DNA of 64,000 bases from NCBI GenBank assembly GCA_018398585.1, contig JAGTTD010000014.1, forward strand, positions 16,367,387 through 16,431,386, written 5' to 3'. The translations under genes and the position numbers were made by a program. Numbering within the stretch: position 1 is the first letter of the stretch; every line of letters begins with the position of its first letter. The notes below the pieces were generated by a model. It saw only the letters and a program-made list of their open reading frames with translations. It made no database searches and was not told where the DNA came from. This document shows positions 1-64,000 of this stretch, piece after piece. Source of the stretch: Simmondsia chinensis (Eukaryota; Streptophyta; Magnoliopsida; Caryophyllales; Simmondsiaceae).

Positions 1-1
1 C

Positions 2-811
2 TTGTCCCTGACGTCTGCAAGAGGATCACGAGTAGAGATTGATTCAGGCAATGAGGATTCAGTAAATGAGATTGACAGTTTTGAGCATTCTTCACAAGAT
101 GAGTTGATGGAGGATGAAGTCGAGATTTCTATGAAAGACTTGACCAGGAGTGGAGCTCACAATACCATTCGCATCAAAGGAAAGGCTGGTAAAACTTCCA
201 TTATTGTTCTTATTGATAGTGGGAGCACGCATAGCATTGTTGAACCAAAATTGATAAAGAAAGTGAAGCATGAAGTGAATAAGACTCATCCTTTGGCAGT
301 TATGGTGGCTGATGGCAATTCCATAACTACTCAAAATAAGTGCCAAGCTTTCCAATGGTCTATGCAAGATCATCAATTCACTTTTGATTTTAGAGTTCTT
401 CCTTTGGGAGGTTGTGATATGGTTCTCGGTGTAGATTGGATGAGATCATTCAATCAGGTGGTGTTTGATTTTGATAAAATGACAATAGCATTTGAAGTTC
501 ATGGCACTAAAGTATCACTGCAGGGTATTTCTGATGAAGCACAGCTTCGGTTGATAAATGGCAAGTGTTTACAAGGTGGATTCAAGAAGAATGCAATCCA
601 ATGGCTCGGGCAATTGTTTGTTATCTCACTTGTTGAACTTCAGCCAGTGATTCAGCCTGAGGTTCATACTTTGATTGGAGAGTATGAAGATGTTTTTGAG
701 CAGCCAAAGAGCCTTCCTCCTCAAAGAAGTGTGGATCATGCCATACCACTTCGAGCCAATTCTGATCCAGTGAAGACCAGGCCTTACCGATATGCTCATG
801 CTCAAAAATAA
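2..811 (+). pseudogene. Z: aspartic protease and start of RT linker
   Basis: This is the gag/pol boundary of a gypsy polyprotein. The acidic linker (EDEVEISMK) is followed by the retroviral-type protease with active-site D-S-G at about residues 72-74 of this frame ([11 protein letters not shown]) and the conserved [13 protein letters not shown] segment. It ends with the pre-RT linker ([18 protein letters not shown], then RPYRYAHAQK). The protease would cleave the Gag-Pol precursor inside the virus-like particle. The frame closes with TAA at 809-811 and meets another in-frame stop shortly after, so RT is separated from it. No true start is present; the upstream part lies outside the window. 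Confidence 0.88.
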
Positions 812-835
812 GAAATTGAGAAGTAAGTTGATGAG

Positions 836-1525
836 TTGCTTCAAATGAGCTTCATTAGACCAAGCCATAGTCCTTTTGCCTCAACTGTGATTCTTGTGAA
901 GAAGAAGGATGGCACGGCTAGGATGTGCATTGATTATCGCCAATTTAATTCCTTGACCGTGAAAGATAAGTTTCCTATCCCTGTTATAAATGATTTGCTT
1001 GATGAGTTATTTGGAGCACGTTTCTTCTCTAAACTTGCTTTGAGGCAGGGATATCATAAAATCAGAGTTCTTGAGCCGGATGTATATAAGACTGCTTTTC
1101 AAACTCGCCATGGGCATTTCGAGCTTGTTGTTATGCAATTTGGCTTAACAAATGCTCCGGCCACCTTTCAAGCGGCTATGAATGACATCTTCAAGCCCTT
1201 CTTGAGGGGATCAATGCTAGTCTTCTTCGATGACATATTGATATATAGCTTTCCTTATGAGGATCATCTCATCCACCTTAGAGAAGTCTTTGTGGTAATA
1301 CGGCAGCACAAGTTCTTTGCCAAGTTGTTTAAATGCTCATTTGCTCAGACCAAGCTCGAAGATTTGGGTCATGTAATCTCTCAAGAAGGAGTCTCCACTG
1401 ATCCTACCAAGGTCCAAGCAATGCAAGATTGGCTAATTCCAATAACCTTGAAGCAATTGAGGGGATTCTTGGGATTGACCGAGTATTATAGGAAGTTCAT
1501 TAAAGGTTATGGATCTATTGCTTAA
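836..1525 (+). pseudogene. Z: reverse transcriptase
   Basis: This frame has the RT fingers/palm signature: [35 protein letters not shown], then [18 protein letters not shown] (the YVDD-equivalent catalytic pair) and [12 protein letters not shown] of the connection region. RT would copy element RNA to cDNA in the particle. The motif-A aspartate seen in G, H and I (SKLDL) is alanine here (SKLAL), so catalysis is lost. The frame is the same as the upstream protease, separated only by stops. It ends at TAA 1523-1525 just before RNase H. Confidence 0.9.
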
Positions 1526-1557
1526 CCTTTAACTGAGCTCCTAAAAAGGATTCTTTC

Positions 1558-2016
1558 TTGTGGTTAGAGAAGGCTCAAGCAGCCTTTGAGGCTCTCAAAT
1601 CAACCATGTGTGCAACACCGGTATTGGTAATGCCCAATTTTGCTGAAGCTTTCATATTGGAGACAGATGCGAGTGGGTCTGGTATTGGCACTGTTCTTTC
1701 TCAACAAGGGAGGCCTATTGCTTATTTGAGTCAAGCACTTAGTCCCAAGCACCAAGCCTTGTCAACTTATGAGAAGGAGTACTTGGCTATTCTTCTAGCA
1801 GTCGAGAAATGGAGGCATTACTTGGATGATCATAGATTCATTATTCGAACTGATCACCAAAGCCTTAAGCACCTCCTTGAGCAAAAGACTGTGACAAGAA
1901 TTAAAAAGAAGGGATTAATGAGGATGCTTGGCCTTGATTACGCCATAGAGTACAGAAGAGGTAAAGAGAATGCTGCAGCAGATGCATTGTCCAGGAAATT
2001 TGAAGATACAGAATAA
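1558..2016 (+). pseudogene. Z: RNase H
   Basis: This is the RNase H domain of the polyprotein. All expected acidic positions are visible: LETDASGSGIG, YEKEYLAILLAVEKW, RTDHQSLKHLL and ENAAADALSRK. The domain would remove the RNA strand of the RNA/DNA hybrid. It lies one frame away from RT, with a stop and frameshift near 1525-1557. The start given is only where the open frame begins, since this is an internal polyprotein domain. Confidence 0.88.
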
Positions 2017-2800
2017 GGCTCGAGTGGTGCAATGTCCATTGTTCTACCTTTTTGGATGGAGGAAGTCTATAAGTCCTAGGAAGGAGATCCTTTTGCTCAA
2101 GAGTGTGTGACAGCAAGTCCGATAAAAAATGCAGAAAAGGATGACAATGCTGCTGAAATATCAGTGCAGAGAGGCATCATCAAGGTGTAGAATAGACTCT
2201 ACACTGGTTCAGCAACAGATTTGACAAACTTCAGAGTTGATTCAGCTTGGGGAGGACATGCTGGTATAGCGGGCACTTATTGAAGAATTAAAGCCTATTT
2301 CAGCTGGCCAGGCATGAAGAAGTCCGTGAGTGAGTATGTCAAGGCATGTGAAGTTTGTCAACAAACTAAATTGGGGGATCATAGGTACAAGGGACTTCTT
2401 CAGCCACTTCCCATTCCGGATGGAGCTTGGATCAACATTAGCATGGATTTCATAGAGCGTTTGCCTAAGTCTGATAGCAGGGAAGTCATATAGGTTGTGG
2501 TGGATCGTTTCACCAAGTATAACCACTTCATTTAACTCATACGGCCTGTTACAGCTGAGAAGTTGGCTAAGATATTCCTTGACAACATATATAAGTTACA
2601 TGGATTGCCTCAATCCGTTATCTCTGATTGGGATAAGATCTTCACAAGCAATTTTTGGAGGGAGTTGTTCAAGTTGTTGGGTACTACATTGGAACTTAGC
2701 TCACCTTATCATCCCTAAACAGAAGGAAAATCGAGCGTGCTAACCAATGTATAGAGAAGTACCTTCGGAGCATGGTTTTCTCACATCCTAAGGAGTGGAA
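2017..2800 (+). pseudogene. Z: integrase N-terminal and core part, interrupted by B
   Basis: Translated remnants show the zinc-binding region (WGGHAGIAGTY, then KACEVCQQTKLGD), the first catalytic aspartate region (INISMDFIE), FTKYNHF, and LPQSVISDWDKIFTS around the second aspartate. Several stops break it (for example inside the VDRFTKY and YHPxTEG regions). At 2800 the text is cut by the LTR of element B, with the 5-bp duplication TGGAA at 2796-2800. Integrase would have inserted cDNA into chromosomal DNA. Confidence 0.85.
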
Positions 2801-3232
2801 TGCTACAAATTAATAAATTTCACTTGTACTACATTTAATTTCTTAGTATTATTTTGTATTAGAGTCTATATGATGTAACACAACTTAAAATAGCACCGGT
2901 TAAAATAATTGTAAGCAAAATATCAGCACAAATATCTGCAGTGCACACGAAAAGCACTGTGCTGAATTAGTTGCTGATGTTTTGGCGGGAATGACAGTTA
3001 CAGGCAAGGAATGAGTGGGATTTTCAGCTGGGAATTTCCTGACCTAATTCTGTGTAAAAATTGAGAGCTTAATGTGCATTTTTGATCATCCAATGAAATG
3101 AAATCTTATTCCTAAGGGAAATTCTCTAATTCTCATCTCCTTTCTCTATTTTCTCATCCCCTTCACTTCTTTTCTCATCTCAAACTCTCTTCTACAAGGT
3201 TAGATTTCCAAAATAATTTTGGGAAGCTAAAA
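2801..3232 (+). repeat. B 5' LTR
   Basis: It starts TGCTAC and ends in GCTAAAA (GCTAACA in the partner copy). It matches 6707-7138 along its full length. It contains a run of TCTCATC-type pyrimidine motifs before the end, as do the LTRs of the other families here. The TATAAAT found in the 3' copy is AAAAAT here, so the promoter of this copy looks damaged. Confidence 0.92.
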
Positions 3233-3234
3233 AT

Positions 3235-3246
3235 TGGTATCAGAGC
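3235..3246 (+). other. B primer binding site (initiator tRNA-Met)
   Basis: The sequence TGGTATCAGAGC two bases after the LTR is the standard complement of the 3' end of plant initiator tRNA-Met and would prime minus-strand synthesis. Confidence 0.9.
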
Positions 3247-3319
3247 TGGTTTAACAATCACTTAATTAATTAAGCTAGCAACAAGATCAGAAAAACAAAA
3301 AAAAAAAAAAAAAAATTTC

Positions 3320-4677
3320 ATGGCCGAAGGAGTTAGAACCAGATCGGGAGTTGGTGGAGCAAATGCAACAGGTTCCAATATGGATTTTGTTGTGGCTGTC
3401 ACTGGAAATCCCACGGCTGGACCTCAAAATGCTACTAAGGAAGATCTTCTTAAGATGCAACAAGGATTTAATTAGAGAATGGATCAAATTTTGGCATTGT
3501 TGATGGACAAAGATGCTAAAGATGTCAAAGTGCAAGACCAATTGCAACAAATTGAGGAAAAACTTGAACACTTGCAAGATCAAGTTAACAAACAAGGTGA
3601 CTTAAGTGTTAAGGCCATCCTCAAACCCGCAAGTCAGACTCACCAAGCAGCTGAAGTCGATCAGCAGCACACAAGTACCGAACAGCAGCAAGTCAGCATG
3701 GACAGATCTCAAGGAGGAATGCACACTCGAGGTAAATCTCCGATGTTGCAACCTGGTGTAGGACCATCAATTAACATTAGATCAGCTGCAAATCAACCAA
3801 TTCGACCTGAAATTAATGTAGGAAATAAAGATCGAGCTTTTGGACCTGTTAATTACCGAACCTATGCTGAAAATTCAGAACAGAACAACAGGCCATATGT
3901 TTCTGTTATGCATCAGAACGTTGCAGATGAGGTGTTTGATCATATTGATAGACCTCCTGATCAACCATATCAGCATAGAACCATGACCAATGACAACACA
4001 ATTGGGGGTAGGAGTGGCTCTTCCAGGCAGCCAAGGGTAGAAATAGATCCATTTGATGGAAAGCAACTGGAATCTTGGCTTAGGAGGTGTGATTGATACT
4101 TTTATATTACAATATACCTGAGGGGGAGAACCGCCAGATAGCCGCAGTCCATCTTCATGGTGATCATGAGGTTTTGTACTATAGTTTGTTGAAAAGCAAA
4201 CCGAATCTTTCTTGGGACCTTTTCGTAGAAGAGATGTGTGAACGATATGGTGAAGGAGAATCCACGGATGTTGTGGATAACTTCAACAAGTTAGTCCGAA
4301 CATCAAGTGTGAAAGAATACATGCTTAGATTTGAGAATTTGAGAGCAAATTTGATGTCAGTTCTAGCCATTGCTCCTGAGGATGCCGAATCCTACTATGT
4401 TTCTTGCTTTGTGAGTGGCCTTAAGCCTAGGATCAAAAATATGGTTAAAGCTATTGGTCCTAAGACTTTGTCAAGTGCTTATAACAAGGCAAAGTTGATA
4501 GAAGCAACTCAAGTTCCCTCAAACGACAAGCCAAAGCATCATGACAGCAGGTCCGAAGTTCTACAACAGAGTAAAGGGTCCGGCAGTAAGCAAAACATCG
4601 ACAGAAGTTCGGTAAGGCTTTGTTTTCGTTGCAACCAGCCTTACTAGCCCGGGCATAGGTGCAAATCACAAGCACTT
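3320..4677 (+). pseudogene. B: gag (N-terminus, capsid and zinc knuckle)
   Basis: The start ATG at 3320 gives MAEGVRTRSGVGG, matching the gag start of H (MAEGVRTRLG). An in-frame TAG at 3473-3475 separates it from the coiled-coil, glutamine-rich region starting at 3479. A conserved block (QPRVEIDPFDGKQ, SWLRRCD) leads into the capsid-like part after a stop and frameshift at about 4093-4096. The capsid part includes DHEVLYYSLLK, CERYGEGESTDVV, EYMLRFENLRAN, SGLKPRIKNMVKA and SSAYNKAKLIEA. The zinc knuckle C-F-R-C-N-Q-P-Y then GHRC near 4618-4665 contains a TAG at 4645. Gag would form the particle and bind RNA. Confidence 0.88.
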
Positions 4678-5323
4678 ATGTATGCAAAAGATAGTCGAGT
4701 TCCGGATGAAGCTGACAGTACCGAATCTGATGCAGATTTGGAGGAGACCGAATGTAATTTACAAGGCAACTCAAGTGATGACGAGGTCGAGATCTCCATT
4801 AAGGCTCTAATCGGAAGTGGGGCTCATAACACAATCAAAATCGAGGGACAGGTTGGAAAACACTCCATTATTATTCTTGTTGATAGTGGAAGCGCTCACA
4901 GTTTCATTGACCCAAAGTTGATTAAGAAGGTCAAACACGAAGTGATAAAAACTCATCCTTTGGCGGTCATGGTAGCTGATGGAAATTCTTTAACAACTAA
5001 AGACAAATGGATAGCCTTCCCTTGGTCTATGCAAGGTCATCATTTCACTTTTGATTTTCAAGTGATCCCTTTTGGGTGGTCGTGACATGGTGCTCGGAGT
5101 AGATTGGATGAGGACCTTCAACCCGGTTGTCTTTGATTTTGAGAAAATGATCGTGGCCTTTGAAGTCCAAGGCATCAAAGTATCTTTGCAAGGCATGTTC
5201 GAGGAAGCTCAACTCAAGTTGATGGTTGGGAAACATGGGCAAGGTGGAATCAAGAAGAAGGCAATACAATGGCTTGGTCATTTATTCATGATTAGTCCGG
5301 TAGAGTTGCAGCAAGACCTTTAA
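4678..5323 (+). pseudogene. B: aspartic protease
   Basis: The acidic linker (DDEVEISIK) is followed by the active site LVDSGSAHSF (D-S-G near residues 69-71 of the frame starting 4678), then [22 protein letters not shown] and IQWLGHLFMI. A frameshift lies near 5080, so the first half ends at 5085 and the second is open from 5072 to a TAA at 5321-5323. The reading frame continues past that TAA directly into the accessory region, with only the first residues of the usual pre-RT linker (PEVQALL) kept. Confidence 0.88.
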
Positions 5324-5329
5324 CCAGAA

Positions 5330-6700
5330 GTGCAGGCTTTATTGGATGCATTTGGGGACAATTGGGTGCAGCCAAGGAGGTCTGATGGTCAACAAGAGCT
5401 AACTCAAGATGTTGCTCTTACTATGGTATACGCTGATATACCAGATCCAGATGTCTGTGATGGTGTACATGGGTCGCTTACTGCAAAAGTTGTGATCCCA
5501 ACAAAAAAAATTGATGTTACCTTTGTAATATCATTGAAAACGTCACCAAATCAGTTAAGTGATATTCCTTGGCAAGCTGGAATGATGAACCAAGGTATTT
5601 TCACTGCTGAGCATTGTCTTGCAGTTCCAAAACCACTTGTTGAGGCTACATAATCAACAAATTCAGATCACTGTATACTCAAGTCCACCTTTGGGAATGC
5701 TGGAAAGTTGATTCAGGTCCAGAACATCCCCAACGTAGAGGCTTTACAAGGTCTCTTATGTTGGGTAAAGAATCATGAACATACAGTGGCTGAAAGGCAC
5801 CATCGGTATGCCGATTGGCAAGATCGGAATGATTTATTTCCTCATTTGATGGAAGTTGTGAGTGCAAATTCTTGTAAGGAGCCTCGTACTGACTCGAAAG
5901 AGGTAGATCATGCTTATAACAAGCTGCAACTCGAGGCTATGTCGGAGAAAATGTTAAATCCAGCTGCCAAGTCTTGCTTCTCTGTTCAGCAGAGATAAAA
6001 TTTCATTTCTGGGCAAGCTGGAGCACTAACTCAGGACCAAAACCACATCATCTTGGTGGCTTTGCAAGGTTCCTTGAGTGGAGTAAGTTGTTATGCAGGT
6101 ATAATGGCAAAAATGCACTATCGGCATGCCGATCGGCAGGTTCAGAATGGTTTATTCTTTTATTTGGGGAGCATTATGACTTATTCCAATGCAAAATCAA
6201 GTGTTAAGTCGCCTCCTGGGCCAAGAGAAGATTTTCAGGTTGATTTGAAGCCAAAACAAGTCAAATTTCTGCAGAAGAAGTTAAATCAAGTTGCTAATAT
6301 TTGCTTCCAAGACCAACTGAGTCCAGAACTCAATTCGAGTATAACGCTTGAGTTTGGTTTTGTTATTGCTGATAAATCCTTAAAGCTTTTTGGAATCAAG
6401 CATCCCAGGAAGAATTTTGAGGACCTTATGATAACACATTGCAATTTGGAGGACATTTCTACTGGGTCGTTGGCCATCCAAGTCATGAGCAAAGCTAAAA
6501 CTGCTAGATCACATAAAGTCATGCTGCTGCAACCGGATTCAGTCAGATCAAAGAAGATGCTGCAGTTCATCAACAAGAAGGTTCAAGAGGTGCTAGTCAA
6601 TTGGGGCAACTTAAACTTTACAAACATGGGAGGACTACAACTTCTTGAAGAGCCTATTTCCGAGCTTTACTTCTTGAGGACAAGAAGCTTCTCAAGAGGG
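5330..6700 (+). pseudogene. B: accessory reading frame in place of RT/RNase H/integrase
   Basis: I do not recognise this protein. It begins in frame with the protease (PEVQALLDAFGDNWVQP), then departs from the gypsy sequence at about 5370 and reads QQELTQDVALTMVYADI, EISLKTSP-like text and IPWQAGMMNQG. The same text occurs in element A (QQGLTREAALTVMYAGI, SIVPWQGYMQN). Two copies of a module follow (about 5715-5996 and 6050-6330), each with RHxxADxQxxNxLF and a K-rich stretch ending NPAAKSCFSVQQR or similar. Next comes FVIADKSLKLFGIKHP, the counterpart of FDPSKDGLNVLG in T. Stops at 5651, 5996 and frameshifts break it. It ends at LRTRSFSRGREC just before the polypurine tract. Confidence 0.7.
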
Positions 6701-6706
6701 AGGGAA
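6694..6706 (+). other. B polypurine tract
   Basis: A purine run AAGAGGGAGGGAA ends exactly at the 3' LTR start. It would be the plus-strand primer. Confidence 0.85.
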
Positions 6707-7138
6707 TGTTGCAAATTAATAAATTTCACTTGTAATACATTTAATTTCTTAGTATTATTTTGTATTAGAGTCTACATGATGTAACACAACTTAAAATAGC
6801 ACCGGTTAAAATAATTGTAAGCAAAATATCAGCACAAATATCTGTAGTGCACACGAAAAGCACTATGCTGAATTAGTTGCTGATGTTTTGGTGGGAATGA
6901 TAGTTACAAGCAGGGAATGAGTGGGATTTTCAGCTGGGAATTTCCTGACCTAATTCTGTGTATAAATTGAGAGCCTTATGTGCATTTTTGATCATCCAAT
7001 GAAATGAAATCTTATTCCTAAGGGAAACTCTCTAATTCACATCTCCTTTCTCTATTTTCTCATCCCCTTCACTTCTTTTCTCATCTCAAACTCTCTTCTA
7101 CAAGGTTAGATTTCCGAATTAATTTTGGGAAGCTAACA
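6707..7138 (+). repeat. B 3' LTR
   Basis: This is 432 bp, TGTTGC to GCTAACA, the partner of 2801-3232. TATAAAT at 6961-6967 is a plausible TATA box. It is followed by the second target duplication copy TGTAA. Confidence 0.92.
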
Positions 7139-7262
7139 TGTAACCGTTGGCTTTCTCTAGCTGAATATTGGTTCAACACTCAAGAACATGCATCTATTGG
7201 CACTACTCCTTTCCAAGCACTATATGAATATGCTCCTTCTACTCCATTTATGTTGCAGAGTT
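7139..7262 (+). pseudogene. Z: remainder of integrase core after B
   Basis: Directly after the B insertion the same integrase resumes with WLSLAEYWFNT, then ASIGTTPFQALYEYAP and FMLQ. It begins with the second copy of the target duplication (TGTAA at 7139-7143, one mismatch to TGGAA). The homology stops near 7262, where the opposite-strand element C takes over, so the integrase C-terminal chromodomain region is missing. Confidence 0.85.
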
Positions 7263-8460
7263 GCATCAAATGAGGAACACTCATCTGGAGGTCTTCCAAG
7301 TATAAAAATCTGCTTGTAAACATTCCCAAGCGCTGCTAAAACAACCCTATATCTAAACCATATCAGACCAAGCTCAATAAACACTTGATTTTTTTCCAAT
7401 TCCACATGATGTGCTGCAAACTTCAAAAATTCAGCAATGTTAAACCGATACACCACATAGTTGCGAATATGACAGATTTCAGCTCGATTCTTGTCCATAT
7501 GGAAGCTTCTTGATGCGAAAAAGTTAATATATCTTCCCAAATCCATAATAGCACCAATCACACTCCATTTGAACAACTCATTTACTGCTGATAGTGAAGG
7601 AATTGTAATTCTCTAAGCCTTTTCAACAGCTACCTTGAATTTTGTAGTAAACATCTTGAATTGGAACTTAAGTAATCTAGGAATCTCAGCTTCTTCTCTC
7701 AAAATTCTTGCACAGATTACACCATAAGCTCCCATTCTTTGATCTTGGCAAAGCTGAGGGAGGATGCACCAAAAATTAAGAGTACATTGCTGTCCAATCA
7801 TGATCATTAGAGCACTTGTGACTTTGGCTTGAAAATTTGGACCTTTGCTCCCCCAAATTAAGTACTCATAGGTCACAATTGAATTCCAAGAACACAAGGT
7901 CTTCACTTGAATTCTCAAAGCAACCCAATTGACATATTTAATTCTGCAACTTTCATTTTTCAGATGGTTCGCAAATCTTTCAGCTTTTATTTGGACCATC
8001 TTCAACTTTCTGCATTCAAATAGGTTGCTGCAGCTATCTCCTTCAAAAACAACATGAATTCTCAGCTTTTCCAGCCACCAATCTTGCTCTAAGTGAGCTG
8101 GCATTGAATTCCCAATAGATTCAATTTCCTGGCTGAACTGCTCAATTTTAACCTTTGAATGTGCCCCATTCATCAAGTACTGCACTTTCACTTTAAACTC
8201 AGGAGGTCTCACATTTGGTTGCCCTAATGGAGCATGTTCTTTGCCCATAGCTTGATTATTGCACAATCTGAATTTGGAGCTCAATGCACTTGCCTCATTA
8301 CTGTCCAGCATTGTCATTCCAGCCCAAATGCAGAACCCAGATTCGATCAACACTTCAGGGGGTCTTCCCATATTAAACATAACCCAAAGTCCTTTAATTC
8401 TTGCAGATGTTGGCTGATCAAACTTAATTCTCTAATCAGTACCCATCTTGTGAGCTTCTA
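7263..8460 (-). pseudogene. C: accessory frame, C-terminal part
   Basis: Minus-strand frames 8380-7613 and 7576-7263 share blocks with element A. Examples are SIVTYEYLIWGSKGPNFQAK (A: SMVTYECLFFWAKG, SEAKVTSAQLIKMGQQ), VIGAIMDLGRYINFFASRSFHMDKNRAEIC (A: VIGAIMTLGRCHNLFTSSCFYMDINRAAIC) and VELEKNQVFIEL. Two copies of a GRPPE/GRPPD motif occur (about 8360 and 7275). Function unknown; the length and the shared order show it was once a single protein. A stop near 7610 and frameshifts break it. The apparent C-terminal residues past 7262 are antisense of Z and are not part of the protein. Confidence 0.68.
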
Positions 8461-8497
8461 ATATGTCAAGATTTCTTCCAGAAATCAAGTTAAGCAT

Positions 8498-9109
8498 CTA
8501 CCGAATCTCCTTGGCAGTTGGATTGACTCTTTTCTCCCACTTAGCCTCATGTTCCAGCTTGCTATGATCTTGATCTACCTTTCCTGGATCAGGGGGAAGC
8601 TGAGCATAAGAGGTTGCAGCCTGAAGTACCCTTCTTTCAGCGTAAGAACCATGCCAAACATCCACTGTACTGCAATTGGTCTGAACAAAATTTTGCTTCA
8701 GCACATTACTGAATTTGTACACCTCCATCAACTCAATTGCTTGTACAGAAACAGCGCTTCGCCTTTGTTGAACCTTAAAACACACTTTGGCAGCTTGGTT
8801 ACTTCATTTCAACAAAGAATCAACTCTTTTTAGCTTCACAAAACCTTGAGTATAATCTCCCAGATCAGAAGCCAATTTGTCATGGAAGTTTGTATTTGAA
8901 TGCACCATTTCTCCACTGCAAGAACCTTGCAATGCGTCAAGTACACTGCTGCCAGCATAGTTCAGAAGCTGGTTTTGATTATCAAGTTGCCTTGGAGAAG
9001 TGCTTAACACGCTTTGTGGTGGTATCATTGTTACTACAGCAGTAACATCAACTTTCACAGTTGAATTCAGATGTTCTATTATATCCGACCCTTGTATAAT
9101 AGCATACAT
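8498..9109 (-). pseudogene. C: accessory frame, repeated-module region
   Basis: Two minus-strand stretches carry the repeated module. The first is 9109-8804 (NFHDKLASDLGD, KLKRVDSLLK), continuing after a stop into CFKVQQRRSAVSVQAIELMEVYKFSNVLKQ. The second copy is AQLPPDPGKVDQDHSKLEHEAKWEKRVNPTAKEIR (ends near 8498). Element A has the matching DKLPPDLGEDFQ, KPKRFDSLLKRTNQAA and FKVQRRRSNVVEQAIELLNVYN. No known domain is recognised. Confidence 0.65.
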
Positions 9110-9845
9110 TGGTAAAATTAGGAGCCTGAGTTAGTTCTTGTTGCCTAACTTCTTCCATTGGGCCAACCCGATGTCCCTTACTTGATTTGGACTCAATTAC
9201 AGCAACTAACGGTTGTCCGTTATTATGTTCTTGCAAACTCTCAAGCACCTTAGGCTGAAACACAAACTCATGCCTCAATTTCTGCTTTGTCAACTTCTTT
9301 TTACCCCAAAAACCTTTCAATGCTTCATTTAGATGGTTCCTCTTTACTTTACTCCTTGCTTTCTTTATTATACCCTTGACATATGAATCATATTCCCATT
9401 CCGAAAGCATACCTTGCTGTAGCTCATCATCTTCAAAATACTCTAACTCTTGCAAAGAGTCTTCATAATGATCAACTTGTTCAACTTGAGATTCCTCTAA
9501 CTTGTGTTCATCAATTTCGGCATTACCGTGGCCTAACTCATCTTCAACGGCAACAGATTCCACTCTAATCTTCTCTTTTTGCTTAGCATTGAACTCTTGT
9601 TGTATAACGCCATCCATTAACTCAGGGAACTCATTTGCATCCAGAACACCAGCACCATCTCGATTGATGATTACAAACTGATGAGCTGAATCTTGCTGAT
9701 CTACAATTTGCTGCAGCACTCGGTCCATTGCCAGTTTCAATTCCTGCCACAACTTCTCGCGTTCTTGTCTACATTCTTGCCTCCATTTCTCCCAAATATC
9801 ACTCATCATAGATCGACAAGAGCCATCATCATCCATACCAGCCAT
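9048..9845 (-). CDS. C: accessory frame, N-terminal part (acidic + basic region)
   Basis: The frame is open from 9914; I prefer the ATG at 9843-9845 (MAGMDDDG) because element T starts its protein at an equivalent place before a W-rich segment. The segment IWEKWRQECRQEREKLWQELKLAM is followed by an acidic stretch (EIDEHKLEESQVEQVDHYEDSLQELE). Then comes a basic block (YVKGIIKKARSKVKRN, GKKKLTKQKLRH). Element A matches it almost position for position (EIDEHELEEPEFEQDDSYEESMRELE, VRGMIKKAKSKSKRN, GKKKLSK). The basic block could be a nuclear localisation or nucleic-acid contact, by inference only. The frame drifts out near 9110. Confidence 0.65.
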   Translation of the reverse strand: MAGMDDDGSCRSMMSDIWEKWRQECRQEREKLWQELKLAMDRVLQQIVDQQDSAHQFVIINRDGAGVLDANEFPELMDGVIQQEFNAKQKEKIRVESVAVEDELGHGNAEIDEHKLEESQVEQVDHYEDSLQELEYFEDDELQQGMLSEWEYDSYVKGIIKKARSKVKRNHLNEALKGFWGKKKLTKQKLRHEFVFQPKVLESLQEHNNGQPLVAVIESKSSKGHRVGPMEEVRQQELTQAPNFTNVCYYTRVGYNRTSEFNCES

Positions 9846-10900
9846 ATTTGCAATGTTAAACAGCGTTTCAATATGAACCAACTCAGTTTTCAGAAATCTG
9901 AGTTCGAGGAACAATTTCGATTCGAATCACTTCAACAGATGATTGCGTAAAGAAATTATACTCCTTCGCTTACAAAAACAATCACTTGCTAATAGCTCCT
10001 CATTCGTTTTTGAATAAGAACCCTAATTTGTAGAATTTTCGCCACATAGAGAGCTCGAACAAACCCTAACTGCGATGTTTCTTGAGTAACCAGACTTACA
10101 ATTCTGAATTAGGCTCGACTCTAGATCGCAATAAATTCCTTAACACAATACTCAAGGCAATCTTCAAGAACGAAATCAGATTTCAACACTTTCGGTTCTC
10201 AGTTCAATGTCAGATTCCCGTCTAAGCAAATCTCAACTCAATAACATATAATTCTTAAGAATCAACTGAATTCTCACCACTTCTGTGCTTCACTCCTCAA
10301 TTGAATGTCAGAACCAGAAACTACTTCAATCAGTTTGTTTTTCTGATCTTTTGATTATTATCAAGTGTAATGTTGATCCAATAGCTCACTTAAGCTTCTT
10401 TTCCAAAAGATCAAGTGAATATTTGGTCAATTTTGATTATGCTTCAGCACTCAACTTTAGCAGCTAATGCTTGATCAATGCTACTGAATCCAATCTGATA
10501 CAATGCACACCAGCTCTTCTAGCTTGAATTCAGATTTGAATTCCTGATCAGTCAACAACAATAACAACAACAGTCTCAGTGCCTTGCGGCTCCTGCAAAA
10601 GCAAGGTCTGGGAGGAGTGGATGCACGCAGCCTTACCCCTTCCGAGTGGAAAGGAGGCTGTTTCCGAGGACCCCCAACCTGAAGAAATTCTTGATCACTC
10701 AAACTGAACCAAAATCAGCACCAAAAACTTGTTTGTGTTGATTAATTGTAACTAGCACCAAAGCTTGATACAATACAAACTAAATTTAGTTAAATTTGAT
10801 TCAACTAAATCAATTACAAGCATCCAAGTCTCTTGTGCAGCACAACAACTAGATTTTAAATTTGTTTCTTGATTATGAGCTCGCTTGGAAGCCAAACCTG
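9846..10900 (-). other. C leader between primer site and accessory frame
   Basis: About 1 kb without a supported reading frame, AT-rich, with repeated TTGATCAA-like and CAATTTTGA-like words. Element A has a leader of similar length (38304-39352). It could hold the packaging signal. It contains the SINE at 10556-10687. Confidence 0.6.
10556..10687 (-). mobile_element. SINE (5'-truncated) in the leader of C
   Basis: Read on the minus strand it has GGGGTCCTCGGAAACAGCCTCC, GGTAAGGCTGCGTGCATCC and a TTG-rich tail, as in the copy at 53874-54002. It is flanked by imperfect 15-bp duplications at 10541-10555 and 10688-10702 (about 13 of 15 match). The tRNA-like head with A and B boxes is not present. 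Confidence 0.75.
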
Positions 10901-10912
10901 GCTCTAATACCA
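10901..10912 (-). other. C primer binding site, variant
   Basis: The minus strand reads TGGTATTAGAGC, one base different from the usual TGGTATCAGAGC. Element A has exactly the same variant. Confidence 0.8.
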
Positions 10913-10914
10913 AT

Positions 10915-11304
10915 TTTCATGTCTCGAACCAATCTCGGATCATGAACTAGGATAAAAGAGAGTTAGATGAGAAGAGAAGTGAAAGGAGATGAGAATTAGA
11001 GGAAGAGTTAGATAAGAGAAAGAGTAATATCAAAAAATATTTTGTATTTGATTAAATGCATTGCTTATTACACTTGATCACTACTTATAGGCCATCTAGT
11101 ACATTGGACTCAGACGTCACAACTAACCAACTCAACTAAACAAAATATCTAACTAATACTAAAATATCTAGCTAACTAACATGGCCTATTGGCACCAACA
11201 TACGCTGCACTCCTAACATAATTGCAGCCAGCAACCGAAACCCATCAGACACCTCAGCAACACAGCCACCCCCAGCTCACGCCTTGGATTCCCGAGTCAT
11301 AACA
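10915..11304 (-). repeat. C 5' LTR
   Basis: On the minus strand it begins TGTTATGACTCGGGAATCC, close to the LTR starts of A (TGTTATGATCCGAGAATCC) and T (TGTTATGACCCGGGAGTCC). It carries the same TCTCATCT-rich pyrimidine segment in its 3' half. The downstream boundary beside the primer site is uncertain by a few bases. No partner LTR exists in the window. Confidence 0.75.
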
Positions 11305-11325
11305 GTATATATATGTTTACCTAAT

Positions 11326-12206
11326 GAGACATTAGTCGAACTCCTTGGAAAAGTTCAAAGGGTACGAAGCTGAAGTTGAAAAGTAATTAGGTAAACAAGT
11401 TAAGTCACTTCAATTAGATCGAGGTGGTGAATATCTTTTAGGTAAGTTTCTAGATATCCTAATTGCAAATGGGATAAGATTTCATCTTTCTTCTCTGGAT
11501 ACACTGCAGTGGAATAGTGTAACAGAAAGAAAGAATAGGACATCGTTAGAGATGGTAAGGTCTATGATGAGTCATGCTACTTTACCAATCTTTTTTGGGA
11601 TTATCCCAAAGGAAAAAGGGCGGTTTTCTCTACCATCTTTCTAATCAAAAGGGCTTTTGTAAGTATGCAAAATTTTTTAAAGGAGGATTTTGTAGTACAC
11701 TATGAAAGTAAAAACAAAATGGCGTTAGAAGAGTTTAAAGAAAATGACACCAATTCTGAATAGCTAGAGACACAACTCGGTATACAGTGGATGCATGAGA
11801 TGCACTTACTGTTAAGGTTGAGGATGCTCTAAGTGCACGAGATCCTAGGTGTAGTGGAAGGATTGTCAGGACACTTGACAGGTTCATGGAGGGAGCCTTA
11901 ATGGCTGACTCTTACAATGAATATGATCCTCTTAGCTACAAAGAGGCAGTTAAAGACAAGGACGCTGACGAATAGGTCTTAGCAATGAAATTTAAGTTAG
12001 GATCTACGTATTTTAATCGGGTCTGGAATCTTGTAGAGGCGCCAATTGGCATTAAGCCCATTTGCTGTAAATGGGTCTACAAGAGGAAAAGAGGAGTAGA
12101 CAGGAAAGCAGAGACCTTCAAGGCAAGACTAGTTACTAAGGGTTTTGCCTAAAAATAAGGAATTCATTGTAATAAAACCTTCTCACCAGTAGCCATGCTA
12201 ATACCC
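11326..12206 (+). pseudogene. Ty1/copia pol fragment (integrase core and start of RT)
   Basis: Translation gives GKQVKSLQLDRGGEYLLGKF, NGIRFHLSS and NSVTERKNRTSLEMVRSMMSHATLP, which are the integrase core with its aspartate and glutamate regions. After an internal deletion the copia RT start appears (DPLSYKEAVKDKDADE, VWNLVEAPIGIKPICCKWVYKRKRG, FKARLVTKGFA, TFSPVAML). Stops interrupt it and most of RT and RNase H are missing. It is a different superfamily from the gypsy elements around it. Its left edge touches the LTR of C at 11304. Confidence 0.82.
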
Positions 12207-12253
12207 ATCCGGCCTCAACACGTGGGACACGATGATAGTCAAAAGGGAGGCGG

Positions 12254-13082
12254 TGTTAACCTGTTATGAAAGCGCTACGTTTTTGGACAAATTAACATAA
12301 AACGACGTGTTTTGCTTGTTTTTGCTGGGTTATTTGTGCACATCGTACATCGTTCTTTTTATATTTTTTGGCTCCGGTAGCCTACTATAAAGAGAGGTAC
12401 CTGTTCCAAAAGCCTGGCTTTCAATTGAAACAAATTATTTAGGGTTTCCAGAATTGTTTCAGAGACCTAACTGGAGAGAAAATTTTCTATTAAAATTTTT
12501 CTTTCCTTAGTTCCATATTTTTCGGAGCACACCCTCCGCGCAGCTCGAGGTCATTGCATAAAAGATCGCGAAGTCTCGATTTTGAAGATTATTATTATTA
12601 TTTTCTTGTTTTTCTTTATTTGGAGCAAATTTGGGCATGTTTTCTTTCCTTCTTCTTTTAGTTTTCGCTTTTTTATTTATTTCTAGTATTTGTTATTATG
12701 CCTATTTAAGTTTATTTGTTGTTATGAATATATTAGAGTAAAAGGCTTATCGATCTAAATTAATAATTTAGTTCTGCAGATTTAAGTTATGAATTTAAAT
12801 CTATAGATTTAAAATTAGGAATTTTAAAATCAACCTTAGGGTTTAGAATTTTCCACTGTGTATACTTTATACAATTAGGGAGAATTTTTGAAATTCATCC
12901 CAACTACCGGTATTATAGCAAATTAATTTTTTGAGATAACCTTATTCTCGGGAACTCTCGCGCTTCCGGTGTCACGAAGCGTGACTCTCCGACCGGGGGC
13001 TTAGGTAGAAAGAAGAGTCTTTTACTCTAAGTGTTATAATAGGTGCCTTTTGTTATGACCATAGTTGAAAACTGTGAACCCA
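12254..13082 (+). repeat. LTR-like block following the copia fragment
   Basis: A purine run (AAAAGGGAGGCGG, 12241-12253) is followed by TGTTAACC at 12254, a TATAAA at 12386-12391, and an end in CCCA followed by GTCAGTATCAGAG, which resembles a primer site. A polypurine tract on one side and a primer-like site on the other is odd for a single LTR. No partner copy is in the window, so the boundaries are tentative. Confidence 0.35.
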
Positions 13083-13224
13083 GTCAGTATCAGAGTTACT
13101 TTTTCCCCACAGGTGGTGGTTGGGGGGTGGTGGTTGATGGTTCACAGGTGGGGGTGGTTGTGGAGGGAGCTGATGGTTAGTTTGAGTTAGGGAGGGGGTG
13201 GTGGCAGTGGTGGTGGTGTGGGGG
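13083..13224 (+). repeat. GGTGG-rich low-complexity DNA
   Basis: Irregular repeats of GGTGG, GTGGTGG and GGGGGTGG. It is interrupted by element D and similar text continues at 14603. No gene supported. Confidence 0.6.
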
Positions 13225-13501
13225 TGTTACAAACTTAAAGATTATATTATATTATAGCAAGAAAAGAGGGAGATTACATAAAATAAGGGGGGATTACATA
13301 GACTTAGATAGAAGTGGGGAGGGAGAGACTAGAGAGAGAGAGAGAGAGAAACATTTCAAATCTTGTCAACCTATCTCTCTTCTAACCCAAACCCTCTATA
13401 TATAGAGTTAGGAGAGGGTATAATTGTAATTATGAACTAAACCTATTTATTTAATATCTAATTTATCCCTCACTTAACTTATATATTTTTGAATTGTAAC
13501 A
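13225..13501 (-). repeat. D 3' LTR (minus-strand sense)
   Basis: It pairs with 14311-14602. It carries CTCTATATATAGAG at 13394-13407, a palindromic TATA box, and a GAGA run. The adjoining purine tract on the minus strand is AAAAGGGGAAGG. Confidence 0.85.
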
Positions 13502-13537
13502 ATACCTTCCCCTTTTAAAGATCCTCATCCTTAAGGA

Positions 13538-14275
13538 TCAAGGTATTGATAGCCAAACTATTAACCCTCCGGGGTCAAATACTAAAATTACAAATTTTAA
13601 CCCCGTAAATTTTGTAAAATTATCAAAAATTGTAATAAATTTTTTCCTTAAAATATTTATGTAAAACATGGGGGTAAAATTGTAATTAACCCCAAAACCA
13701 ATACCCAACCCCATCTTCTTCCCGTGCATTGACCCACGCGAAACCCTAGCCCGCCCCAGCTGCTGGCGGCCCGACCCCTGGACGACGTGAGGTGGCGGCT
13801 CCTCAACGATGACCAGTGGAGGTTCCCACGGCTCCCTCACAACCCTATCATCTTCCTTCTCCACACCACCGGCCCTCTCCTGGTTTTTCTCTTTCTTCTC
13901 TTCGGTGCCCAGACTCCGGCTCGGGGTTAGAGGTTCTGGCACCTCGGCGACTACGAGAACGCCGTCTTCCTCTTCCAATATCGGCACTGGCGGTTCCGAA
14001 GACAGATCGAAGACCTCCACTTCGATTTCGGCCTCGGGGAGGACCTCCGGTACTTCGATCTTGTTCTCAGGCGTGGGTTTTGGCACTTCGGCGGTTTCGG
14101 TGATGGCAGGGGGTGTATCAAAGACGATAGAGGTATTTTGGTTACACCTAGAATTCCACTCTTCTCGCCACTCTCTATAGCCAATCTAAAATTCATCAAA
14201 CGTTTTTACCATTTTTTCACACTTCCTTTGCATATCCAACAACTCCACAACCACTTGATTTAGTGCGGAATCCAT
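13538..14275 (-). pseudogene. D: proline/glutamate-rich frame, function unknown
   Basis: The likely start is the ATG at 14273-14275 (MDSALNQVVVELLDMQ, a short helical segment), which reaches a stop after about 29 residues and is broken before the long frame 14086-13538. That part is rich in P, E and V (PENKIEVPEVLPEAEIEVEV, PLVIVEEPPPHVV), then basic, then hydrophobic. Element E has the matching IVVEEPPQPVVIEEPP. A gag-like role is possible from position alone, but no gag motif is seen. Confidence 0.45.
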
Positions 14276-14297
14276 TATTGATGCCGAGGAACACCTT

Positions 14298-14309
14298 GCT
14301 CTGATACCA
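14298..14309 (-). other. D primer binding site
   Basis: The minus strand reads TGGTATCAGAGC, one base from the LTR, as for initiator tRNA-Met. Confidence 0.85.
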
Positions 14310-14310
14310 A

Positions 14311-14602
14311 TGTTACAAACTTAAAGATTATATTGTATTATTGCAGGAAAAGGGGGAGATTACATAGAATAAGGGGGGATTACATAGACTTAGATAGAAG
14401 AGGGGAGGGAGAGACTAGAGAGAGAGGGAGAGACTAGAGGGAGAGTAAGAAATATTTCAAATCTTTTCAACCTATCTCTCTTCTAACCCAAGCCCTCTAT
14501 ATATAGAGTTAGGAGAGGGTATAATTGTAATTACGGACTAAACATATTTATTTAATATCTAAATTATCCCTCACTTAATTTATATATTTTTAAATTGTAT
14601 CA
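14311..14602 (-). repeat. D 5' LTR (minus-strand sense)
   Basis: It begins TGATACAATT on the minus strand and ends GTTTGTAACA. TATA palindrome at 14495-14508. It is slightly longer than its partner because of an extra GAGAGAGGGAGAGACTAG-type stretch. Confidence 0.85.
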
Positions 14603-14980
14603 AGGGGTGTGTGGTGAAGAGGCGGTGGTAGAGGCTAATGGTGCGGGAGAGATGGTGGTGGTGGCTGGTGTGTATTCAGTGTTGGTGTCCGGGGTGTACT
14701 CGAGGCAGGGGAGGAAGGTAGAGGCGATGGAGGTCGGGGGGTGTGCTCGGTGTTGGTTGCGTCACATGGGTCAACGGTGCAGTGCCGCCGTCCTAGTGGC
14801 GTCACTGGTGCGGAGTTGTGGCCGCGTCAGCGAGGTGGTCGACGTGATGTAATGTGACATGAGAATGGTCAGAGACCGTTTGTTTGCTCCGGAAGAGAGA
14901 GAAGAGAGAGCGCAGGAAGACTCAGAGAAAGAGTACATATCAAGATGGATCATCATAGATAGGCAATATTTTAATATTAA
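14603..14980. other. GGTGG-rich DNA continuing from 13224
   Basis: Low-complexity G-rich sequence grading into mixed sequence with GAGAGA runs. Short open frames exist, but the composition explains them. No gene supported. Confidence 0.5.
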
Positions 14981-15424
14981 AGACTGTAACTCATGCCCTT
15001 AATGTTCAAATATAACCGAAGCTCCTCATTTAATCTGGACAATTCAATTTTACTTGTAACCGAAATCGAATACTAAATGGTTAGAGCATTATGATAGAAT
15101 TTAAGATTATAAATTAGTCACCAATTTTAATTTATAGTCTTCTTTATTTCAAATACAAGTCATTTTTAAATTAAAATTAGACTTGAATTTTATCATATAT
15201 ACAAAATATAATTGTTTGCATTCAAAGAAAAATTGCCAACATAAATGACATTATAAAGTCAAAAATATTAAAATTAAGAAACCGTAAACGAAAGCATGAC
15301 TTAAAATAAGAATTCCAAAGATTTTTATTCCAACACTTAATGAAAGGTCAATGTTACCTTTATACTCAATAAATATAATCCTATAAATAAAAAAAAAATC
15401 GTATTTTTACTAAAATATCCAACA
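14981..15424 (-). repeat. AT-rich block, possibly a copia-type LTR end
   Basis: On the minus strand the text AAATAAGTGGGGAAT followed by TGTTGGATATTTTAG at 15424 looks like a purine tract joined to an LTR start, as in many copia elements. No partner LTR, primer site or pol could be found, so this rests on the junction alone. Confidence 0.3.
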
Positions 15425-17440
15425 ATTCCCCACTTATTTCAACAAAAAATGAAAGCGGCATTTTCATTTAAAAAAAATTTAAAAACTTTTCCTTTAAAAA
15501 AAAACTTTGGCTAAGCGAGGATCCCATATATCATAAGAGTGGCGATGCCTTTAAACCCTCACTTAGTGTTTGAACGACTCACATATTATAAACACTGTGT
15601 ACTTGGCCTTTAAACCTTGGTTGCTTGAGGGCATATAGAGTGTTTCACACATATGGTATCCTCGATGCCCCCACAGGCTCTCTAAAGCGTGCACATTACT
15701 GCCTGTGCTATATCCTGATTTCATGAGCGCTCTACAGAGTCAGCCCAAACGCTCATAGGAAGTGGTCTTACTTCCACACTCATATAAGTGAGTCTATTAA
15801 GAGTGTACTTATAGCCTTAGACCCCACCCCAACATAGGGGCTATAGACCTCACTAAGAGCATAACTAGCTCAACCTCAACATCACCACAAGTAAGCATGC
15901 CGCACCATAGGGATGAACTAAAATAAAACAAAATGCATGCTCACCCCCCCCCCCCCCCTCTCTCCCGGATCACTCCATGATTCATTTGTCCGTTTTCAGG
16001 ATATTCTCATAGGTGACATATTTTTACATTGATGCTATCCAGATATTGAGCTGTTATGCCCTCATATCACATTATATCATCATTGGCGCCATTAATACCA
16101 GATCTGGACCTACCATTCTTATGGTATGTGTCATACACTTTACCATGCATATCTAGCCATAGTGACACAAGTAAAACTGTGTAATATGTCTTTTTCATCA
16201 CTTTTCTAAATAACATGAGGTTTTTCGTTACCTCCTTGCATCATTAGCACTACACAGCCTTGACGCTTTCCCAACAACAAATTCACAAGCCACATGTGGG
16301 ACGTCCATCATCGACAATGCATCAATTTCAATATGCCACTATCTCATGATTGCTTTATTCATGACTCTTTTCCTTTGGCTTTGCGATCACACCGACTATC
16401 AATAAAAACATACTCCCTTATCTATGACACCGACTATATTAAAGGAGTAACCACCAATTAAACAATACATTGTTTGACAATGTTCTTCAATTAGCACCAC
16501 TTGTTGATCAACTAAAGCCAATCATAATTTTGTTTTACACATTGAATTCATTTGCTATGTATGGACATCCTAAACAAAATATACTACAAAAGGCATTGGC
16601 ATCAGCTAATTTTGGAGCTTAGAGTGATCGACTATTTTTTTTTTTTTGGTGCAACGATTTTGAGCAAATTTTTTTTTCCCCATTACAGTCCATCTATATA
16701 TAGGGTAAATCTAATGACACCATATTGCAGACAAAGAAAAAAAATACTAAGGTCACCTATCTGTCATTTCATCATCTTTATTTCTTAGGAACATGATTTA
16801 CTAGGATTCTCTGAAAACTTTTATTGGGGTTGACCCCCATTATTAGAAAAATAAAAGAAGTACATTTCAATAACTGGAATATACACATATCTACATAATA
16901 TATTATTAATGTCACATTTTCTTTTGAATAATTGTTATTCTAAGCCCAACAAAGGACATCTAAGAGGTCCATCCAATGAACCAAAATGCCTATTAGTACA
17001 AATAGAATTAATAATACATATCACCTATATCTTGGACGGCCAACAAGACTAGTAACAAAGCCAAACTCAATAATTCATTATTTAATTAGGGATAATTTTT
17101 TCCTTATAAGAAAAGCATAAATGAATGTGAGAACTGATAGCAAGGCTCAAATTCCAAAAACATCAGGCCTGTGAGAGGAGATAACAACTCCCATACATGC
17201 ACCTCTCTCCTGCAAGCAACCATATTAGAAATGATAAAGTGCTACACTGGCTCCAAAGCTCAACTTTGCCAACAACTAGAAATTGTCAATGTTCATCGTC
17301 AAAGGTAGCACCATGGCCCAATTTTGATCAATTTTAGATCAACGAGCACAGACGTAAGATTTAAAGTACGTGTCAACTTGAAATGTTAAAACAATGCAGA
17401 ACAGATATAGAAACTTAACATCACGATTAGAACTACATGG
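15425..17440. other. Long stretch without a recognised gene
   Basis: Mostly AT-rich. The part at 15500-16400 is more complex and could be untranslated DNA of the copia-like element suggested by the junction at 15424. There is a run of 15 C at 15944-15958 and T runs near 16630-16680. Short frames are not supported by any motif or composition. Confidence 0.4.
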
Positions 17441-17559
17441 TTCATGGACTAGTGGCAGAACAAAACCATATGGAGATATTCCTAACAGCATGATATACAC
17501 TCATAAAGATCAAGTTGCAATATCCACTGTCCATACATGTTTCGGGGTTTTTTGGTTGG

Positions 17560-17800
17560 GTTAGATAGCTTGAGCTGAGAGCCAAACCCAAGTGCCCTAG
17601 GTAGGTTCTTTTGAGGAGAGCCAAACTCTGGTTCTTTGATGAGAAGTGAAGAAGGGGACCAAGCCTAGTGTTGAGGAGGTAAAGAAACTTGTGCTTGGTG
17701 CTAGGCAAAGAAGGGGGAGAGCCCGGTGTGGAGCTTGTGAGGAGAGAGAGAGAGACAGGTGGTCCCCCCGGTTTGTTGGGGAGGGTATGATATTTATAGG
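17560..17800 (-). promoter_or_regulatory. Possible minus-strand promoter with TATA box
   Basis: The minus strand reads CCTATAAATA at 17791-17800, followed by a CT-rich stretch (TCTCTCTCTCTCTCC near 17745) such as plant 5' untranslated regions often carry. No convincing coding exon follows towards 17440. It could be a host gene start or the promoter of an unrecognised LTR. Confidence 0.3.
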
Positions 17801-17825
17801 ACAGGGAAGGTGACCGACAGTAGTG

Positions 17826-18021
17826 GGTTTGGAGGCGAGGATGGACGGTAGTGGTGGTAAGTGGCGGTACCAAGGTGGTCGGGCAACAGTGGTGGTAAGG
17901 GTTGGTACCAAGGTGGTTGGGCGGTAGTGGTGGTAAGGTGAGGGTGGACGGTAGTGGTGGTAAGGGGCTGTACCGAGGTGGTCAGGCCGTAGTCGTATGG
18001 AGGTAAGGGTGGACGATAATG
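17826..18021. repeat. GGTGG minisatellite, left part
   Basis: About five degenerate copies of a roughly 37-bp unit containing GTAGTGGTGGTAAGG and GGTACCAAGGTGGTCGGGC. The array is cut by element F at 18021 and continues after 45935. Confidence 0.7.
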
Positions 18022-18883
18022 TGTTATGCTCGGGATTGAATCACAAGCATAAACTAAGTAAATTGAAGATAGATGAGAGTATGAGATGAGAAAGAAGTGA
18101 ATTGAGATGAGAAATAGAAGAGTTAGATGAGACAAAGAAGGTTTGATCTCAAAAGAGACATTTGTCTGATATTTTCATTGAATAAAAGGAACATACCAAG
18201 GGCTCCCGCCTACGCAGGGTCGGGGGGGGGGGGGGGGGGGGGGCGGATGTACGCAGTCTTCCCCCTTCAGGGTGTTAACCTGAAGAGAGGCTATTTCCCA
18301 GTGCCCCTAACCTAAGGGTGAGGACTTCCCAGGAGGTCACCCATCCTGATACTACTCTCGCCCAAGCACGCTTAACTTCGGAGTTCTAATGGGATCCAGT
18401 GACGGCGTGTTGGTGCCCTCTTTGGTGATATTTTCATTGAATGAATCCTGAAAAATACAATTGACTACTACTTATAGGCAAACTAAGCAAGCAATACAAT
18501 GAACCTAGTCCAAACTACTAGCTAACCTCAGCTAGAAAAATATCTAATTCTAACTAAAATATCTGACTAACATTTAAGCCACTAATTGGTGCCAAAACAA
18601 CCAACTAACAGCAATAACCAAACCTAACCGTTCCTTGCTAATGCAGGCTTATTATAATGCAGTTACTACGACCCTTACAATGCAGCTAAGGAAAGCAATA
18701 AACCAAGCTATTACATCACTTACTAAACTAATCAACAACTAATCAGCATTATAACAGCAACGGCAGCCACGAACAGCAAAAACAGAAAAATGCAGCAGCA
18801 CCATAGCAACATAACAGCAACTAAAACGTAGCTCATTAGTAATAGCACCCCCCTTAGATCCTCATCAAGCTCGGATCATAACA
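18022..18883 (-). repeat. F 3' LTR (contains a SINE)
   Basis: The plus strand runs from TGTTATGCTCGGG to GGATCATAACA. Without the SINE and one copy of its duplication it is about 603 bp, the same as its partner 45333-45935. It carries the TCTCATCT-rich segment (GAGATGAGAAA on this strand) shared with the other families. Confidence 0.9.
18184..18425 (-). mobile_element. SINE with 5S-rRNA-derived head
   Basis: It is bounded by perfect 17-bp duplications TGATATTTTCATTGAAT at 18167-18183 and 18426-18442. On the minus strand it starts with about 100 bp closely resembling plant 5S rRNA (GGATCCCATTAGAACTCCG, AGTTAAGCGTGCTTGGGCG, GGATGGGTGACCTCCTGGG). This is followed by a SINE body (GGGAAATAGCCTCTCTTC, GGAAGACTGCGTACATCC) similar to the SINEs at 10556 and 53874. 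It contains a run of 22 G on the plus strand (18222-18243). The long duplication indicates target-primed insertion, not an rRNA gene or an LTR. Confidence 0.82.
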
Positions 18884-18899
18884 TTCCCTTCCCCTTGAA
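18884..18899 (-). other. F polypurine tract
   Basis: The minus strand reads a purine run ending AAGGGGAAGGGAA next to the 3' LTR. Confidence 0.85.
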
Positions 18900-19400
18900 A
18901 ACATTCTTGTCCTTAAGAATGGAAATTAGTGATCGTCGATGCCTCGCAATGTAACTCTAGATCCCTGACATTCGAAAGACACAGCTTGCTTCACATAATC
19001 AAAGGACACCGGGTTGAAAGCACGCATCCAATCAACTCCTAGCGCCATATCACATACACCCAAGGGAAGGACCCTAAAATCGTAAGTGAACTAATGCTCG
19101 TGCATAGACCACTGAAAAGCTCGACATTTGTCCTGAGTAAGGATAGAGTTTCCATTAGCTACGGTCACTGCTAAGGGACGAGTCTTGATCACCTCATGTC
19201 CCACTTTCTTCACTATCTAAGGATCAATAAAACTGTGGGTGCTACCACTTTCAATCAAGATGACTATAGATCTTGTGCCTGCTTTTCCTTTGATCCGGAT
19301 TGTGTTATGAGCTCCTTTCCCTGTCAAAGTTGTCAAGGAAATCTCCACCTCATCCTCAATATAAAAATTCGGGATCAGAATCCTCATCTTCAACCTCGGC
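18900..19400 (-). pseudogene. F: aspartic protease
   Basis: Minus-strand translation gives EDEVEISLTTLTGKGAHNTI, then VILIESGSTHSFIDP, GNSILTQDKC, and a VLPLG and LGVDWMRAFNPV region. The active-site aspartate is glutamate here (E-S-G in place of D-S-G). A stop follows at the DPK position and another just after VTLRGIDDH. Then the conserved 3' segment (LRTRMFSRGREC in one frame) leads directly to the polypurine tract, so the element has no pol downstream. Confidence 0.8.
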
Positions 19401-19957
19401 CTCATCACTATCAAACTGCCTATCAATGTTAACTCCTCCAATGGGCATGAGGAATTTAGGATTCCATTTATGTCCAAATTCATAAGGCTGACGGCACTTG
19501 AAACAGTCTTTGAGGCCTCTTCTCAAAATTATTCTTCTCGAGGTTGCAGTTCACTTTGGGTTCATCTATCCCTTATTGATGTTGTTGGACACTTTCTCCT
19601 CTATGCTTCGGCCCATCATTGGATGTTAAAACCGTGGCCTCAAACAACTTGGCCTTTGCATAAGCTTTGGATAGAGAAGTAGGACCGATAGCCTTAACCA
19701 AGTTCTAAGCTTTAATCCGCTGATGAAACTTGAGATGTAAAATGACTCAGTGGCTTGAGGACAGATAGTTATCATGCTTGCTCTACGGTTTTCAAACCTT
19801 GTCATATACTCCTTCACGGATGAGACTTGAGTCACCTTGTTGAAGTTATCAACAATGTCACTAGAGTCTTCATCACCATATCGTTCACAAAGCGCAACCA
19901 TAAATTCGGCCCAAGTAAGTGTAGAATTACTCTTCAATAGGCTATACAGCCAAACTT
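19401..19957 (-). pseudogene. F: gag capsid C-part and zinc knuckle
   Basis: The capsid-like part (LTWAEFMVALCERYGDEDSSDIVDNFNKV, EYMTRFENRRASM, SSFISGLKLR) is open at 19937-19626, then frameshifted. The zinc knuckle at about 19475-19515 reads C-F-K-C-R-Q-P-Y-E-F-G-H-K-W, with the last cysteine changed to tryptophan. The upstream half of gag lies beyond the nested insertion at 43675. Confidence 0.8.
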
Positions 19958-19962
19958 CATGA

Positions 19963-20302
19963 TGTTAAGTTCGAGATTAAATCTTGAACTTAACCTAAGA
20001 AAGTAAGAGAGTTTTGGATGAGAAACAAGGGAAGGGGATGAGAAAATAGAGAGAATTAGATTAGAAGAAGTTTAATCACTAGGATTAATTGATATTTCAT
20101 TGGATAACTCATTACAAGTAAATCAGCCACTATTTAAAGAGAATTAATGAAAAACAAATAACAAGGGACCAAAACACAAAACTCCCACCAAATAACACAA
20201 TCGGCTCTAACCGCTAACCGACTTTGGCTCCCAAACCAAATTTTGAACAAACTACCCGCCTACTTTTATTAACTTTTGAATTACAACTCGATAGACATAA
20301 CA
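19963..20302 (-). repeat. G 3' LTR
   Basis: TGTTAAGTTCGAG to ATAGACATAACA, 340 bp, partner of 43332-43674. Confidence 0.92.
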
Positions 20303-20318
20303 GTCCCCTCCCCTTAGA
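20303..20318 (-). other. G polypurine tract
   Basis: Minus-strand purine run AAGGGGAGGGGAC adjoining the 3' LTR. Confidence 0.8.
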
Positions 20319-20339
20319 AAATTTCTTGTCCTCAAGAAA

Positions 20340-21695
20340 TAAAAGAAGGAAATTGGCTCAACAAAAAACGTTTATCTTCCCATGTGATGAAGGAGTTGTC
20401 CAAGTTGCACCAGCTGACTCTAACTTGCTGTCAGTTGGATACATTGGGACTATCCAGCTGCACTTCTTCCACTGATGTGGGTTGTAGGAGTAAGAAGCTG
20501 CTAGAACCCACTTCCGAGGGTGTTGAGGAAGCCTTTTGTCCGTGCTTAACCTGCTTCTTAAGAAGAGAAACATGGAAAACAGGGTGAATATATGAGTCAA
20601 TTGGGAGCTCGAGCTTGTAAGCCACCTTGCCAATCCCCTCTAAAATCTTGTAAGGACCAAAGAACCGAGCACAAAGCTTGACATTCTTCCTTACAGCTGC
20701 TGTAGATTTCCTATAAGGTTGGACTTTCAAATATACCATAGCTCCTACTTCAAAATTTTTGTCTACTCTCTTGCGGTCTGAGTACCACTTCATCCGGGCT
20801 TGAGCATGACCAAGATTTTCCTTTACAAGCTGCATAAGATGTTTTCTTTGGTGTAGCAGTTCAGTCACTTCAGTCACTTGTGCCTCTCCTCCTCACAAAA
20901 TCATTGGACTGGGCGGATCATACCCATACAATGCCTTGAAAGGTGTTGTGCCCAAAGAAGCATGGAAACGAGTATTATACCAATATTCCGCCAATGAGAG
21001 CCACCTACTCCATGCCTTAGGATGGCTAAATACCATGCTTCCAAGGTATTGTTCAATGTATTGATTGACCCTTTCAGTTTGACCGTCGGTTTGAGGATGA
21101 TAGGCTGAGCTAAGGGCCAAAGTAGTCCCCAAGGGACCAAACAACTCCTTCCAAAAGCGACTTGTAAAGAGCTTGTCCCTATCTGAAATTATGGAATGAG
21201 GCAATCCATGACGCTTGTAGATGTTATCAAGGAATACCGAGCTAATTTTTCTACAATAACTGGTCGAGCTAAAGCCAGGAAATGACCAATTTTGGTGAAC
21301 CGATCTACTACCACCTGGATCACCTCTTTCCCTCGGATTTGGGCAAACCTTCAATGAAGTCCATGCTGATATGTTGCAATATACCGTCTGGAACCGGTAA
21401 GGGTTGGAGAAGACCTTGGTATCTATGATCACCAAGTTTAGTTTGCTGACAAACTTCGCAGCCTTGCACATATTCAGTCACTTCTTTCTTCATACCCCCA
21501 ATGGAAGTGAATCTTCAACCTTTGATATGTTCCCTCAATGCCTGAGTGACCACCCCATGCAGAATCATGAGCAGCACTGATAATCTGATTCCTCAATTCA
21601 GTATTGATGCCAATGTACAGCTTTCCCTGGATTCTGATTATTCCTCGGGTAACAGACACCACAGCACCAGAAGCCTGATTTACCGCCTTGTTCAT
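20340..21695 (-). pseudogene. G: integrase with chromodomain-like C-terminus
   Basis: The zinc-binding part starts at 21695 (HDSAWGGHSGIEGTYQRL). The core then breaks up and is open again as VFLDNIYKRHGLPHSIISDRDKLFTS, DGQTERVNQYIEQYL and LSLAEYWYNTRFHASLG. The second aspartate and the glutamate of the DDE triad are kept. The C-terminal part is 20877-20431 ([45 protein letters not shown]), followed by a WCNLDNSFITWEDK chromodomain-like end at about 20350-20430. Frameshifts and stops near 21470, 21300 and 20880 inactivate it. Confidence 0.86.
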
Positions 21696-21739
21696 GCTAG
21701 CAGCTGCTACGCATTCTTGGGAAAATGAATCATTTTCAT

Positions 21740-22392
21740 AGGACTAGTGTACTTCTTCGATCCAAGCAAGAGAAATCACATAAATAGCCCCAAGAGAACC
21801 TTGTTCAAGGTACTTAAATTTGCGTGACAGTGCATCTGCTGCTATGTTTTCCTTGCCTTTCTTGTACTCGATATCTTAATCCAGGCCAAGCATCTTCAAC
21901 AACCCTTTTCTTTGTAATCTTGTGACAATTTTCTACTCCAACAAGTGCTTTAGACAGTGATGATCAGTCTTGATGATAAATTGTTCCCATCCAAGTAATG
22001 CCTCCATCTTTCCACAACGAGCAAAATTGCAAGATATTTCTTTTCATATGTGGAAAGAGCTTGATGTTTTGCATTCAAGGCCTAGCTAAGATAAGCTATG
22101 GGTCTTCCTCCTTGTGGCAATACTGCCCCAACACCATTTCCACACGCATCAGTTTCCAACACAAAGCTTAAAGTGAAGTCGGGCATTGCTAAAACAGGAG
22201 CTCTGCTCAACGCTGGTTTAAGAGCTTCAAAGGCATTTTGAGCCTCTTCCGACCATCTGAAGGCTTCCTTCTTTAATAATTCAGTAAGTGGCTTGGCTAT
22301 AGCTCCATAACCTGCTACAAACTTGCGGTAATACCCTATCAACCCCAAAAAACCCCTTAATTGCTTTAAGGTGACCGGATTAGGCCAATTAG
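21740..22392 (-). pseudogene. G: RNase H and RT connection
   Basis: The frame 22396-22082 has [31 protein letters not shown] and [16 protein letters not shown] with the RNase H aspartate. A stop at 22082 follows, and beyond it the domain is recognisable only as pieces (HQALSTYEK, KYLAILL, WRHYLDG). It is non-functional. Confidence 0.82.
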
Positions 22393-23180
22393 TCATGGCT
22401 TGGACCTTTGATGGACAGTGGAAACTCCATCACAAGAGATTACATGACCAAGGTAAACCAAGTGAGTTTGAGCAAAAGAACACTTGGCCAACTTAGCATA
22501 CAACTTATGCTCACGCATGACCAAGAATACTTCTCTCAAGTGCTTCAAATGATCCTCGAATGTTGCACTATAAATCAGGATGTCGTCAAAGAAGACCAAC
22601 ACAAACTTTCTCAGAAACTACTTGAAGACATCATTCATAAGAGCTTGGAATGCAGCCGGTGCATTTGTCAAGCCAAAAGGCATGGCTACAAATTCAAAGT
22701 GACCATGGTGAGTCCGGAAGGCTGTTTTGTGCACATCTTGCTCATTCACTCTAATTTGATGATAGCCTTGCTATAAATCTAGCTTGGAGAAGACATGGGC
22801 TCCATACAATTCATCTGACAAAACATCTATCACTGGTATAGGAAACTTGTCCTTAACCGTCATAGCATTAAGCTGTCTATAATCAACACACATGCGAGCT
22901 GTGCCATCTTTCTTCTTGACAAGAATAACCGGGGAAGCAAAAGGGCTGTGGCTAGGCTGTATGATGTTTGTCTTGATCAGATCATCGACCTGTTTTTCAA
23001 TTTCTGTCTTCTGAGCATGGTGGTAACGATAAGGCCTAAGCCTCACCGGTTCAGCATCACCCTTAAGGGGTATAACATGATCTAAACTCCTCTTGGGAGG
23101 TAGAGATTTAGGTACTTCGAACAATTCCTCAAATTCAGTGACCAAAACCTGCACCTCAGGTTCGGTAATGTTTGTTAATT
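22393..23180 (-). pseudogene. G: reverse transcriptase
   Basis: [32 protein letters not shown] and [29 protein letters not shown] end at a stop just after the catalytic motif-A aspartate (about 22770). The downstream half ([43 protein letters not shown]) continues to 22393, with another stop near 22620. Catalytic aspartates themselves are intact. Confidence 0.88.
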
Positions 23181-23782
23181 CAGTAGGGGCTATAGCAAAT
23201 AGCTCTACCCATTGAAATGAGCATTTCTTCATTCCTTTCTTCAGCCTACTTCCTTTCATGACCTGCAGATGGGCTTGCTCAGCTATGCCGTGCAAAGTCA
23301 CCTTACTTCCTTGTATCTCAAAGGAAAACGTGAGGTTAGCAAAATCAAATAACATCGGGCTATAAGTTCTCATCCCCCAAGCACCATATCACACCCTCCC
23401 AAAGGAAGGATTCTAAAGTCATAACTGAAATTTCAGTCCTGCATTACCCAACTGAACCCACGGCATTTGTTTTGAGCGATAACTTATTTACCATCAGCTA
23501 CGGTGACAGCAAGGGGGTGGGTTTTAATCACTTAATGACCCACATTCTTAACCACTTTAGGATCAACAAAACTATGGGTGCTACCAATATCAATGAGGAT
23601 GATGATATATTTTTTACCTGCCATTCCTCCGATTAGGATCGTGCTGTGAGCACCATTTCCTGTCAACGCCTTCATTGATATTTCCACAGCTGCATCATCT
23701 ATGCTGTCATCGATGTTCAGATCAAATTCAGCTCCTTTAGCCTCATTTTCTTCATCATCAGACTCATCCCCAGCACTAACCC
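23181..23782 (-). pseudogene. G: aspartic protease, split from gag by H
   Basis: The acidic start ([33 protein letters not shown]) is open to 23532 and the second half ([50 protein letters not shown]) from 23373. The active site reads D-I-G in place of D-S-G. A stop and frameshift lie in between. Element H cuts the frame at 23782 (duplication AACCC/AACTC). Confidence 0.84.
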
Positions 23783-24176
23783 TGTTAACTACCAAAACCT
23801 AGATTGATAGCTAACCATGTGAAAGAGAGAGATAAGATGAGAAATAGAGAGGATTTTCCAAAAGGAAATCAGGTTATTATTCATTGAATGAAGATATTAC
23901 AATCATTAGATCTATTTATAATAGATCTTGGTAATCATTAGATCTATTTATAATAGATCTTGGTACAATACATCAAACACACACAACACTAACCGCTAAA
24001 ACTAACTTTGGCGCCTAAATCAAGCTAGCCGACTCATTTAACCATTATTGACTTAACTACCTGATTTGGCGCCAACCGACCAGCAACTAACATTCAAAAT
24101 ACAACTTCAACAACACCCAACTCACTAAAAACAATTATAGATCAATTGCAATATAAAGACTAAAGGAATTATAACA
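23783..24176 (-). repeat. H 3' LTR with a 31-bp internal duplication
   Basis: TGTTAACTACC to ATTATAACA. It is longer (394 bp) than its partner (362 bp) because the segment with AATCATTAGATCTATTTA occurs twice in tandem near 23902-23965. Confidence 0.9.
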
Positions 24177-24192
24177 TTCCCTCCCTCTTGAG
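24177..24192 (-). other. H polypurine tract
   Basis: Minus-strand purine run AAGAGGGAGGGAA, identical in type to that of B and I. Confidence 0.82.
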
Positions 24193-24205
24193 AAGCTCCT
24201 CGTCC

Positions 24206-25083
24206 TCAAGGGGAAAAACTCAGAAATTGGCTCTTCAAGAACGTAGGATTCTCCCATGTGACGGAATTTTTATCCAAGTTTAACCATCTCACCAAAATCT
24301 GCTGTGAAGTTCCAGTTCCAACTGTAGTTATACCCAGCTTCTTGACAGCTACTGGCCCAAGCAGCAAGCCTCCATTTGATCCTATTTTCGGTGGTGATCG
24401 AGAGCATTTCACACCCCTCTTGACCTGCTTTTTCAGTAAAGAAACATGGAACACTGGGTGAATGCATGATTGTGGCGGTAAATCAAGTTTATAAGCAACA
24501 TTGCCGATTTTCTCTAAAATTTTTTATGGGCCAAAGTAACGTGTGCTTAGCTTGACATTCCTTCTGACAGCCAATGAGGACTGTCTATAGGGTTGTAATT
24601 TTAGGTAGACCATGTCTCCAACTTCAAAGGCTTTGTCTACCCTTTTTTTCTCAGCATAAAATTTCATTCGAGCACGAGCTTGTTGCAAATTATCTTTGAG
24701 GAGCTGAACCATCTGTCCTCGCTGCAGTACCAGGTCCCCTGCTGCAATAGCAGATTGGGTTGGCTGTGTTAACAACATTGGAGATGGAGGTGCATACACA
24801 TACAATGCTTGAAAGGGAGAAGTGCCAAGGGAAGCATGAAAGTGAGTATTGAACCAGTACTCCGCTAAGGACAGCCATTGATTCCACTCTCGAGGCCATG
24901 AAAAAACCATACTCCGAAGGTACCACTCAACACACTGATTGACTCGCTTTGTTTGACCATCCGATTGGGAATGGTATGATGACCTGAGTGCCAAGGTTGT
25001 GCCCAACAATCTGAACGGTTCTCGCCAAAAGTTGCTCGTAATGATCTAGTCCCTATCAGAGACAATGGTTTGGGGCAATCCAT
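24206..25083 (-). pseudogene. H: integrase core end and chromodomain-like C-terminus
   Basis: LPQTIVSDRD is followed by a stop, then FWREPFRLLGTTLALRSSYHSQ and SDGQTKRVNQCVEWYLRSMVF. The triad glutamate (TERVNQ in relatives) is lysine here, so strand transfer would be lost. The next parts are RMKFYAEKKRVDKAFEVGDMVYLKLQPYRQSSLAVR, then [13 protein letters not shown] and QILVRWLNLDKNSVTWENP, a chromodomain-like motif. Frameshift near 24450-24530. Confidence 0.86.
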
Positions 25084-25138
25084 GCAACTTATATATGTTG
25101 TCTAAGAAGCTCTTAGCCAACCTTTCAGTTGTAATAGG

Positions 25139-25639
25139 TCAAATCAATGCTATAAAATGGCTATATTTGGTGAAACGATCCACCATGACCCAAATTACTT
25201 CCCTACCATCGGACTTGGGAAGTCCCTCGATAAAATCCATACTTATGTTGATCCAAGCACCCTCCGGAATGGGAAGCGGCTGCAAGAGTCCTTGGTATCG
25301 ATGATCCCCCAACTTGGTTTGTTGGCACACCTCACATGATTTCACAAATTCTGTGACTGATTTCTTCAAACCGGGCCAACTAAAATATGCCTTAACTCTT
25401 GGATAAGTACCTTCAACCCCGGAATGACCACCCCAAGCTGAATCATGAGAAGCCTTCAATATCTGATCCCTCAAATCAGTCGAGGATCCAATGTAAATCT
25501 TGTTCTGCCCACGGATAATGCCACTCTGCACATTCACACCAGCTTCACTGTCAATTCTGGTGCTGTTTTTGATCGCTGCTGCAGCCACGCTTTCCTGAGC
25601 AAATGTGTCCCCTTCATAGGATTTGTAAACTTCATCCAT
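25139..25639 (-). pseudogene. H: integrase zinc-binding part and first catalytic aspartate
   Basis: SHDSAWGGHSGVEGTYPRVKAYFSWPGLKKSVTEFVKSCEVCQQTKLGDHRYQG has the H-H-C-C arrangement. INISMDFIEGLPKSDGREVIWVMVDRFTKYSHFIALI contains the first DDE aspartate. The frame stops at 25139 before the next core segment. Confidence 0.86.
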
Positions 25640-25678
25640 CCAAGGAGGTAAAACAATGGATAATGCTCCACAAAAACC

Positions 25679-26160
25679 TCACTTGTGGTCCTCAAACTTC
25701 CTGGATAATGCATCAGCAGCCAAGTTTTCTTTCCCTCTCTTATACTCAATAGCATAGTCAAGACCAAACAACTTCATCAACCCCTTCTTTTTGATTCGTG
25801 TCACTAACTTTTGCTCCAAAAGATACTTGAGACTTTGATGATCCGTTAGAATGATGAACCTATGACCATCCAAGTAATGCCTCCATTTCTCAATTGCAAG
25901 GAGTATTGCCAAATACTCTTTCTCGTAAGTGGACAAGGCTTGATGTTTAAGACCAAGGGATTGACTCAAATAAGCAATTGGTCTTCCCTTTTGTGAGAGA
26001 ACAGCCCCACAGCTAGTTCCACTAGCATTGGTCTCTAAAATGAAGCCCTCCGCAAAATTTGGCACAGCTAATACCGGGGCCTTACACATAGTAGACTTGA
26101 GGGCATCAAAAGCATCTTGTGCCTTATCACTCGACTTGAATCAGTTAAGGGCTTTGCAAT
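25679..26160 (-). pseudogene. H: RNase H
   Basis: FILETNASGTSCGAVLSQ has asparagine at the first catalytic position (D in relatives). YEKEYLAILLAIEKWRHYLDGH, ILTDHQSLKYLLEQ and ENLAADALSRKFED keep the others. A deletion near 26090-26140 shifts it relative to the RT connection. Confidence 0.85.
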
Positions 26161-26900
26161 GGACCCATAACCATTTATGAACTTCCTGTAGTAACCGGTC
26201 AACCCCAAGAACCCTCTCAATTGCTTCAACGTCATGGGAGTTGGCCAATCTTGCATCGCTTCCACCTTAGAAGGATTGGTAGAGACACCTTTGTGAGAGA
26301 TTATATGGCCCAAATATTCAGGCTTGGACTGAGCAAAAGTGCACTTCGATAGCTTGGCATACGACCTCTTTTGCTGCATCACAATGAACACTTCTTTGAG
26401 GTGATTAAGGTAACCAATATATCATCGAAGAAAACCAGCACCAATCTCCTTAAATAAGGCTTGAAAATGTCATTCATTGCTGATCGGAAAGTAGCCAGAG
26501 CATTAGTTAAACCGAAAGGCATCACAACGAACTCAAAATGCCCATGGTGAGTATGAAAAGCAGTCTTGTATATGTCCGGCTCGAGAACTCTAATTTGATG
26601 ATATCCTTGTCTTAAGTCAAGCTTAGAGAAATACGGAGCTCCATATAATTCATCAAGCAAATCGTCAATAACAAGGATAGGAAATTTATCCTTCACTGTC
26701 AAAGAATTCAGTTGATGATAGTCGATGCACATTCGAGCCGTGCCATCCTTCTTCTTGACAAGAATCACAGAAGAAGCAAAAGGACTATGGCTTGGACGAA
26801 TGAAGCTAATCTACAGCAGCTCATCAATCTGTTTTTCAATCTCTGATTTTTGAGCATGTGCATAAAAATAGGGCCTGATTTTCACCAGATCCGAGTTAGC
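26068..26900 (-). pseudogene. H: reverse transcriptase and connection
   Basis: [52 protein letters not shown] and LVFFDDIL are present, with both catalytic motifs intact. A small deletion just after FFDDIL shifts the frame into KLSKCTFAQSKPEYLGHIIS, then GFLGLTGYYRKFINGYGSIAKPL. Confidence 0.87.
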
Positions 26901-27783
26901 TCGAAGTGGCATGGCATGATCAACACTTATTTAGGGAGGAAGACTCTTAGGTACCTCAAAAATGTCCTCAAATTCCTTGATCAACACATGAACTTCAGGC
27001 TGTAAATCCTGCTGCAGATCTGAAGGTGCGATCATGAACAATTGGCGCAACCATTGTATTGCATTCTTCTTGAAGCTACCATGTAGGCATTTGCCATTGA
27101 TCAATTTCAGCTATGCATGGTCTGAAATCCCATGCAATGTGACTTTCTTGCCAAGAAATTCAAAAGATACCGTCACATTATCAAAATCAAAAAGCACCGG
27201 GTTAAAGGTCCTCATCCAATCAACACCAAGTACCATATCACACCCTCCCAAAGGAAGAACTCTAAAACCAAAAGTGAATTTATGGTCTTGCGTAGACCAA
27301 TGGAATGATTGGCACTTGTTTTGAGTCGTAATTGAATTTCCATCAGCTACCATCATGGCCAAAGAATGAGTTTTGGTGATTTCATGCTTCACCTTCTTCA
27401 CCAACTTGTGATCAACAAAGCTATGTATGCTCCCACTATCCATATAATGGTAATGGAAGTTTTCCCCACTTTTCCACCAATGTATGGTGTTATGAGCTCC
27501 ACTCCCGGTAAGAGCCTTCATGGAAATCTCTACCTCATCCTTAAATAGCTCATCATGCGATTCAGCCCCGGAACTGTCCTCTGTAGAACCTGAACACTCA
27601 GTATCTGAAGCAATCTCCACATGAGAACCCCTTGCAGACATCAAGAACTTCAGATTGCACCTATGACCAGGCTGATATGGCTGATTGCATCTATAACATA
27701 GTCGTGTAGATCTCCTATCCACAGATCGGCCAGATTTGATGCTTGATGAGTCCTTTGGATGAGTCTTGTAATTGCTACTCTTG
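26901..27783 (-). pseudogene. H: gag zinc knuckle joined to aspartic protease
   Basis: The frame 27722-27111 starts with an intact zinc knuckle (C-Y-R-C-N-Q-P-Y-Q-P-G-H-R-C). It runs through the acidic linker ([20 protein letters not shown]) into the protease (MDSGSIHSFVDHKL, D-S-G kept; [20 protein letters not shown]). Gag and protease are thus one continuous frame here. Element I cuts it at 27783 (duplication TCTTG). Confidence 0.86.
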
Positions 27784-28177
27784 TGTTAAGTTCCAATTAA
27801 CAATTGAAAGCCTAACCTTGTAGAGGAAGAAGTTAAGATGAGAAGAGAAGGGAAAGGGGATGAGAAATAGAGAAAGGGATGAGAAATTAGAGAGATTTCC
27901 AAAGGAAATTCAGCTTGTATTTCATTGAATGATTGATATTACGACCTAGGAGCTTATTTATAGACAACTAAGTACAAAGAATCAAGACATAATAGCCCAA
28001 CCGACCTTCCCGCCTAAATCTACTGCTGCACAACCAATTTGACCCGTGTTTGACCAACTACCCAATTTGGCGCCAACTACCGACTCAACTAACATTTGAA
28101 CACATACAACTCCAACTTGAGACACCAATTCGACATTACAAACAGAAACTACAAAGTAATTCTAACTATTTATAGCA
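27784..28177 (-). repeat. I 3' LTR
   Basis: TGTTAAGTTCCAATT to TATAGCA (TATAACA in its partner 34620-35014). Confidence 0.92.
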
Positions 28178-28193
28178 TTCCCTCCCTCTTGAG
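28178..28193 (-). other. I polypurine tract
   Basis: Minus-strand purine run AAGAGGGAGGGAA beside the LTR. Confidence 0.82.
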
Positions 28194-28355
28194 AAACTTC
28201 TTGTCCTCAAGAAGTGAAGGTTGGAAATTGACTCCGCAAGAAATTGTAATTTTCCCAAGTCATCAAATCTTGTTCAAGTTGCACCAAGTGACCAAAACTT
28301 CCTGCACAGCTCCATGATCTTGTTGCAGCAACCTCCGAGCTTTAACTGCATCAGG

Positions 28356-29600
28356 CTACAACTTCAGAACACCATTAGCTTCTGCAACAGGATGCTCCCG
28401 GGTGGCTACAGCTCCTATTTTGACCTGCTTTTTGAGTAGAGACACGTGAAACACGGGGTGAATGTACGAGTGTAGGTAAGTCGAGCTTAAAAGCAACATT
28501 GCCAATTTTCTCCAGAATTTTATACGGGCCAAAGTATTGGGCACTTAGCTTGACATTATGCCTGACAGCCAAGGAAGACTGTCTATACGGTTGTAATTTA
28601 AGGTAGACCATGTCACCAACATCATAACTTTTGTCTGCCCTTTTTTTATCAGCATAATACTTCATCCGAGCTCGAGCTTGATGGAGATTGTCTTTAAGTG
28701 CTTGCAACATTTGTCTCCTCTGCTGCACAAGTTCAGTAGCTGCAGTACCATTGCTTCCCGGTTGTTGAAGCAACATAGGAGAGGGTGGAGAGTAGCCATA
28801 CAATGCTAGGAATGGAGAAGTGCCAATGGATGAATGAAAGTGTGTATTGAACCAAAATTCAGCCAAGGATAGCCAACGGTTCCACTCCTTGGGCTTCAAG
28901 AAGACCGTACTCCACAAATATTGCTCTGCACATTGGTTGACTCGTTCGGTTTGGCCATCCGTCTGAGGATGATATGAGGAGCTGAGTGCCAACGTGGTTC
29001 CCATCAACTTAAACAGCTCTCTCCAAAACGTGCTTGTGAAAATCTTATCTCGATCGGACACAATGGATTGAGGCAATCCATGCAATTTATAAATGTTGTC
29101 AAGGAAGATCCTTGCCAACCTTTCAGCGGTGACGGGTTGAGCAAGAGCAATGAAATGATTGTACTTGGTGAAACGATACACCACGACCCATATGACCTCC
29201 TTGCCTTCGGACTTCGGAAGTCCCTCGATGAAATCCATGCTAATGTGAACCCAAGCTCCCTCCAGAATGGGAAGAGGTTGAAGAAGTCCTTTGTAACGAG
29301 GATCTCCCAACTTCGTTTGTTGACATACTTCACAAGACTTCACGTGTTCACTCACATCTTTTTTCATACTCAGCCATGTAAAATATGCGTTTATTCGTTG
29401 ATAGGTGCCTTCTACACCCTCATGACCACCCCAGGCAGTATCATGTGAAGCTTGGATAACCAATTCTCTCAAATCAGTGGCCGAACCAACATACAACAGC
29501 CCCTTGACCCTAATCAGCCCCTGCTGCACCGACACATCACTGTCTGCAGAACCCGACTTTGCATCGCGTGTGAGGACTACAACGGCCACTTTTTCCCGCG
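28356..29600 (-). pseudogene. I: integrase, second (complete) copy
   Basis: This is the C-terminal part of a 773-residue open frame (30696-28375). It has the zinc-binding part (SHDTAWGGHEGVEGTYQRI, KSCEVCQQTKLGD) and all three core acidic residues (SMDFIEG, IVSDRDKIFTS, DGQTERVNQ). It ends in [39 protein letters not shown] frameshift near 28470 separates [11 protein letters not shown] and the end. Catalytic residues look intact, but the frame around it is rearranged. Confidence 0.88.
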
Positions 29601-30140
29601 CAAACGGGTCATTCTCATAGGACTTGTGTAGCTCAAGCACCCAAGAAGGTATTACCATGGTTACAGCAGCACAGGAAGCATGATTTTCATCCTCAAACTG
29701 CCTTGACAGTGCATCGGCTGCAATGTTCTCCTTGCCACTTCTATATTTGATGTCGTAATCAAGGCCTAACATTTTCATGAGGCCTTTCTTTTGAATCCTC
29801 GTCATGATCTTTTGTTGAAAGAGATACTTAAGGCTTTGATGATCCGTTTGAATGATGAACTTAGGAACCTTCAAGTATTGCCTCCATTTCTCCATGGCTA
29901 AGAGGATGGCGAGATATTCCTTCTCGTATGTTGACATCGCTTGATGTTTAGGGCTAAGGGCTTGACTCAAGTAAGCTATAGGTCTTCCCTTTTGGGAAAG
30001 AACAGCCCCTATACCAGTATCACTTGCATCGGTCTCCAAAATAAAGCTTTCGATAAAATCCGGCATCACTAAAACTGGGGTAGCACACATTGCAGCTTTA
30101 AGGGCTTCAAATGCGGCTTGAGATCTCTCGTTCCACGTCC
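29601..30140 (-). pseudogene. I: RNase H, second copy
   Basis: Part of the same long frame: WNERSQAAFEALKAAMCATPVLVMP, FILETDASDTGIGAVLSQ, YEKEYLAILLAMEKW, QTDHQSLKYLFQQ and ENIAADALSRQF. All catalytic positions are present. It begins abruptly at about 30140, fused in frame to the end of the other integrase copy (SSLAVRT then WNERSQ), which marks the duplication joint. Confidence 0.88.
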
Positions 30141-30760
30141 TGACAGCCAAGGAAGACTGTCTATACGGTTGTAATTTAAGGTAGACCATGTCACCAATGT
30201 CATAAATTTTGTCTACCCTTTTTTTATCAGCATAATACTTCATCTGAGTTCGAGCTTGATGGAGATTGTCTTCAATTTCTTGCAGCATTTGCCTCCTCTG
30301 CTGCATAAGTTCAGTCACTGCAGTACCATTGCTTCTCGGTTGTTGAAGCATCATAGGAGAGTGTGGAGAGTAGCCATACAATGCTAGGAATGGAGAAGTG
30401 CCAATGGATGTGTGAAAGTGTTTATTGAACCAAAATTCGGCTAAGGAAAGCCAACGGCCCCACTCCTTGGGCTTTAAGAAAACCATACTCCGCAAATACT
30501 GTTCTACACATTGGTTGACTCGTTCGGTTTGGCCATCCGTCTGAGAATGATATGAGGAACTGAGTGCCAACGTGGTGCCCATCAACTTAATCAACTCTCT
30601 CCAAAACATGCTTGTGAAAATCTTATCTCGATCGGACATAATGGATTGAGGCAATCCATGCAATTTATAAATGTTGTCAAGGAAGATCCTTGCCAACCTT
30701 TCAGCAGTGACGGGTCGAGCAAGAGCAACGAAATGAGTGTACTTGGTGAAGCTTGAATGA
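30141..30760 (-). pseudogene. I: integrase, first copy, internally deleted
   Basis: It carries the core second half (LPQSIMSDRDKIFTS, SYHSQTDGQTERVNQCVEQYL, SLAEFWFNKHFHTSIG) and C-terminal part up to YRQSSLAVR. Upstream, near 30750, the zinc-binding region and first aspartate (about 350 bp compared with the second copy) are missing. The text jumps from REMVIQAS to the equivalent of FTKY. Confidence 0.86.
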
Positions 30761-31925
30761 CCATTTCTCTCAAATCACTGGCTGAACAAACATACAACAG
30801 CCCCCTGACCCTGATCGGCCCCTGCTGCACCGACACTTCATTGTCTGCAGAACCTGACTTTGCATCGCGTGTGAGGACTGCAACGGCCACTTTTTTCGAA
30901 GAAAATGGGTCATTCTCATAGGAATTGTGTGGCTCAACCATCCAAGAAGGTATTACCATGGTTACTGCAGCACAGGAAGCCTGATTTCCATCCTCAAACT
31001 GTCTTGATAGTGCATCGGCTACAGTGTTCTCCTTGCCACTTCTATATTCGATGCCGTAATCGAGGCCTAACATTTTCATGAGGCCTTTCTTTTGAATCCT
31101 CGTCACGATCTTCTGCCCAAGGAGATACTTGAGGCTTTGATGATCCGTCCGAATGATGAACTTAAGACCCTCCAAGTATTTTCTCCATTTCTCCACGGCT
31201 AGAAGGATGGCGAGATATTCCTTCTCGTATGTTGACATCACTTGATGTTTAGGGCTAAGGGCTTGGCTCAAATAAGAAATAGGCCTTTTTTTTTGGGAAA
31301 GAACAGCCCCTATACCGATACCACTTGCATCGGTCTCCAAAATAAAGCTTTCGGTAAAATCTGGCATCGCCAAAACTAGGGCAGCACACATTGCAGCTTT
31401 AAGGGCTTCAAATGCGGCTTGAGATCTATCGTTCCACATGAAAGCATCCTTCTTCAAGAGCTCGGTCAAGGGTTTGGCAATAAAACCATATCCCTTAATA
31501 AATTTCCTATAATAGCCGGTCAATCCCAAGAAACCCCTCAATTTCTTCAATGTTAGCAGAATTGCCCATTCTTGCAGTGCACGGATCTTATTCGAGTTAG
31601 TAGACACTCCCTCATGGGAGATGATATGACCCAAATACTCGAGTTTATCTTGAGCAAATGAACACTTTGACAACTTGGCAAAAAACTTGTGTTGTCGCAT
31701 CAATTCAAACACTTGTCGGAGGTGAGTAAGATGAGCTTTATATGTCAAGCTATAAATCAGTACATCGTCGAAAAAAATGAGCACCGACTTCCTCAGAAAA
31801 GGTTTGAAAACATCATTCATGGCTGCTTGAAACGTGGCCGGGGCATTTGTCAAACCTAAAGGCATTACAACAAACTCGAAATGGCCATGGTGAGTTTGGA
31901 AAGCTGTCTTGTAAATATCCGGCAC
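30745..31925 (-). pseudogene. I: RT second half and RNase H, first copy
   Basis: [78 protein letters not shown], then FILETDASGIGIGAVLSQ, YEKEYLAILLAVEKW and RTDHQSLKYLLGQ. It is one long open frame (31925-30591) with RT and RNase H catalytic residues present. It is separated from the upstream RT half by one stop at about 31948 (QGYHQ position). Confidence 0.9.
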
Positions 31926-31949
31926 AAGGACCCTGATTTGATGGTATCC

Positions 31950-32987
31950 TTACCTCAAATCCAGCTTTGAAAAGAAACACGTCCCATATAGTTCATCAAG
32001 CAAATCATCTATGATCGGGATGGGAAACTTATCCTTCACCGTGAGAGCATTTAACCGGCGGTAGTCGATACACGTCCTAGCCGAGCCATCTTTCTTCTTC
32101 ACAAGGATCACGGGTGAAGCGAAAGGACTATGGATTGGTCTAATGAAGCTCACATTAAGAAGTTCCTCCACTTGACTTTCTATTTTTGACTTTTGGCCGT
32201 GTGCATAACGATAAGGCCTAATCTTTACCAGATCAGCGTTTGCATGCAAAGGGATGGCATGGTCCACACTCCTTGGAGGAGGAAGACTCTTAGGTGGCTC
32301 AAAGATGTCACCAAATTCATTCACTAAGGCTTGCACTTCTGGTTGAAGTCCCGGCTGCAGCTCAACCGATGCTATCATGAACAAATGACCTATCCATTGT
32401 ATCGCCTTCTTCTTGATCCCATCGTGCACACGTTTGCCATCAATAATCTTGAGTTGAGCGTCCTCTATCATGCCTTTCAAGGGCACTTTGGTGCCACGAA
32501 CCTCGAATGCCATGGTCATCTTATCGAAATCAAACGCAACCGGGTTGAAGGTCCTCATCCAATCCACCCCTAGCACCATGTCGCAACCGCCCAAAGGAAG
32601 AACTCGGAAATCAAAGGTCAAACTATGATCTTGCATAGACCAAGGAAATGCTATGCACTTGTTGTGAATGGTTAAAGAATTGCCATCAGCCACCATCACT
32701 TGCAAAGGGTGAGTCTTTATCGTTTCATGTCTAGCCTTCTTACTCAGCTTGGGATCGATGAAGCCATGTGTACTCCCGCTATCAATGAGGATTATGATGG
32801 AATGTTTGCCAACCTTGCCTCTGATTTTGATAGTGTTATGAGCTCCACTACTGGTTAACGCCTTCATTGATATCTCCACTTCATCCTCACTCACTTCTTC
32901 TTGTGAAACATCACTAAAACTGTCATTTTCTGCAGCCGATTGCTCACTGCCTGATTCAGCATCAACACGGGTCCCTTTAGCACACAT
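31950..32987 (-). pseudogene. I: aspartic protease and RT first half
   Basis: 345 open codons. The acidic linker ([21 protein letters not shown]) precedes protease D-S-G at residues 69-71 and [22 protein letters not shown]. Next come the linker ([16 protein letters not shown]) and RT start ([37 protein letters not shown] with the catalytic aspartate), ending at a nonsense codon one residue later. Upstream, stops at the zinc knuckle (about 33000-33020) separate it from gag. Confidence 0.9.
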
Positions 32988-33049
32988 TATTGGCTATGAT
33001 TTGCACCTGTGTCCTGGCTAATATGGCTGGTTACAATGATAGCAAAGCC

Positions 33050-33511
33050 TCACCGAGCTTCTGTCAACAACACGTTGAATCCTGCACCAGAACCTGCACC
33101 TGCACCAGCACCTGTTCTCGGTTGTGATCTGAATCTGCTGCCTGGATGCTTAAACTTGTCACTCGGTTGAACATGAGTGGCTTCAATCCATTTTTCCTTG
33201 TTATAAGCGCTTGACAAGGTCTTAGGACCAATGGCTTTCACCATGTTCTTGATCCTAAGCTTTAATCCACTTATAAAGCAAGACACATAATATGATTCGA
33301 CATCCTCGGGAGCTATAGTCGAAACAGAGAGCAAGTTGGCCCTTAGGTTCTCAAATCTAAGCATGTACTCACTCACGGTTGAAGTTCGTGATAGTTTGTT
33401 AAAATTACCCACAATGTCCGTTGATTCCCCTTGTCCATAACGTTCGCACATTTCCTCTATGAATTGGCCCCAAGATAGACTCGGTTGCTCTTCAACAAAC
33501 TGTAATACCAC
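33050..33511 (-). pseudogene. I: gag capsid part
   Basis: LSWGQFIEEMCERYGQGESTDIVGNFNKL, EYMLRFENLRANLLSV, SGLKLRIKNMVKAIGPKTLSSAYNKEK, then a glycine/alanine repeat (GAGAGAGSGAG). It is shifted in frame relative to the upstream gag part near 33480-33511. The zinc knuckle follows at about 33000-33050 in another frame with a stop. Confidence 0.86.
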
Positions 33512-33972
33512 ACCTCGTGATCGCCATGGAGATGCAATGTAGCTAATTGGAGCTTCTCCTCATCCGGTATGTTGTAATACACGAAATACCGGTCACACCT
33601 CCTCAGCCACGATTCCGGTAACTTGCCATCAAAAGGATCAATTTCGACCCTTGGTTGCCTGTAATGTCCGCTCCTACCACCAGATGTCATGTCATTACTC
33701 ATGGTTCTATGCTGATAAGGTCGATCAGGAGGTTTGTCCAAATGATCGAGCTCATCAAAGTCATCGCTGCGATGCAGAACTGAATTCTGTGGTGGCCTGC
33801 AGTTGCGGTTGAGATTCGAAGGTTCAGGTCTGTAATGTGTCGGCTCCGGGACCCGATTCTGATTGTCAACAACAAATTCTTGTGGCAAAGGTTGATATGC
33901 CGCTGATCTGATATTAATTGAAGGTGTTGCAGTCGCCTGATCAGACGGAGATTTGCCACGATCCCTCACCAA
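33457..33972 (-). pseudogene. I: gag middle part
   Basis: PSINIRSAAYQPLPQEFVVDNQ, RPYQHRTMSND, QPRVEIDPFDGKLPESWLRRCDRYFVYYNIPDEEK and LHLHGDHEVWYYSLLKSN are close to the B gag. Frameshift at its end. Confidence 0.86.
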
Positions 33973-34124
33973 GGTCTCAGTTCTGTTATCAGGTTCTTGC
34001 TACTGATCGAACTCTTTTTGCTGAAAAATCTGACTTACCAGCTTCAAGATTGCCTCAACGCTTGATTCACCTCATTTATCAACCTGTTCTTGCAATTTTC
34101 AACCTTCTCCTCAATTTTTTGCAA

Positions 34125-34418
34125 TCATGACTCTTTATTCATCATCAAGTTCAACATTTTCTGAATGCTGTCATGTTGTTTTTCAAACTTCAATTCGAAG
34201 TTCGCATTTTGCTGATCAACCTTCGCATTTTGCTGATCAATCTTCGTATCCAACTTTGCGTTCAATTGTTCGATCTTGTCATTCAACTCTCGAAGGTGAT
34301 CAGATGATACATTCACAACAGAATCTGTCACTGCCACAGCAATATTCATTTCTGAACCAGGTGCATTGTTAACTCCAGCTCCCGATCTTGTCCTTACTCC
34401 ACCAGACATACTTCGCAC
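34125..34418 (-). pseudogene. I: gag N-terminus with coiled coil
   Basis: MRSMSGGVRTRSGAGVNN leads into SDHLRELNDKIEQLNAKLDTKIDQQNAKVDQQNA, a heptad-like coiled coil with a repeated QNAKVDQQNA unit. The same start and coiled coil (DHLRELNDKFEQWNAKFELQ) occur in element A in front of its accessory frame. It is separated from the next gag part by stops at about 34000-34120. Confidence 0.85.
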
Positions 34419-34605
34419 CTGAATTCCTTGATCTGAACCTGATCTTCAGTGTACTGATTAAATCAATGTTGAACCGAACTTGTTCTTGCTGAAATCAGTA
34501 CCTGATCAAACCTTATGAACTAAGGTTTAGTATTGAATTGATCTTGTTTGAATCTGATTGATCGATTTTTTTGTTGTTTATGCACTCGTTTGGAAGCCAA
34601 ACGAG

Positions 34606-34617
34606 GCTCTGATACCT
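34606..34617 (-). other. I primer binding site
   Basis: The minus strand reads AGGTATCAGAGC; only the first base differs from the initiator tRNA-Met site. Confidence 0.8.
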
Positions 34618-34619
34618 CT

Positions 34620-35014
34620 TGTTAAGTTTCCAATTAACAATTGAAAGCCTAACCTTGTAGAGGAAGGAGTTAAGATGAGAAGAGAAGGGAAAGGGGATGA
34701 GAAATAGCGAAAGGGATGAGAAATTAGAGAGAATTTCAAAAGAAATTCAGTTTGTATTTCATTGAATGATTGATATTACAACCTAGGAGCTTATTTATAG
34801 ACAACTAAGTACCAAGAATCAAGACGTAATAGCCTAACGGACCGTCCCGCCTAAATCTGCAACTGCACACCCAATTTGACCCGCGTTTGACCAACTACCC
34901 AATTTGGCGCCAACTACCGACTCAACCAACATTTGAACACATACAACTCCAACTTGAAACACCAATCCGACATTACAAATAGAAACTACAAAGTAATTCT
35001 AACAATTTATAACA
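34620..35014 (-). repeat. I 5' LTR
   Basis: TGTTAAGTTTCC to TTTATAACA, 395 bp, followed by TCTTG. Confidence 0.92.
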
Positions 35015-35019
35015 TCTTG

Positions 35020-35560
35020 AATTTGCTTTTGTCATTTGAAGACACAAGCGTGGCCTTAATCAACTTAGCCTTGTTATAGGCTTTGGAGAGAGTCTTTGGC
35101 TCAATGGCCTTAACCAAGCTTTTAACTCTTGGCTTCAATCCACTAATAAAGCTTGAAATATAATAAGCTTCGGTAGAATGTGGATTAATGGTTACCATAT
35201 TAGCATGCAAATTCTCAAATCTGGTCATATACTCCTTCACCGTAAATGTTTGATAAACTTTGTTAAAGCTATCAACAACATCGCTTGAATCCTCTTCACC
35301 ATACCTCTCACAAAGCTCTTCCACGAATTTGTCCCTAGAAAGACAAGGATTACTCCTTAAGACACTATAAAACCAAACCTCGTGCTCTCCATGAAGATGC
35401 ACAGCAGCTAGCTCAACCTTTTTCGCCTCATTGATGTTATAAAAGTGAAAATACCTTTCACACCCCCTCAACCAAGATTTAGGCTGTTTTCCCTCAAACG
35501 GTTCTATTTGTATCCTTGGCTATCTATGAGCGTGACTTCTGCCACCAGATGTAGCATCAT
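35020..35560 (-). pseudogene. H: gag capsid part
   Basis: CERYFHFYNINEAKKVELAAVHLHGEHEVWFYSVLRSNP, KFVEELCERYGEEDSSDVVDSFNKVYQ, EYMTRFENLHANM, SSFISGLKPRVKSLVKAI and LSKAYNKAKLI. It continues across element I into the zinc knuckle at about 27700. Confidence 0.87.
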
Positions 35561-35803
35561 AACTCATGGATCTCTACTGTTGATACAGATCAGGAGGTCT
35601 ATTTTGCTGTTCTAGATCATCGGATGCAGTTCTTTGGTGATCGTTCAAGTCAGGTGGCCTGGAATGCAATCCTGTGCTCTGGCCAAATCATCTGGACTGT
35701 CCTGGTCCTGCATTTCAATCAAATGAACCTGCAGCAACCTCAACTACTGATGGTCGATCATCTACTGATCTAATCTGAACTGAGAGACCAGCATCTGGCT
35801 GTA

Positions 35804-36239
35804 TTACAGGTGATTTGCCACGCATTCTATCCAGATTCGCATTTCTGTTCGAATGCATCTGTGGCTGAGCCACATTAGCAGGAGGAACGAGCTAACTTGC
35901 GGGCTTAAGGATTGCATTAACGGATGCTTCTCCTTGTTTCTTGACCTGATCTTGTAGATTCTCCATCCCTTCCTCCAATTTGGACAACCGATCATCATTT
36001 CTTTGCTGAATTGCTAACTGCATTTGCTAATTTTCCAGGTTTATTTGCTGAAACATCAAGAACCAGCGTTCCTCTGATTGTAATTGTGAATGATTGATCA
36101 ATTCTTTCATCGGATCAAGCGTGACATAATCCTTTGAAATGTTCACACCATACTCAACAACATTGGACACCTTTGTTTGAACCGCAGGAGCAACATTGCC
36201 TCCACCAATACCCAATCGTGTCCGAACTCCTTCAGCCAT
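35804..36239 (-). pseudogene. H: gag N-terminus
   Basis: The start ATG at 36237-36239 gives MAEGVRTRLGIGGGN, as in B. The frame stops at about 36027. A second piece (36000-35804) continues with K/E-rich helical text and RGKSP-like sequence near 35820. A nonsense codon in QLxFQQINLEN-type coiled coil and later stops break it. Confidence 0.8.
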
Positions 36240-36299
36240 TCCTTGATTGCGCCTCTTTGATTTTTCCAGCTCAATTCAAGCAATAGACCACTTGAACCA

Positions 36300-36311
36300 G
36301 CTCTGATACCA
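36300..36311 (-). other. H primer binding site
   Basis: The minus strand reads TGGTATCAGAGC, two bases from the LTR. Confidence 0.9.
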
Positions 36312-36313
36312 AT

Positions 36314-36675
36314 TGTTAACTACCAAAACCTAGACTGATAGCTAACCTTGTGAAAGAGAGAGATAAGATGAGAAATAGAGAGGATTTTCCAAAAGGAAAT
36401 CAGGTTATTATTTATTGAATGAAGATATTACAATCATTAGATCTATTTATAATAGATCTTGGTACAATGCATCAAACACACACAACACTAACCGCTAAAA
36501 CTAACTTTGGCACCCAAATCAAGCTAGCCGCCTCATCTAACCGTCGTTGACTTAACTGCCTGATTTGGCACCAACCGACCAGCAACTAACATTCAAAATA
36601 CAACTTCAACAACACCCAACACATTAAAAATAATTATAGATCAATTGCAATAGAAAGACTAAAGGAAATATAACA
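36314..36675 (-). repeat. H 5' LTR
   Basis: TGTTAACTACC to TATAACA, 362 bp, lacking the 31-bp duplication of its partner. Confidence 0.92.
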
Positions 36676-37700
36676 AACTCCTCCAGCAGACATGAGGAAT
36701 TTGGGGTTACAGCGGTGACCAAAATGATAAGGTTGGCTGCGACGGTAACACAACCTCCGCTGCTGTTTATCATCAGATCGGTTGGTCCTGATTCTGGCAA
36801 AACTTTGTAGTTGTTTGAAGCTACTGCTGGGAGGTCTGGTAGCTTCATTTGGAGACAAAATTGTTGATTCATAAAGCTTGGCTTTAGCATAAGCCATGGA
36901 CAAGGTTGTAGGATCAACGGCTTTGACCAAGTTTTTCACTCTGGGTTTCAATCCACTTACAAAAGCCGAACCATAATAAGACTCAGATGCTTGAATTTCA
37001 GTTATAATGCTAGCCCGTAGGTTCTCAAATCTGGTCATACAATCTCTAACAGATGTCTCCTGTTTCACCTTATTAAATTTATCAACAATATCACTATCAT
37101 CCTCACCACTAAACCGATCACACAACTCTTTTGCAAATTCAGTCCGTGTGAGGGATGGATTACTCTTCATCAAACTATAAAACCACACCTCATGATCACC
37201 AAGAAGATATACAGCCGCAATTTGTACCTTTTTGGAGTCATCAATATGGTAGAAATGGAAGTAACGCTCACACCTTCTTAGCCATGAATGCGGTTGCTTC
37301 CAATCGAATGCATTAATCTGCACCCGAGGCTGTTTATGAACATTACTTCTACTGTTAGAGAACTCCTCATTACTGTGGTCTAACAAGGTGATCCACATTC
37401 AATCCCCTCGGTCTGTGAGCATCTTCAACTTCAGTGAATCGCACACCATCATTCCAGTTGGAAGGTCGAGAAATCACAGGCTCATTATAAACCTGCCTCT
37501 TAATAACTTCAATATTAGGGTTTCGATCAGGATCTCTCCTCTCAGTACCAGAATTTCCCATAGAAACAGGCGCATTCTGCCTTACTTCCTCCTAAGGTCT
37601 GATCGGTTGATTTGTTTGCAAGACACTTGCTGGTATTAATGGATCCGGAACAACGGGAGGAATGGGCCTCCTAACTTGTTCTCTAATCTCAGTAAACCTC
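36676..37700 (-). pseudogene. G: gag capsid and zinc knuckle
   Basis: QPRVQINAFDWKQPHSWLRRCERYFHFYHIDDSKKVQIAAVYLLGDHEVWFYSLMKSNP, EFAKELCDRFSGEDDSDIVDKFNKVKQ, CMTRFENLRASI, SGLKPRVKNLVKAV and SMAYAKAKLYES form one long frame (from 37398). The zinc knuckle reads C-Y-R-R-S-Q-P-Y-H-F-G-H-R-C, with its second cysteine replaced by arginine. Upstream gag (37370-37695) is in another frame and is cut by element A at 37700. Confidence 0.87.
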
Positions 37701-38289
37701 TGTTATGATCCGAGAATCCAAGGCATGAACCCGGGGTGGCTGTGATGATATCCTGCTGCTATGCTGCGGCCGTTGCTATTACAGGGGCTGTTTTGAGGTT
37801 GTTAGCTACGGTGTTACTGCTGATAGGCTGCTGCAGTTGTTCTAGGTTGCTATTAGATTGATGATTAGCTTAATAAAGATGTTATAGCATTAGTTAGCTT
37901 GGCATTAGTGGTTGCATTGTACTATAATAAGCATGCGTGTAAATAGCCTGCAGTGAGCTAGGCTGTTAGTTTTGCTGCAGGTAGTTAGGCTGTCACATTT
38001 GTCTTGGTGCCAAATATGATTTAAATGTTAGTTAAGCGTTAGTTCTAGATATTCCTAGATACTTCCTAAGTTGGTTAGTCCTTGGGTGGCTAGATTCAAT
38101 GTATTAGGTTCATATTATGTAAGTAGTATAAATAAGAGGTGCTAGCATGTAATCCAGAACTTTTCGATGAATGAATTGATCATCTCTTTTCCCTTCTTCC
38201 TCATCTAAACTATATATTCTTTCTCATCTCATACTCTCTCTATCCCAACCAAGGTTAAGGTTCAAGACATAATCTTCGAAACCTTAACA
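37701..38289 (+). repeat. A 5' LTR
   Basis: TGTTATGATCCGAGAATCC to ACCTTAACA. It lacks about 27 bp (a TCTCTATTTTCTCATC-type segment) present in the 3' copy. TATAAATA near 38127 could be its TATA box. Confidence 0.92.
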
Positions 38290-38291
38290 AT

Positions 38292-38303
38292 TGGTATTAG
38301 AGC
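38292..38303 (+). other. A primer binding site, variant
   Basis: TGGTATTAGAGC, the same single-base variant as element C. Confidence 0.85.
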
Positions 38304-39352
38304 CTTGATTTGGCTTCCGAATCAAGCTCATATCCAAAAAATTATAAAATTTGATTAATTATGTTGTAATTAATCAACAAAAAAAGGTTTGGAACTGATT
38401 TAATTCAGATTTTGTGATCAGAATTCAAATCTAAATTTTGAAATTATTTTTGGCGGTTACTGCACTAGTGATCAGCAAGGCCTGGGATGTTGCTTTCGGT
38501 TGGGAATTAAAGTGATCAAATTACATTGAAGAAAGTTCAATTGATCAGTATTTTTTGATTACATTCAACATCAAGCTGATTCCGATTGAAATTTAGTAGG
38601 ATCGATCAAGCTTCAGCTGCTAGTTGAGTGTTGAGCAAAGCTTTAGTTGTTGAAGTTGAGCTGAATTGTTCTTGATCAATCATTCATGTGATGGGTTGGA
38701 GAAGAAGTTAAGGTAAGCTCATTGATCGACATTACACTAGATCATCGTCGAGAGATTAGAAATCATCTGAATTGAGGTAATTACAGATTTTACAATTCAG
38801 AAGTTGAGATTGAGGTAATGGTTTTTTTATCTTCAAGTTGCAATTCGTTAAGAAATTGTGGTTGTTGTTGAATTGTGATGAAATTGTGTTGATAAGCTTA
38901 GAAGTGGCGAGAATTCATCGGAATCTTGGGTGATTTTGGAGAATTATACGTTGTTGAGTCGGGATTTGCTTAGGCGGAAAATCTGACAGTAAAGGCGAAT
39001 TTTTGACAATGAACCTAACACCGAAGGTGTCGTATTCCGCTATTGTTCTTGAAGATTGTTGTGTTTCGTGTGTTTAAATCATCACTATAGATAGAAATCG
39101 AACCAATTTCAGAGTTTTAGTCCGAATTATTCAAGAAAGCATCACTGTTAGAAGCTTGTTCGAAGTTAGGGTTTGTTCGCAATTTTGCAAGATAGGAAAT
39201 ACAATCAGTGTCGATTGTGGAACCGTTAGCAAGTCATTGTTTGTGCGAACTAAGGAGTAGAACTTCATTAAGCAATAGATTGTGGAAGAGTTGCAAAACG
39301 AGTTTCACACTTCTGCGAGTTTCGAACGAAGTTGTGGTTGTTCATTACAAAC
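38304..39352 (+). other. A leader
   Basis: About 1.05 kb without a supported frame, rich in TTGATCA and TTGAAG words, similar in position and length to the leader of C. A role in packaging or dimerisation is possible by analogy only. Confidence 0.6.
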
Positions 39353-39601
39353 ATGGTCGATGGAGTAAGGACCAGATCAGGAGCAAAGGTATCAGCTGCG
39401 GTGACAGGTTCTGGTACTGATGCATCAATTGATCACCTCCGGGAGTTGAATGACAAGTTTGAACAGTGGAATGCTAAGTTTGAACTGCAAAGAATTGAGA
39501 GTAAGCACCAGCTTGACAGCATTCAGCAAATGTTGAAGAAGCTTTTGGGTAAGGATGCGAATAAGGAAGATTGGGTGCAACAAATTGAGCCTTATAGCTA
39601 G
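39353..39601 (+). pseudogene. A: gag N-terminus (coiled coil) joined to accessory frame
   Basis: ATG at 39353: MVDGVRTRSGAKVSAAV, then DHLRELNDKFEQWNAKFELQRI, KHQLDSIQQMLKKLLGKD. This matches the gag N-terminus of element I (GGVRTRSGAG, DHLRELNDKIEQLNAKL). After about 80 codons it meets TAG (39599-39601), but the same frame continues directly into the accessory protein at 39620. The gag capsid is therefore replaced, not just lost. A coiled coil could let this protein co-assemble with Gag of an autonomous relative (inference). Confidence 0.75.
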
Positions 39602-39619
39602 ATTACTCCACCTACTGAA

Positions 39620-40255
39620 GTGGATTTACCGCAGGAGTTCATTGTTGAGAAAAAAGAGAAGGTACAATCTGTTGTCGTTGGAGGTGAACTCATCCCCGAT
39701 AGTGCCGAAATTGATGAACATGAGTTAGAAGAACCTGAGTTTGAACAAGATGATTCTTATGAAGAATCTATGAGAGAGTTAGAGTCTCTTGATGATGGAG
39801 AGATACAATATGACGTGCATCTGGATGGGGAATATGATTCACATGTCCGAGGAATGATTAAGAAAGCAAAGAGTAAGTCGAAGAGAAATCGTCTAAGTGA
39901 AGCATTGGGAGATGTTGTGGGTAAAAAGAAGTTGTCCAAGCCAAAAATGAAACGTGTGGTTGTGGTTCAACCTAGTACGCTTGATGATCAACAGGGGTTA
40001 ACTCGAGAGGCTGCTCTTACCGTTATGTATGCGGGAATACAAGAATTAGTTGTAGTAGAATATGGGACTCCAACTAGGGAACTTGACGCCATTGCTGAAA
40101 TATCATTGAAAACATCTCCACACTCGTTAAGTATTGTCCCTTGGCAAGGTTATATGCAGAATCGAAGCTCTTTTGCTGCTGAGCAATATCATTTAGCTAA
40201 GGATTCCTTTGTTGCGGTTGCAGTCCCTCTTCAAGCAGATGAGGGCATGTCTTAA
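39620..40255 (+). CDS. A: accessory protein, N-terminal part
   Basis: 211 open codons in the same frame as the gag N-terminus. The order is FIVEKKEKVQSVVVGGEL, an acidic stretch (EIDEHELEEPEFEQDDSYEESMRELESLDDGE), a basic block (VRGMIKKAKSKSKRNRLSEAL, GKKKLSKPKMKR), then QQGLTREAALTVMYAGIQE, EISLKTSPHSLSIVPWQGYMQN. C matches the acidic and basic blocks; B matches the last part. I recognise no family. The spacing of acidic and basic segments is conserved between copies, which suggests past constraint on the protein. The start is internal; the natural start is probably 39353. Confidence 0.65.
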   Translation: MDLPQEFIVEKKEKVQSVVVGGELIPDSAEIDEHELEEPEFEQDDSYEESMRELESLDDGEIQYDVHLDGEYDSHVRGMIKKAKSKSKRNRLSEALGDVVGKKKLSKPKMKRVVVVQPSTLDDQQGLTREAALTVMYAGIQELVVVEYGTPTRELDAIAEISLKTSPHSLSIVPWQGYMQNRSSFAAEQYHLAKDSFVAVAVPLQADEGMS

Positions 40256-40347
40256 AATCTCATTCCAGAAGTAGAAATTGCCGTGAGACCGCATGAGCTT
40301 CCAAATGAGGTATATTTGAACAAGTCTTATGATCTCATGAAGGACAA

Positions 40348-41856
40348 GTGACGTTGGCCATGCTTGTGATGGTTAATCCTCAAGTGCACCTTCAAACAGA
40401 TGGTGTTAGTCCTCCAGATTCAATTCCAAAAGCTGATATGCATTTTCGGCATGCCGATTGGCAAGTTCAAAATGATTTATTCCTTTTTGTGAGTGGAGTT
40501 ATGACTTATCCAAGTGCAAGTTCTTATGATAAGTTGCCTCCTGATCTGGGAGAAGATTTCCAATTTTATATGAAGCCGAAAAGGTTTGATTCTCTGTTGA
40601 AAAGAACTAATCAAGCTGCGAGAGCGCGTTTCAAAGTCCAACGAAGGAGAAGCAATGTGGTTGAACAAGCAATTGAGTTGCTAAATGTGTATAACTGCTG
40701 TAACTTGCTGAAACCGATTTCAGATCCGTCTAGAAGCTGTCCAGCAGATGTTTTAACGGATGTGTTGGGTGTTGGAAGCTTCGTTGATCCAAGAAAGAAT
40801 GAATTACAAGTATTTGGAGGAGCTTCACACCCGGTGCTTCTGTTTGATGTTGAAAATGGCGTTGACAGTGCAAGCATTGGTGTAAAAGTGGTTGAGGCTA
40901 TGGGTCATTGCGAAGTTGTCATCAAAGTACGTTGTGGAGACAGGAATAACACATTTTACAAGCTGCACTATACTCGTGACAATGAAGTGATGTATGGTGG
41001 ATGGTCTGAACAAATGTGGGGCTGCTGGTATGATTTCACAACTGGTGGGCGACGCCAAGTAAGGACCAAGTTGATAGCATTGGAAAATAAGAATCAACAG
41101 CAACTGAAGCTCCCTAATTCGGTGCAGCATCTAAATGTGTGTGGAGTGGTCTGTTGTGATTGCTCCGAATGGAAAAATACTATGCACAAGCTCCAATACT
41201 TTCTCAACATATGGATGAAGGAGTACAACAAGAAAACAAGATCGTTTCTAGCGGAAAACATTCAACACTTTAGCAGTAAAGATCGGGACAGATTTTCCCA
41301 TGTTCAGAAATTAATCTCAGTAACATTGGAGTGCCATTTGCGTATTGATCTGTTATTCATTTTCAAGTCTGATGACAGGAACTCAATGGTGACCTATGAG
41401 TGCTTATTTTTTTGGGCCAAAGGTTTAGAATCTGAAGCCAAAGTCACAAGTGCTCAATTGATCAAGATGGGACAGCAAGGATGTAAGATAATGGCTGAAA
41501 ATTCTGGAAGCGTTACAATGCTTTCATTGACAACTGTAAATAAGATGCTCAAGGGCGATGTGATTGGTGCTATCATGACCCTGGGAAGATGTCATAACTT
41601 GTTCACTTCAAGTTGCTTCTATATGGACATAAACCGAGCTGCAATTTGTTATTATGAGTTGCATCAGGTCAGCACTACTGACTTCTTGAGTTCTGCAGCA
41701 ACTTGGGTGCAATTGGAAAGCAATCAAGAATTTGTTAAGCATGTCATGAGTTGGTTTAGTATGTGGTTGTGTGGGCAATACAAATATTGGATCAGATCCA
41801 AGATGAAAGAATTTAGTATGTGTGTGGCTTCCATGATCAAGACAAGTGATTGTTAG
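40348..41856 (+). CDS. A: accessory protein, main part (502 codons)
   Basis: The longest accessory frame. It contains the module MHFRHADWQVQNDLFLF, KLPPDLGEDFQFYMKPKRFDSLLKRTNQAARARFKVQRRRS and VVEQAIELLNVYNCCNLLKP. Then follow SFVDPRKNELQVFGGASHP and a cysteine/tryptophan-rich middle (VRCGDRNNTFYKLHYTRDNE, WSEQMWGCWYD). Next come LRIDLLFIFKSDDRNSMVTYECLFFWAKG, VIGAIMTLGRCHNLFTSSCFYMDINRAAICYYE, and an end at TAG 41854. It is one frame away from the N-terminal part (shift between 40255 and 40348). B, C and T carry parts in the same order. No known catalytic motif is seen; not a reverse transcriptase or integrase. Confidence 0.62.
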   Translation: MTLAMLVMVNPQVHLQTDGVSPPDSIPKADMHFRHADWQVQNDLFLFVSGVMTYPSASSYDKLPPDLGEDFQFYMKPKRFDSLLKRTNQAARARFKVQRRRSNVVEQAIELLNVYNCCNLLKPISDPSRSCPADVLTDVLGVGSFVDPRKNELQVFGGASHPVLLFDVENGVDSASIGVKVVEAMGHCEVVIKVRCGDRNNTFYKLHYTRDNEVMYGGWSEQMWGCWYDFTTGGRRQVRTKLIALENKNQQQLKLPNSVQHLNVCGVVCCDCSEWKNTMHKLQYFLNIWMKEYNKKTRSFLAENIQHFSSKDRDRFSHVQKLISVTLECHLRIDLLFIFKSDDRNSMVTYECLFFWAKGLESEAKVTSAQLIKMGQQGCKIMAENSGSVTMLSLTTVNKMLKGDVIGAIMTLGRCHNLFTSSCFYMDINRAAICYYELHQVSTTDFLSSAATWVQLESNQEFVKHVMSWFSMWLCGQYKYWIRSKMKEFSMCVASMIKTSDC

Positions 41857-42304
41857 AGCTGCGTTTGGGAATGTCTTTAAGCTGAATTCAGTAATTGGTT
41901 CTTTTGGTTTGAGTTTGGAAGTCCTCCTGAGATGCTCAATGACTTCATATGTAGTTTAATGGGGCTAAAGATATACAAAATCAGTTACGCAGCTTACTAC
42001 ATGCAGAAAAACAGAATTGTTGCTGCATTTGGGGATTTTTAGCAGCAAGAGTGGGTTTTGAGCTGTGTTAACTGCATCAAGAGGAGTTGGGAATGTGTTG
42101 GTGATGTTTGGTTTGATCGTAGCAGACCTCCTGAAGAGCATTATGCACTCAAACGCAGACAGTGCATCGAGATAGATTGAGGTGTTCATTGGTCATTCCT
42201 GCTGCAGATTTCAGCAAAACATCATCACTTCAGCCCTTTCCTTATGCAACTATAGTTCTTCATTGTTACAGCTCCCTTCTATTCTTGCGGACAAGAATGT
42301 TTTC
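41857..42304 (+). pseudogene. A: eroded C-terminus of the accessory protein
   Basis: Past the stop, pieces such as FGSPPEMLNDFICSLMGLKIYKISYAAYYMQKNRIVAAFGDF and SWECVGDVWFDRSRPPEEHYALK are readable across stops and shifts. The SPPE/RPPE motif also occurs twice in C and once in T (CRPPEQIS). The protein was therefore longer, with at least two PPE repeats. LRTRMFSRGREC follows just before the polypurine tract. Confidence 0.5.
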
Positions 42305-42317
42305 AAGGGGAAGGGAA
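42305..42317 (+). other. A polypurine tract
   Basis: AAGGGGAAGGGAA directly before the 3' LTR. Confidence 0.88.
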
Positions 42318-42933
42318 TGTTATGATCCGACAATCCGAGGCATGAACCCGAGTTGGTTGTGATAATATCCTGCTGCTATGCTGCTGCTGTTGCTGCTGCA
42401 GGGGCTGTTTTGAGGTTGTTAGCTACGGTGTTACTGCTGATAGGCCGCTGCGGTTATTCTCGGTTGCTATTAGATTGATGATTAGCTCAATAAAGATGTT
42501 ATAGCATTAGTTAGCTTGGGATTAGTGGTTGCATTGTATTGTAATAAGCATGCGTGTAAATAGCCTGCAGTGAGCTAGGCTGTTATTTTTGCTGTAGGTA
42601 ATTAGGCTGTTACATTTGTCTTGGCTCCAAATGTGCTTTAAATGTTAGTTAAGCCTTAGTTCTAGATATTTCTAGATACTTCCTAAGTTGGTTAGTCCTT
42701 GGGTGGCTAGATTCAATGTATTGGGCTCATAATATGTAAGTAGTATAAATAAGAGGTACTAGCATGTAATCCAGAACTTTTTGATGAATGAATTGATCTC
42801 ATTTGATTTCTCTCTCTATTTTCTCATCTCTTTTCCCTTCTTCCTCATCTAAACTCTATATTCTTTCTCATCTCATACTCTCTCTATCCCAACCAAGGTT
42901 ACGGTTCAAGACCTAATCTTTGAAACCTTAACA
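42318..42933 (+). repeat. A 3' LTR
   Basis: TGTTATGATCCGACAATCC to ACCTTAACA, 616 bp, followed by ACCTC. Confidence 0.92.
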
Positions 42934-42938
42934 ACCTC

Positions 42939-43317
42939 TCTTCCAACAGTTGCCTTTGTTGATCGAGCCTCTGATTAAATCTCTCCTCCAGATCCTGTGA
43001 TTGTCGCGAGACTTGATCAGTAATTTTAGCTTCTGCTCATTGTATTCCCTGATCTACCTTTACCTCAATCTACTGAGGTACTGATTCATTGAATATCTGC
43101 CTGAATTGAGCTAGCATTGCCTCAAACTTACTGTCCATTGCCTAAAACTTACTGTCCATTTGAGCATTTGTCACCAAGTCACGACCTGCAACATCACTGC
43201 CTCTAATAATCTCAACATTGGGCAATCTAATAGCTGCTCTTGCTGCTGCGGACCTGGTTATGACACCACTGATCAAGGGAATTTCGTTTGTATCCATTAA
43301 TTTGCTAGCCGAACGAA
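42939..43317 (-). pseudogene. G: gag N-terminus
   Basis: MDTNEIPLISGVITRSAAARAAIRLPNVEII is the likely start, then a glutamine-rich coiled-coil region (RQSQDLEERFNQRLDQQRQL) that runs into the insertion of A. Stops near 43142 and 43040 break it. Confidence 0.78.
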
Positions 43318-43329
43318 GCTCTGATACCA
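43318..43329 (-). other. G primer binding site
   Basis: The minus strand reads TGGTATCAGAGC. Confidence 0.9.
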
Positions 43330-43331
43330 AT

Positions 43332-43674
43332 TGTTAAGTTCGAGATTACATCTTGAACTTAACCTAAGAAAGTAAGAGAGTTTGGGATGAGAAAGAAGGG
43401 AAGCGGATGAGAAAATAGAGAGAATTGGATGAGAAGAAGAGGTTTAATCACTAGGACTAATTGATATTTCATTGGATAACTCATTACAAGTAAATCAGCC
43501 ACTACTTAAAGAGAATTAATGAAAAACAAATAACAAGGGACCATAACACAAAACTCCCGCCAAATAACACAATCGGTTCTAACCGCTAACCGACTTTGGG
43601 GCCCAAACCAGATTTTGAACAAACTACCCGCCTACTTTTATTAACTTTTGAATTACAACTCGATAGACATAACA
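43332..43674 (-). repeat. G 5' LTR
   Basis: TGTTAAGTTCGAG to GACATAACA, 343 bp, followed by CATGA. Confidence 0.92.
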
Positions 43675-44800
43675 CATGATCTCCTTAAAGGTAAACCGCA
43701 GCTAATTCCACCTTTTGTTCATCAAGAATGGAATAAAAGTGGAAGTAATGTTCACATGTTCTTAACCAAGAATGTGGCTGCTTCCCATCAATATTTTCTA
43801 GTTGAACTCTTGGTTGTCTAAAGCCATTGTCTCTACTACCACTTGTAACATCATTGCCTCGAATGGGACCAATTTCAAAAGCATACTGTCCAAGATACTG
43901 CTGCAAAACCTGATCTGGAGGCCGAACTAAATGTTCCCCAAACAAGCAAGCCGATTGAGTATGTACTTGATCAGGTGGATGAACATTCTGTCCTGCATCC
44001 ATTGCGTTTGTTCTGAATTGCACTGGATGATCCTAAGCATGTCCATTCTATTCAAGACCCCTGCTGGTAGATCGAACCTGCACCTGCTCAAGTAGATGTT
44101 CATGTTGTCTGGTAGTTAAATCAGCTTCAGAAGTGCAATTTGAGGTCTAACATCAGCAGGTTGGTGGTGAACTTGAGGCCTAACAGACAAATTAGCCATT
44201 TGAGGTCCATCTTGTGATGCAGCAATATTTATCATTTGCGAATTTACATCCTCGGGAAGCCTCCTCTGCTGGTTTCTTTGGATCTGGCTCACAGGAATGT
44301 GAGGTTCTAGGGCAATTGATACATTTTGCCTCTCAAATTGTCTGCGCAATTCATTGAACCTTTCCTTAATGTTCTGAGATTGATGATTCAACCTGTCTAA
44401 AATTCTCTCCTCAACCTCCTGAACTTGCTAATTCACATGTCCGTTTATCTTTTCCTCAAAACCCTGCAGTTGTTGAGACACTAAGTCCTCCTTACTTTGA
44501 TCATTTTCTCTAAGAACCTTCCTCATTTGTTGAAGCATTGAATCCTTATCCTCTTACCTCTGCTACTGCATTCGATTGAACATTAATTCCATTTGTATCA
44601 CAGTTGATCAATTGTAACAAAGTGTACCTCACTTGTTGTACTTGCACCAGCTGCTGCAGCTTCAATTGGAGTATTTCTTGCAGCTATTTCTGCATAAGTG
44701 GTAGCCTGAGCACTTGTAGTTACACCTTCATCCTTTTCAACAGCTTTCTTCCTTCTTCTGGCCGTAATTTGCCTCACCGATTGTTTAACTGAACACTAAC
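43675..44800 (-). pseudogene. F: gag N-terminal half
   Basis: Near 44770-44600 the frame reads RQITARRRKKAVEKDEGVTTSAQATTYAEIAARN and ends in a stop. A glutamine-rich coiled coil (NHQSQNIKERFNELRRQFERQNV) is at 44391-44280. The capsid start (QPRVQLENIDGKQPHSWLRTCEHYFHFYSILDEQKVELAAVYL) is at 43810-43685, where G interrupts it. It continues at 19957. Several stops and frameshifts. Confidence 0.78.
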
Positions 44801-45318
44801 AGATTCTAGCACTCTTAGATGAAATTAATTTCAGGACATCAACACTTATAGACATGGATTCGTGACTTGAAGCATTAGATCACTCAAAGCACTCATTAAC
44901 TTGCTTAACTCAATCAAACCTCAAAGCTTCCTCAAGATGAACTTTAAGCATTCATCAACAATTAATCAAACACCTAATGATTCAGCCTTTGATCTCTTAA
45001 TTCCTAGCTCAGTACGAAGTTATTTCCTTGCTCAACTCAAACAGTACCCGATCTTGACAATTCTGTAACGTACTTGTTCAAGTTGTGCCGATAGTAATCA
45101 TTGAACTTCGATCTATCTAAAACTGAATTAATTCTAGCACCAGGATTGTTTTTGATGATTACTTGCAACTTGCACAAAAGGGTTGACATAATACAAACTC
45201 AATCTAGTTGAATTGATTCAACTAAATCAAATACAAAGCATCTAAAATCTCTTACGCAGCAACAACAACCTGATTTTGAATTTTTCCAGATTATGAGCTC
45301 GATTGGAAGCCAGACGAG
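44801..45318 (-). other. F leader
   Basis: About 0.5 kb between primer site and gag, AT-rich, no supported frame. Confidence 0.55.
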
Positions 45319-45330
45319 GCTCTGATACCA
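45319..45330 (-). other. F primer binding site
   Basis: The minus strand reads TGGTATCAGAGC. Confidence 0.9.
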
Positions 45331-45332
45331 AT

Positions 45333-45935
45333 TGTTATGCTCGGGATTGAATCACAAGCATAAACTAAGTAAATTGAAGTTGGATGAGAGCATGAGATGA
45401 GAAAGAAGTGAATTGAGATGATAAATAGAAGAGTTAGATGTGAGAAAGAAGGTTTAATCTCAAAAGAGACATTTGTTTGATATTTTCATTGAATGAATCC
45501 TAAGAACTACAATTGACTACTACTTATAGGCAAACTAAGTAAGCAATACAATGAACCTAGAACAAACTACTAACCGACCTCAGCTAGAAAAATATCTAAT
45601 TCTAACTAAAATATCTAACTAACATTTAAACCACTAATTGGCACCAAAACAACTAACTAACAGCAATAACCAAACCTAACCGTGCCTTGCTAATGCAGGC
45701 TTATTACAATGCAGCTACTACAACCCTTACAATGCAGCTAAGGAAAGCAATAACCCAAGCTATTGCATCACTTACTAAACTAATCCACAACTAATCGGCA
45801 TTATAACAGCAACGGCGGCCACGAACAGCAACAACAGAACAATGCTGCAGCTCCATAGCAACATAACAGCAACTAAAACGCGTCTCATTAGTAATAGCAG
45901 CCCCCTTAGATCCTCATCAAGCTCGGATCATAACA
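45333..45935 (-). repeat. F 5' LTR
   Basis: TGTTATGCTCGGG to GGATCATAACA, 603 bp, without the SINE of its partner, followed by TAAGG. Confidence 0.92.
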
Positions 45936-46010
45936 TAAGGGTGGAAAGGGGTGGTACCGATGTGGTCGGGCGATAGTGGTGGTAAGGGGGGTGGTACCGG
46001 TGGCGTGGTG
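45936..46010. repeat. GGTGG minisatellite, right part
   Basis: The array at 17826-18021 continues here (GGTACCGATGTGGTCGGGCG, AGTGGTGGTAAGG) on the far side of F. Confidence 0.7.
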
Positions 46011-46805
46011 GAGAGAGGAGATAGGAAAGAGAGAGGAGCGAACATGGGGTGGGAGGCAAGTGAACGGGTGAGGAGAGAAGAGAGAGAAGGGGGAAAATTT
46101 GGGTGGGGTTTTATTTTGTCCTTTTGTGCTTTTCATCTTAATTTAAACTTATTATTTTATTATCCAATTTAAATATCGACTTAGTTATTTTTATCCTTAA
46201 CAATTAGCCCCCCACTCCATAGGTGAATGGGGACCTGTTCACATATATCCGTGGAGTATATACCATCCAAATGCTTTGCCAATATGCGTACTGTCAAGAT
46301 TTTATTATTGTTTTGTTGATGAACATTGCCAATTTTGAGGAACTCTATAAACGTTAACCGTGAGGTCCTTTTAAGTGAACATTGTTTTGATTTATTCATC
46401 CTTGGCTTCTTTGCTGTTTGCGATGCTTTTAGGTGGGTAACTGGTTCTATACCCCTGGTATTTTATAATTCCAATTTTCATTGCTGGCGCTGTTCATGGG
46501 CCCTGTCAATTGTGAAGCTTTAGAGAATGAGGAGTTAAGTCATTTTTTTCCTTTTAACAAGGAGTTGCCTTTTTTTTTTTTTTGTCACTTGCTTGTAATT
46601 CCTTTGGCTTTTGGCCAGTAGTGATGTTAAGGATGCTGGAAAATGTGATTATGCTTCAGTTCCTATATGGTATAGATTTATAGGGTATTAACTACTGGCC
46701 CCTAGCATTTGGCTAGGTTGTGAAGGGCCGAGTCCCCGGTCCCTAGTCGTTGGCTAGTATGGAGTGTATTGTGGACAACAACTTCGTGCACCCAATATCA
46801 CCCGG
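46011..46805. other. Unassigned sequence between minisatellite and tandem arrays
   Basis: GAGAGA-rich, then mixed DNA with a 14-base T run near 46570. Short frames only; no gene supported. Confidence 0.4.
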
Positions 46806-47100
46806 CGCAAAACACAGCAGCCAACCCCCGATGTCAGATGGGGCACACACAACTGCGGGCTTCCAAACCAGTGAGAGCTGACCACTAGTCTCGATGTTAG
46901 GTGGGACACACATATCTGTAGGCCCCCAAACTGGTAAGAGTTTACCGCTAGTCCCGATGTTAAGTGGGACACACATATAACTGCAGGCTCCCTAACTGGG
47001 GAGAGTTTACCACCAGCCCCGATGTTAGATGGGCCACACATAATTGCAAGCTCCCAAACTGGTGAGAGTTTACCGCACCCGAATAACATCATGCTCCCGT
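46806..47100. repeat. Tandem array of about 63-bp units
   Basis: Four units starting at about 46830, 46893, 46956 and 47021, each with GATGTTAGRTGGG, CACACATA and a GAGAGTTTACC end. Confidence 0.82.
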
Positions 47101-48428
47101 TTCATCTGGGGTAAAACAACGGCTAGCCCCCGGGGTTAGAGGGGACATAAATAACCGTGGGGTCTCATGTTAGGTAAAAGTTTACCGCGCCCGAGTACTT
47201 CGTGCTCCCATTTCACTTGGAGCAAAAATAACTGCCAGCCCTCGATGTCAGAGGGGACACAAATAACAGCGGGCTCTCACATTAGGTGAAAGTTTACCCC
47301 GCCTAAGAACTTCGTGCTCCCATTTCAATTGAAGCAAAAATGACCGCCAACCCCCCGTGTTAGAGAAAACACAAATAACTGCCGGCTCTCACATTAGGTG
47401 AAAGTTTACAGCGCCCGATAACTTCGTGCTCCCATTTCAATTCGAGCAAAAATAACGGCCAGCCCCCGGTGTTAGATGGGGGCACAAATAACCTCGGGCT
47501 CTCACGTTAAGTGAAAGTTTACCACGCCCGAGAACTTCGTGCTTCCATTTCAATTGAAGCAAAAACAATCGTCAGCCCCCGGTTTTAGAGGGGATGCAAA
47601 TAACAGCGGGCTCTCACATTAGTTGAAAGTTTACCGCGCCTAGGAACTTCGTGCTCCCATTTCAATTGAAGAAAAAATGACCGCCAAACCCCTGTGTTAG
47701 AGAAAACACGAATAACCGCCGGCTCTCACATTAGGTGAAAGTTTACCGCGCCCGAGAACTTCGTGCTCCCATTTCAATTGGAGCAAAAACAACTGCCAGC
47801 CCCCGGTGTTAGATGGGGACACAAATAACCACGGGCTCTTACGTTAAGTGAAAGTTTACCATGCCCGCGAACTTCATGCTCCCATTTCAATTGAAGCAAA
47901 CACAACCGTCAGCCCCCGATTTTAGAGGGGATACAAATAACCGCGGGCTCTCACGTTAGGTGAAAGTTTACCATGCCCGAGAAATTTGTGGTCCCATTTT
48001 AATTAGAGCAAAAACAACTGCTAGCCCCCGGTGTTAGAGGGGACACAAATAACCGCAGGCTCTCACGTTAGGTGAAAGTTTGCCGTGCTTGAGAACTTCA
48101 TGCTCCCATTTCAATTAGAGAAAAAACAACCACCAGCCCCCAGTGTTAGATGGGGACACAAATAACCGCGAGCTCTCATGTTAGGTGAAAGTTTACCATG
48201 CTAGAGAACTTCGTGTTCCCAGTTCAATTGGAGCAAAAACAACCGCCAGCCGCCGGTGTTAGTGGGGACACAAATAACCGCGGGCTGTCATGTCAGGTGA
48301 AAATTTACCATGCCCGAGAACTTTGTGCTCCCATTTCAATTGGAGCAAATACAACTACCAGCCCCCAATGTTAGATGGGGACGCAAATAACCGTAGGCTC
48401 TCACGTTAGGTGAAAGCTTACCGCGTAT
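47101..48428. repeat. Tandem array of 113-bp units
   Basis: About 11-12 copies. Unit starts can be followed at 47124, 47237, 47350 and so on to 47798 and 47911. Each has AGCCCCCGGTGTTAGA, ACACAAATAACCG, CTCTCACGTTAGGTGAAAG and GAACTTCGTGCTCCCATTTC. The first half of the unit matches the 63-bp unit; the second half is extra. Confidence 0.88.
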
Positions 48429-48790
48429 GGCAATTCCAATCCCCAGCCTCGAGTCTGGGGCTGAGTTAACGTAGATCACATAAGGAATTTCAATCACGTA
48501 AATCACATCAGGAACGTAATTCACATAAAGAACGAAAATCACATAGAGAACGTTAAGCCCCCAGCCTCCGGCTTGGGACTAGGTTAAACATGTACCACAT
48601 AGGAACGTCAATCATGTAAATCGCATTAGGAACATAATTTACATAAGGAACGTAAATCATACAGAGAACATTAAGCCTCCAAGCCCCGGCTATGGACTGG
48701 GTTAAACTTAAATCACATAGGAACGTCAATCACATGAGGAACTTAATCACATAGGGAACAGTAAGCCCCCAGTCCCCTGTTAGGGACTAG
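48429..48790. repeat. Tandem array of about 117-bp units
   Basis: Three to four degenerate copies with CCCCCAGCCTC, GGACTGGGTTAA, CACATAGGAACGTCAATCA, starting near 48442, 48559 and 48676. Unrelated in sequence to the 113-bp unit except for a C-rich start. Confidence 0.75.
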
Positions 48791-49897
48791 ATTGAACCTA
48801 ATGTGTATAGATAAACATGCCTTCCTGAGAAGGGATAACGGCTCAATTGGACATCGTTGGCTCGAATGTGATGGCACTGGGGTACATATGTTGCAACAGA
48901 CTCGTTTAGGACTCTAGGTCTGTGGCCCGAAGCAACAAGTTCTGGCATATGCATGGATGTGATTGTTGAGAAGCTTCTTTTGCTCAAGTGGCTGCCATTT
49001 CACTTAGCATCAAAATTTGCTTGGGCCAATGCTAACCGTATACCTGAAATCCTGCAATCTTTTCAACTATATAACAAATTGTTAAGAATATATGAAGTGG
49101 CTGCTCCAAATAGCGACCTATAATTTTCATTTAATGGGACAAAGATTTATCGTGAGATTTGGACCAAGGACATGTTAGGTTTTATACTATTTTTTCTATT
49201 TGCTATTCAAATCATTTAGTTCAACAATGTGTTGCCTCATAGGTTGATAATTACACATGCGAGTTCGGTCCTATGCTCAAAAATATGCTAAACCTTGGTT
49301 AAACATGATTAAACTTAGTCATACCAAAGTTTGTTGAAACAGTTAAACCTGAAGGCACTTGTTTGGTGCCGATCAAACAGATCAGGCTCGGTCTAGTTAG
49401 GGTTGAAATTATGCAGATTGGAGAAACCCGGTCAAGTTTAATCAGTTTGGTCAAAATCCAGTCTAACTTGTTCTACTCTGTAAGATATAAATTCATAGTT
49501 TTATCCGACCTTTCATTTCACCTTTTGGAATCTACTCGTATACACCAACTATAGAGCCTCAAAATTTCATGCTGAAGTATAAATATAGGGTAACATTATA
49601 TACACAGGAATTGAAAATTAAAAGTGGGATTTTTAAAAACCTGATATGTTTCTTCAAATCTCATAACTAGGATACACATCTTCAAATATACTTTGAATTG
49701 TTTTACCCTACATTTTTGCTTTACCGAATTATTTGAGTTCATTACCATAAAAGGAAGTTGAATGTCATATACCATCGACAACTTTTAATTTGTTCCAAAT
49801 AATTCCGGTATTAACGAATATAATATGGGTTCGTAACTTAACACAGTCAAGTTATAGAAGAATTTCAGCTCAAATAGACTACAAGAATATGATCATT
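48791..49897. other. Unassigned AT-rich sequence
   Basis: I see no gene, RNA or terminal repeat here. It forms the left flank of the CACTA element. Confidence 0.45.
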
Positions 49898-50290
49898 TAA
49901 TACAAAAAAGTGGCCAATAGTAACAAAGCAATTTCTGTTGCTATAAGCTTTTTTTTTTTTTTTGTTATTATAGCTTTTAGCAACAGAATTTTGTCTGCTG
50001 CTACATTGTTTCTATTGCCGTTGTCACTAAAAGTTGTAGCAACGGAAAATATGTGTTGTTGCTATTGCATCCCATTAGCAACAAACTGGAGTTTGTTGCT
50101 AGTTTTGTATCAATTGCCTTTTGCAACATGACAACTGTTGCTATTAGTAGCAACAAAGCACTTTCTTTTGCTATTAGTTATAGCAACAGAGTTGCAGCAA
50201 CGAAGTGCTTTCTGCAGCTTTTAGTTTTAGCAACAACAAAATTACAGCAATGTTTTTATAGTTTTGTCACTATTGATATAAATAATAGCA
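49898..50290. repeat. CACTA left terminal and subterminal repeats
   Basis: After the terminal repeat, many copies of GTTGCTA and TAGCAACA alternate in both orientations. In this superfamily such words bind the element-encoded DNA-binding protein. Confidence 0.7.
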
Positions 50291-50519
50291 TTTGACTTTG
50301 ATTTCTAACTAGCTAAATTTCGTATTTTTCAACCAATTAGAACACATAATTGAACATGATAATAATCATAAGTCGATAAAAACTTCACTCCCCTAAAATG
50401 AAAATCTTAAAACCAAAAACCCAACATCATCATCATACAAACCAACAAATTTGTCATGCATTACATCCAACTACAATCATCAATAAATCCAAAAAAAAAA
50501 AAAACACATAGTTGAACAA

Positions 50520-50624
50520 TCATTCATTCAGGTCATCTTCCACTACATCACCCTCGTATTCTAAGTCATCATCCCCATCTTATTCCTCATAATGAACTTC
50601 ATCGTCACGAGATGAACTAGCTTC
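50520..50624 (-). pseudogene. CACTA protein: last exon, acidic tail
   Basis: Acceptor CAG at 50625-50627, then EASSSRDDEVHYEE, a stop, DGDDDLEYEGDVVEDDLNE and the final TGA at 50520-50522. An acidic end fits the plant En/Spm family. One nonsense codon. Confidence 0.55.
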
Positions 50625-51252
50625 CTGTAAAACAAAGATAAACAAACCAAAACTTTTGTAAGGATGGAGATCACTTTTCTTTAGAGTAGTTAGTCGCATG
50701 TCAAAAGTGAATCGAGTGTTTTAAGTAAAAACATAGTCATGTTGCAACAATCATCAGGACCAACGTTTATAAATAAAATTCCTAAAAATGTTTAGCTTTC
50801 CAAGTTTAAGTTCTTAACCCCGCTTAGTATCCAAAAAAACCCAGAACCAAATAATAGTGATAACTGATATACCCAACAGCTTATGAACACACTGAACTCT
50901 GATCTCAGCTATATATTTCAAAAAACAACAGCTATGCTTTGTAGGCCATACACAATCTAAAGCACAACAAGAAAAAATGGAGATAGAACTCTCTTAGAGC
51001 CCCTGGTAACACCTATGTCATATTGAGAGCATATGTTTACTAGAGTAAACTCAATTCAGCACAAACAACAAAGGTGATGGGAAAGAGAGCAACTCGAAGT
51101 TTCGAACAAGGTTAGTATGACTTAGGGTCTTAAAGTGCTATCCAAACTATGGATAGAAAATCCAAAGCAATTGAACTTCAACATTCAATTCAAACGTAAA
51201 TAAATAAATTTGTATTATATGGAATTCCAAAGTAATGCAAAAGCACACTAAC

Positions 51253-51549
51253 CTTGTTTCCCTTTTTCGTCATAGTTGCCATTAGAAAATCTACCCGGTC
51301 ACATTCAGATTTCAAGCTTTGTTTTAGATCTTTGAGCTCAGCCTCCAACTTCCTATTTTTCTTTTGCTCTTGAGCCAAGAGAGAGCATTTCACACTAGAT
51401 TGAGGGACTTTAACGCCTAACCCATATGTTTTCGCGTATCCATTCTTATCTTCTCCGCCAACTTGTACAAGGATTTTTTTGCGTTCCTCAACTCTCGTTG
51501 CCTCATCAAGATCCTGTGGAAGCTCTTCTAATCTTCTATTAATCTCAGC
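51253..51549 (-). pseudogene. CACTA protein: exon with conserved C-terminal motif and coiled coil
   Basis: A 99-codon open exon with acceptor CAG at 51550-51552 and donor GT at 51251-51252. It reads AEINRRLEELPQDLDEATRVEERKKILVQVGGEDKN, then GYAKTYGLGVKVPQSS, then a coiled coil (EQKKNRKLEAELKDLKQSLKSECDRVDFL). The YGLGV segment before a coiled coil is a hallmark of the plant Ptta/En/Spm transposase family. A remnant with SKLDIGSATAL near 51640-51720 may be the preceding exon. Confidence 0.65.
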
Positions 51550-51849
51550 CTGATATCATATTAATAAATGATCACCATAACTTTTAGAAGTGACATGGGA
51601 AAAAAATTGAAATACAAAATAACTAAAGATAAACCATACCAGAGCAGTGGCAGATCCAATATCAAGTTTGGATAAAGACTACATTGACTTGCACTGGTTG
51701 CGACTGTGAAAAGAAAGAGTAGGTCAACCAATAAAACACTCATAATCCATGGCTTTCTAACTAACAATGAGAAGCATATAGTTCTAAGTACTATCTATAA
51801 CAATTAATTTTTTGCATGTTTAAACATTAAAGAAAGCAAGAATATTTAC

Positions 51850-51960
51850 CTTCACTTCTCCACTAAGATGAGCTTCGGATGCCTGAAACTTGGCATCTAC
51901 AATCTTCTTAAGATCCCTTTTGTAACCTTCTTTGGAAGTCTTTGAACATTGAAGAACCTC
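51850..51960 (-). pseudogene. CACTA protein: upstream exon
   Basis: 37 open codons between acceptor CAG (51961-51963) and donor GT (51848-51849): [37 protein letters not shown]. It lies in order with the exons at 51253 and 50520. Its assignment rests on splice sites and position. Confidence 0.45.
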
Positions 51961-52588
51961 CTGACAATACTATGTTCTGATATAAAATGCAAAACCAATC
52001 AGCAGGACAGAATGCTAACATTCAATCCTAGTCCAACCATTCAAATACAAAAATTTTGTTATAAGCATATAAAGATGTTAATAACATATCTCCTCAAACT
52101 TTAATATGAATTAGCAACTCAAATTCACTACACAAACACCACAGAAAATCAAAAGCTAGAAAAAGTGTCAAAAACACAACTAATCATCATGAAGCATCAA
52201 ACATTATAATCTAATGCACTAGACTCATTGAAATCTACATTTAAGAGAAGAAATAGTTTAAAACACCATATACTTAATTCATATTTTCTCAAAATCAAGC
52301 AAAAGCAAACTAATCATGAGAGCATACATCAAACTAACACTACACCAAACATTAATACATTAGGTAATCATATATTGAACTATTCAGTCCTCAACAAATT
52401 GACGGTAATCTTATATTAAACTGCTCAATGTTCAACAAATTGAAAAGAATCTTACATTAACCCTATTTTATTACAAAATAACCCTATTTTGTACCTGAAA
52501 CAAGAGAAGGATGAGAAGAAAGAGCGAAGACCTAAAGATAATACAACCGTTCTCGAAAAACAATTGAAAGAGCAATTTGTAATAACAA

Positions 52589-53170
52589 ATGAAAGAGCAA
52601 TTTGAGGCTTACCATAGAAGTCTTGAGGTAGAAGAAGAAGAGAGTCACCAGAACGAGGAGACAGGAGTTCTGATGACGGGAGATGACGCAGTGGTTGACC
52701 CGTCGCAGCCAGTAGCCTCGCTGCCGGCAACGGCAAAGGTGGAAGATGATCGACAGCCAGAACCTTGGAACCAGATTGAGAACAAAGAGGCCAGAGATCT
52801 GGAAAAAGGGGGGATCGGACCAAGGAGGGGATGTCGGGACCACCAGGTGCAAACGAGAAGCCGCCGATTGTTGTCGAGGAGCCACCACAGCCGGTCGTCA
52901 TCGAGGAGCCACCGGCTTGGAGTGCTCTGGTCTTCTTCGCTAAGGAGGATGATGCAGTGATGATCGAGGTCATCCATCTCCATCACCTTCAGTCTGGTCT
53001 AATTTGCCACCACCACCTCATCCTCGTGGCAACCGCCGTCCCCCAGCCACCGCCACCCAAGCCTGACATTGCTAGGGTTTGGCTTATGCGGGGATTTCCC
53101 CAGATAGGGAAGGGAAAAAATTGGTTTGGGGGTTTAGTTATGATATTTACCATTTTTCCTTTGAGTTGTA
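52589..53170 (+). pseudogene. E: proline/glutamate-rich frame
   Basis: MKEQFEAYHRSLEVEEEESHQNEE starts at 52589. After a frameshift near 52830 the other frame gives PPIVVEEPPQPVVIEEPPAW and ARVWLMRGFP. The EEPP motif and position match the D frame (VIVEEPPPHVV). Unknown function. Confidence 0.45.
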
Positions 53171-53279
53171 CTTGCATATTTTAGTATATATAATTTTGGT
53201 ATTTGATCTTGGTGAGTTATTAATTCCAGTATTAATACCTAGATCCTTGAGGACAAGGATCTTTATGAGGGAAATGTAT

Positions 53280-53547
53280 TGATACAATATAAGATATGGT
53301 AATTAAGAGATGGATAACTTAGGTATAAAAATATAGTTTGGGTTTTTAATTACAATGATACTCCTCCCCTAACTCTATATGTAGAGAGTTAGAGGTAGAA
53401 GGAGAGGCATGATGAAAAATGTGTTAACTTTCTTTCTCTCCCTAAATTCTCTTTGACTCTCCCCCTTACTGTCTTATTCTATTTCTCCCCCTTCCTATTT
53501 TCTGCTACTATCTATGCAATCTCTCCCTTTTTAGGAATTATCTATAC
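53280..53547 (+). repeat. E LTR
   Basis: It starts TGATACAATAT after a purine run and has CTAACTCTATATGTAGAGAG, as in the D LTRs. It ends near TATACA and is followed by AATCAGAGC, which resembles the end of a primer site. Confidence 0.6.
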
Positions 53548-53873
53548 AAATCAGAGCATTTGATGCGTTTAAGGGTCTGATCGGGTTTTGGTCTGTATCA
53601 AGTGTCGCCACCTGTAGGGCAGAGCTAGGGTTTCGAGGGGTAGAGATCGAGAGAGAGAGCGAGAGAGGTGAACGGGAGTTTTTTTGTACTCAAATTTAAG
53701 TATTATAATAAATAGCAATGAAATTTTTTGTACTCAAAATTGAGAGGTTTAGTGGGAACTTTCGCACTCAAAATATTGTTAATTGACATAAATTTTAAAA
53801 TTTTGACAATATTAAGTTTGTATTATAAATTAAAATTAAAATAATTGAATTATCTATGTGTCTTTGATAAATT

Positions 53874-54002
53874 GCTTCAAGTTGGGGATCCTCGGAAACA
53901 GCCTCTCTTCCATCCGAACGGGGGAAGGCTACATACACCCCCCCAGACTCTACTTATCACAGGAGCCATTGTGACACTGGGACTGTTGTTGTTGCTGCTG
54001 AT
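53874..54002 (+). mobile_element. SINE (5'-truncated)
   Basis: Perfect 13-bp duplications TCTTTGATAAATT at 53861-53873 and 54003-54015. The body has GGGGATCCTCGGAAACAGCC, GGGGGAAGGCTACATACACC and a tail TGTTGTTGTTGCTGCTG. Same family body as 10556-10687. Confidence 0.85.
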
Positions 54003-54305
54003 TCTTTGATAAATTATTTTTTGTTTTTTTCAAACATAATATTCGAGTGAAGTCAAAAATTCATTTTTTAGCTCATGAGATATAAAAATTTTTTTATTAA
54101 AATACCATTACCAACGAACAGAAAGTTTGGTAATAATATATACAATACCAACAGATTGGTTTTTCTATTACAAAAGGGGTCAATCCTACATGCAATATGT
54201 ATGAGATTTTGCATTTGAAACAAAAATTTTTTTTTGTTGCTATTGGTATATCAATTGTAGCGGAAAATTGTATAGTCTGTTACTATTGGTCACTTTTTTG
54301 TAGTG

Positions 54306-54924
54306 TTTCTTAACCCATTTTTAAGATTACTGAACTAACTTGTAATCCAATGTAAATTTTTTCAGACCAATTTAAGTAGAGAATTTGAGCAGCACTTGAG
54401 TTTGTGTCTATAGGTTCTTAATACTGCTAATATAGGAATGAATGGACAGTAAACAGTTAATAGTGTAAGTACATTGCGTAAATAACATATTACTGATTGT
54501 TAGGAAAATTAATCAGACAACAGGTACACTCTTGGTTTCCTCTCATCTTTTACCATATTTTTCCTCACTGTCTGCATTTTTTCTTATTCATTTTTTTTAT
54601 GCCTTCTATGTACCACAAATTGGTGGAGATAGCTCCTTAACGTATATATAATTTTAAATGACACAAAAATGGTAAAGTAAAGGATGTTTTTAAATAACCA
54701 ACATGTGGCACAAATTTAAGCGATATAAGTAGCAAAAATTAAGAAATAAGTATTTTTTTGTATAGAGGAGTGTCTTATTAAGGGATAGATTGTGTTATAA
54801 TTCTAACTTTGATTTTAACTTGATTAATTAGGAGGTTAATTAAATATAAAATACGTTATTATTAAATAGTTTTTTTTTCTTTTTTTTTAATCGCTGCAGC
54901 TATTAATTGACAATAAGCATGTTT
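54306..54924. other. AT-rich spacer between CACTA element and T array
   Basis: No supported gene or repeat. It ends in the left copy of the T target duplication, TGTTT (54920-54924). Confidence 0.5.
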
Positions 54925-55615
54925 TGTTACGCTCGTGATTGAATCACAAGCGTAAGCTAAGTAAAATTGAGATAGATTGAGAGTATGAGATGAGAAAGAA
55001 GTGAAATTGACATGAGAAAGTAGAGAAATTCGAGTTAGATGAGACAAGAAGAGAAAGGAGATGAGAAATAGAGAGAGTTAGATGAGAGAGAGAAGGTTTG
55101 ATCTCAATATTGAGATATTAGTTTCATACTGATTGAATACCCTCTGTTTACATCAGCTAATTGTTACTTATAGCAAATATAGTACATTGAATCAAGACTA
55201 CCACTAATAACCGACACTACAAAATATCTAACTACCAAAAAATATCTACTCACTAACTAACCAAGCATTTAGGCGCAAACCAACTAACAACTAAACTAGC
55301 CCAGGCCTAATCGAAGCTCACTGCAGGTTATTACACTTAGCCGCTTAGGACAATACAATGCAATAATTAAGATCGTTACAACGCAGTAAGTAAGCTAACA
55401 CATTACTTAACAGCAACAATAGAACAACAGCAGCTTCGCATCACACAGTCAGTAGCACATAACAGCAGCAGGATCAGCAAAGCAGCAGCATATCAGTGGC
55501 AGAACATCAGCAGCAGCATATCAGTAACAGAACATCAGCAGCAGCAGCATATCAGCAGAACTAATCAATAACACATCCATCACCAACTCATGCATTGGAC
55601 TCCCGGGTCATAACA
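54925..55615 (-). repeat. T LTR 1
   Basis: 691 bp, from TGTTACGCTCG to GGGTCATAACA. It contains a CAG-rich tandem stretch (AGCAGCAGCATATCAGTA, AGAACATC units) near 55480-55560 with fewer units than the other copies. Confidence 0.93.
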
Positions 55616-55631
55616 TTCCCTTCCCCTTGAA
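55616..55631 (-). other. T unit 1 polypurine tract
   Basis: The minus strand ends AAGGGGAAGGGAA at the LTR; the same is seen at 58158-58173 (AAGAGGAAGGGAA) and 60707-60722. Confidence 0.85.
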
Positions 55632-55751
55632 AACATTATTGTCCTCAAGAATGGAAGAGAGTTGAGACTTTGAAGATCACTTGTTGTCCTGCAAATTCAT
55701 GCACCGGCAAGAACATGTAAGTAACAAGGTCCAAAATGCTGCAGAAGAACT

Positions 55752-56846
55752 CTACGTGAATGAAGATTGTGAAGTAATTCCAGCCCAAGGTCGTGTTGTC
55801 ATTACCTGCATCGGATTTAGCGAAATCTGCTCCGGTGGTCTACACAACCCAAACCAAGCCTGCCTTACAGCCACGACCATAGCTTTTTGCCGAATTGCAT
55901 TTATGGAATTGAGCCTTTGATTCCCAAAAGCTAGCTCATCTTGATGTTGCAATTGATGTCCACCACTCCCAAGCACATTTAATCCATCTTTACTAGGATC
56001 AAAAGATCTCAATCTTGCTTGATTCCCTGCTGAATCCACCCCTTGAGTGCACTTTGTTTGAGCTCCTCTACCAAAAACTCGCGATTGCTCTTGAGAATGT
56101 TGAACCGAGCCATCCCTCACTGCTGGAGCTCACTTCTGGAACTCTTGAGCTTGCTGATCATCACAAGGGACCATTCTCATTGTAGGTTCAAACTCTTGTC
56201 AGCCTTGCACAAGTTTCCTTTGAACCAATTGACTTGCATCAACAAAATTCTCTTGTTTCCTTAAGTCTGAATGCACTGCAGCAGTAATACTTCGATCTTT
56301 TGCTGAAATTGCCTTGTTACAGTTAGATTTCTTCTGCCTCCTTGCCTTCTTGAGCATTTTGCTAATCCAAGTACCAATCGCAAGTCTATCTAATGATAAC
56401 AAAACCATCTCATGCTTAATTGATTCCCTATTCTCGCTAACTTCAAGCTTATCAAGGATCTTACTATTTCATTTAAGGCGTAGAAAATCTAGAGATTTTC
56501 CCTTGTAAACTAATAACGGCTTCTCCATTTCCCTCGACCTCTTACTCGAGTAGCATTTCTTGCGGTTTAAATGGATATACAAGCTGACGGCCTTACCGTT
56601 CTGAGTATACCATACCCTCAACTTCCTGCTACTCCAAATCTCAATTCGGACTTGTGGTTTCATTTCAGCAACGTTAAGTGATTCCACAATGTCCACCTGA
56701 GGCTGTAAAACAACACTTCGAGGATGAAATACATCAGCTATCATCTCTTGCCAATGCTGTAAAAGTTTTGCATTAGAACGTTGTAAGATATCGCAGAATT
56801 CGGCTGACCACTTCGAAGTTGAATCAGGATTAGTTGTAGCTTCCAC
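55752..56846 (-). pseudogene. T unit 1: accessory frame
   Basis: MEATTNPDSTSKWSAEFCDILQR, a region with RIEIWSSRKLRVWYTQNGK, a stop at 56469, then LAIGTWISKMLKKARRQKKSN (basic block), and after further breaks LRSFDPSKDGLNVLGSGGH and CRPPEQISLNPMQ. The basic block and the SFDPSKDGLNVLG motif align with those of A, in the same order. Shorter than A: nothing follows the RPPE motif. Confidence 0.6.
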
Positions 56847-56849
56847 TTC

Positions 56850-57424
56850 TCTAGCTCATGGAAGATGAGAATTGCACTTTCACCACCAAAAGATCTTCGC
56901 AACACCGAAACAACACTGCGACACCAAATCCTAACTTTAGCAATTCGAATCAGGATGAACTCTAACCAGAAACCCTAACCGCAGTGTTTGCTTGAATAAT
57001 TCAAGTAATGAATCTGAATTGAACTCGAACTTAACTACAATTATTGGATCAAAACACTTCTAACCACAATTCTCAAGCCGGTCAGATTTCTGCGATTTTT
57101 TTTTTGTCAGTGCAGCTCTTGCACTTTCAATTACTGCGTTAATGTCAATTTCTTTATCTGAATTTCACAAGGATTGAGCAGCAATCTGAAGATGTTATTG
57201 CTCAACTTCGATCAACTCTAACACAACTCAAGTTGTTTTTAACACTTACAATTTTGAGCTCAAAACAGAACCTGAATATGATCTACAATTTTCTGAAATT
57301 TCAGGGTCAAATTTGAGAATTACAAATCTGAATTGATCTTGATCAATTTTCCCTTCAACTCAAACTGAATTTTTTTTCAAAATTTTTTTTTCTTGATAAC
57401 CCACTCGATTGGAAGCCAAACGAG
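56850..57424 (-). other. T unit 1 leader
   Basis: No frame supported; it includes T runs. The same segment precedes the frame in units 2 (59391-59973) and 3 (61940-62512). Confidence 0.55.
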
Positions 57425-57436
57425 GCTCTGATACCA
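57425..57436 (-). other. T unit 1 primer binding site
   Basis: The minus strand reads TGGTATCAGAGC; identical sites are at 59974-59985 and 62513-62524. Confidence 0.9.
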
Positions 57437-57438
57437 AT

Positions 57439-58157
57439 TGTTATGCTCGTGATTGAATCACAAGCGTAGGCTAAGTAAAATTGAGATAGATTGAGAATAT
57501 AAGATGAGAAAGAAGTGAAATTGAGATGAGAAAGTAGAGAAATTAGAGTTAGATGAGATAAGAAGGGAGAGGAGATGAGAAATAGAGTGAGTTAGATGAG
57601 AGAGAGAAGGTTTGATCACAATATTGAGATATTAGTTTGATATTGATTGAATGCCCCCTATTTACAGCAGCTAATTGTTACTTATAGCAAATCTAGTACA
57701 TTGAATCAAGACTACCACTAATAACCGACACTACAAAATATCTAACTGCCCAAAAATATCTACTCACTAACTAACTAAGCATTTAGGCGGCAACCAATTA
57801 ACATCTAAACCAGCCCAGGCCTAACCGAAGCTCACTGCAGGTTATTACACTTAGGCGCTTAGGACAATGCAATGCAATAATTAAGATCAATACAACGCAG
57901 CAAGTAAGCTAACACATTACTTTACAGCAACAATAGAACAACAACAGCTTCGCATCACACAGCCAGCAGCACATAAAAGCAGCAGGATCATCACAGCAGC
58001 AGCATATCAGTAGCAGAACATCAGTAGCAGCATATCAGCAGCAGAACATCGGCAGCAGCATATCAGTAACAGAACATCAGCAGCAGCAGCATATCAGCAG
58101 AACTAATCAATAACACATCCATCACCAACTCATGCATTGGACTCCCGGGTCATAACA
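57439..58157 (-). repeat. T LTR 2
   Basis: 719 bp. It serves both as 5' LTR of unit 1 and 3' LTR of unit 2. Confidence 0.93.
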
Positions 58158-58332
58158 TTCCCTTCCTCTTGAAAACATTCTTGTCCTCAAGAATGGAAGA
58201 GAGTTGAGACTTTGAAGATCACTTGCTGTCTTGCAAATTCATGCACCAGCAAGAACATGTAAGTAACAAGGTCCAAAATGCTGCAGAAGAATTCTATGTG
58301 GATGAAGATTGTGAAGTAATTCCAACCCAAGG

Positions 58333-58670
58333 TCATGTTGTCATTGCCTGCATCGGATTTGGAGAAATCTGCTCCGGTGGTCTACACAACCCAAACCAAC
58401 CCAGCCTTGCAGCCACGACCATAGCTTTTTGCCGAACTGCATTTAGGGAATTGAGCCTTTGATTCCCAAAAGCTAACTCATCTTGATGTTGCAATTGATG
58501 TCCACCATTCCCAAGGACATTTAATCCATCTTTACTAGGATCAAAAGATCTCAATCTTGCTTGATTCCCTGCTAAATCCACCCTTGAGTGCACTTTGTTT
58601 GAGCTCCTCTATCAAAAACTTATGATTGCTCTTGAGAATGTAGAACCGAGCCATCCTTCACTGCTGGAGC
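58333..58670 (-). pseudogene. T unit 2: accessory frame, C-terminal part
   Basis: After the stop at 58671 the protein continues in pieces: KDGSVLHSQEQS, then LRSFDPSKDGLNVLGNGGHQLQHQDELAFGNQ and ARLGWFGLCRPPEQIS. In unit 3 the same part is one open frame (61271-60843). Confidence 0.55.
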
Positions 58671-59387
58671 TTACTTCTGGAACTCTTTAGCTTGCTGATG
58701 ATCACAAGGGACCATTCTCATTGCAGGTTCACACTCTTGTCGGCCTGGCACAAGTTTCCTTTGAACCAATTGACTTGCATCAACAAAATTCTCTTGTTTC
58801 CTGAAGTCTGAATGCACTACAGCAGTAGTACTTCGATCTTTTGCTGAAATTGCCTTGTTATAGTTAGATTTCTTCTTCGTCCTTAACTTCTTGAGCATTT
58901 TGCTAATCCAAGTACCAATCGCAAGTGTATCTAATGATAACAAAACCATCTCATGCTTAATTGATTCCCTATTCTCTTTAACTTTAAGCTTATCAAGGAT
59001 CTTACTATTTGATTTAAGGCGTAGAAAATCCGGAGATTTTCCCTTGTAAACTAATAACGGCTTCTCCATTTCCCTCGACCCCTTACTCGAGTAGCATTTC
59101 TTGCGGTTTAAATAGATATACAAGCTGACGTCCTTACCGTTCTGAGTATACCATACCCTCAACTTCTTGCTACTCCAAATCTCAATTCGGACTTGTGGTT
59201 TCATTTCAGCAACGTTAAGTGATTCCACATTGTGCACCTCAGGTTGTAAAACAACACTTCGACGATGAAATACATCAGCTATCATCTCTTGCCAACGCTG
59301 TAAATGTTTTTCATTAGAACGTTGTAAGATATCCCAGAATTCGGCTGACCACTTCGAAGTTAAATCAGGATTAGTTGTAGCTTCCAT
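58671..59387 (-). CDS. T unit 2: accessory protein, 238 open codons
   Basis: The best-preserved N-terminal copy in T. ATG at 59385-59387: MEATTNPDLTSKWSAEFWDILQR, HLQRWQEMIADVFHRRS, MKPQVRIEIWSSKKLRVWYTQNGK, LVYKGKSPDFLRLKSN, HEMVLLSLDTLAIGTWISKMLKKLRTKKKSN, VPCDHQQAKEFQK. Tryptophan-rich start and lysine-rich middle, as in C (MSDIWEKWRQE; IKKARSKVKRN). No signal peptide, membrane segment or known catalytic motif is visible. Unknown function; a nucleic-acid-binding role would be a guess from its charge. Confidence 0.62.
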   Translation of the reverse strand: MEATTNPDLTSKWSAEFWDILQRSNEKHLQRWQEMIADVFHRRSVVLQPEVHNVESLNVAEMKPQVRIEIWSSKKLRVWYTQNGKDVSLYIYLNRKKCYSSKGSREMEKPLLVYKGKSPDFLRLKSNSKILDKLKVKENRESIKHEMVLLSLDTLAIGTWISKMLKKLRTKKKSNYNKAISAKDRSTTAVVHSDFRKQENFVDASQLVQRKLVPGRQECEPAMRMVPCDHQQAKEFQK

Positions 59388-59987
59388 TTCTCTAGCTCAT
59401 GGAAAATGAGAATCGCACTTTCACCACCAAAGGATTTTCGCAACACCGAAACAACACTGCGACACCAAATCCTAACTTTCGCAATTCGAATCAGGATGAA
59501 CTTGAACCAGAAACCCTAACCGCAGTGTTTGCTTGAATAATTCAAGTAATGAATCTGAATTGAACTCGAACTTAACTACAATTACTAGATCAACACACTT
59601 CTAACCACAATTCTCAAGCCTGTCAGATTTCTGCGATTTTTTTTTTTTTTTTTGTGAGTGCAGCTCTTGCACTTTCAGTTACTACGTTAATGTCAATTTC
59701 TTAATCTGAATTTCACGAGGATTGAGCAGCAATCTGAAGTTGTTATTGCTTAACTTCAATCAACTCTAACACAACTCAAGTTGTTTTGAACACTTACAAT
59801 TTTGAGCTCAAAACAGAACCAGAATATGATCTACAATTTTCTGAAGTTTCAGGATCATATTTGAGAATTACAAATCTGAATTGATCTTGATCAATTTGCC
59901 CTTCAACTCAAATAGAATTTTTTTCGTAAATTTTTTTTTTCTTGATAACGCACTCAATTGGAAGCCAAACGAGGCTCTGATACCAAT

Positions 59988-60706
59988 TGTTACGCTCGTG
60001 ATTGAATCACAAGCGTAGGCTAAGTAAAATTGAGATAGATTGAGAGTATGAGATGACAAAGAAGTGAAATTGAGATGAGAAAGTAGAGAAATTAGAGTTA
60101 GATGAGATAAGAAGGGAGAGGAGATGAGAAATAGAGAGAGTTAGATGAGAGAGAGAAGGTTTGATCTCAATATTGAGATATTAGTCTGATATTGATTGAA
60201 TGCCCTCTATTTACAGCAGCTAATTGTTACTTATAGCAAATCTAGTACATTGAATCAAGACTACCACTAATAACCGGCACTAAAAAATATCTAACTACCC
60301 AAAAATATCTACTCACTAACTAACTAAGCATTTAGGCGCCAACCAATTAAAATCTAAACCAGCCCAGGCCTAACCGAAGCTCACTGCAGGTTATTACACT
60401 TAGCCGCTTAGGACAATACAATGCGACAATTAAGATCATTACAATGCAGCAAGTAAGCTAACACATTACTTAACAGCAACAATAGAACAACAGCAGCTTC
60501 GCATCACACAGCCAGCAGCACATAAAAGCAGCAGGATCATCACAGCAGCAGCATATCAGTAGCAGAACATCAGCAGCAGCATATTAGCAGCAGAACATCG
60601 GCAGCAGCATATCAGTAACAGAACATCAGCAGCAGCAGCATATCAGCAGAACTAATCAATAACACATCCATCACCAACTCATGCATTAGACTCCCGGGTC
60701 ATAACA
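59988..60706 (-). repeat. T LTR 3
   Basis: 719 bp, shared between units 2 and 3. Confidence 0.93.
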
Positions 60707-60842
60707 TTCCCTTCCCCTTGAAAACATTCTTGTCCTCAAGAATGGAAGAGAGTTGAGACTTTGAAGATCACTTGTTGTCTTGGAAATTCATGCACCAGCA
60801 AGAACATGTAGGTAACAAGGTCCAAAATGCAGCAGAAGAATT

Positions 60843-61936
60843 CTATGTGGATGAAGATTGTGAAGTAATTCCAGCCCAAGGTCTTGTTGTCATTGCTTGC
60901 ATCTGATTTAGAGAAATCTGCTCCAGTGGTCCACACAACCCAAACCAAACCAGCCTTACAACCACGACCATAGCTTTCTGCCGAATTCCATTCGTGGAAT
61001 TGAGTCCTTGATTCCCAAAATCTGGCTCATCTTGATGTTGCAATTGATGTCCCCCATTCCCAAGCACATTTAATCCATCTTTACCAGGATCAAAAGATCT
61101 CAATCTTGCTTGATTCCCTGCTGAATCCACCCCTTGAGTGCACTTTGTTTGAGCTCCTCTCTCAAAAACTCGTGATTGCTCTTGAGAATGTAGAACCGAG
61201 CCATCCGTCACTGCTGGAGCTCGCTTCTGGAACTCTTTAGCTTGCTGATCATCACAAGGGACCATTCTCATTACAGGTTCACACTCTTATCGACCTTGCA
61301 CAAGTTTCCTTTGAACCAATTGACTTGTATCAACAAAATTCTCTTGTTTCCTTAAGTCTGAATGCACTGCAGCAGCAATACTTCGATCTTTTGCTGAAAT
61401 TGCCTGGTTACAGTTAGATTTCTTCTTCGTCCTTGCCTTCTTGAGCGTTTTGCTAATCCAAGTACCAATCTCAAGTCCATCTAATGATAACAAAACCATC
61501 TCATGCTTAATTGATTCCCTATTCTCGCTAACTTCAAGCTTATCAAGGATCTTACTATTTGATTTAAGGCGTAGAAAATCCGACAATCTTCCCTTGTAAA
61601 TTAATAACGGCTTCGCCATTGCCCTCAACCTCTTACTCGAGTAGCATTTCTTGCGGTTTAAATGGATATACGAGCTGACGTCCTCACCGTTCTGAGTATA
61701 CCATACCCTCAACTTCCTGCTACTCCAATCTCAATTCGGACTTGTGGTTTCATTTAAGCAACGTTAAGTGATTTCACGTTGTGCACCTCAGGCCGTAAAA
61801 CAACACTTCGAGGATGAAATACATCAGCTATCATCTCTTGCCAACGCTGTAAAAGTTTATCATTAGAACGTTGTAAGATATCGCGAAATTCGGCTGACCA
61901 CTTCGAAGTTGAATCAGGATTAGTTGTAGCTTCCAT
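60843..61936 (-). pseudogene. T unit 3: accessory frame
   Basis: Three open pieces: 61936-61754 (N-terminus, stop after SLNVA), 61712-61287 (RVWYTQNGED, LEIGTWISKTLKKARTKKKSN) and 61271-60843 (MRMVPCDDQQAKEFQKR, LRSFDPGKDGLNVLGNGGH, IRQKAMVVVVRLVWFGLC). Different breaks from units 1 and 2, so the three copies decayed separately after duplication. Confidence 0.6.
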
Positions 61937-62526
61937 TTCTCTTGCTCATGGAAGATGAGAATCTCACTTTCACCACCAAAGGATATTCGCAACATCGAAA
62001 CAACACTACGACACCAAATCCTAACTTTCGCAATTCGAATCAGGATGAACTCGAACCAGAAACCCTAACTGCAGTGTTTGCTAGAATAATTCAAGTAATG
62101 AATCTAAATTGAACTCGAACTTAACTACAATTACTGGATCAACACACTTCTAACCACAATTCTCAAGCCTGTCCGATTTCGTCAATTTTTTTTTTGTCTG
62201 TGCAGCTCTTGCACTTTCAGTTGCTGCATTAATGTCAATTTCTTTACCTGAATTTCATAAGGATTGAGCAGCAATCTGAAGTTGTTATTGCTCAACTTCA
62301 ATCAACTCTAACACAACTCAAGTTGTTTTGAACACTTATAATTTTGAGCTCAAAACAGAACCTGAATATGTTCTATAACTTTCTGAAATTTCAGGATCAA
62401 ATTTGAGAATTACAAATCTGAATTGATCTTGATCAATTTGCCCTTCAACTCAAACTGAATTTTTTTTTAAATTTTTTTTCTTGATAACGCACTCAGTTGG
62501 AAGCCAAACGAGGCTCTGATACCAAT

Positions 62527-63245
62527 TGTTACGCTCGTGATTGAATCACAAGCGTAGGCTAAGTGAAATTGAGATAGATTGAGAGTATGAGATGCGAAAG
62601 AAGTGAAATTGAGATGAGAGAGTAGAGAAATTAGAGTTAGATGAGATAAGAAGGGAGAGGAGATGAGAAATAGAGAGAGTTAGATGAGAGAGTGGAGGTT
62701 TGTTCTCAATATTGAGATATTATCTTGATATTGATTGAATGCCCTCTATTTACAGCGGCTAATTGTTACTTATAGCAAATCTAGTACATGGAATCAAGAC
62801 TACCACTAATAACCGACACTACAAAATATCTAACTACCCAAAAATGTCTACTCACTAACTAACTAAGCATTTAGGCGCCAACCAATTAACATCTAAACCA
62901 GCCCAGGCCTAACCGAAGCTCACTGCAGTTTATTACACTTAGCCGCTTAGGACAATACAATGCAACAATTAAGATCATTACAATGAAGCAAGTAAGCTAA
63001 CACATTACTTAACAGCAACAATAGAACCACAACAGCTTCACATCACACAGCCAGTAGCACATAACAACAGCAGGATCAGCACAGCAGCAGCATATCAGTA
63101 GCAGAACATCAGCAGCAGCATATCAGTAGTAGAACATCAGCAGCAGCATATCAGTAACAGAACATCAGCAGCAGCAGCATATTAGCAGAACTAATCAATA
63201 ACACATCCATCACGAACTCATGCATTGGACTCCCGGGTCATAACA
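62527..63245 (-). repeat. T LTR 4
   Basis: 719 bp, outermost copy, followed by TGTTT. Confidence 0.93.
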
Positions 63246-64000
63246 TGTTTCTGTAAAAAAAATTTTAAAAAATTTTTACTTTCTACACCTATTTCCCAAA
63301 ATTTTGAAAAACCCACAACAATTTCTGTGAACAAGTTAATTAAGTATGTTTCTATTTTTCATTTTATTTTCTGTACTTATTTCCCAAAATTTTTGAATGA
63401 CCCACAATAGTTTTTGACCAATTATTGAAGAATATTAGACTAGAATATATGATGAAATATATACCGAAGTTTGTAGCAAAAATTAGCCTGAAAATTGAAT
63501 GAAAAATTCAATAAATGATATTTACATTTTTCTTTTCCCATTTCTATCATGTATTCAGCCTTTACATTTGTGTTTGGTTGTTATTTTGGTACATTTTCAT
63601 GTTGAACACGTCAAAGCAGACGAAAGAAGAATTCTGGCAAAATCAAGCATTATTGAGGCATATTTGAAGACTAATTGGAGAAACCCAACCACTTGTGCAA
63701 AAGAAAGATCCATTGGATCATAATTCAATGAACCGAGTACATCCCATAGCATTTCGGTGCTTAATCGAGAAAAGGGGGCTCAAAGAACTGATTGATCAGC
63801 AGCTCCCGATTAGAGAAACTAACTGAGAGCCTACCGATCGATCAGCCAAAAGCACCGATCAATCAGGAGCTTTGCATGAGCTCACAGATCAATTCGCACT
63901 TTAGCCAATCGATCGGGCATTATTCCATATCGATCAGGATGGTTCCGTGGGGAACCCTAACTGCGCCTGCGCCTATAAGTAAAGAAGGGGAAGTTAGCCT
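63246..64000. other. Right flank: AT-rich, then GATC-rich sequence
   Basis: The first part has an imperfect direct repeat of about 85 bp (TATTTCCCAAAATTTT occurs near 63290 and 63380). From 63780 the sequence has many CGATCGATCAG and CCGATCAATCAG words, and CCTATAAGTA at about 63972-63981 may be a TATA box. It could be the start of another LTR that runs off the window; not provable here. Confidence 0.35.

Follow-up and report, generated by a model that had tools for sequence, protein, structure and literature searches.

The 64,000-nucleotide stretch of DNA analysed here (the window; C6:16367387-16431386 of the 831 Mb Simmondsia chinensis genome) holds a nest of LTR retrotransposons. The original prediction singled out three elements, A, B and C, and an array, T, as lacking reverse transcriptase (RT), RNase H and integrase and as sharing an unrecognised protein in place of pol. 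Their parts, and those of H, which stands for the presumed helper chromoviruses, are as follows (positions in the window).

2801-7138, plus strand: element B, whole; LTRs 2801-3232 and 6707-7138, 95.4% identical; target-site duplication (TSD) TGGAA/TGTAA
3320-5379, plus strand: B gag and protease, colinear with autonomous elements
5390-6502, plus strand: accessory segment of B, standing where RT-RNase H-integrase would be; the HADxQ module occurs in it twice
6503-6690, plus strand: B stretch common to the 3' end of autonomous elements; putative chromodomain remnant, by eye
7263-11304, minus strand: element C; 5' LTR about 10915-11304, PBS 10897-10914, leader, accessory frames 9914-7263
32306-34409, minus strand: element H, chromovirus; Gag start, gag, protease and the beginning of RT
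37701-42933, plus strand: element A, whole; LTRs 37701-38289 and 42318-42933, 93.5% identical; TSD ACCTC on both sides
39353-39598, plus strand: A Gag-derived N-terminus, about 80 codons, then an in-frame stop
39620-40252, plus strand: A1, acidic and then basic part of the accessory protein
40348-41853, plus strand: A2, 502-codon open stretch of the accessory protein, in a frame different from that of A1
41854-42300, plus strand: A C-terminal part with RPPE motifs, interrupted by stops and extending to the PPT region
54924-63245, minus strand: array T; four LTRs and three internal units of about 2.5 kb, with TSD AAACA around the whole array
55719-56846, minus strand: accessory-like frame of T unit 3 (stops read as X)
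58674-59387, minus strand: open frame of T unit 2, 238 codons
60843-61936, minus strand: frames of T unit 1, with a frameshift near 61727

B had been placed at 5330-6700, but the true element runs from LTR to LTR and the shared protein spans only about 5390-6500 of it, because B retains gag, protease and an apparent chromodomain remnant (at 6503-6690 Pfam gave no chromodomain match). The two copies of its TSD differ at one base, and it sits inside the integrase gene of another chromovirus, which, judged against another copy, breaks off at 2798 and continues from 7144. No 3' LTR was found for C, which is broken against a neighbouring integrase fragment; the integrase match at 7142-7279 belongs to the adjoining element and not to C. 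The C leader resembles that of A. A short sequence common to 10563-10689 and 53870-53993 has the appearance, by eye, of a tRNA-type SINE, one copy lying within the C leader. Elsewhere, at 18187-18425 (minus strand) and inside an LTR, there is an insert of about 239 bp that is headed by a 5S rRNA-like sequence (Rfam, 71.1 bits), has a tail resembling, by eye, that of a SINE, is flanked by a duplication, TTCAATGAAAATATCA, and looks like a 5S-derived SINE. A nested minus-strand element at 45936-18022 has its LTR pair at 45333-45936 and 18022-18884; nested insertions break up its interior, which seems to contain gag and protease but, ahead of the PPT, no RT, and is in that sense TR-GAG-like. At 46829-48451 lies a satellite-like array whose unit measures about 112 bp.

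The frames ascribed to these elements do exist. Those of A (507 codons, the longest of 1,000 Markov resamplings having 178), C (272 against 169) and unit 2 of T (239 against 181) are more open than any resampling; by the same procedure, the 234 open codons of B have p 0.001, the 147 of T unit 1 p 0.006 and the 126 of T unit 3 p 0.026. As had also been claimed, no RT, RNase H or integrase, which an autonomous Ty3 chromovirus carries between its LTRs, was found inside A, B, C or T by gag/pol scan. The scan returned nothing in A and T, gag and protease in B, and in C only the boundary match of its neighbour. To say that the shared protein replaces pol is accurate for B-type copies only; the A and C types are without gag capsid and protease as well. 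Among 65 A-type genomic loci (some overlapping or repeating an element), gag/pol matches occur in six, always in flanks: in L061, L062 and L064 they are outside the LTR pair, save for an overlap of at most 30 bases at the edges, and in L002, L012 and L019 they start 541-635 bases past the start of the 3' LTR. Since 60 of the 65 loci have only about 1.5 kb of flank on each side, rare pol-bearing variants could escape detection.

Genome searches gave 153 matches with A1 as the query (150 of 2,777 first-look candidates scored), 159 with A2 (85 of 3,950) and 150 with T (150 of 2,088); with the best candidates alone scored, these counts are lower bounds. In the A-type copies that could be delimited, the layout is LTR, leader, one long coding region, PPT and LTR, with target-site duplications. 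Copies L061-L064 measure 5.0-5.3 kb end to end and have LTR pairs that are 96.0-97.1% identical, with TSDs (in L062 the two sides differ at one base). In L065, unlike these four, the LTR-pair/TSD structure could not be delimited. The stop-free run extends over 891 codons in L062 and 921 in L065. (Close to both ends of the latter element, at L065:2399-3221 and 7782-8721, are tandem repeats whose unit is about 83 bp long.) Two LTRs, PBS, PPT and TSD, the marks of an LTR retrotransposon, are present in A, B, T and L061-L064. Across delimited elements the LTR pairs are 93-97% identical, which at a substitution rate taken as 1.3e-8 per site and year corresponds to an age of 1-3 My.

The blocks of A, B and C align well above chance. 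Blastp pairs A with C at 36% over 209 aa (E 6e-36), 34% (4e-22) and 42% (1e-19), and A with B at 41% (E 4e-15) and 50% (1e-16). Profiles built from 62 genomic loci and A (loci not dereplicated) find B at E 1.8e-23 and 2.6e-30 and C at 4.3e-54 and 1.5e-73, compared with a best value of 0.055 for shuffled controls (20 shuffles of each of six targets). The protein is modular, comprising an acidic stretch, a basic IKKAxSKxKRN/GKKKLxK part, a module with HADxQ, KLPPDLG and a basic helix (its second copy in B is recognised by blastp at E 2e-7), an FDPxK block and RPPE-type ends; in L062 the net charge is -13 and then +6 per 40 residues in the acidic and basic parts. The copy at C7:17697528 is a mosaic, with 86% identity to A2 over 1-214 and adjacent matches of 49% over 218-399 and 79% over 432-502. 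No significant relative of the accessory protein was found in Pfam, in a PDB sequence search or in a search of 5.8 billion proteins (queries of 211 and 502 residues). The last of these covers plant proteins, a PR-RT stretch used as control having returned 1,430 matches, but proteins of about 900 residues were filtered out, so that it does not speak to absence from other plants. Scans of viral and prokaryotic contigs for the accessory protein returned nothing, as did the RT control in the viral set, so that these scans carry little weight. Pfam matches to EutN, spore_II_R, VHS, NCOA6 and the like fell below the cut-off and were dismissed. Structure prediction from window sequences alone gave a pLDDT of 36.5 and is unusable.

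The shared-protein region of A (39353-42300) is accessory protein from 39620 on; its first 80 or so codons, which had been counted with the rest, are derived from Gag and match the Gag start of H at 34409-34110 (tblastn E 1.5e-13). The N-termini of L061, L062 and L063 likewise match the Gag start of H (1e-7, 7e-7 and 4e-10) and that of L065 the gag start of B (3.6e-15); the copies thus resemble different Gags. In all, a chromovirus Gag N-terminus opens the ORF in five of the seven N-termini tested, and those of C and T gave no match to Gag at E 0.01. The accessory elements have stretches at LTR edges, PBS/leader and PPT in common with chromovirus H and with the gag-protease element, and A, C and T have such stretches in common with one another. 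The chromoviruses of the window (G, H and I) have LTR edges, PBS/leader, PPT and Gag start in common with the accessory elements, which, in all those examined, differ from them in being without RT, RNase H and integrase.

B does not stand alone. The 501 bp across its gag-protease/accessory boundary were searched against the genome, and the best 40 of 1,970 first-look candidates were scored: 11 of them, counting B itself, span the junction at 86-100%, 10 match on the accessory side alone (starting at position 252-272) and 19 on the protease side alone (ending at 240-273). Most of the protease-only copies match B as far as 5379. B is therefore part of an amplified recombinant family with the layout gag-protease-accessory, which numbers at least 11 copies, and both parental sequence classes occur in the genome. 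A second kind of recombinant is L071, in which a T-type domain is joined in frame to the C-terminal half of an integrase (IN2, 72% over 183 aa) and a chromodomain-like end (the whole fusion at 239-1318). Recombination of this sort is expected when two RNAs share a particle, and the B family and L071 are most easily explained if the two RNAs met in one. (High-frequency recombination has been reported within a plant LTR family; PMC5668417.) From these recombinants, together with the common PBS/leader, PPT/LTR edges and Gag N-terminus, we infer that chromoviruses such as G, H and I would have mobilised the accessory elements in trans.

The place of T in the group is less straightforward. Compared directly with A, B and C (window sequences, pairwise and by profile) it gives nothing significant, the best E values being about 0.05-0.3. 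When the T profile was run against 128 accessory sequences and their reversals, forward sequences took 19 of the top 20 rows, with a best E of 0.07, but these rows are mutually related. Of eight divergent genomic relatives of T that were fetched, one, L073, is a T-family copy by its T profile (2.8e-93) and also matches the A2 profile at E 4.6e-15 in two domains. Domain 1 corresponds to A2 130-185, the FDPxK block (i-E 6e-4; residues 327-383), and domain 2 to A2 37-103 (i-E 3e-11); the score against A2 is 46.7 bits, the best of 2,000 shuffles reaching 8.8. L067 matches A2 weakly (8.2 bits, as high as one of 3,000 shuffles), and the other six offer nothing strong, L071 falling below its own shuffles. 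The suggestion that T is an independent non-autonomous family, whose likeness to A, B and C comes solely from recombinants such as L073, accordingly has to be taken seriously: the direct comparison is not significant, the strong match is confined to one relative in eight, and the modules of L073 stand in the opposite order to those of A (a common order of blocks, originally proposed, does not hold between these two). Against it, the T-profile match of L073 (hmm 217-304, residues 277-364) overlaps the match to A2 130-185, so that T's own FDPxK block, and not just an added module, is involved. We rate independence of T as a sizeable minority possibility; the tie of T to A, B and C through the FDPxK block and this single bridging copy appears to hold. 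The claim of a protein shared by all four thus stands on profiles for A, B and C, and for T only by way of L073; the IKKAxSK and RPPE matches in T remain unproven. Among the T copies of the window dN/dS is above 1, on few changes only. T-type matches also occur in rows with a spacing of about 2.5-2.8 kb at C3:11112503-11123262 and C9:10362357-10391435, resembling the T array at 54924-63245; tandem Cassandra arrays (PMC7215508) provide a published parallel.

Signs of selection on the protein were sought in its codons. Dereplication at 1% codon difference left 54 A1 arrays out of 64 and 53 A2 arrays out of 64 (at least 150 codons). Stops number 61 in 13,746 codons of A1 (727 and 1,648 in the shifted frames, a 12- to 27-fold depletion) and 146 in 25,305 codons of A2 (1,613 and 2,240; 11- to 15-fold); 21 copies of A1 and 5 of A2 are free of stops. 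The comparison of dN/dS between genomic copies, which the original prediction had proposed as a check, comes out on the side of constraint: for pairs more than 20% apart, NG86 dN/dS is 0.53 [0.50-0.57] in A1, against 0.72 and 0.89 in the shifted frames, and 0.66 [0.64-0.69] in A2, against 0.82 and 0.96. Among independent close pairs (less than 12%) the values (A1, 0.76 against 0.53 and 0.87; A2, 0.71 against 0.68 and 0.73) are about those of the shifted frames, so that constraint is invisible there. The pattern is the one left by source copies that are constrained and that, once inserted, decay neutrally. Pairs confined to the window give 0.44-0.68, apart from A and the 3' part of C, at 1.05. 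In 30-codon steps along the ORF, dN/dS (w) ranges from 0.42 to 2.04, the top value falling where synonymous changes are very few; A1 181-210 (w 0.95), A2 1-30 (w 2.04) and A2 541-570 (w 1.16) show no constraint on the protein. Synonymous divergence is low among otherwise distant copies at A1 181-210 (pS 0.14) and A2 1-60 (pS 0.06-0.20), which could reflect RNA-level constraint or mosaic sharing.

That these elements make up a non-autonomous LTR group with a conserved accessory gene, as first proposed, is supported by the LTR pairs and TSDs, the absence of pol, the depletion of stops and the fall of dN/dS with distance. We think it probable, though well short of certain, that they form an LTR lineage that relies on helpers, encodes a conserved modular protein of its own and is packaged together with chromoviruses. 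A, B, C and T would belong to a large and still fairly young set of Ty3-type elements, in which one long coding region begins with about 80 residues of chromovirus Gag (in A and the four genomic copies tested) and continues as the orphan modular protein. Chromoviruses such as G, H and I would supply capsid and enzymes, both RNAs presumably being packed in the same particle, and in the B family the cassette would have moved behind gag-protease, bypassing part of the dependence on helpers. Least certain are the guesses that the Gag-like N-terminus carries the accessory protein into the helper particle and that its charged acidic and basic parts aid packaging or nuclear return of the element's own RNA, through RNA binding; that the protein is a Gag-associated particle cofactor is also a guess, and the Gag N-terminus may instead be kept as an RNA signal rather than as protein. 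Past mobility, purifying selection on source copies and repeated recombination with chromoviruses can be read from the sequences themselves. What tells against the preferred explanation is that dN/dS of 0.53-0.66 is only moderate and that the shifted frames lie at 0.72-0.96 rather than at 1; the sub-regions that show no protein constraint, the 1.05 between A and the 3' part of C, and the Gag N-terminus that was not detected in C or T weigh on the same side.

One rival explanation holds that the ORF protein does little: leader and Gag start would be packaging/dimerisation signals, and the open frame would protect the RNA or help its packaging in cis. The region that the elements have in common with their helpers is indeed the 5' end, and the moderate dN/dS and the two stretches of low synonymous divergence suit this explanation, though mosaic sharing could also account for the latter. 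Yet amino-acid identity of about 34-53% persists in the A/B/C blocks, with dS at about 0.7-0.9 in four comparisons out of five, and among distant copies non-synonymous change is lowest in frame 0, which mere openness does not need. We consider it unlikely that the protein matters so little.

Slightly less likely still is that the protein is a fast-evolving Gag with its capsid past recognition, which would make the elements TR-GAGs. TR-GAGs are the closest known elements in anatomy, with their LTR pair, PBS, PPT, single ORF and lack of pol, and the Gag N-terminus at the head of most tested ORFs and a basic region that could bind RNA are as such a relationship would have it. In the elements described here, though, the resemblance to Gag ends after about 80 codons, the remainder being without significant Pfam or PDB match, so that the Gag with capsid domain of a TR-GAG is represented by its N-terminus only. 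Pfam recognises helper gag, protease, RT, RNase H and integrase, and each of three chromovirus gag stretches matches its Ty3_capsid or Retrotrans_gag family (best E 4.8e-14, 2.2e-8 and 1.6e-6); neither family was found in nine frames of the window or five genomic ORFs. No CCHC knuckle was seen by eye, and B has its accessory segment besides gag. (Movement without most element proteins is reported for one Arabidopsis copy; PMC8704663.) Very improbable, finally, is that the protein stems from a single capture of a host gene, which the elements would since have carried along passively and recombination would have shuffled, and that it plays no part in transposition; captured genes in LTR elements are known, and no similarity to known element proteins was found in the libraries searched, but retention under selection across divergent subfamilies has been long, and each query raised 2,088-3,950 first-look candidates.

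Returning to the helper-dependent lineage, other known systems share some of its properties. BARE-2 is a gag-defective parasite of BARE-1, of chimeric origin, that uses the capsid of its partner and retains pol; the accessory elements would be like it in borrowing a capsid and in being chimeric, and are unlike it in having a new ORF and no pol. LARDs and TRIMs are defined by non-coding interiors. The accessory elements resemble them in having no pol and, probably, in depending on helpers, but their interior is occupied by a conserved long coding region, stop-depleted 11- to 27-fold in frame 0. (Both are among the categories of non-autonomous LTR elements listed in PMC10552921.) The ORF0 of Retrosat2, RIRE3 and RIRE8 (PMC3485330) offers a precedent, being an orphan protein borne by plant Ty3 elements that evolves faster than pol. 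It lies upstream of the gag-pol ORF; the orphan protein described here either has no other large product beside it or takes the place of RT to integrase. No matching published element turned up in the literature searched, which does not prove unpublished status. We would put forward only tentatively, as possible but rather doubtful, that this is a previously undescribed coding kind of non-autonomous LTR element: a satellite-like lineage encoding a trans-acting protein of its own, which a borrowed Gag N-terminus would anchor to helper particles and which would pass between elements as a module. Such a lineage would hijack helper packaging and, as in the B family, occasionally regain gag-protease.

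The usual view of non-autonomous LTR elements is that they are non-coding passengers or donors of Gag. If a large, selected, modular orphan protein is real in helper-dependent elements, then such parasites would evolve machinery of their own. The presumed helper, the parasite, their recombinants and both parental classes are found in one genome, which makes this a testable system, and the in-frame exchange between parasite and helper bears on how new lineages of retroelements may gain their genes.
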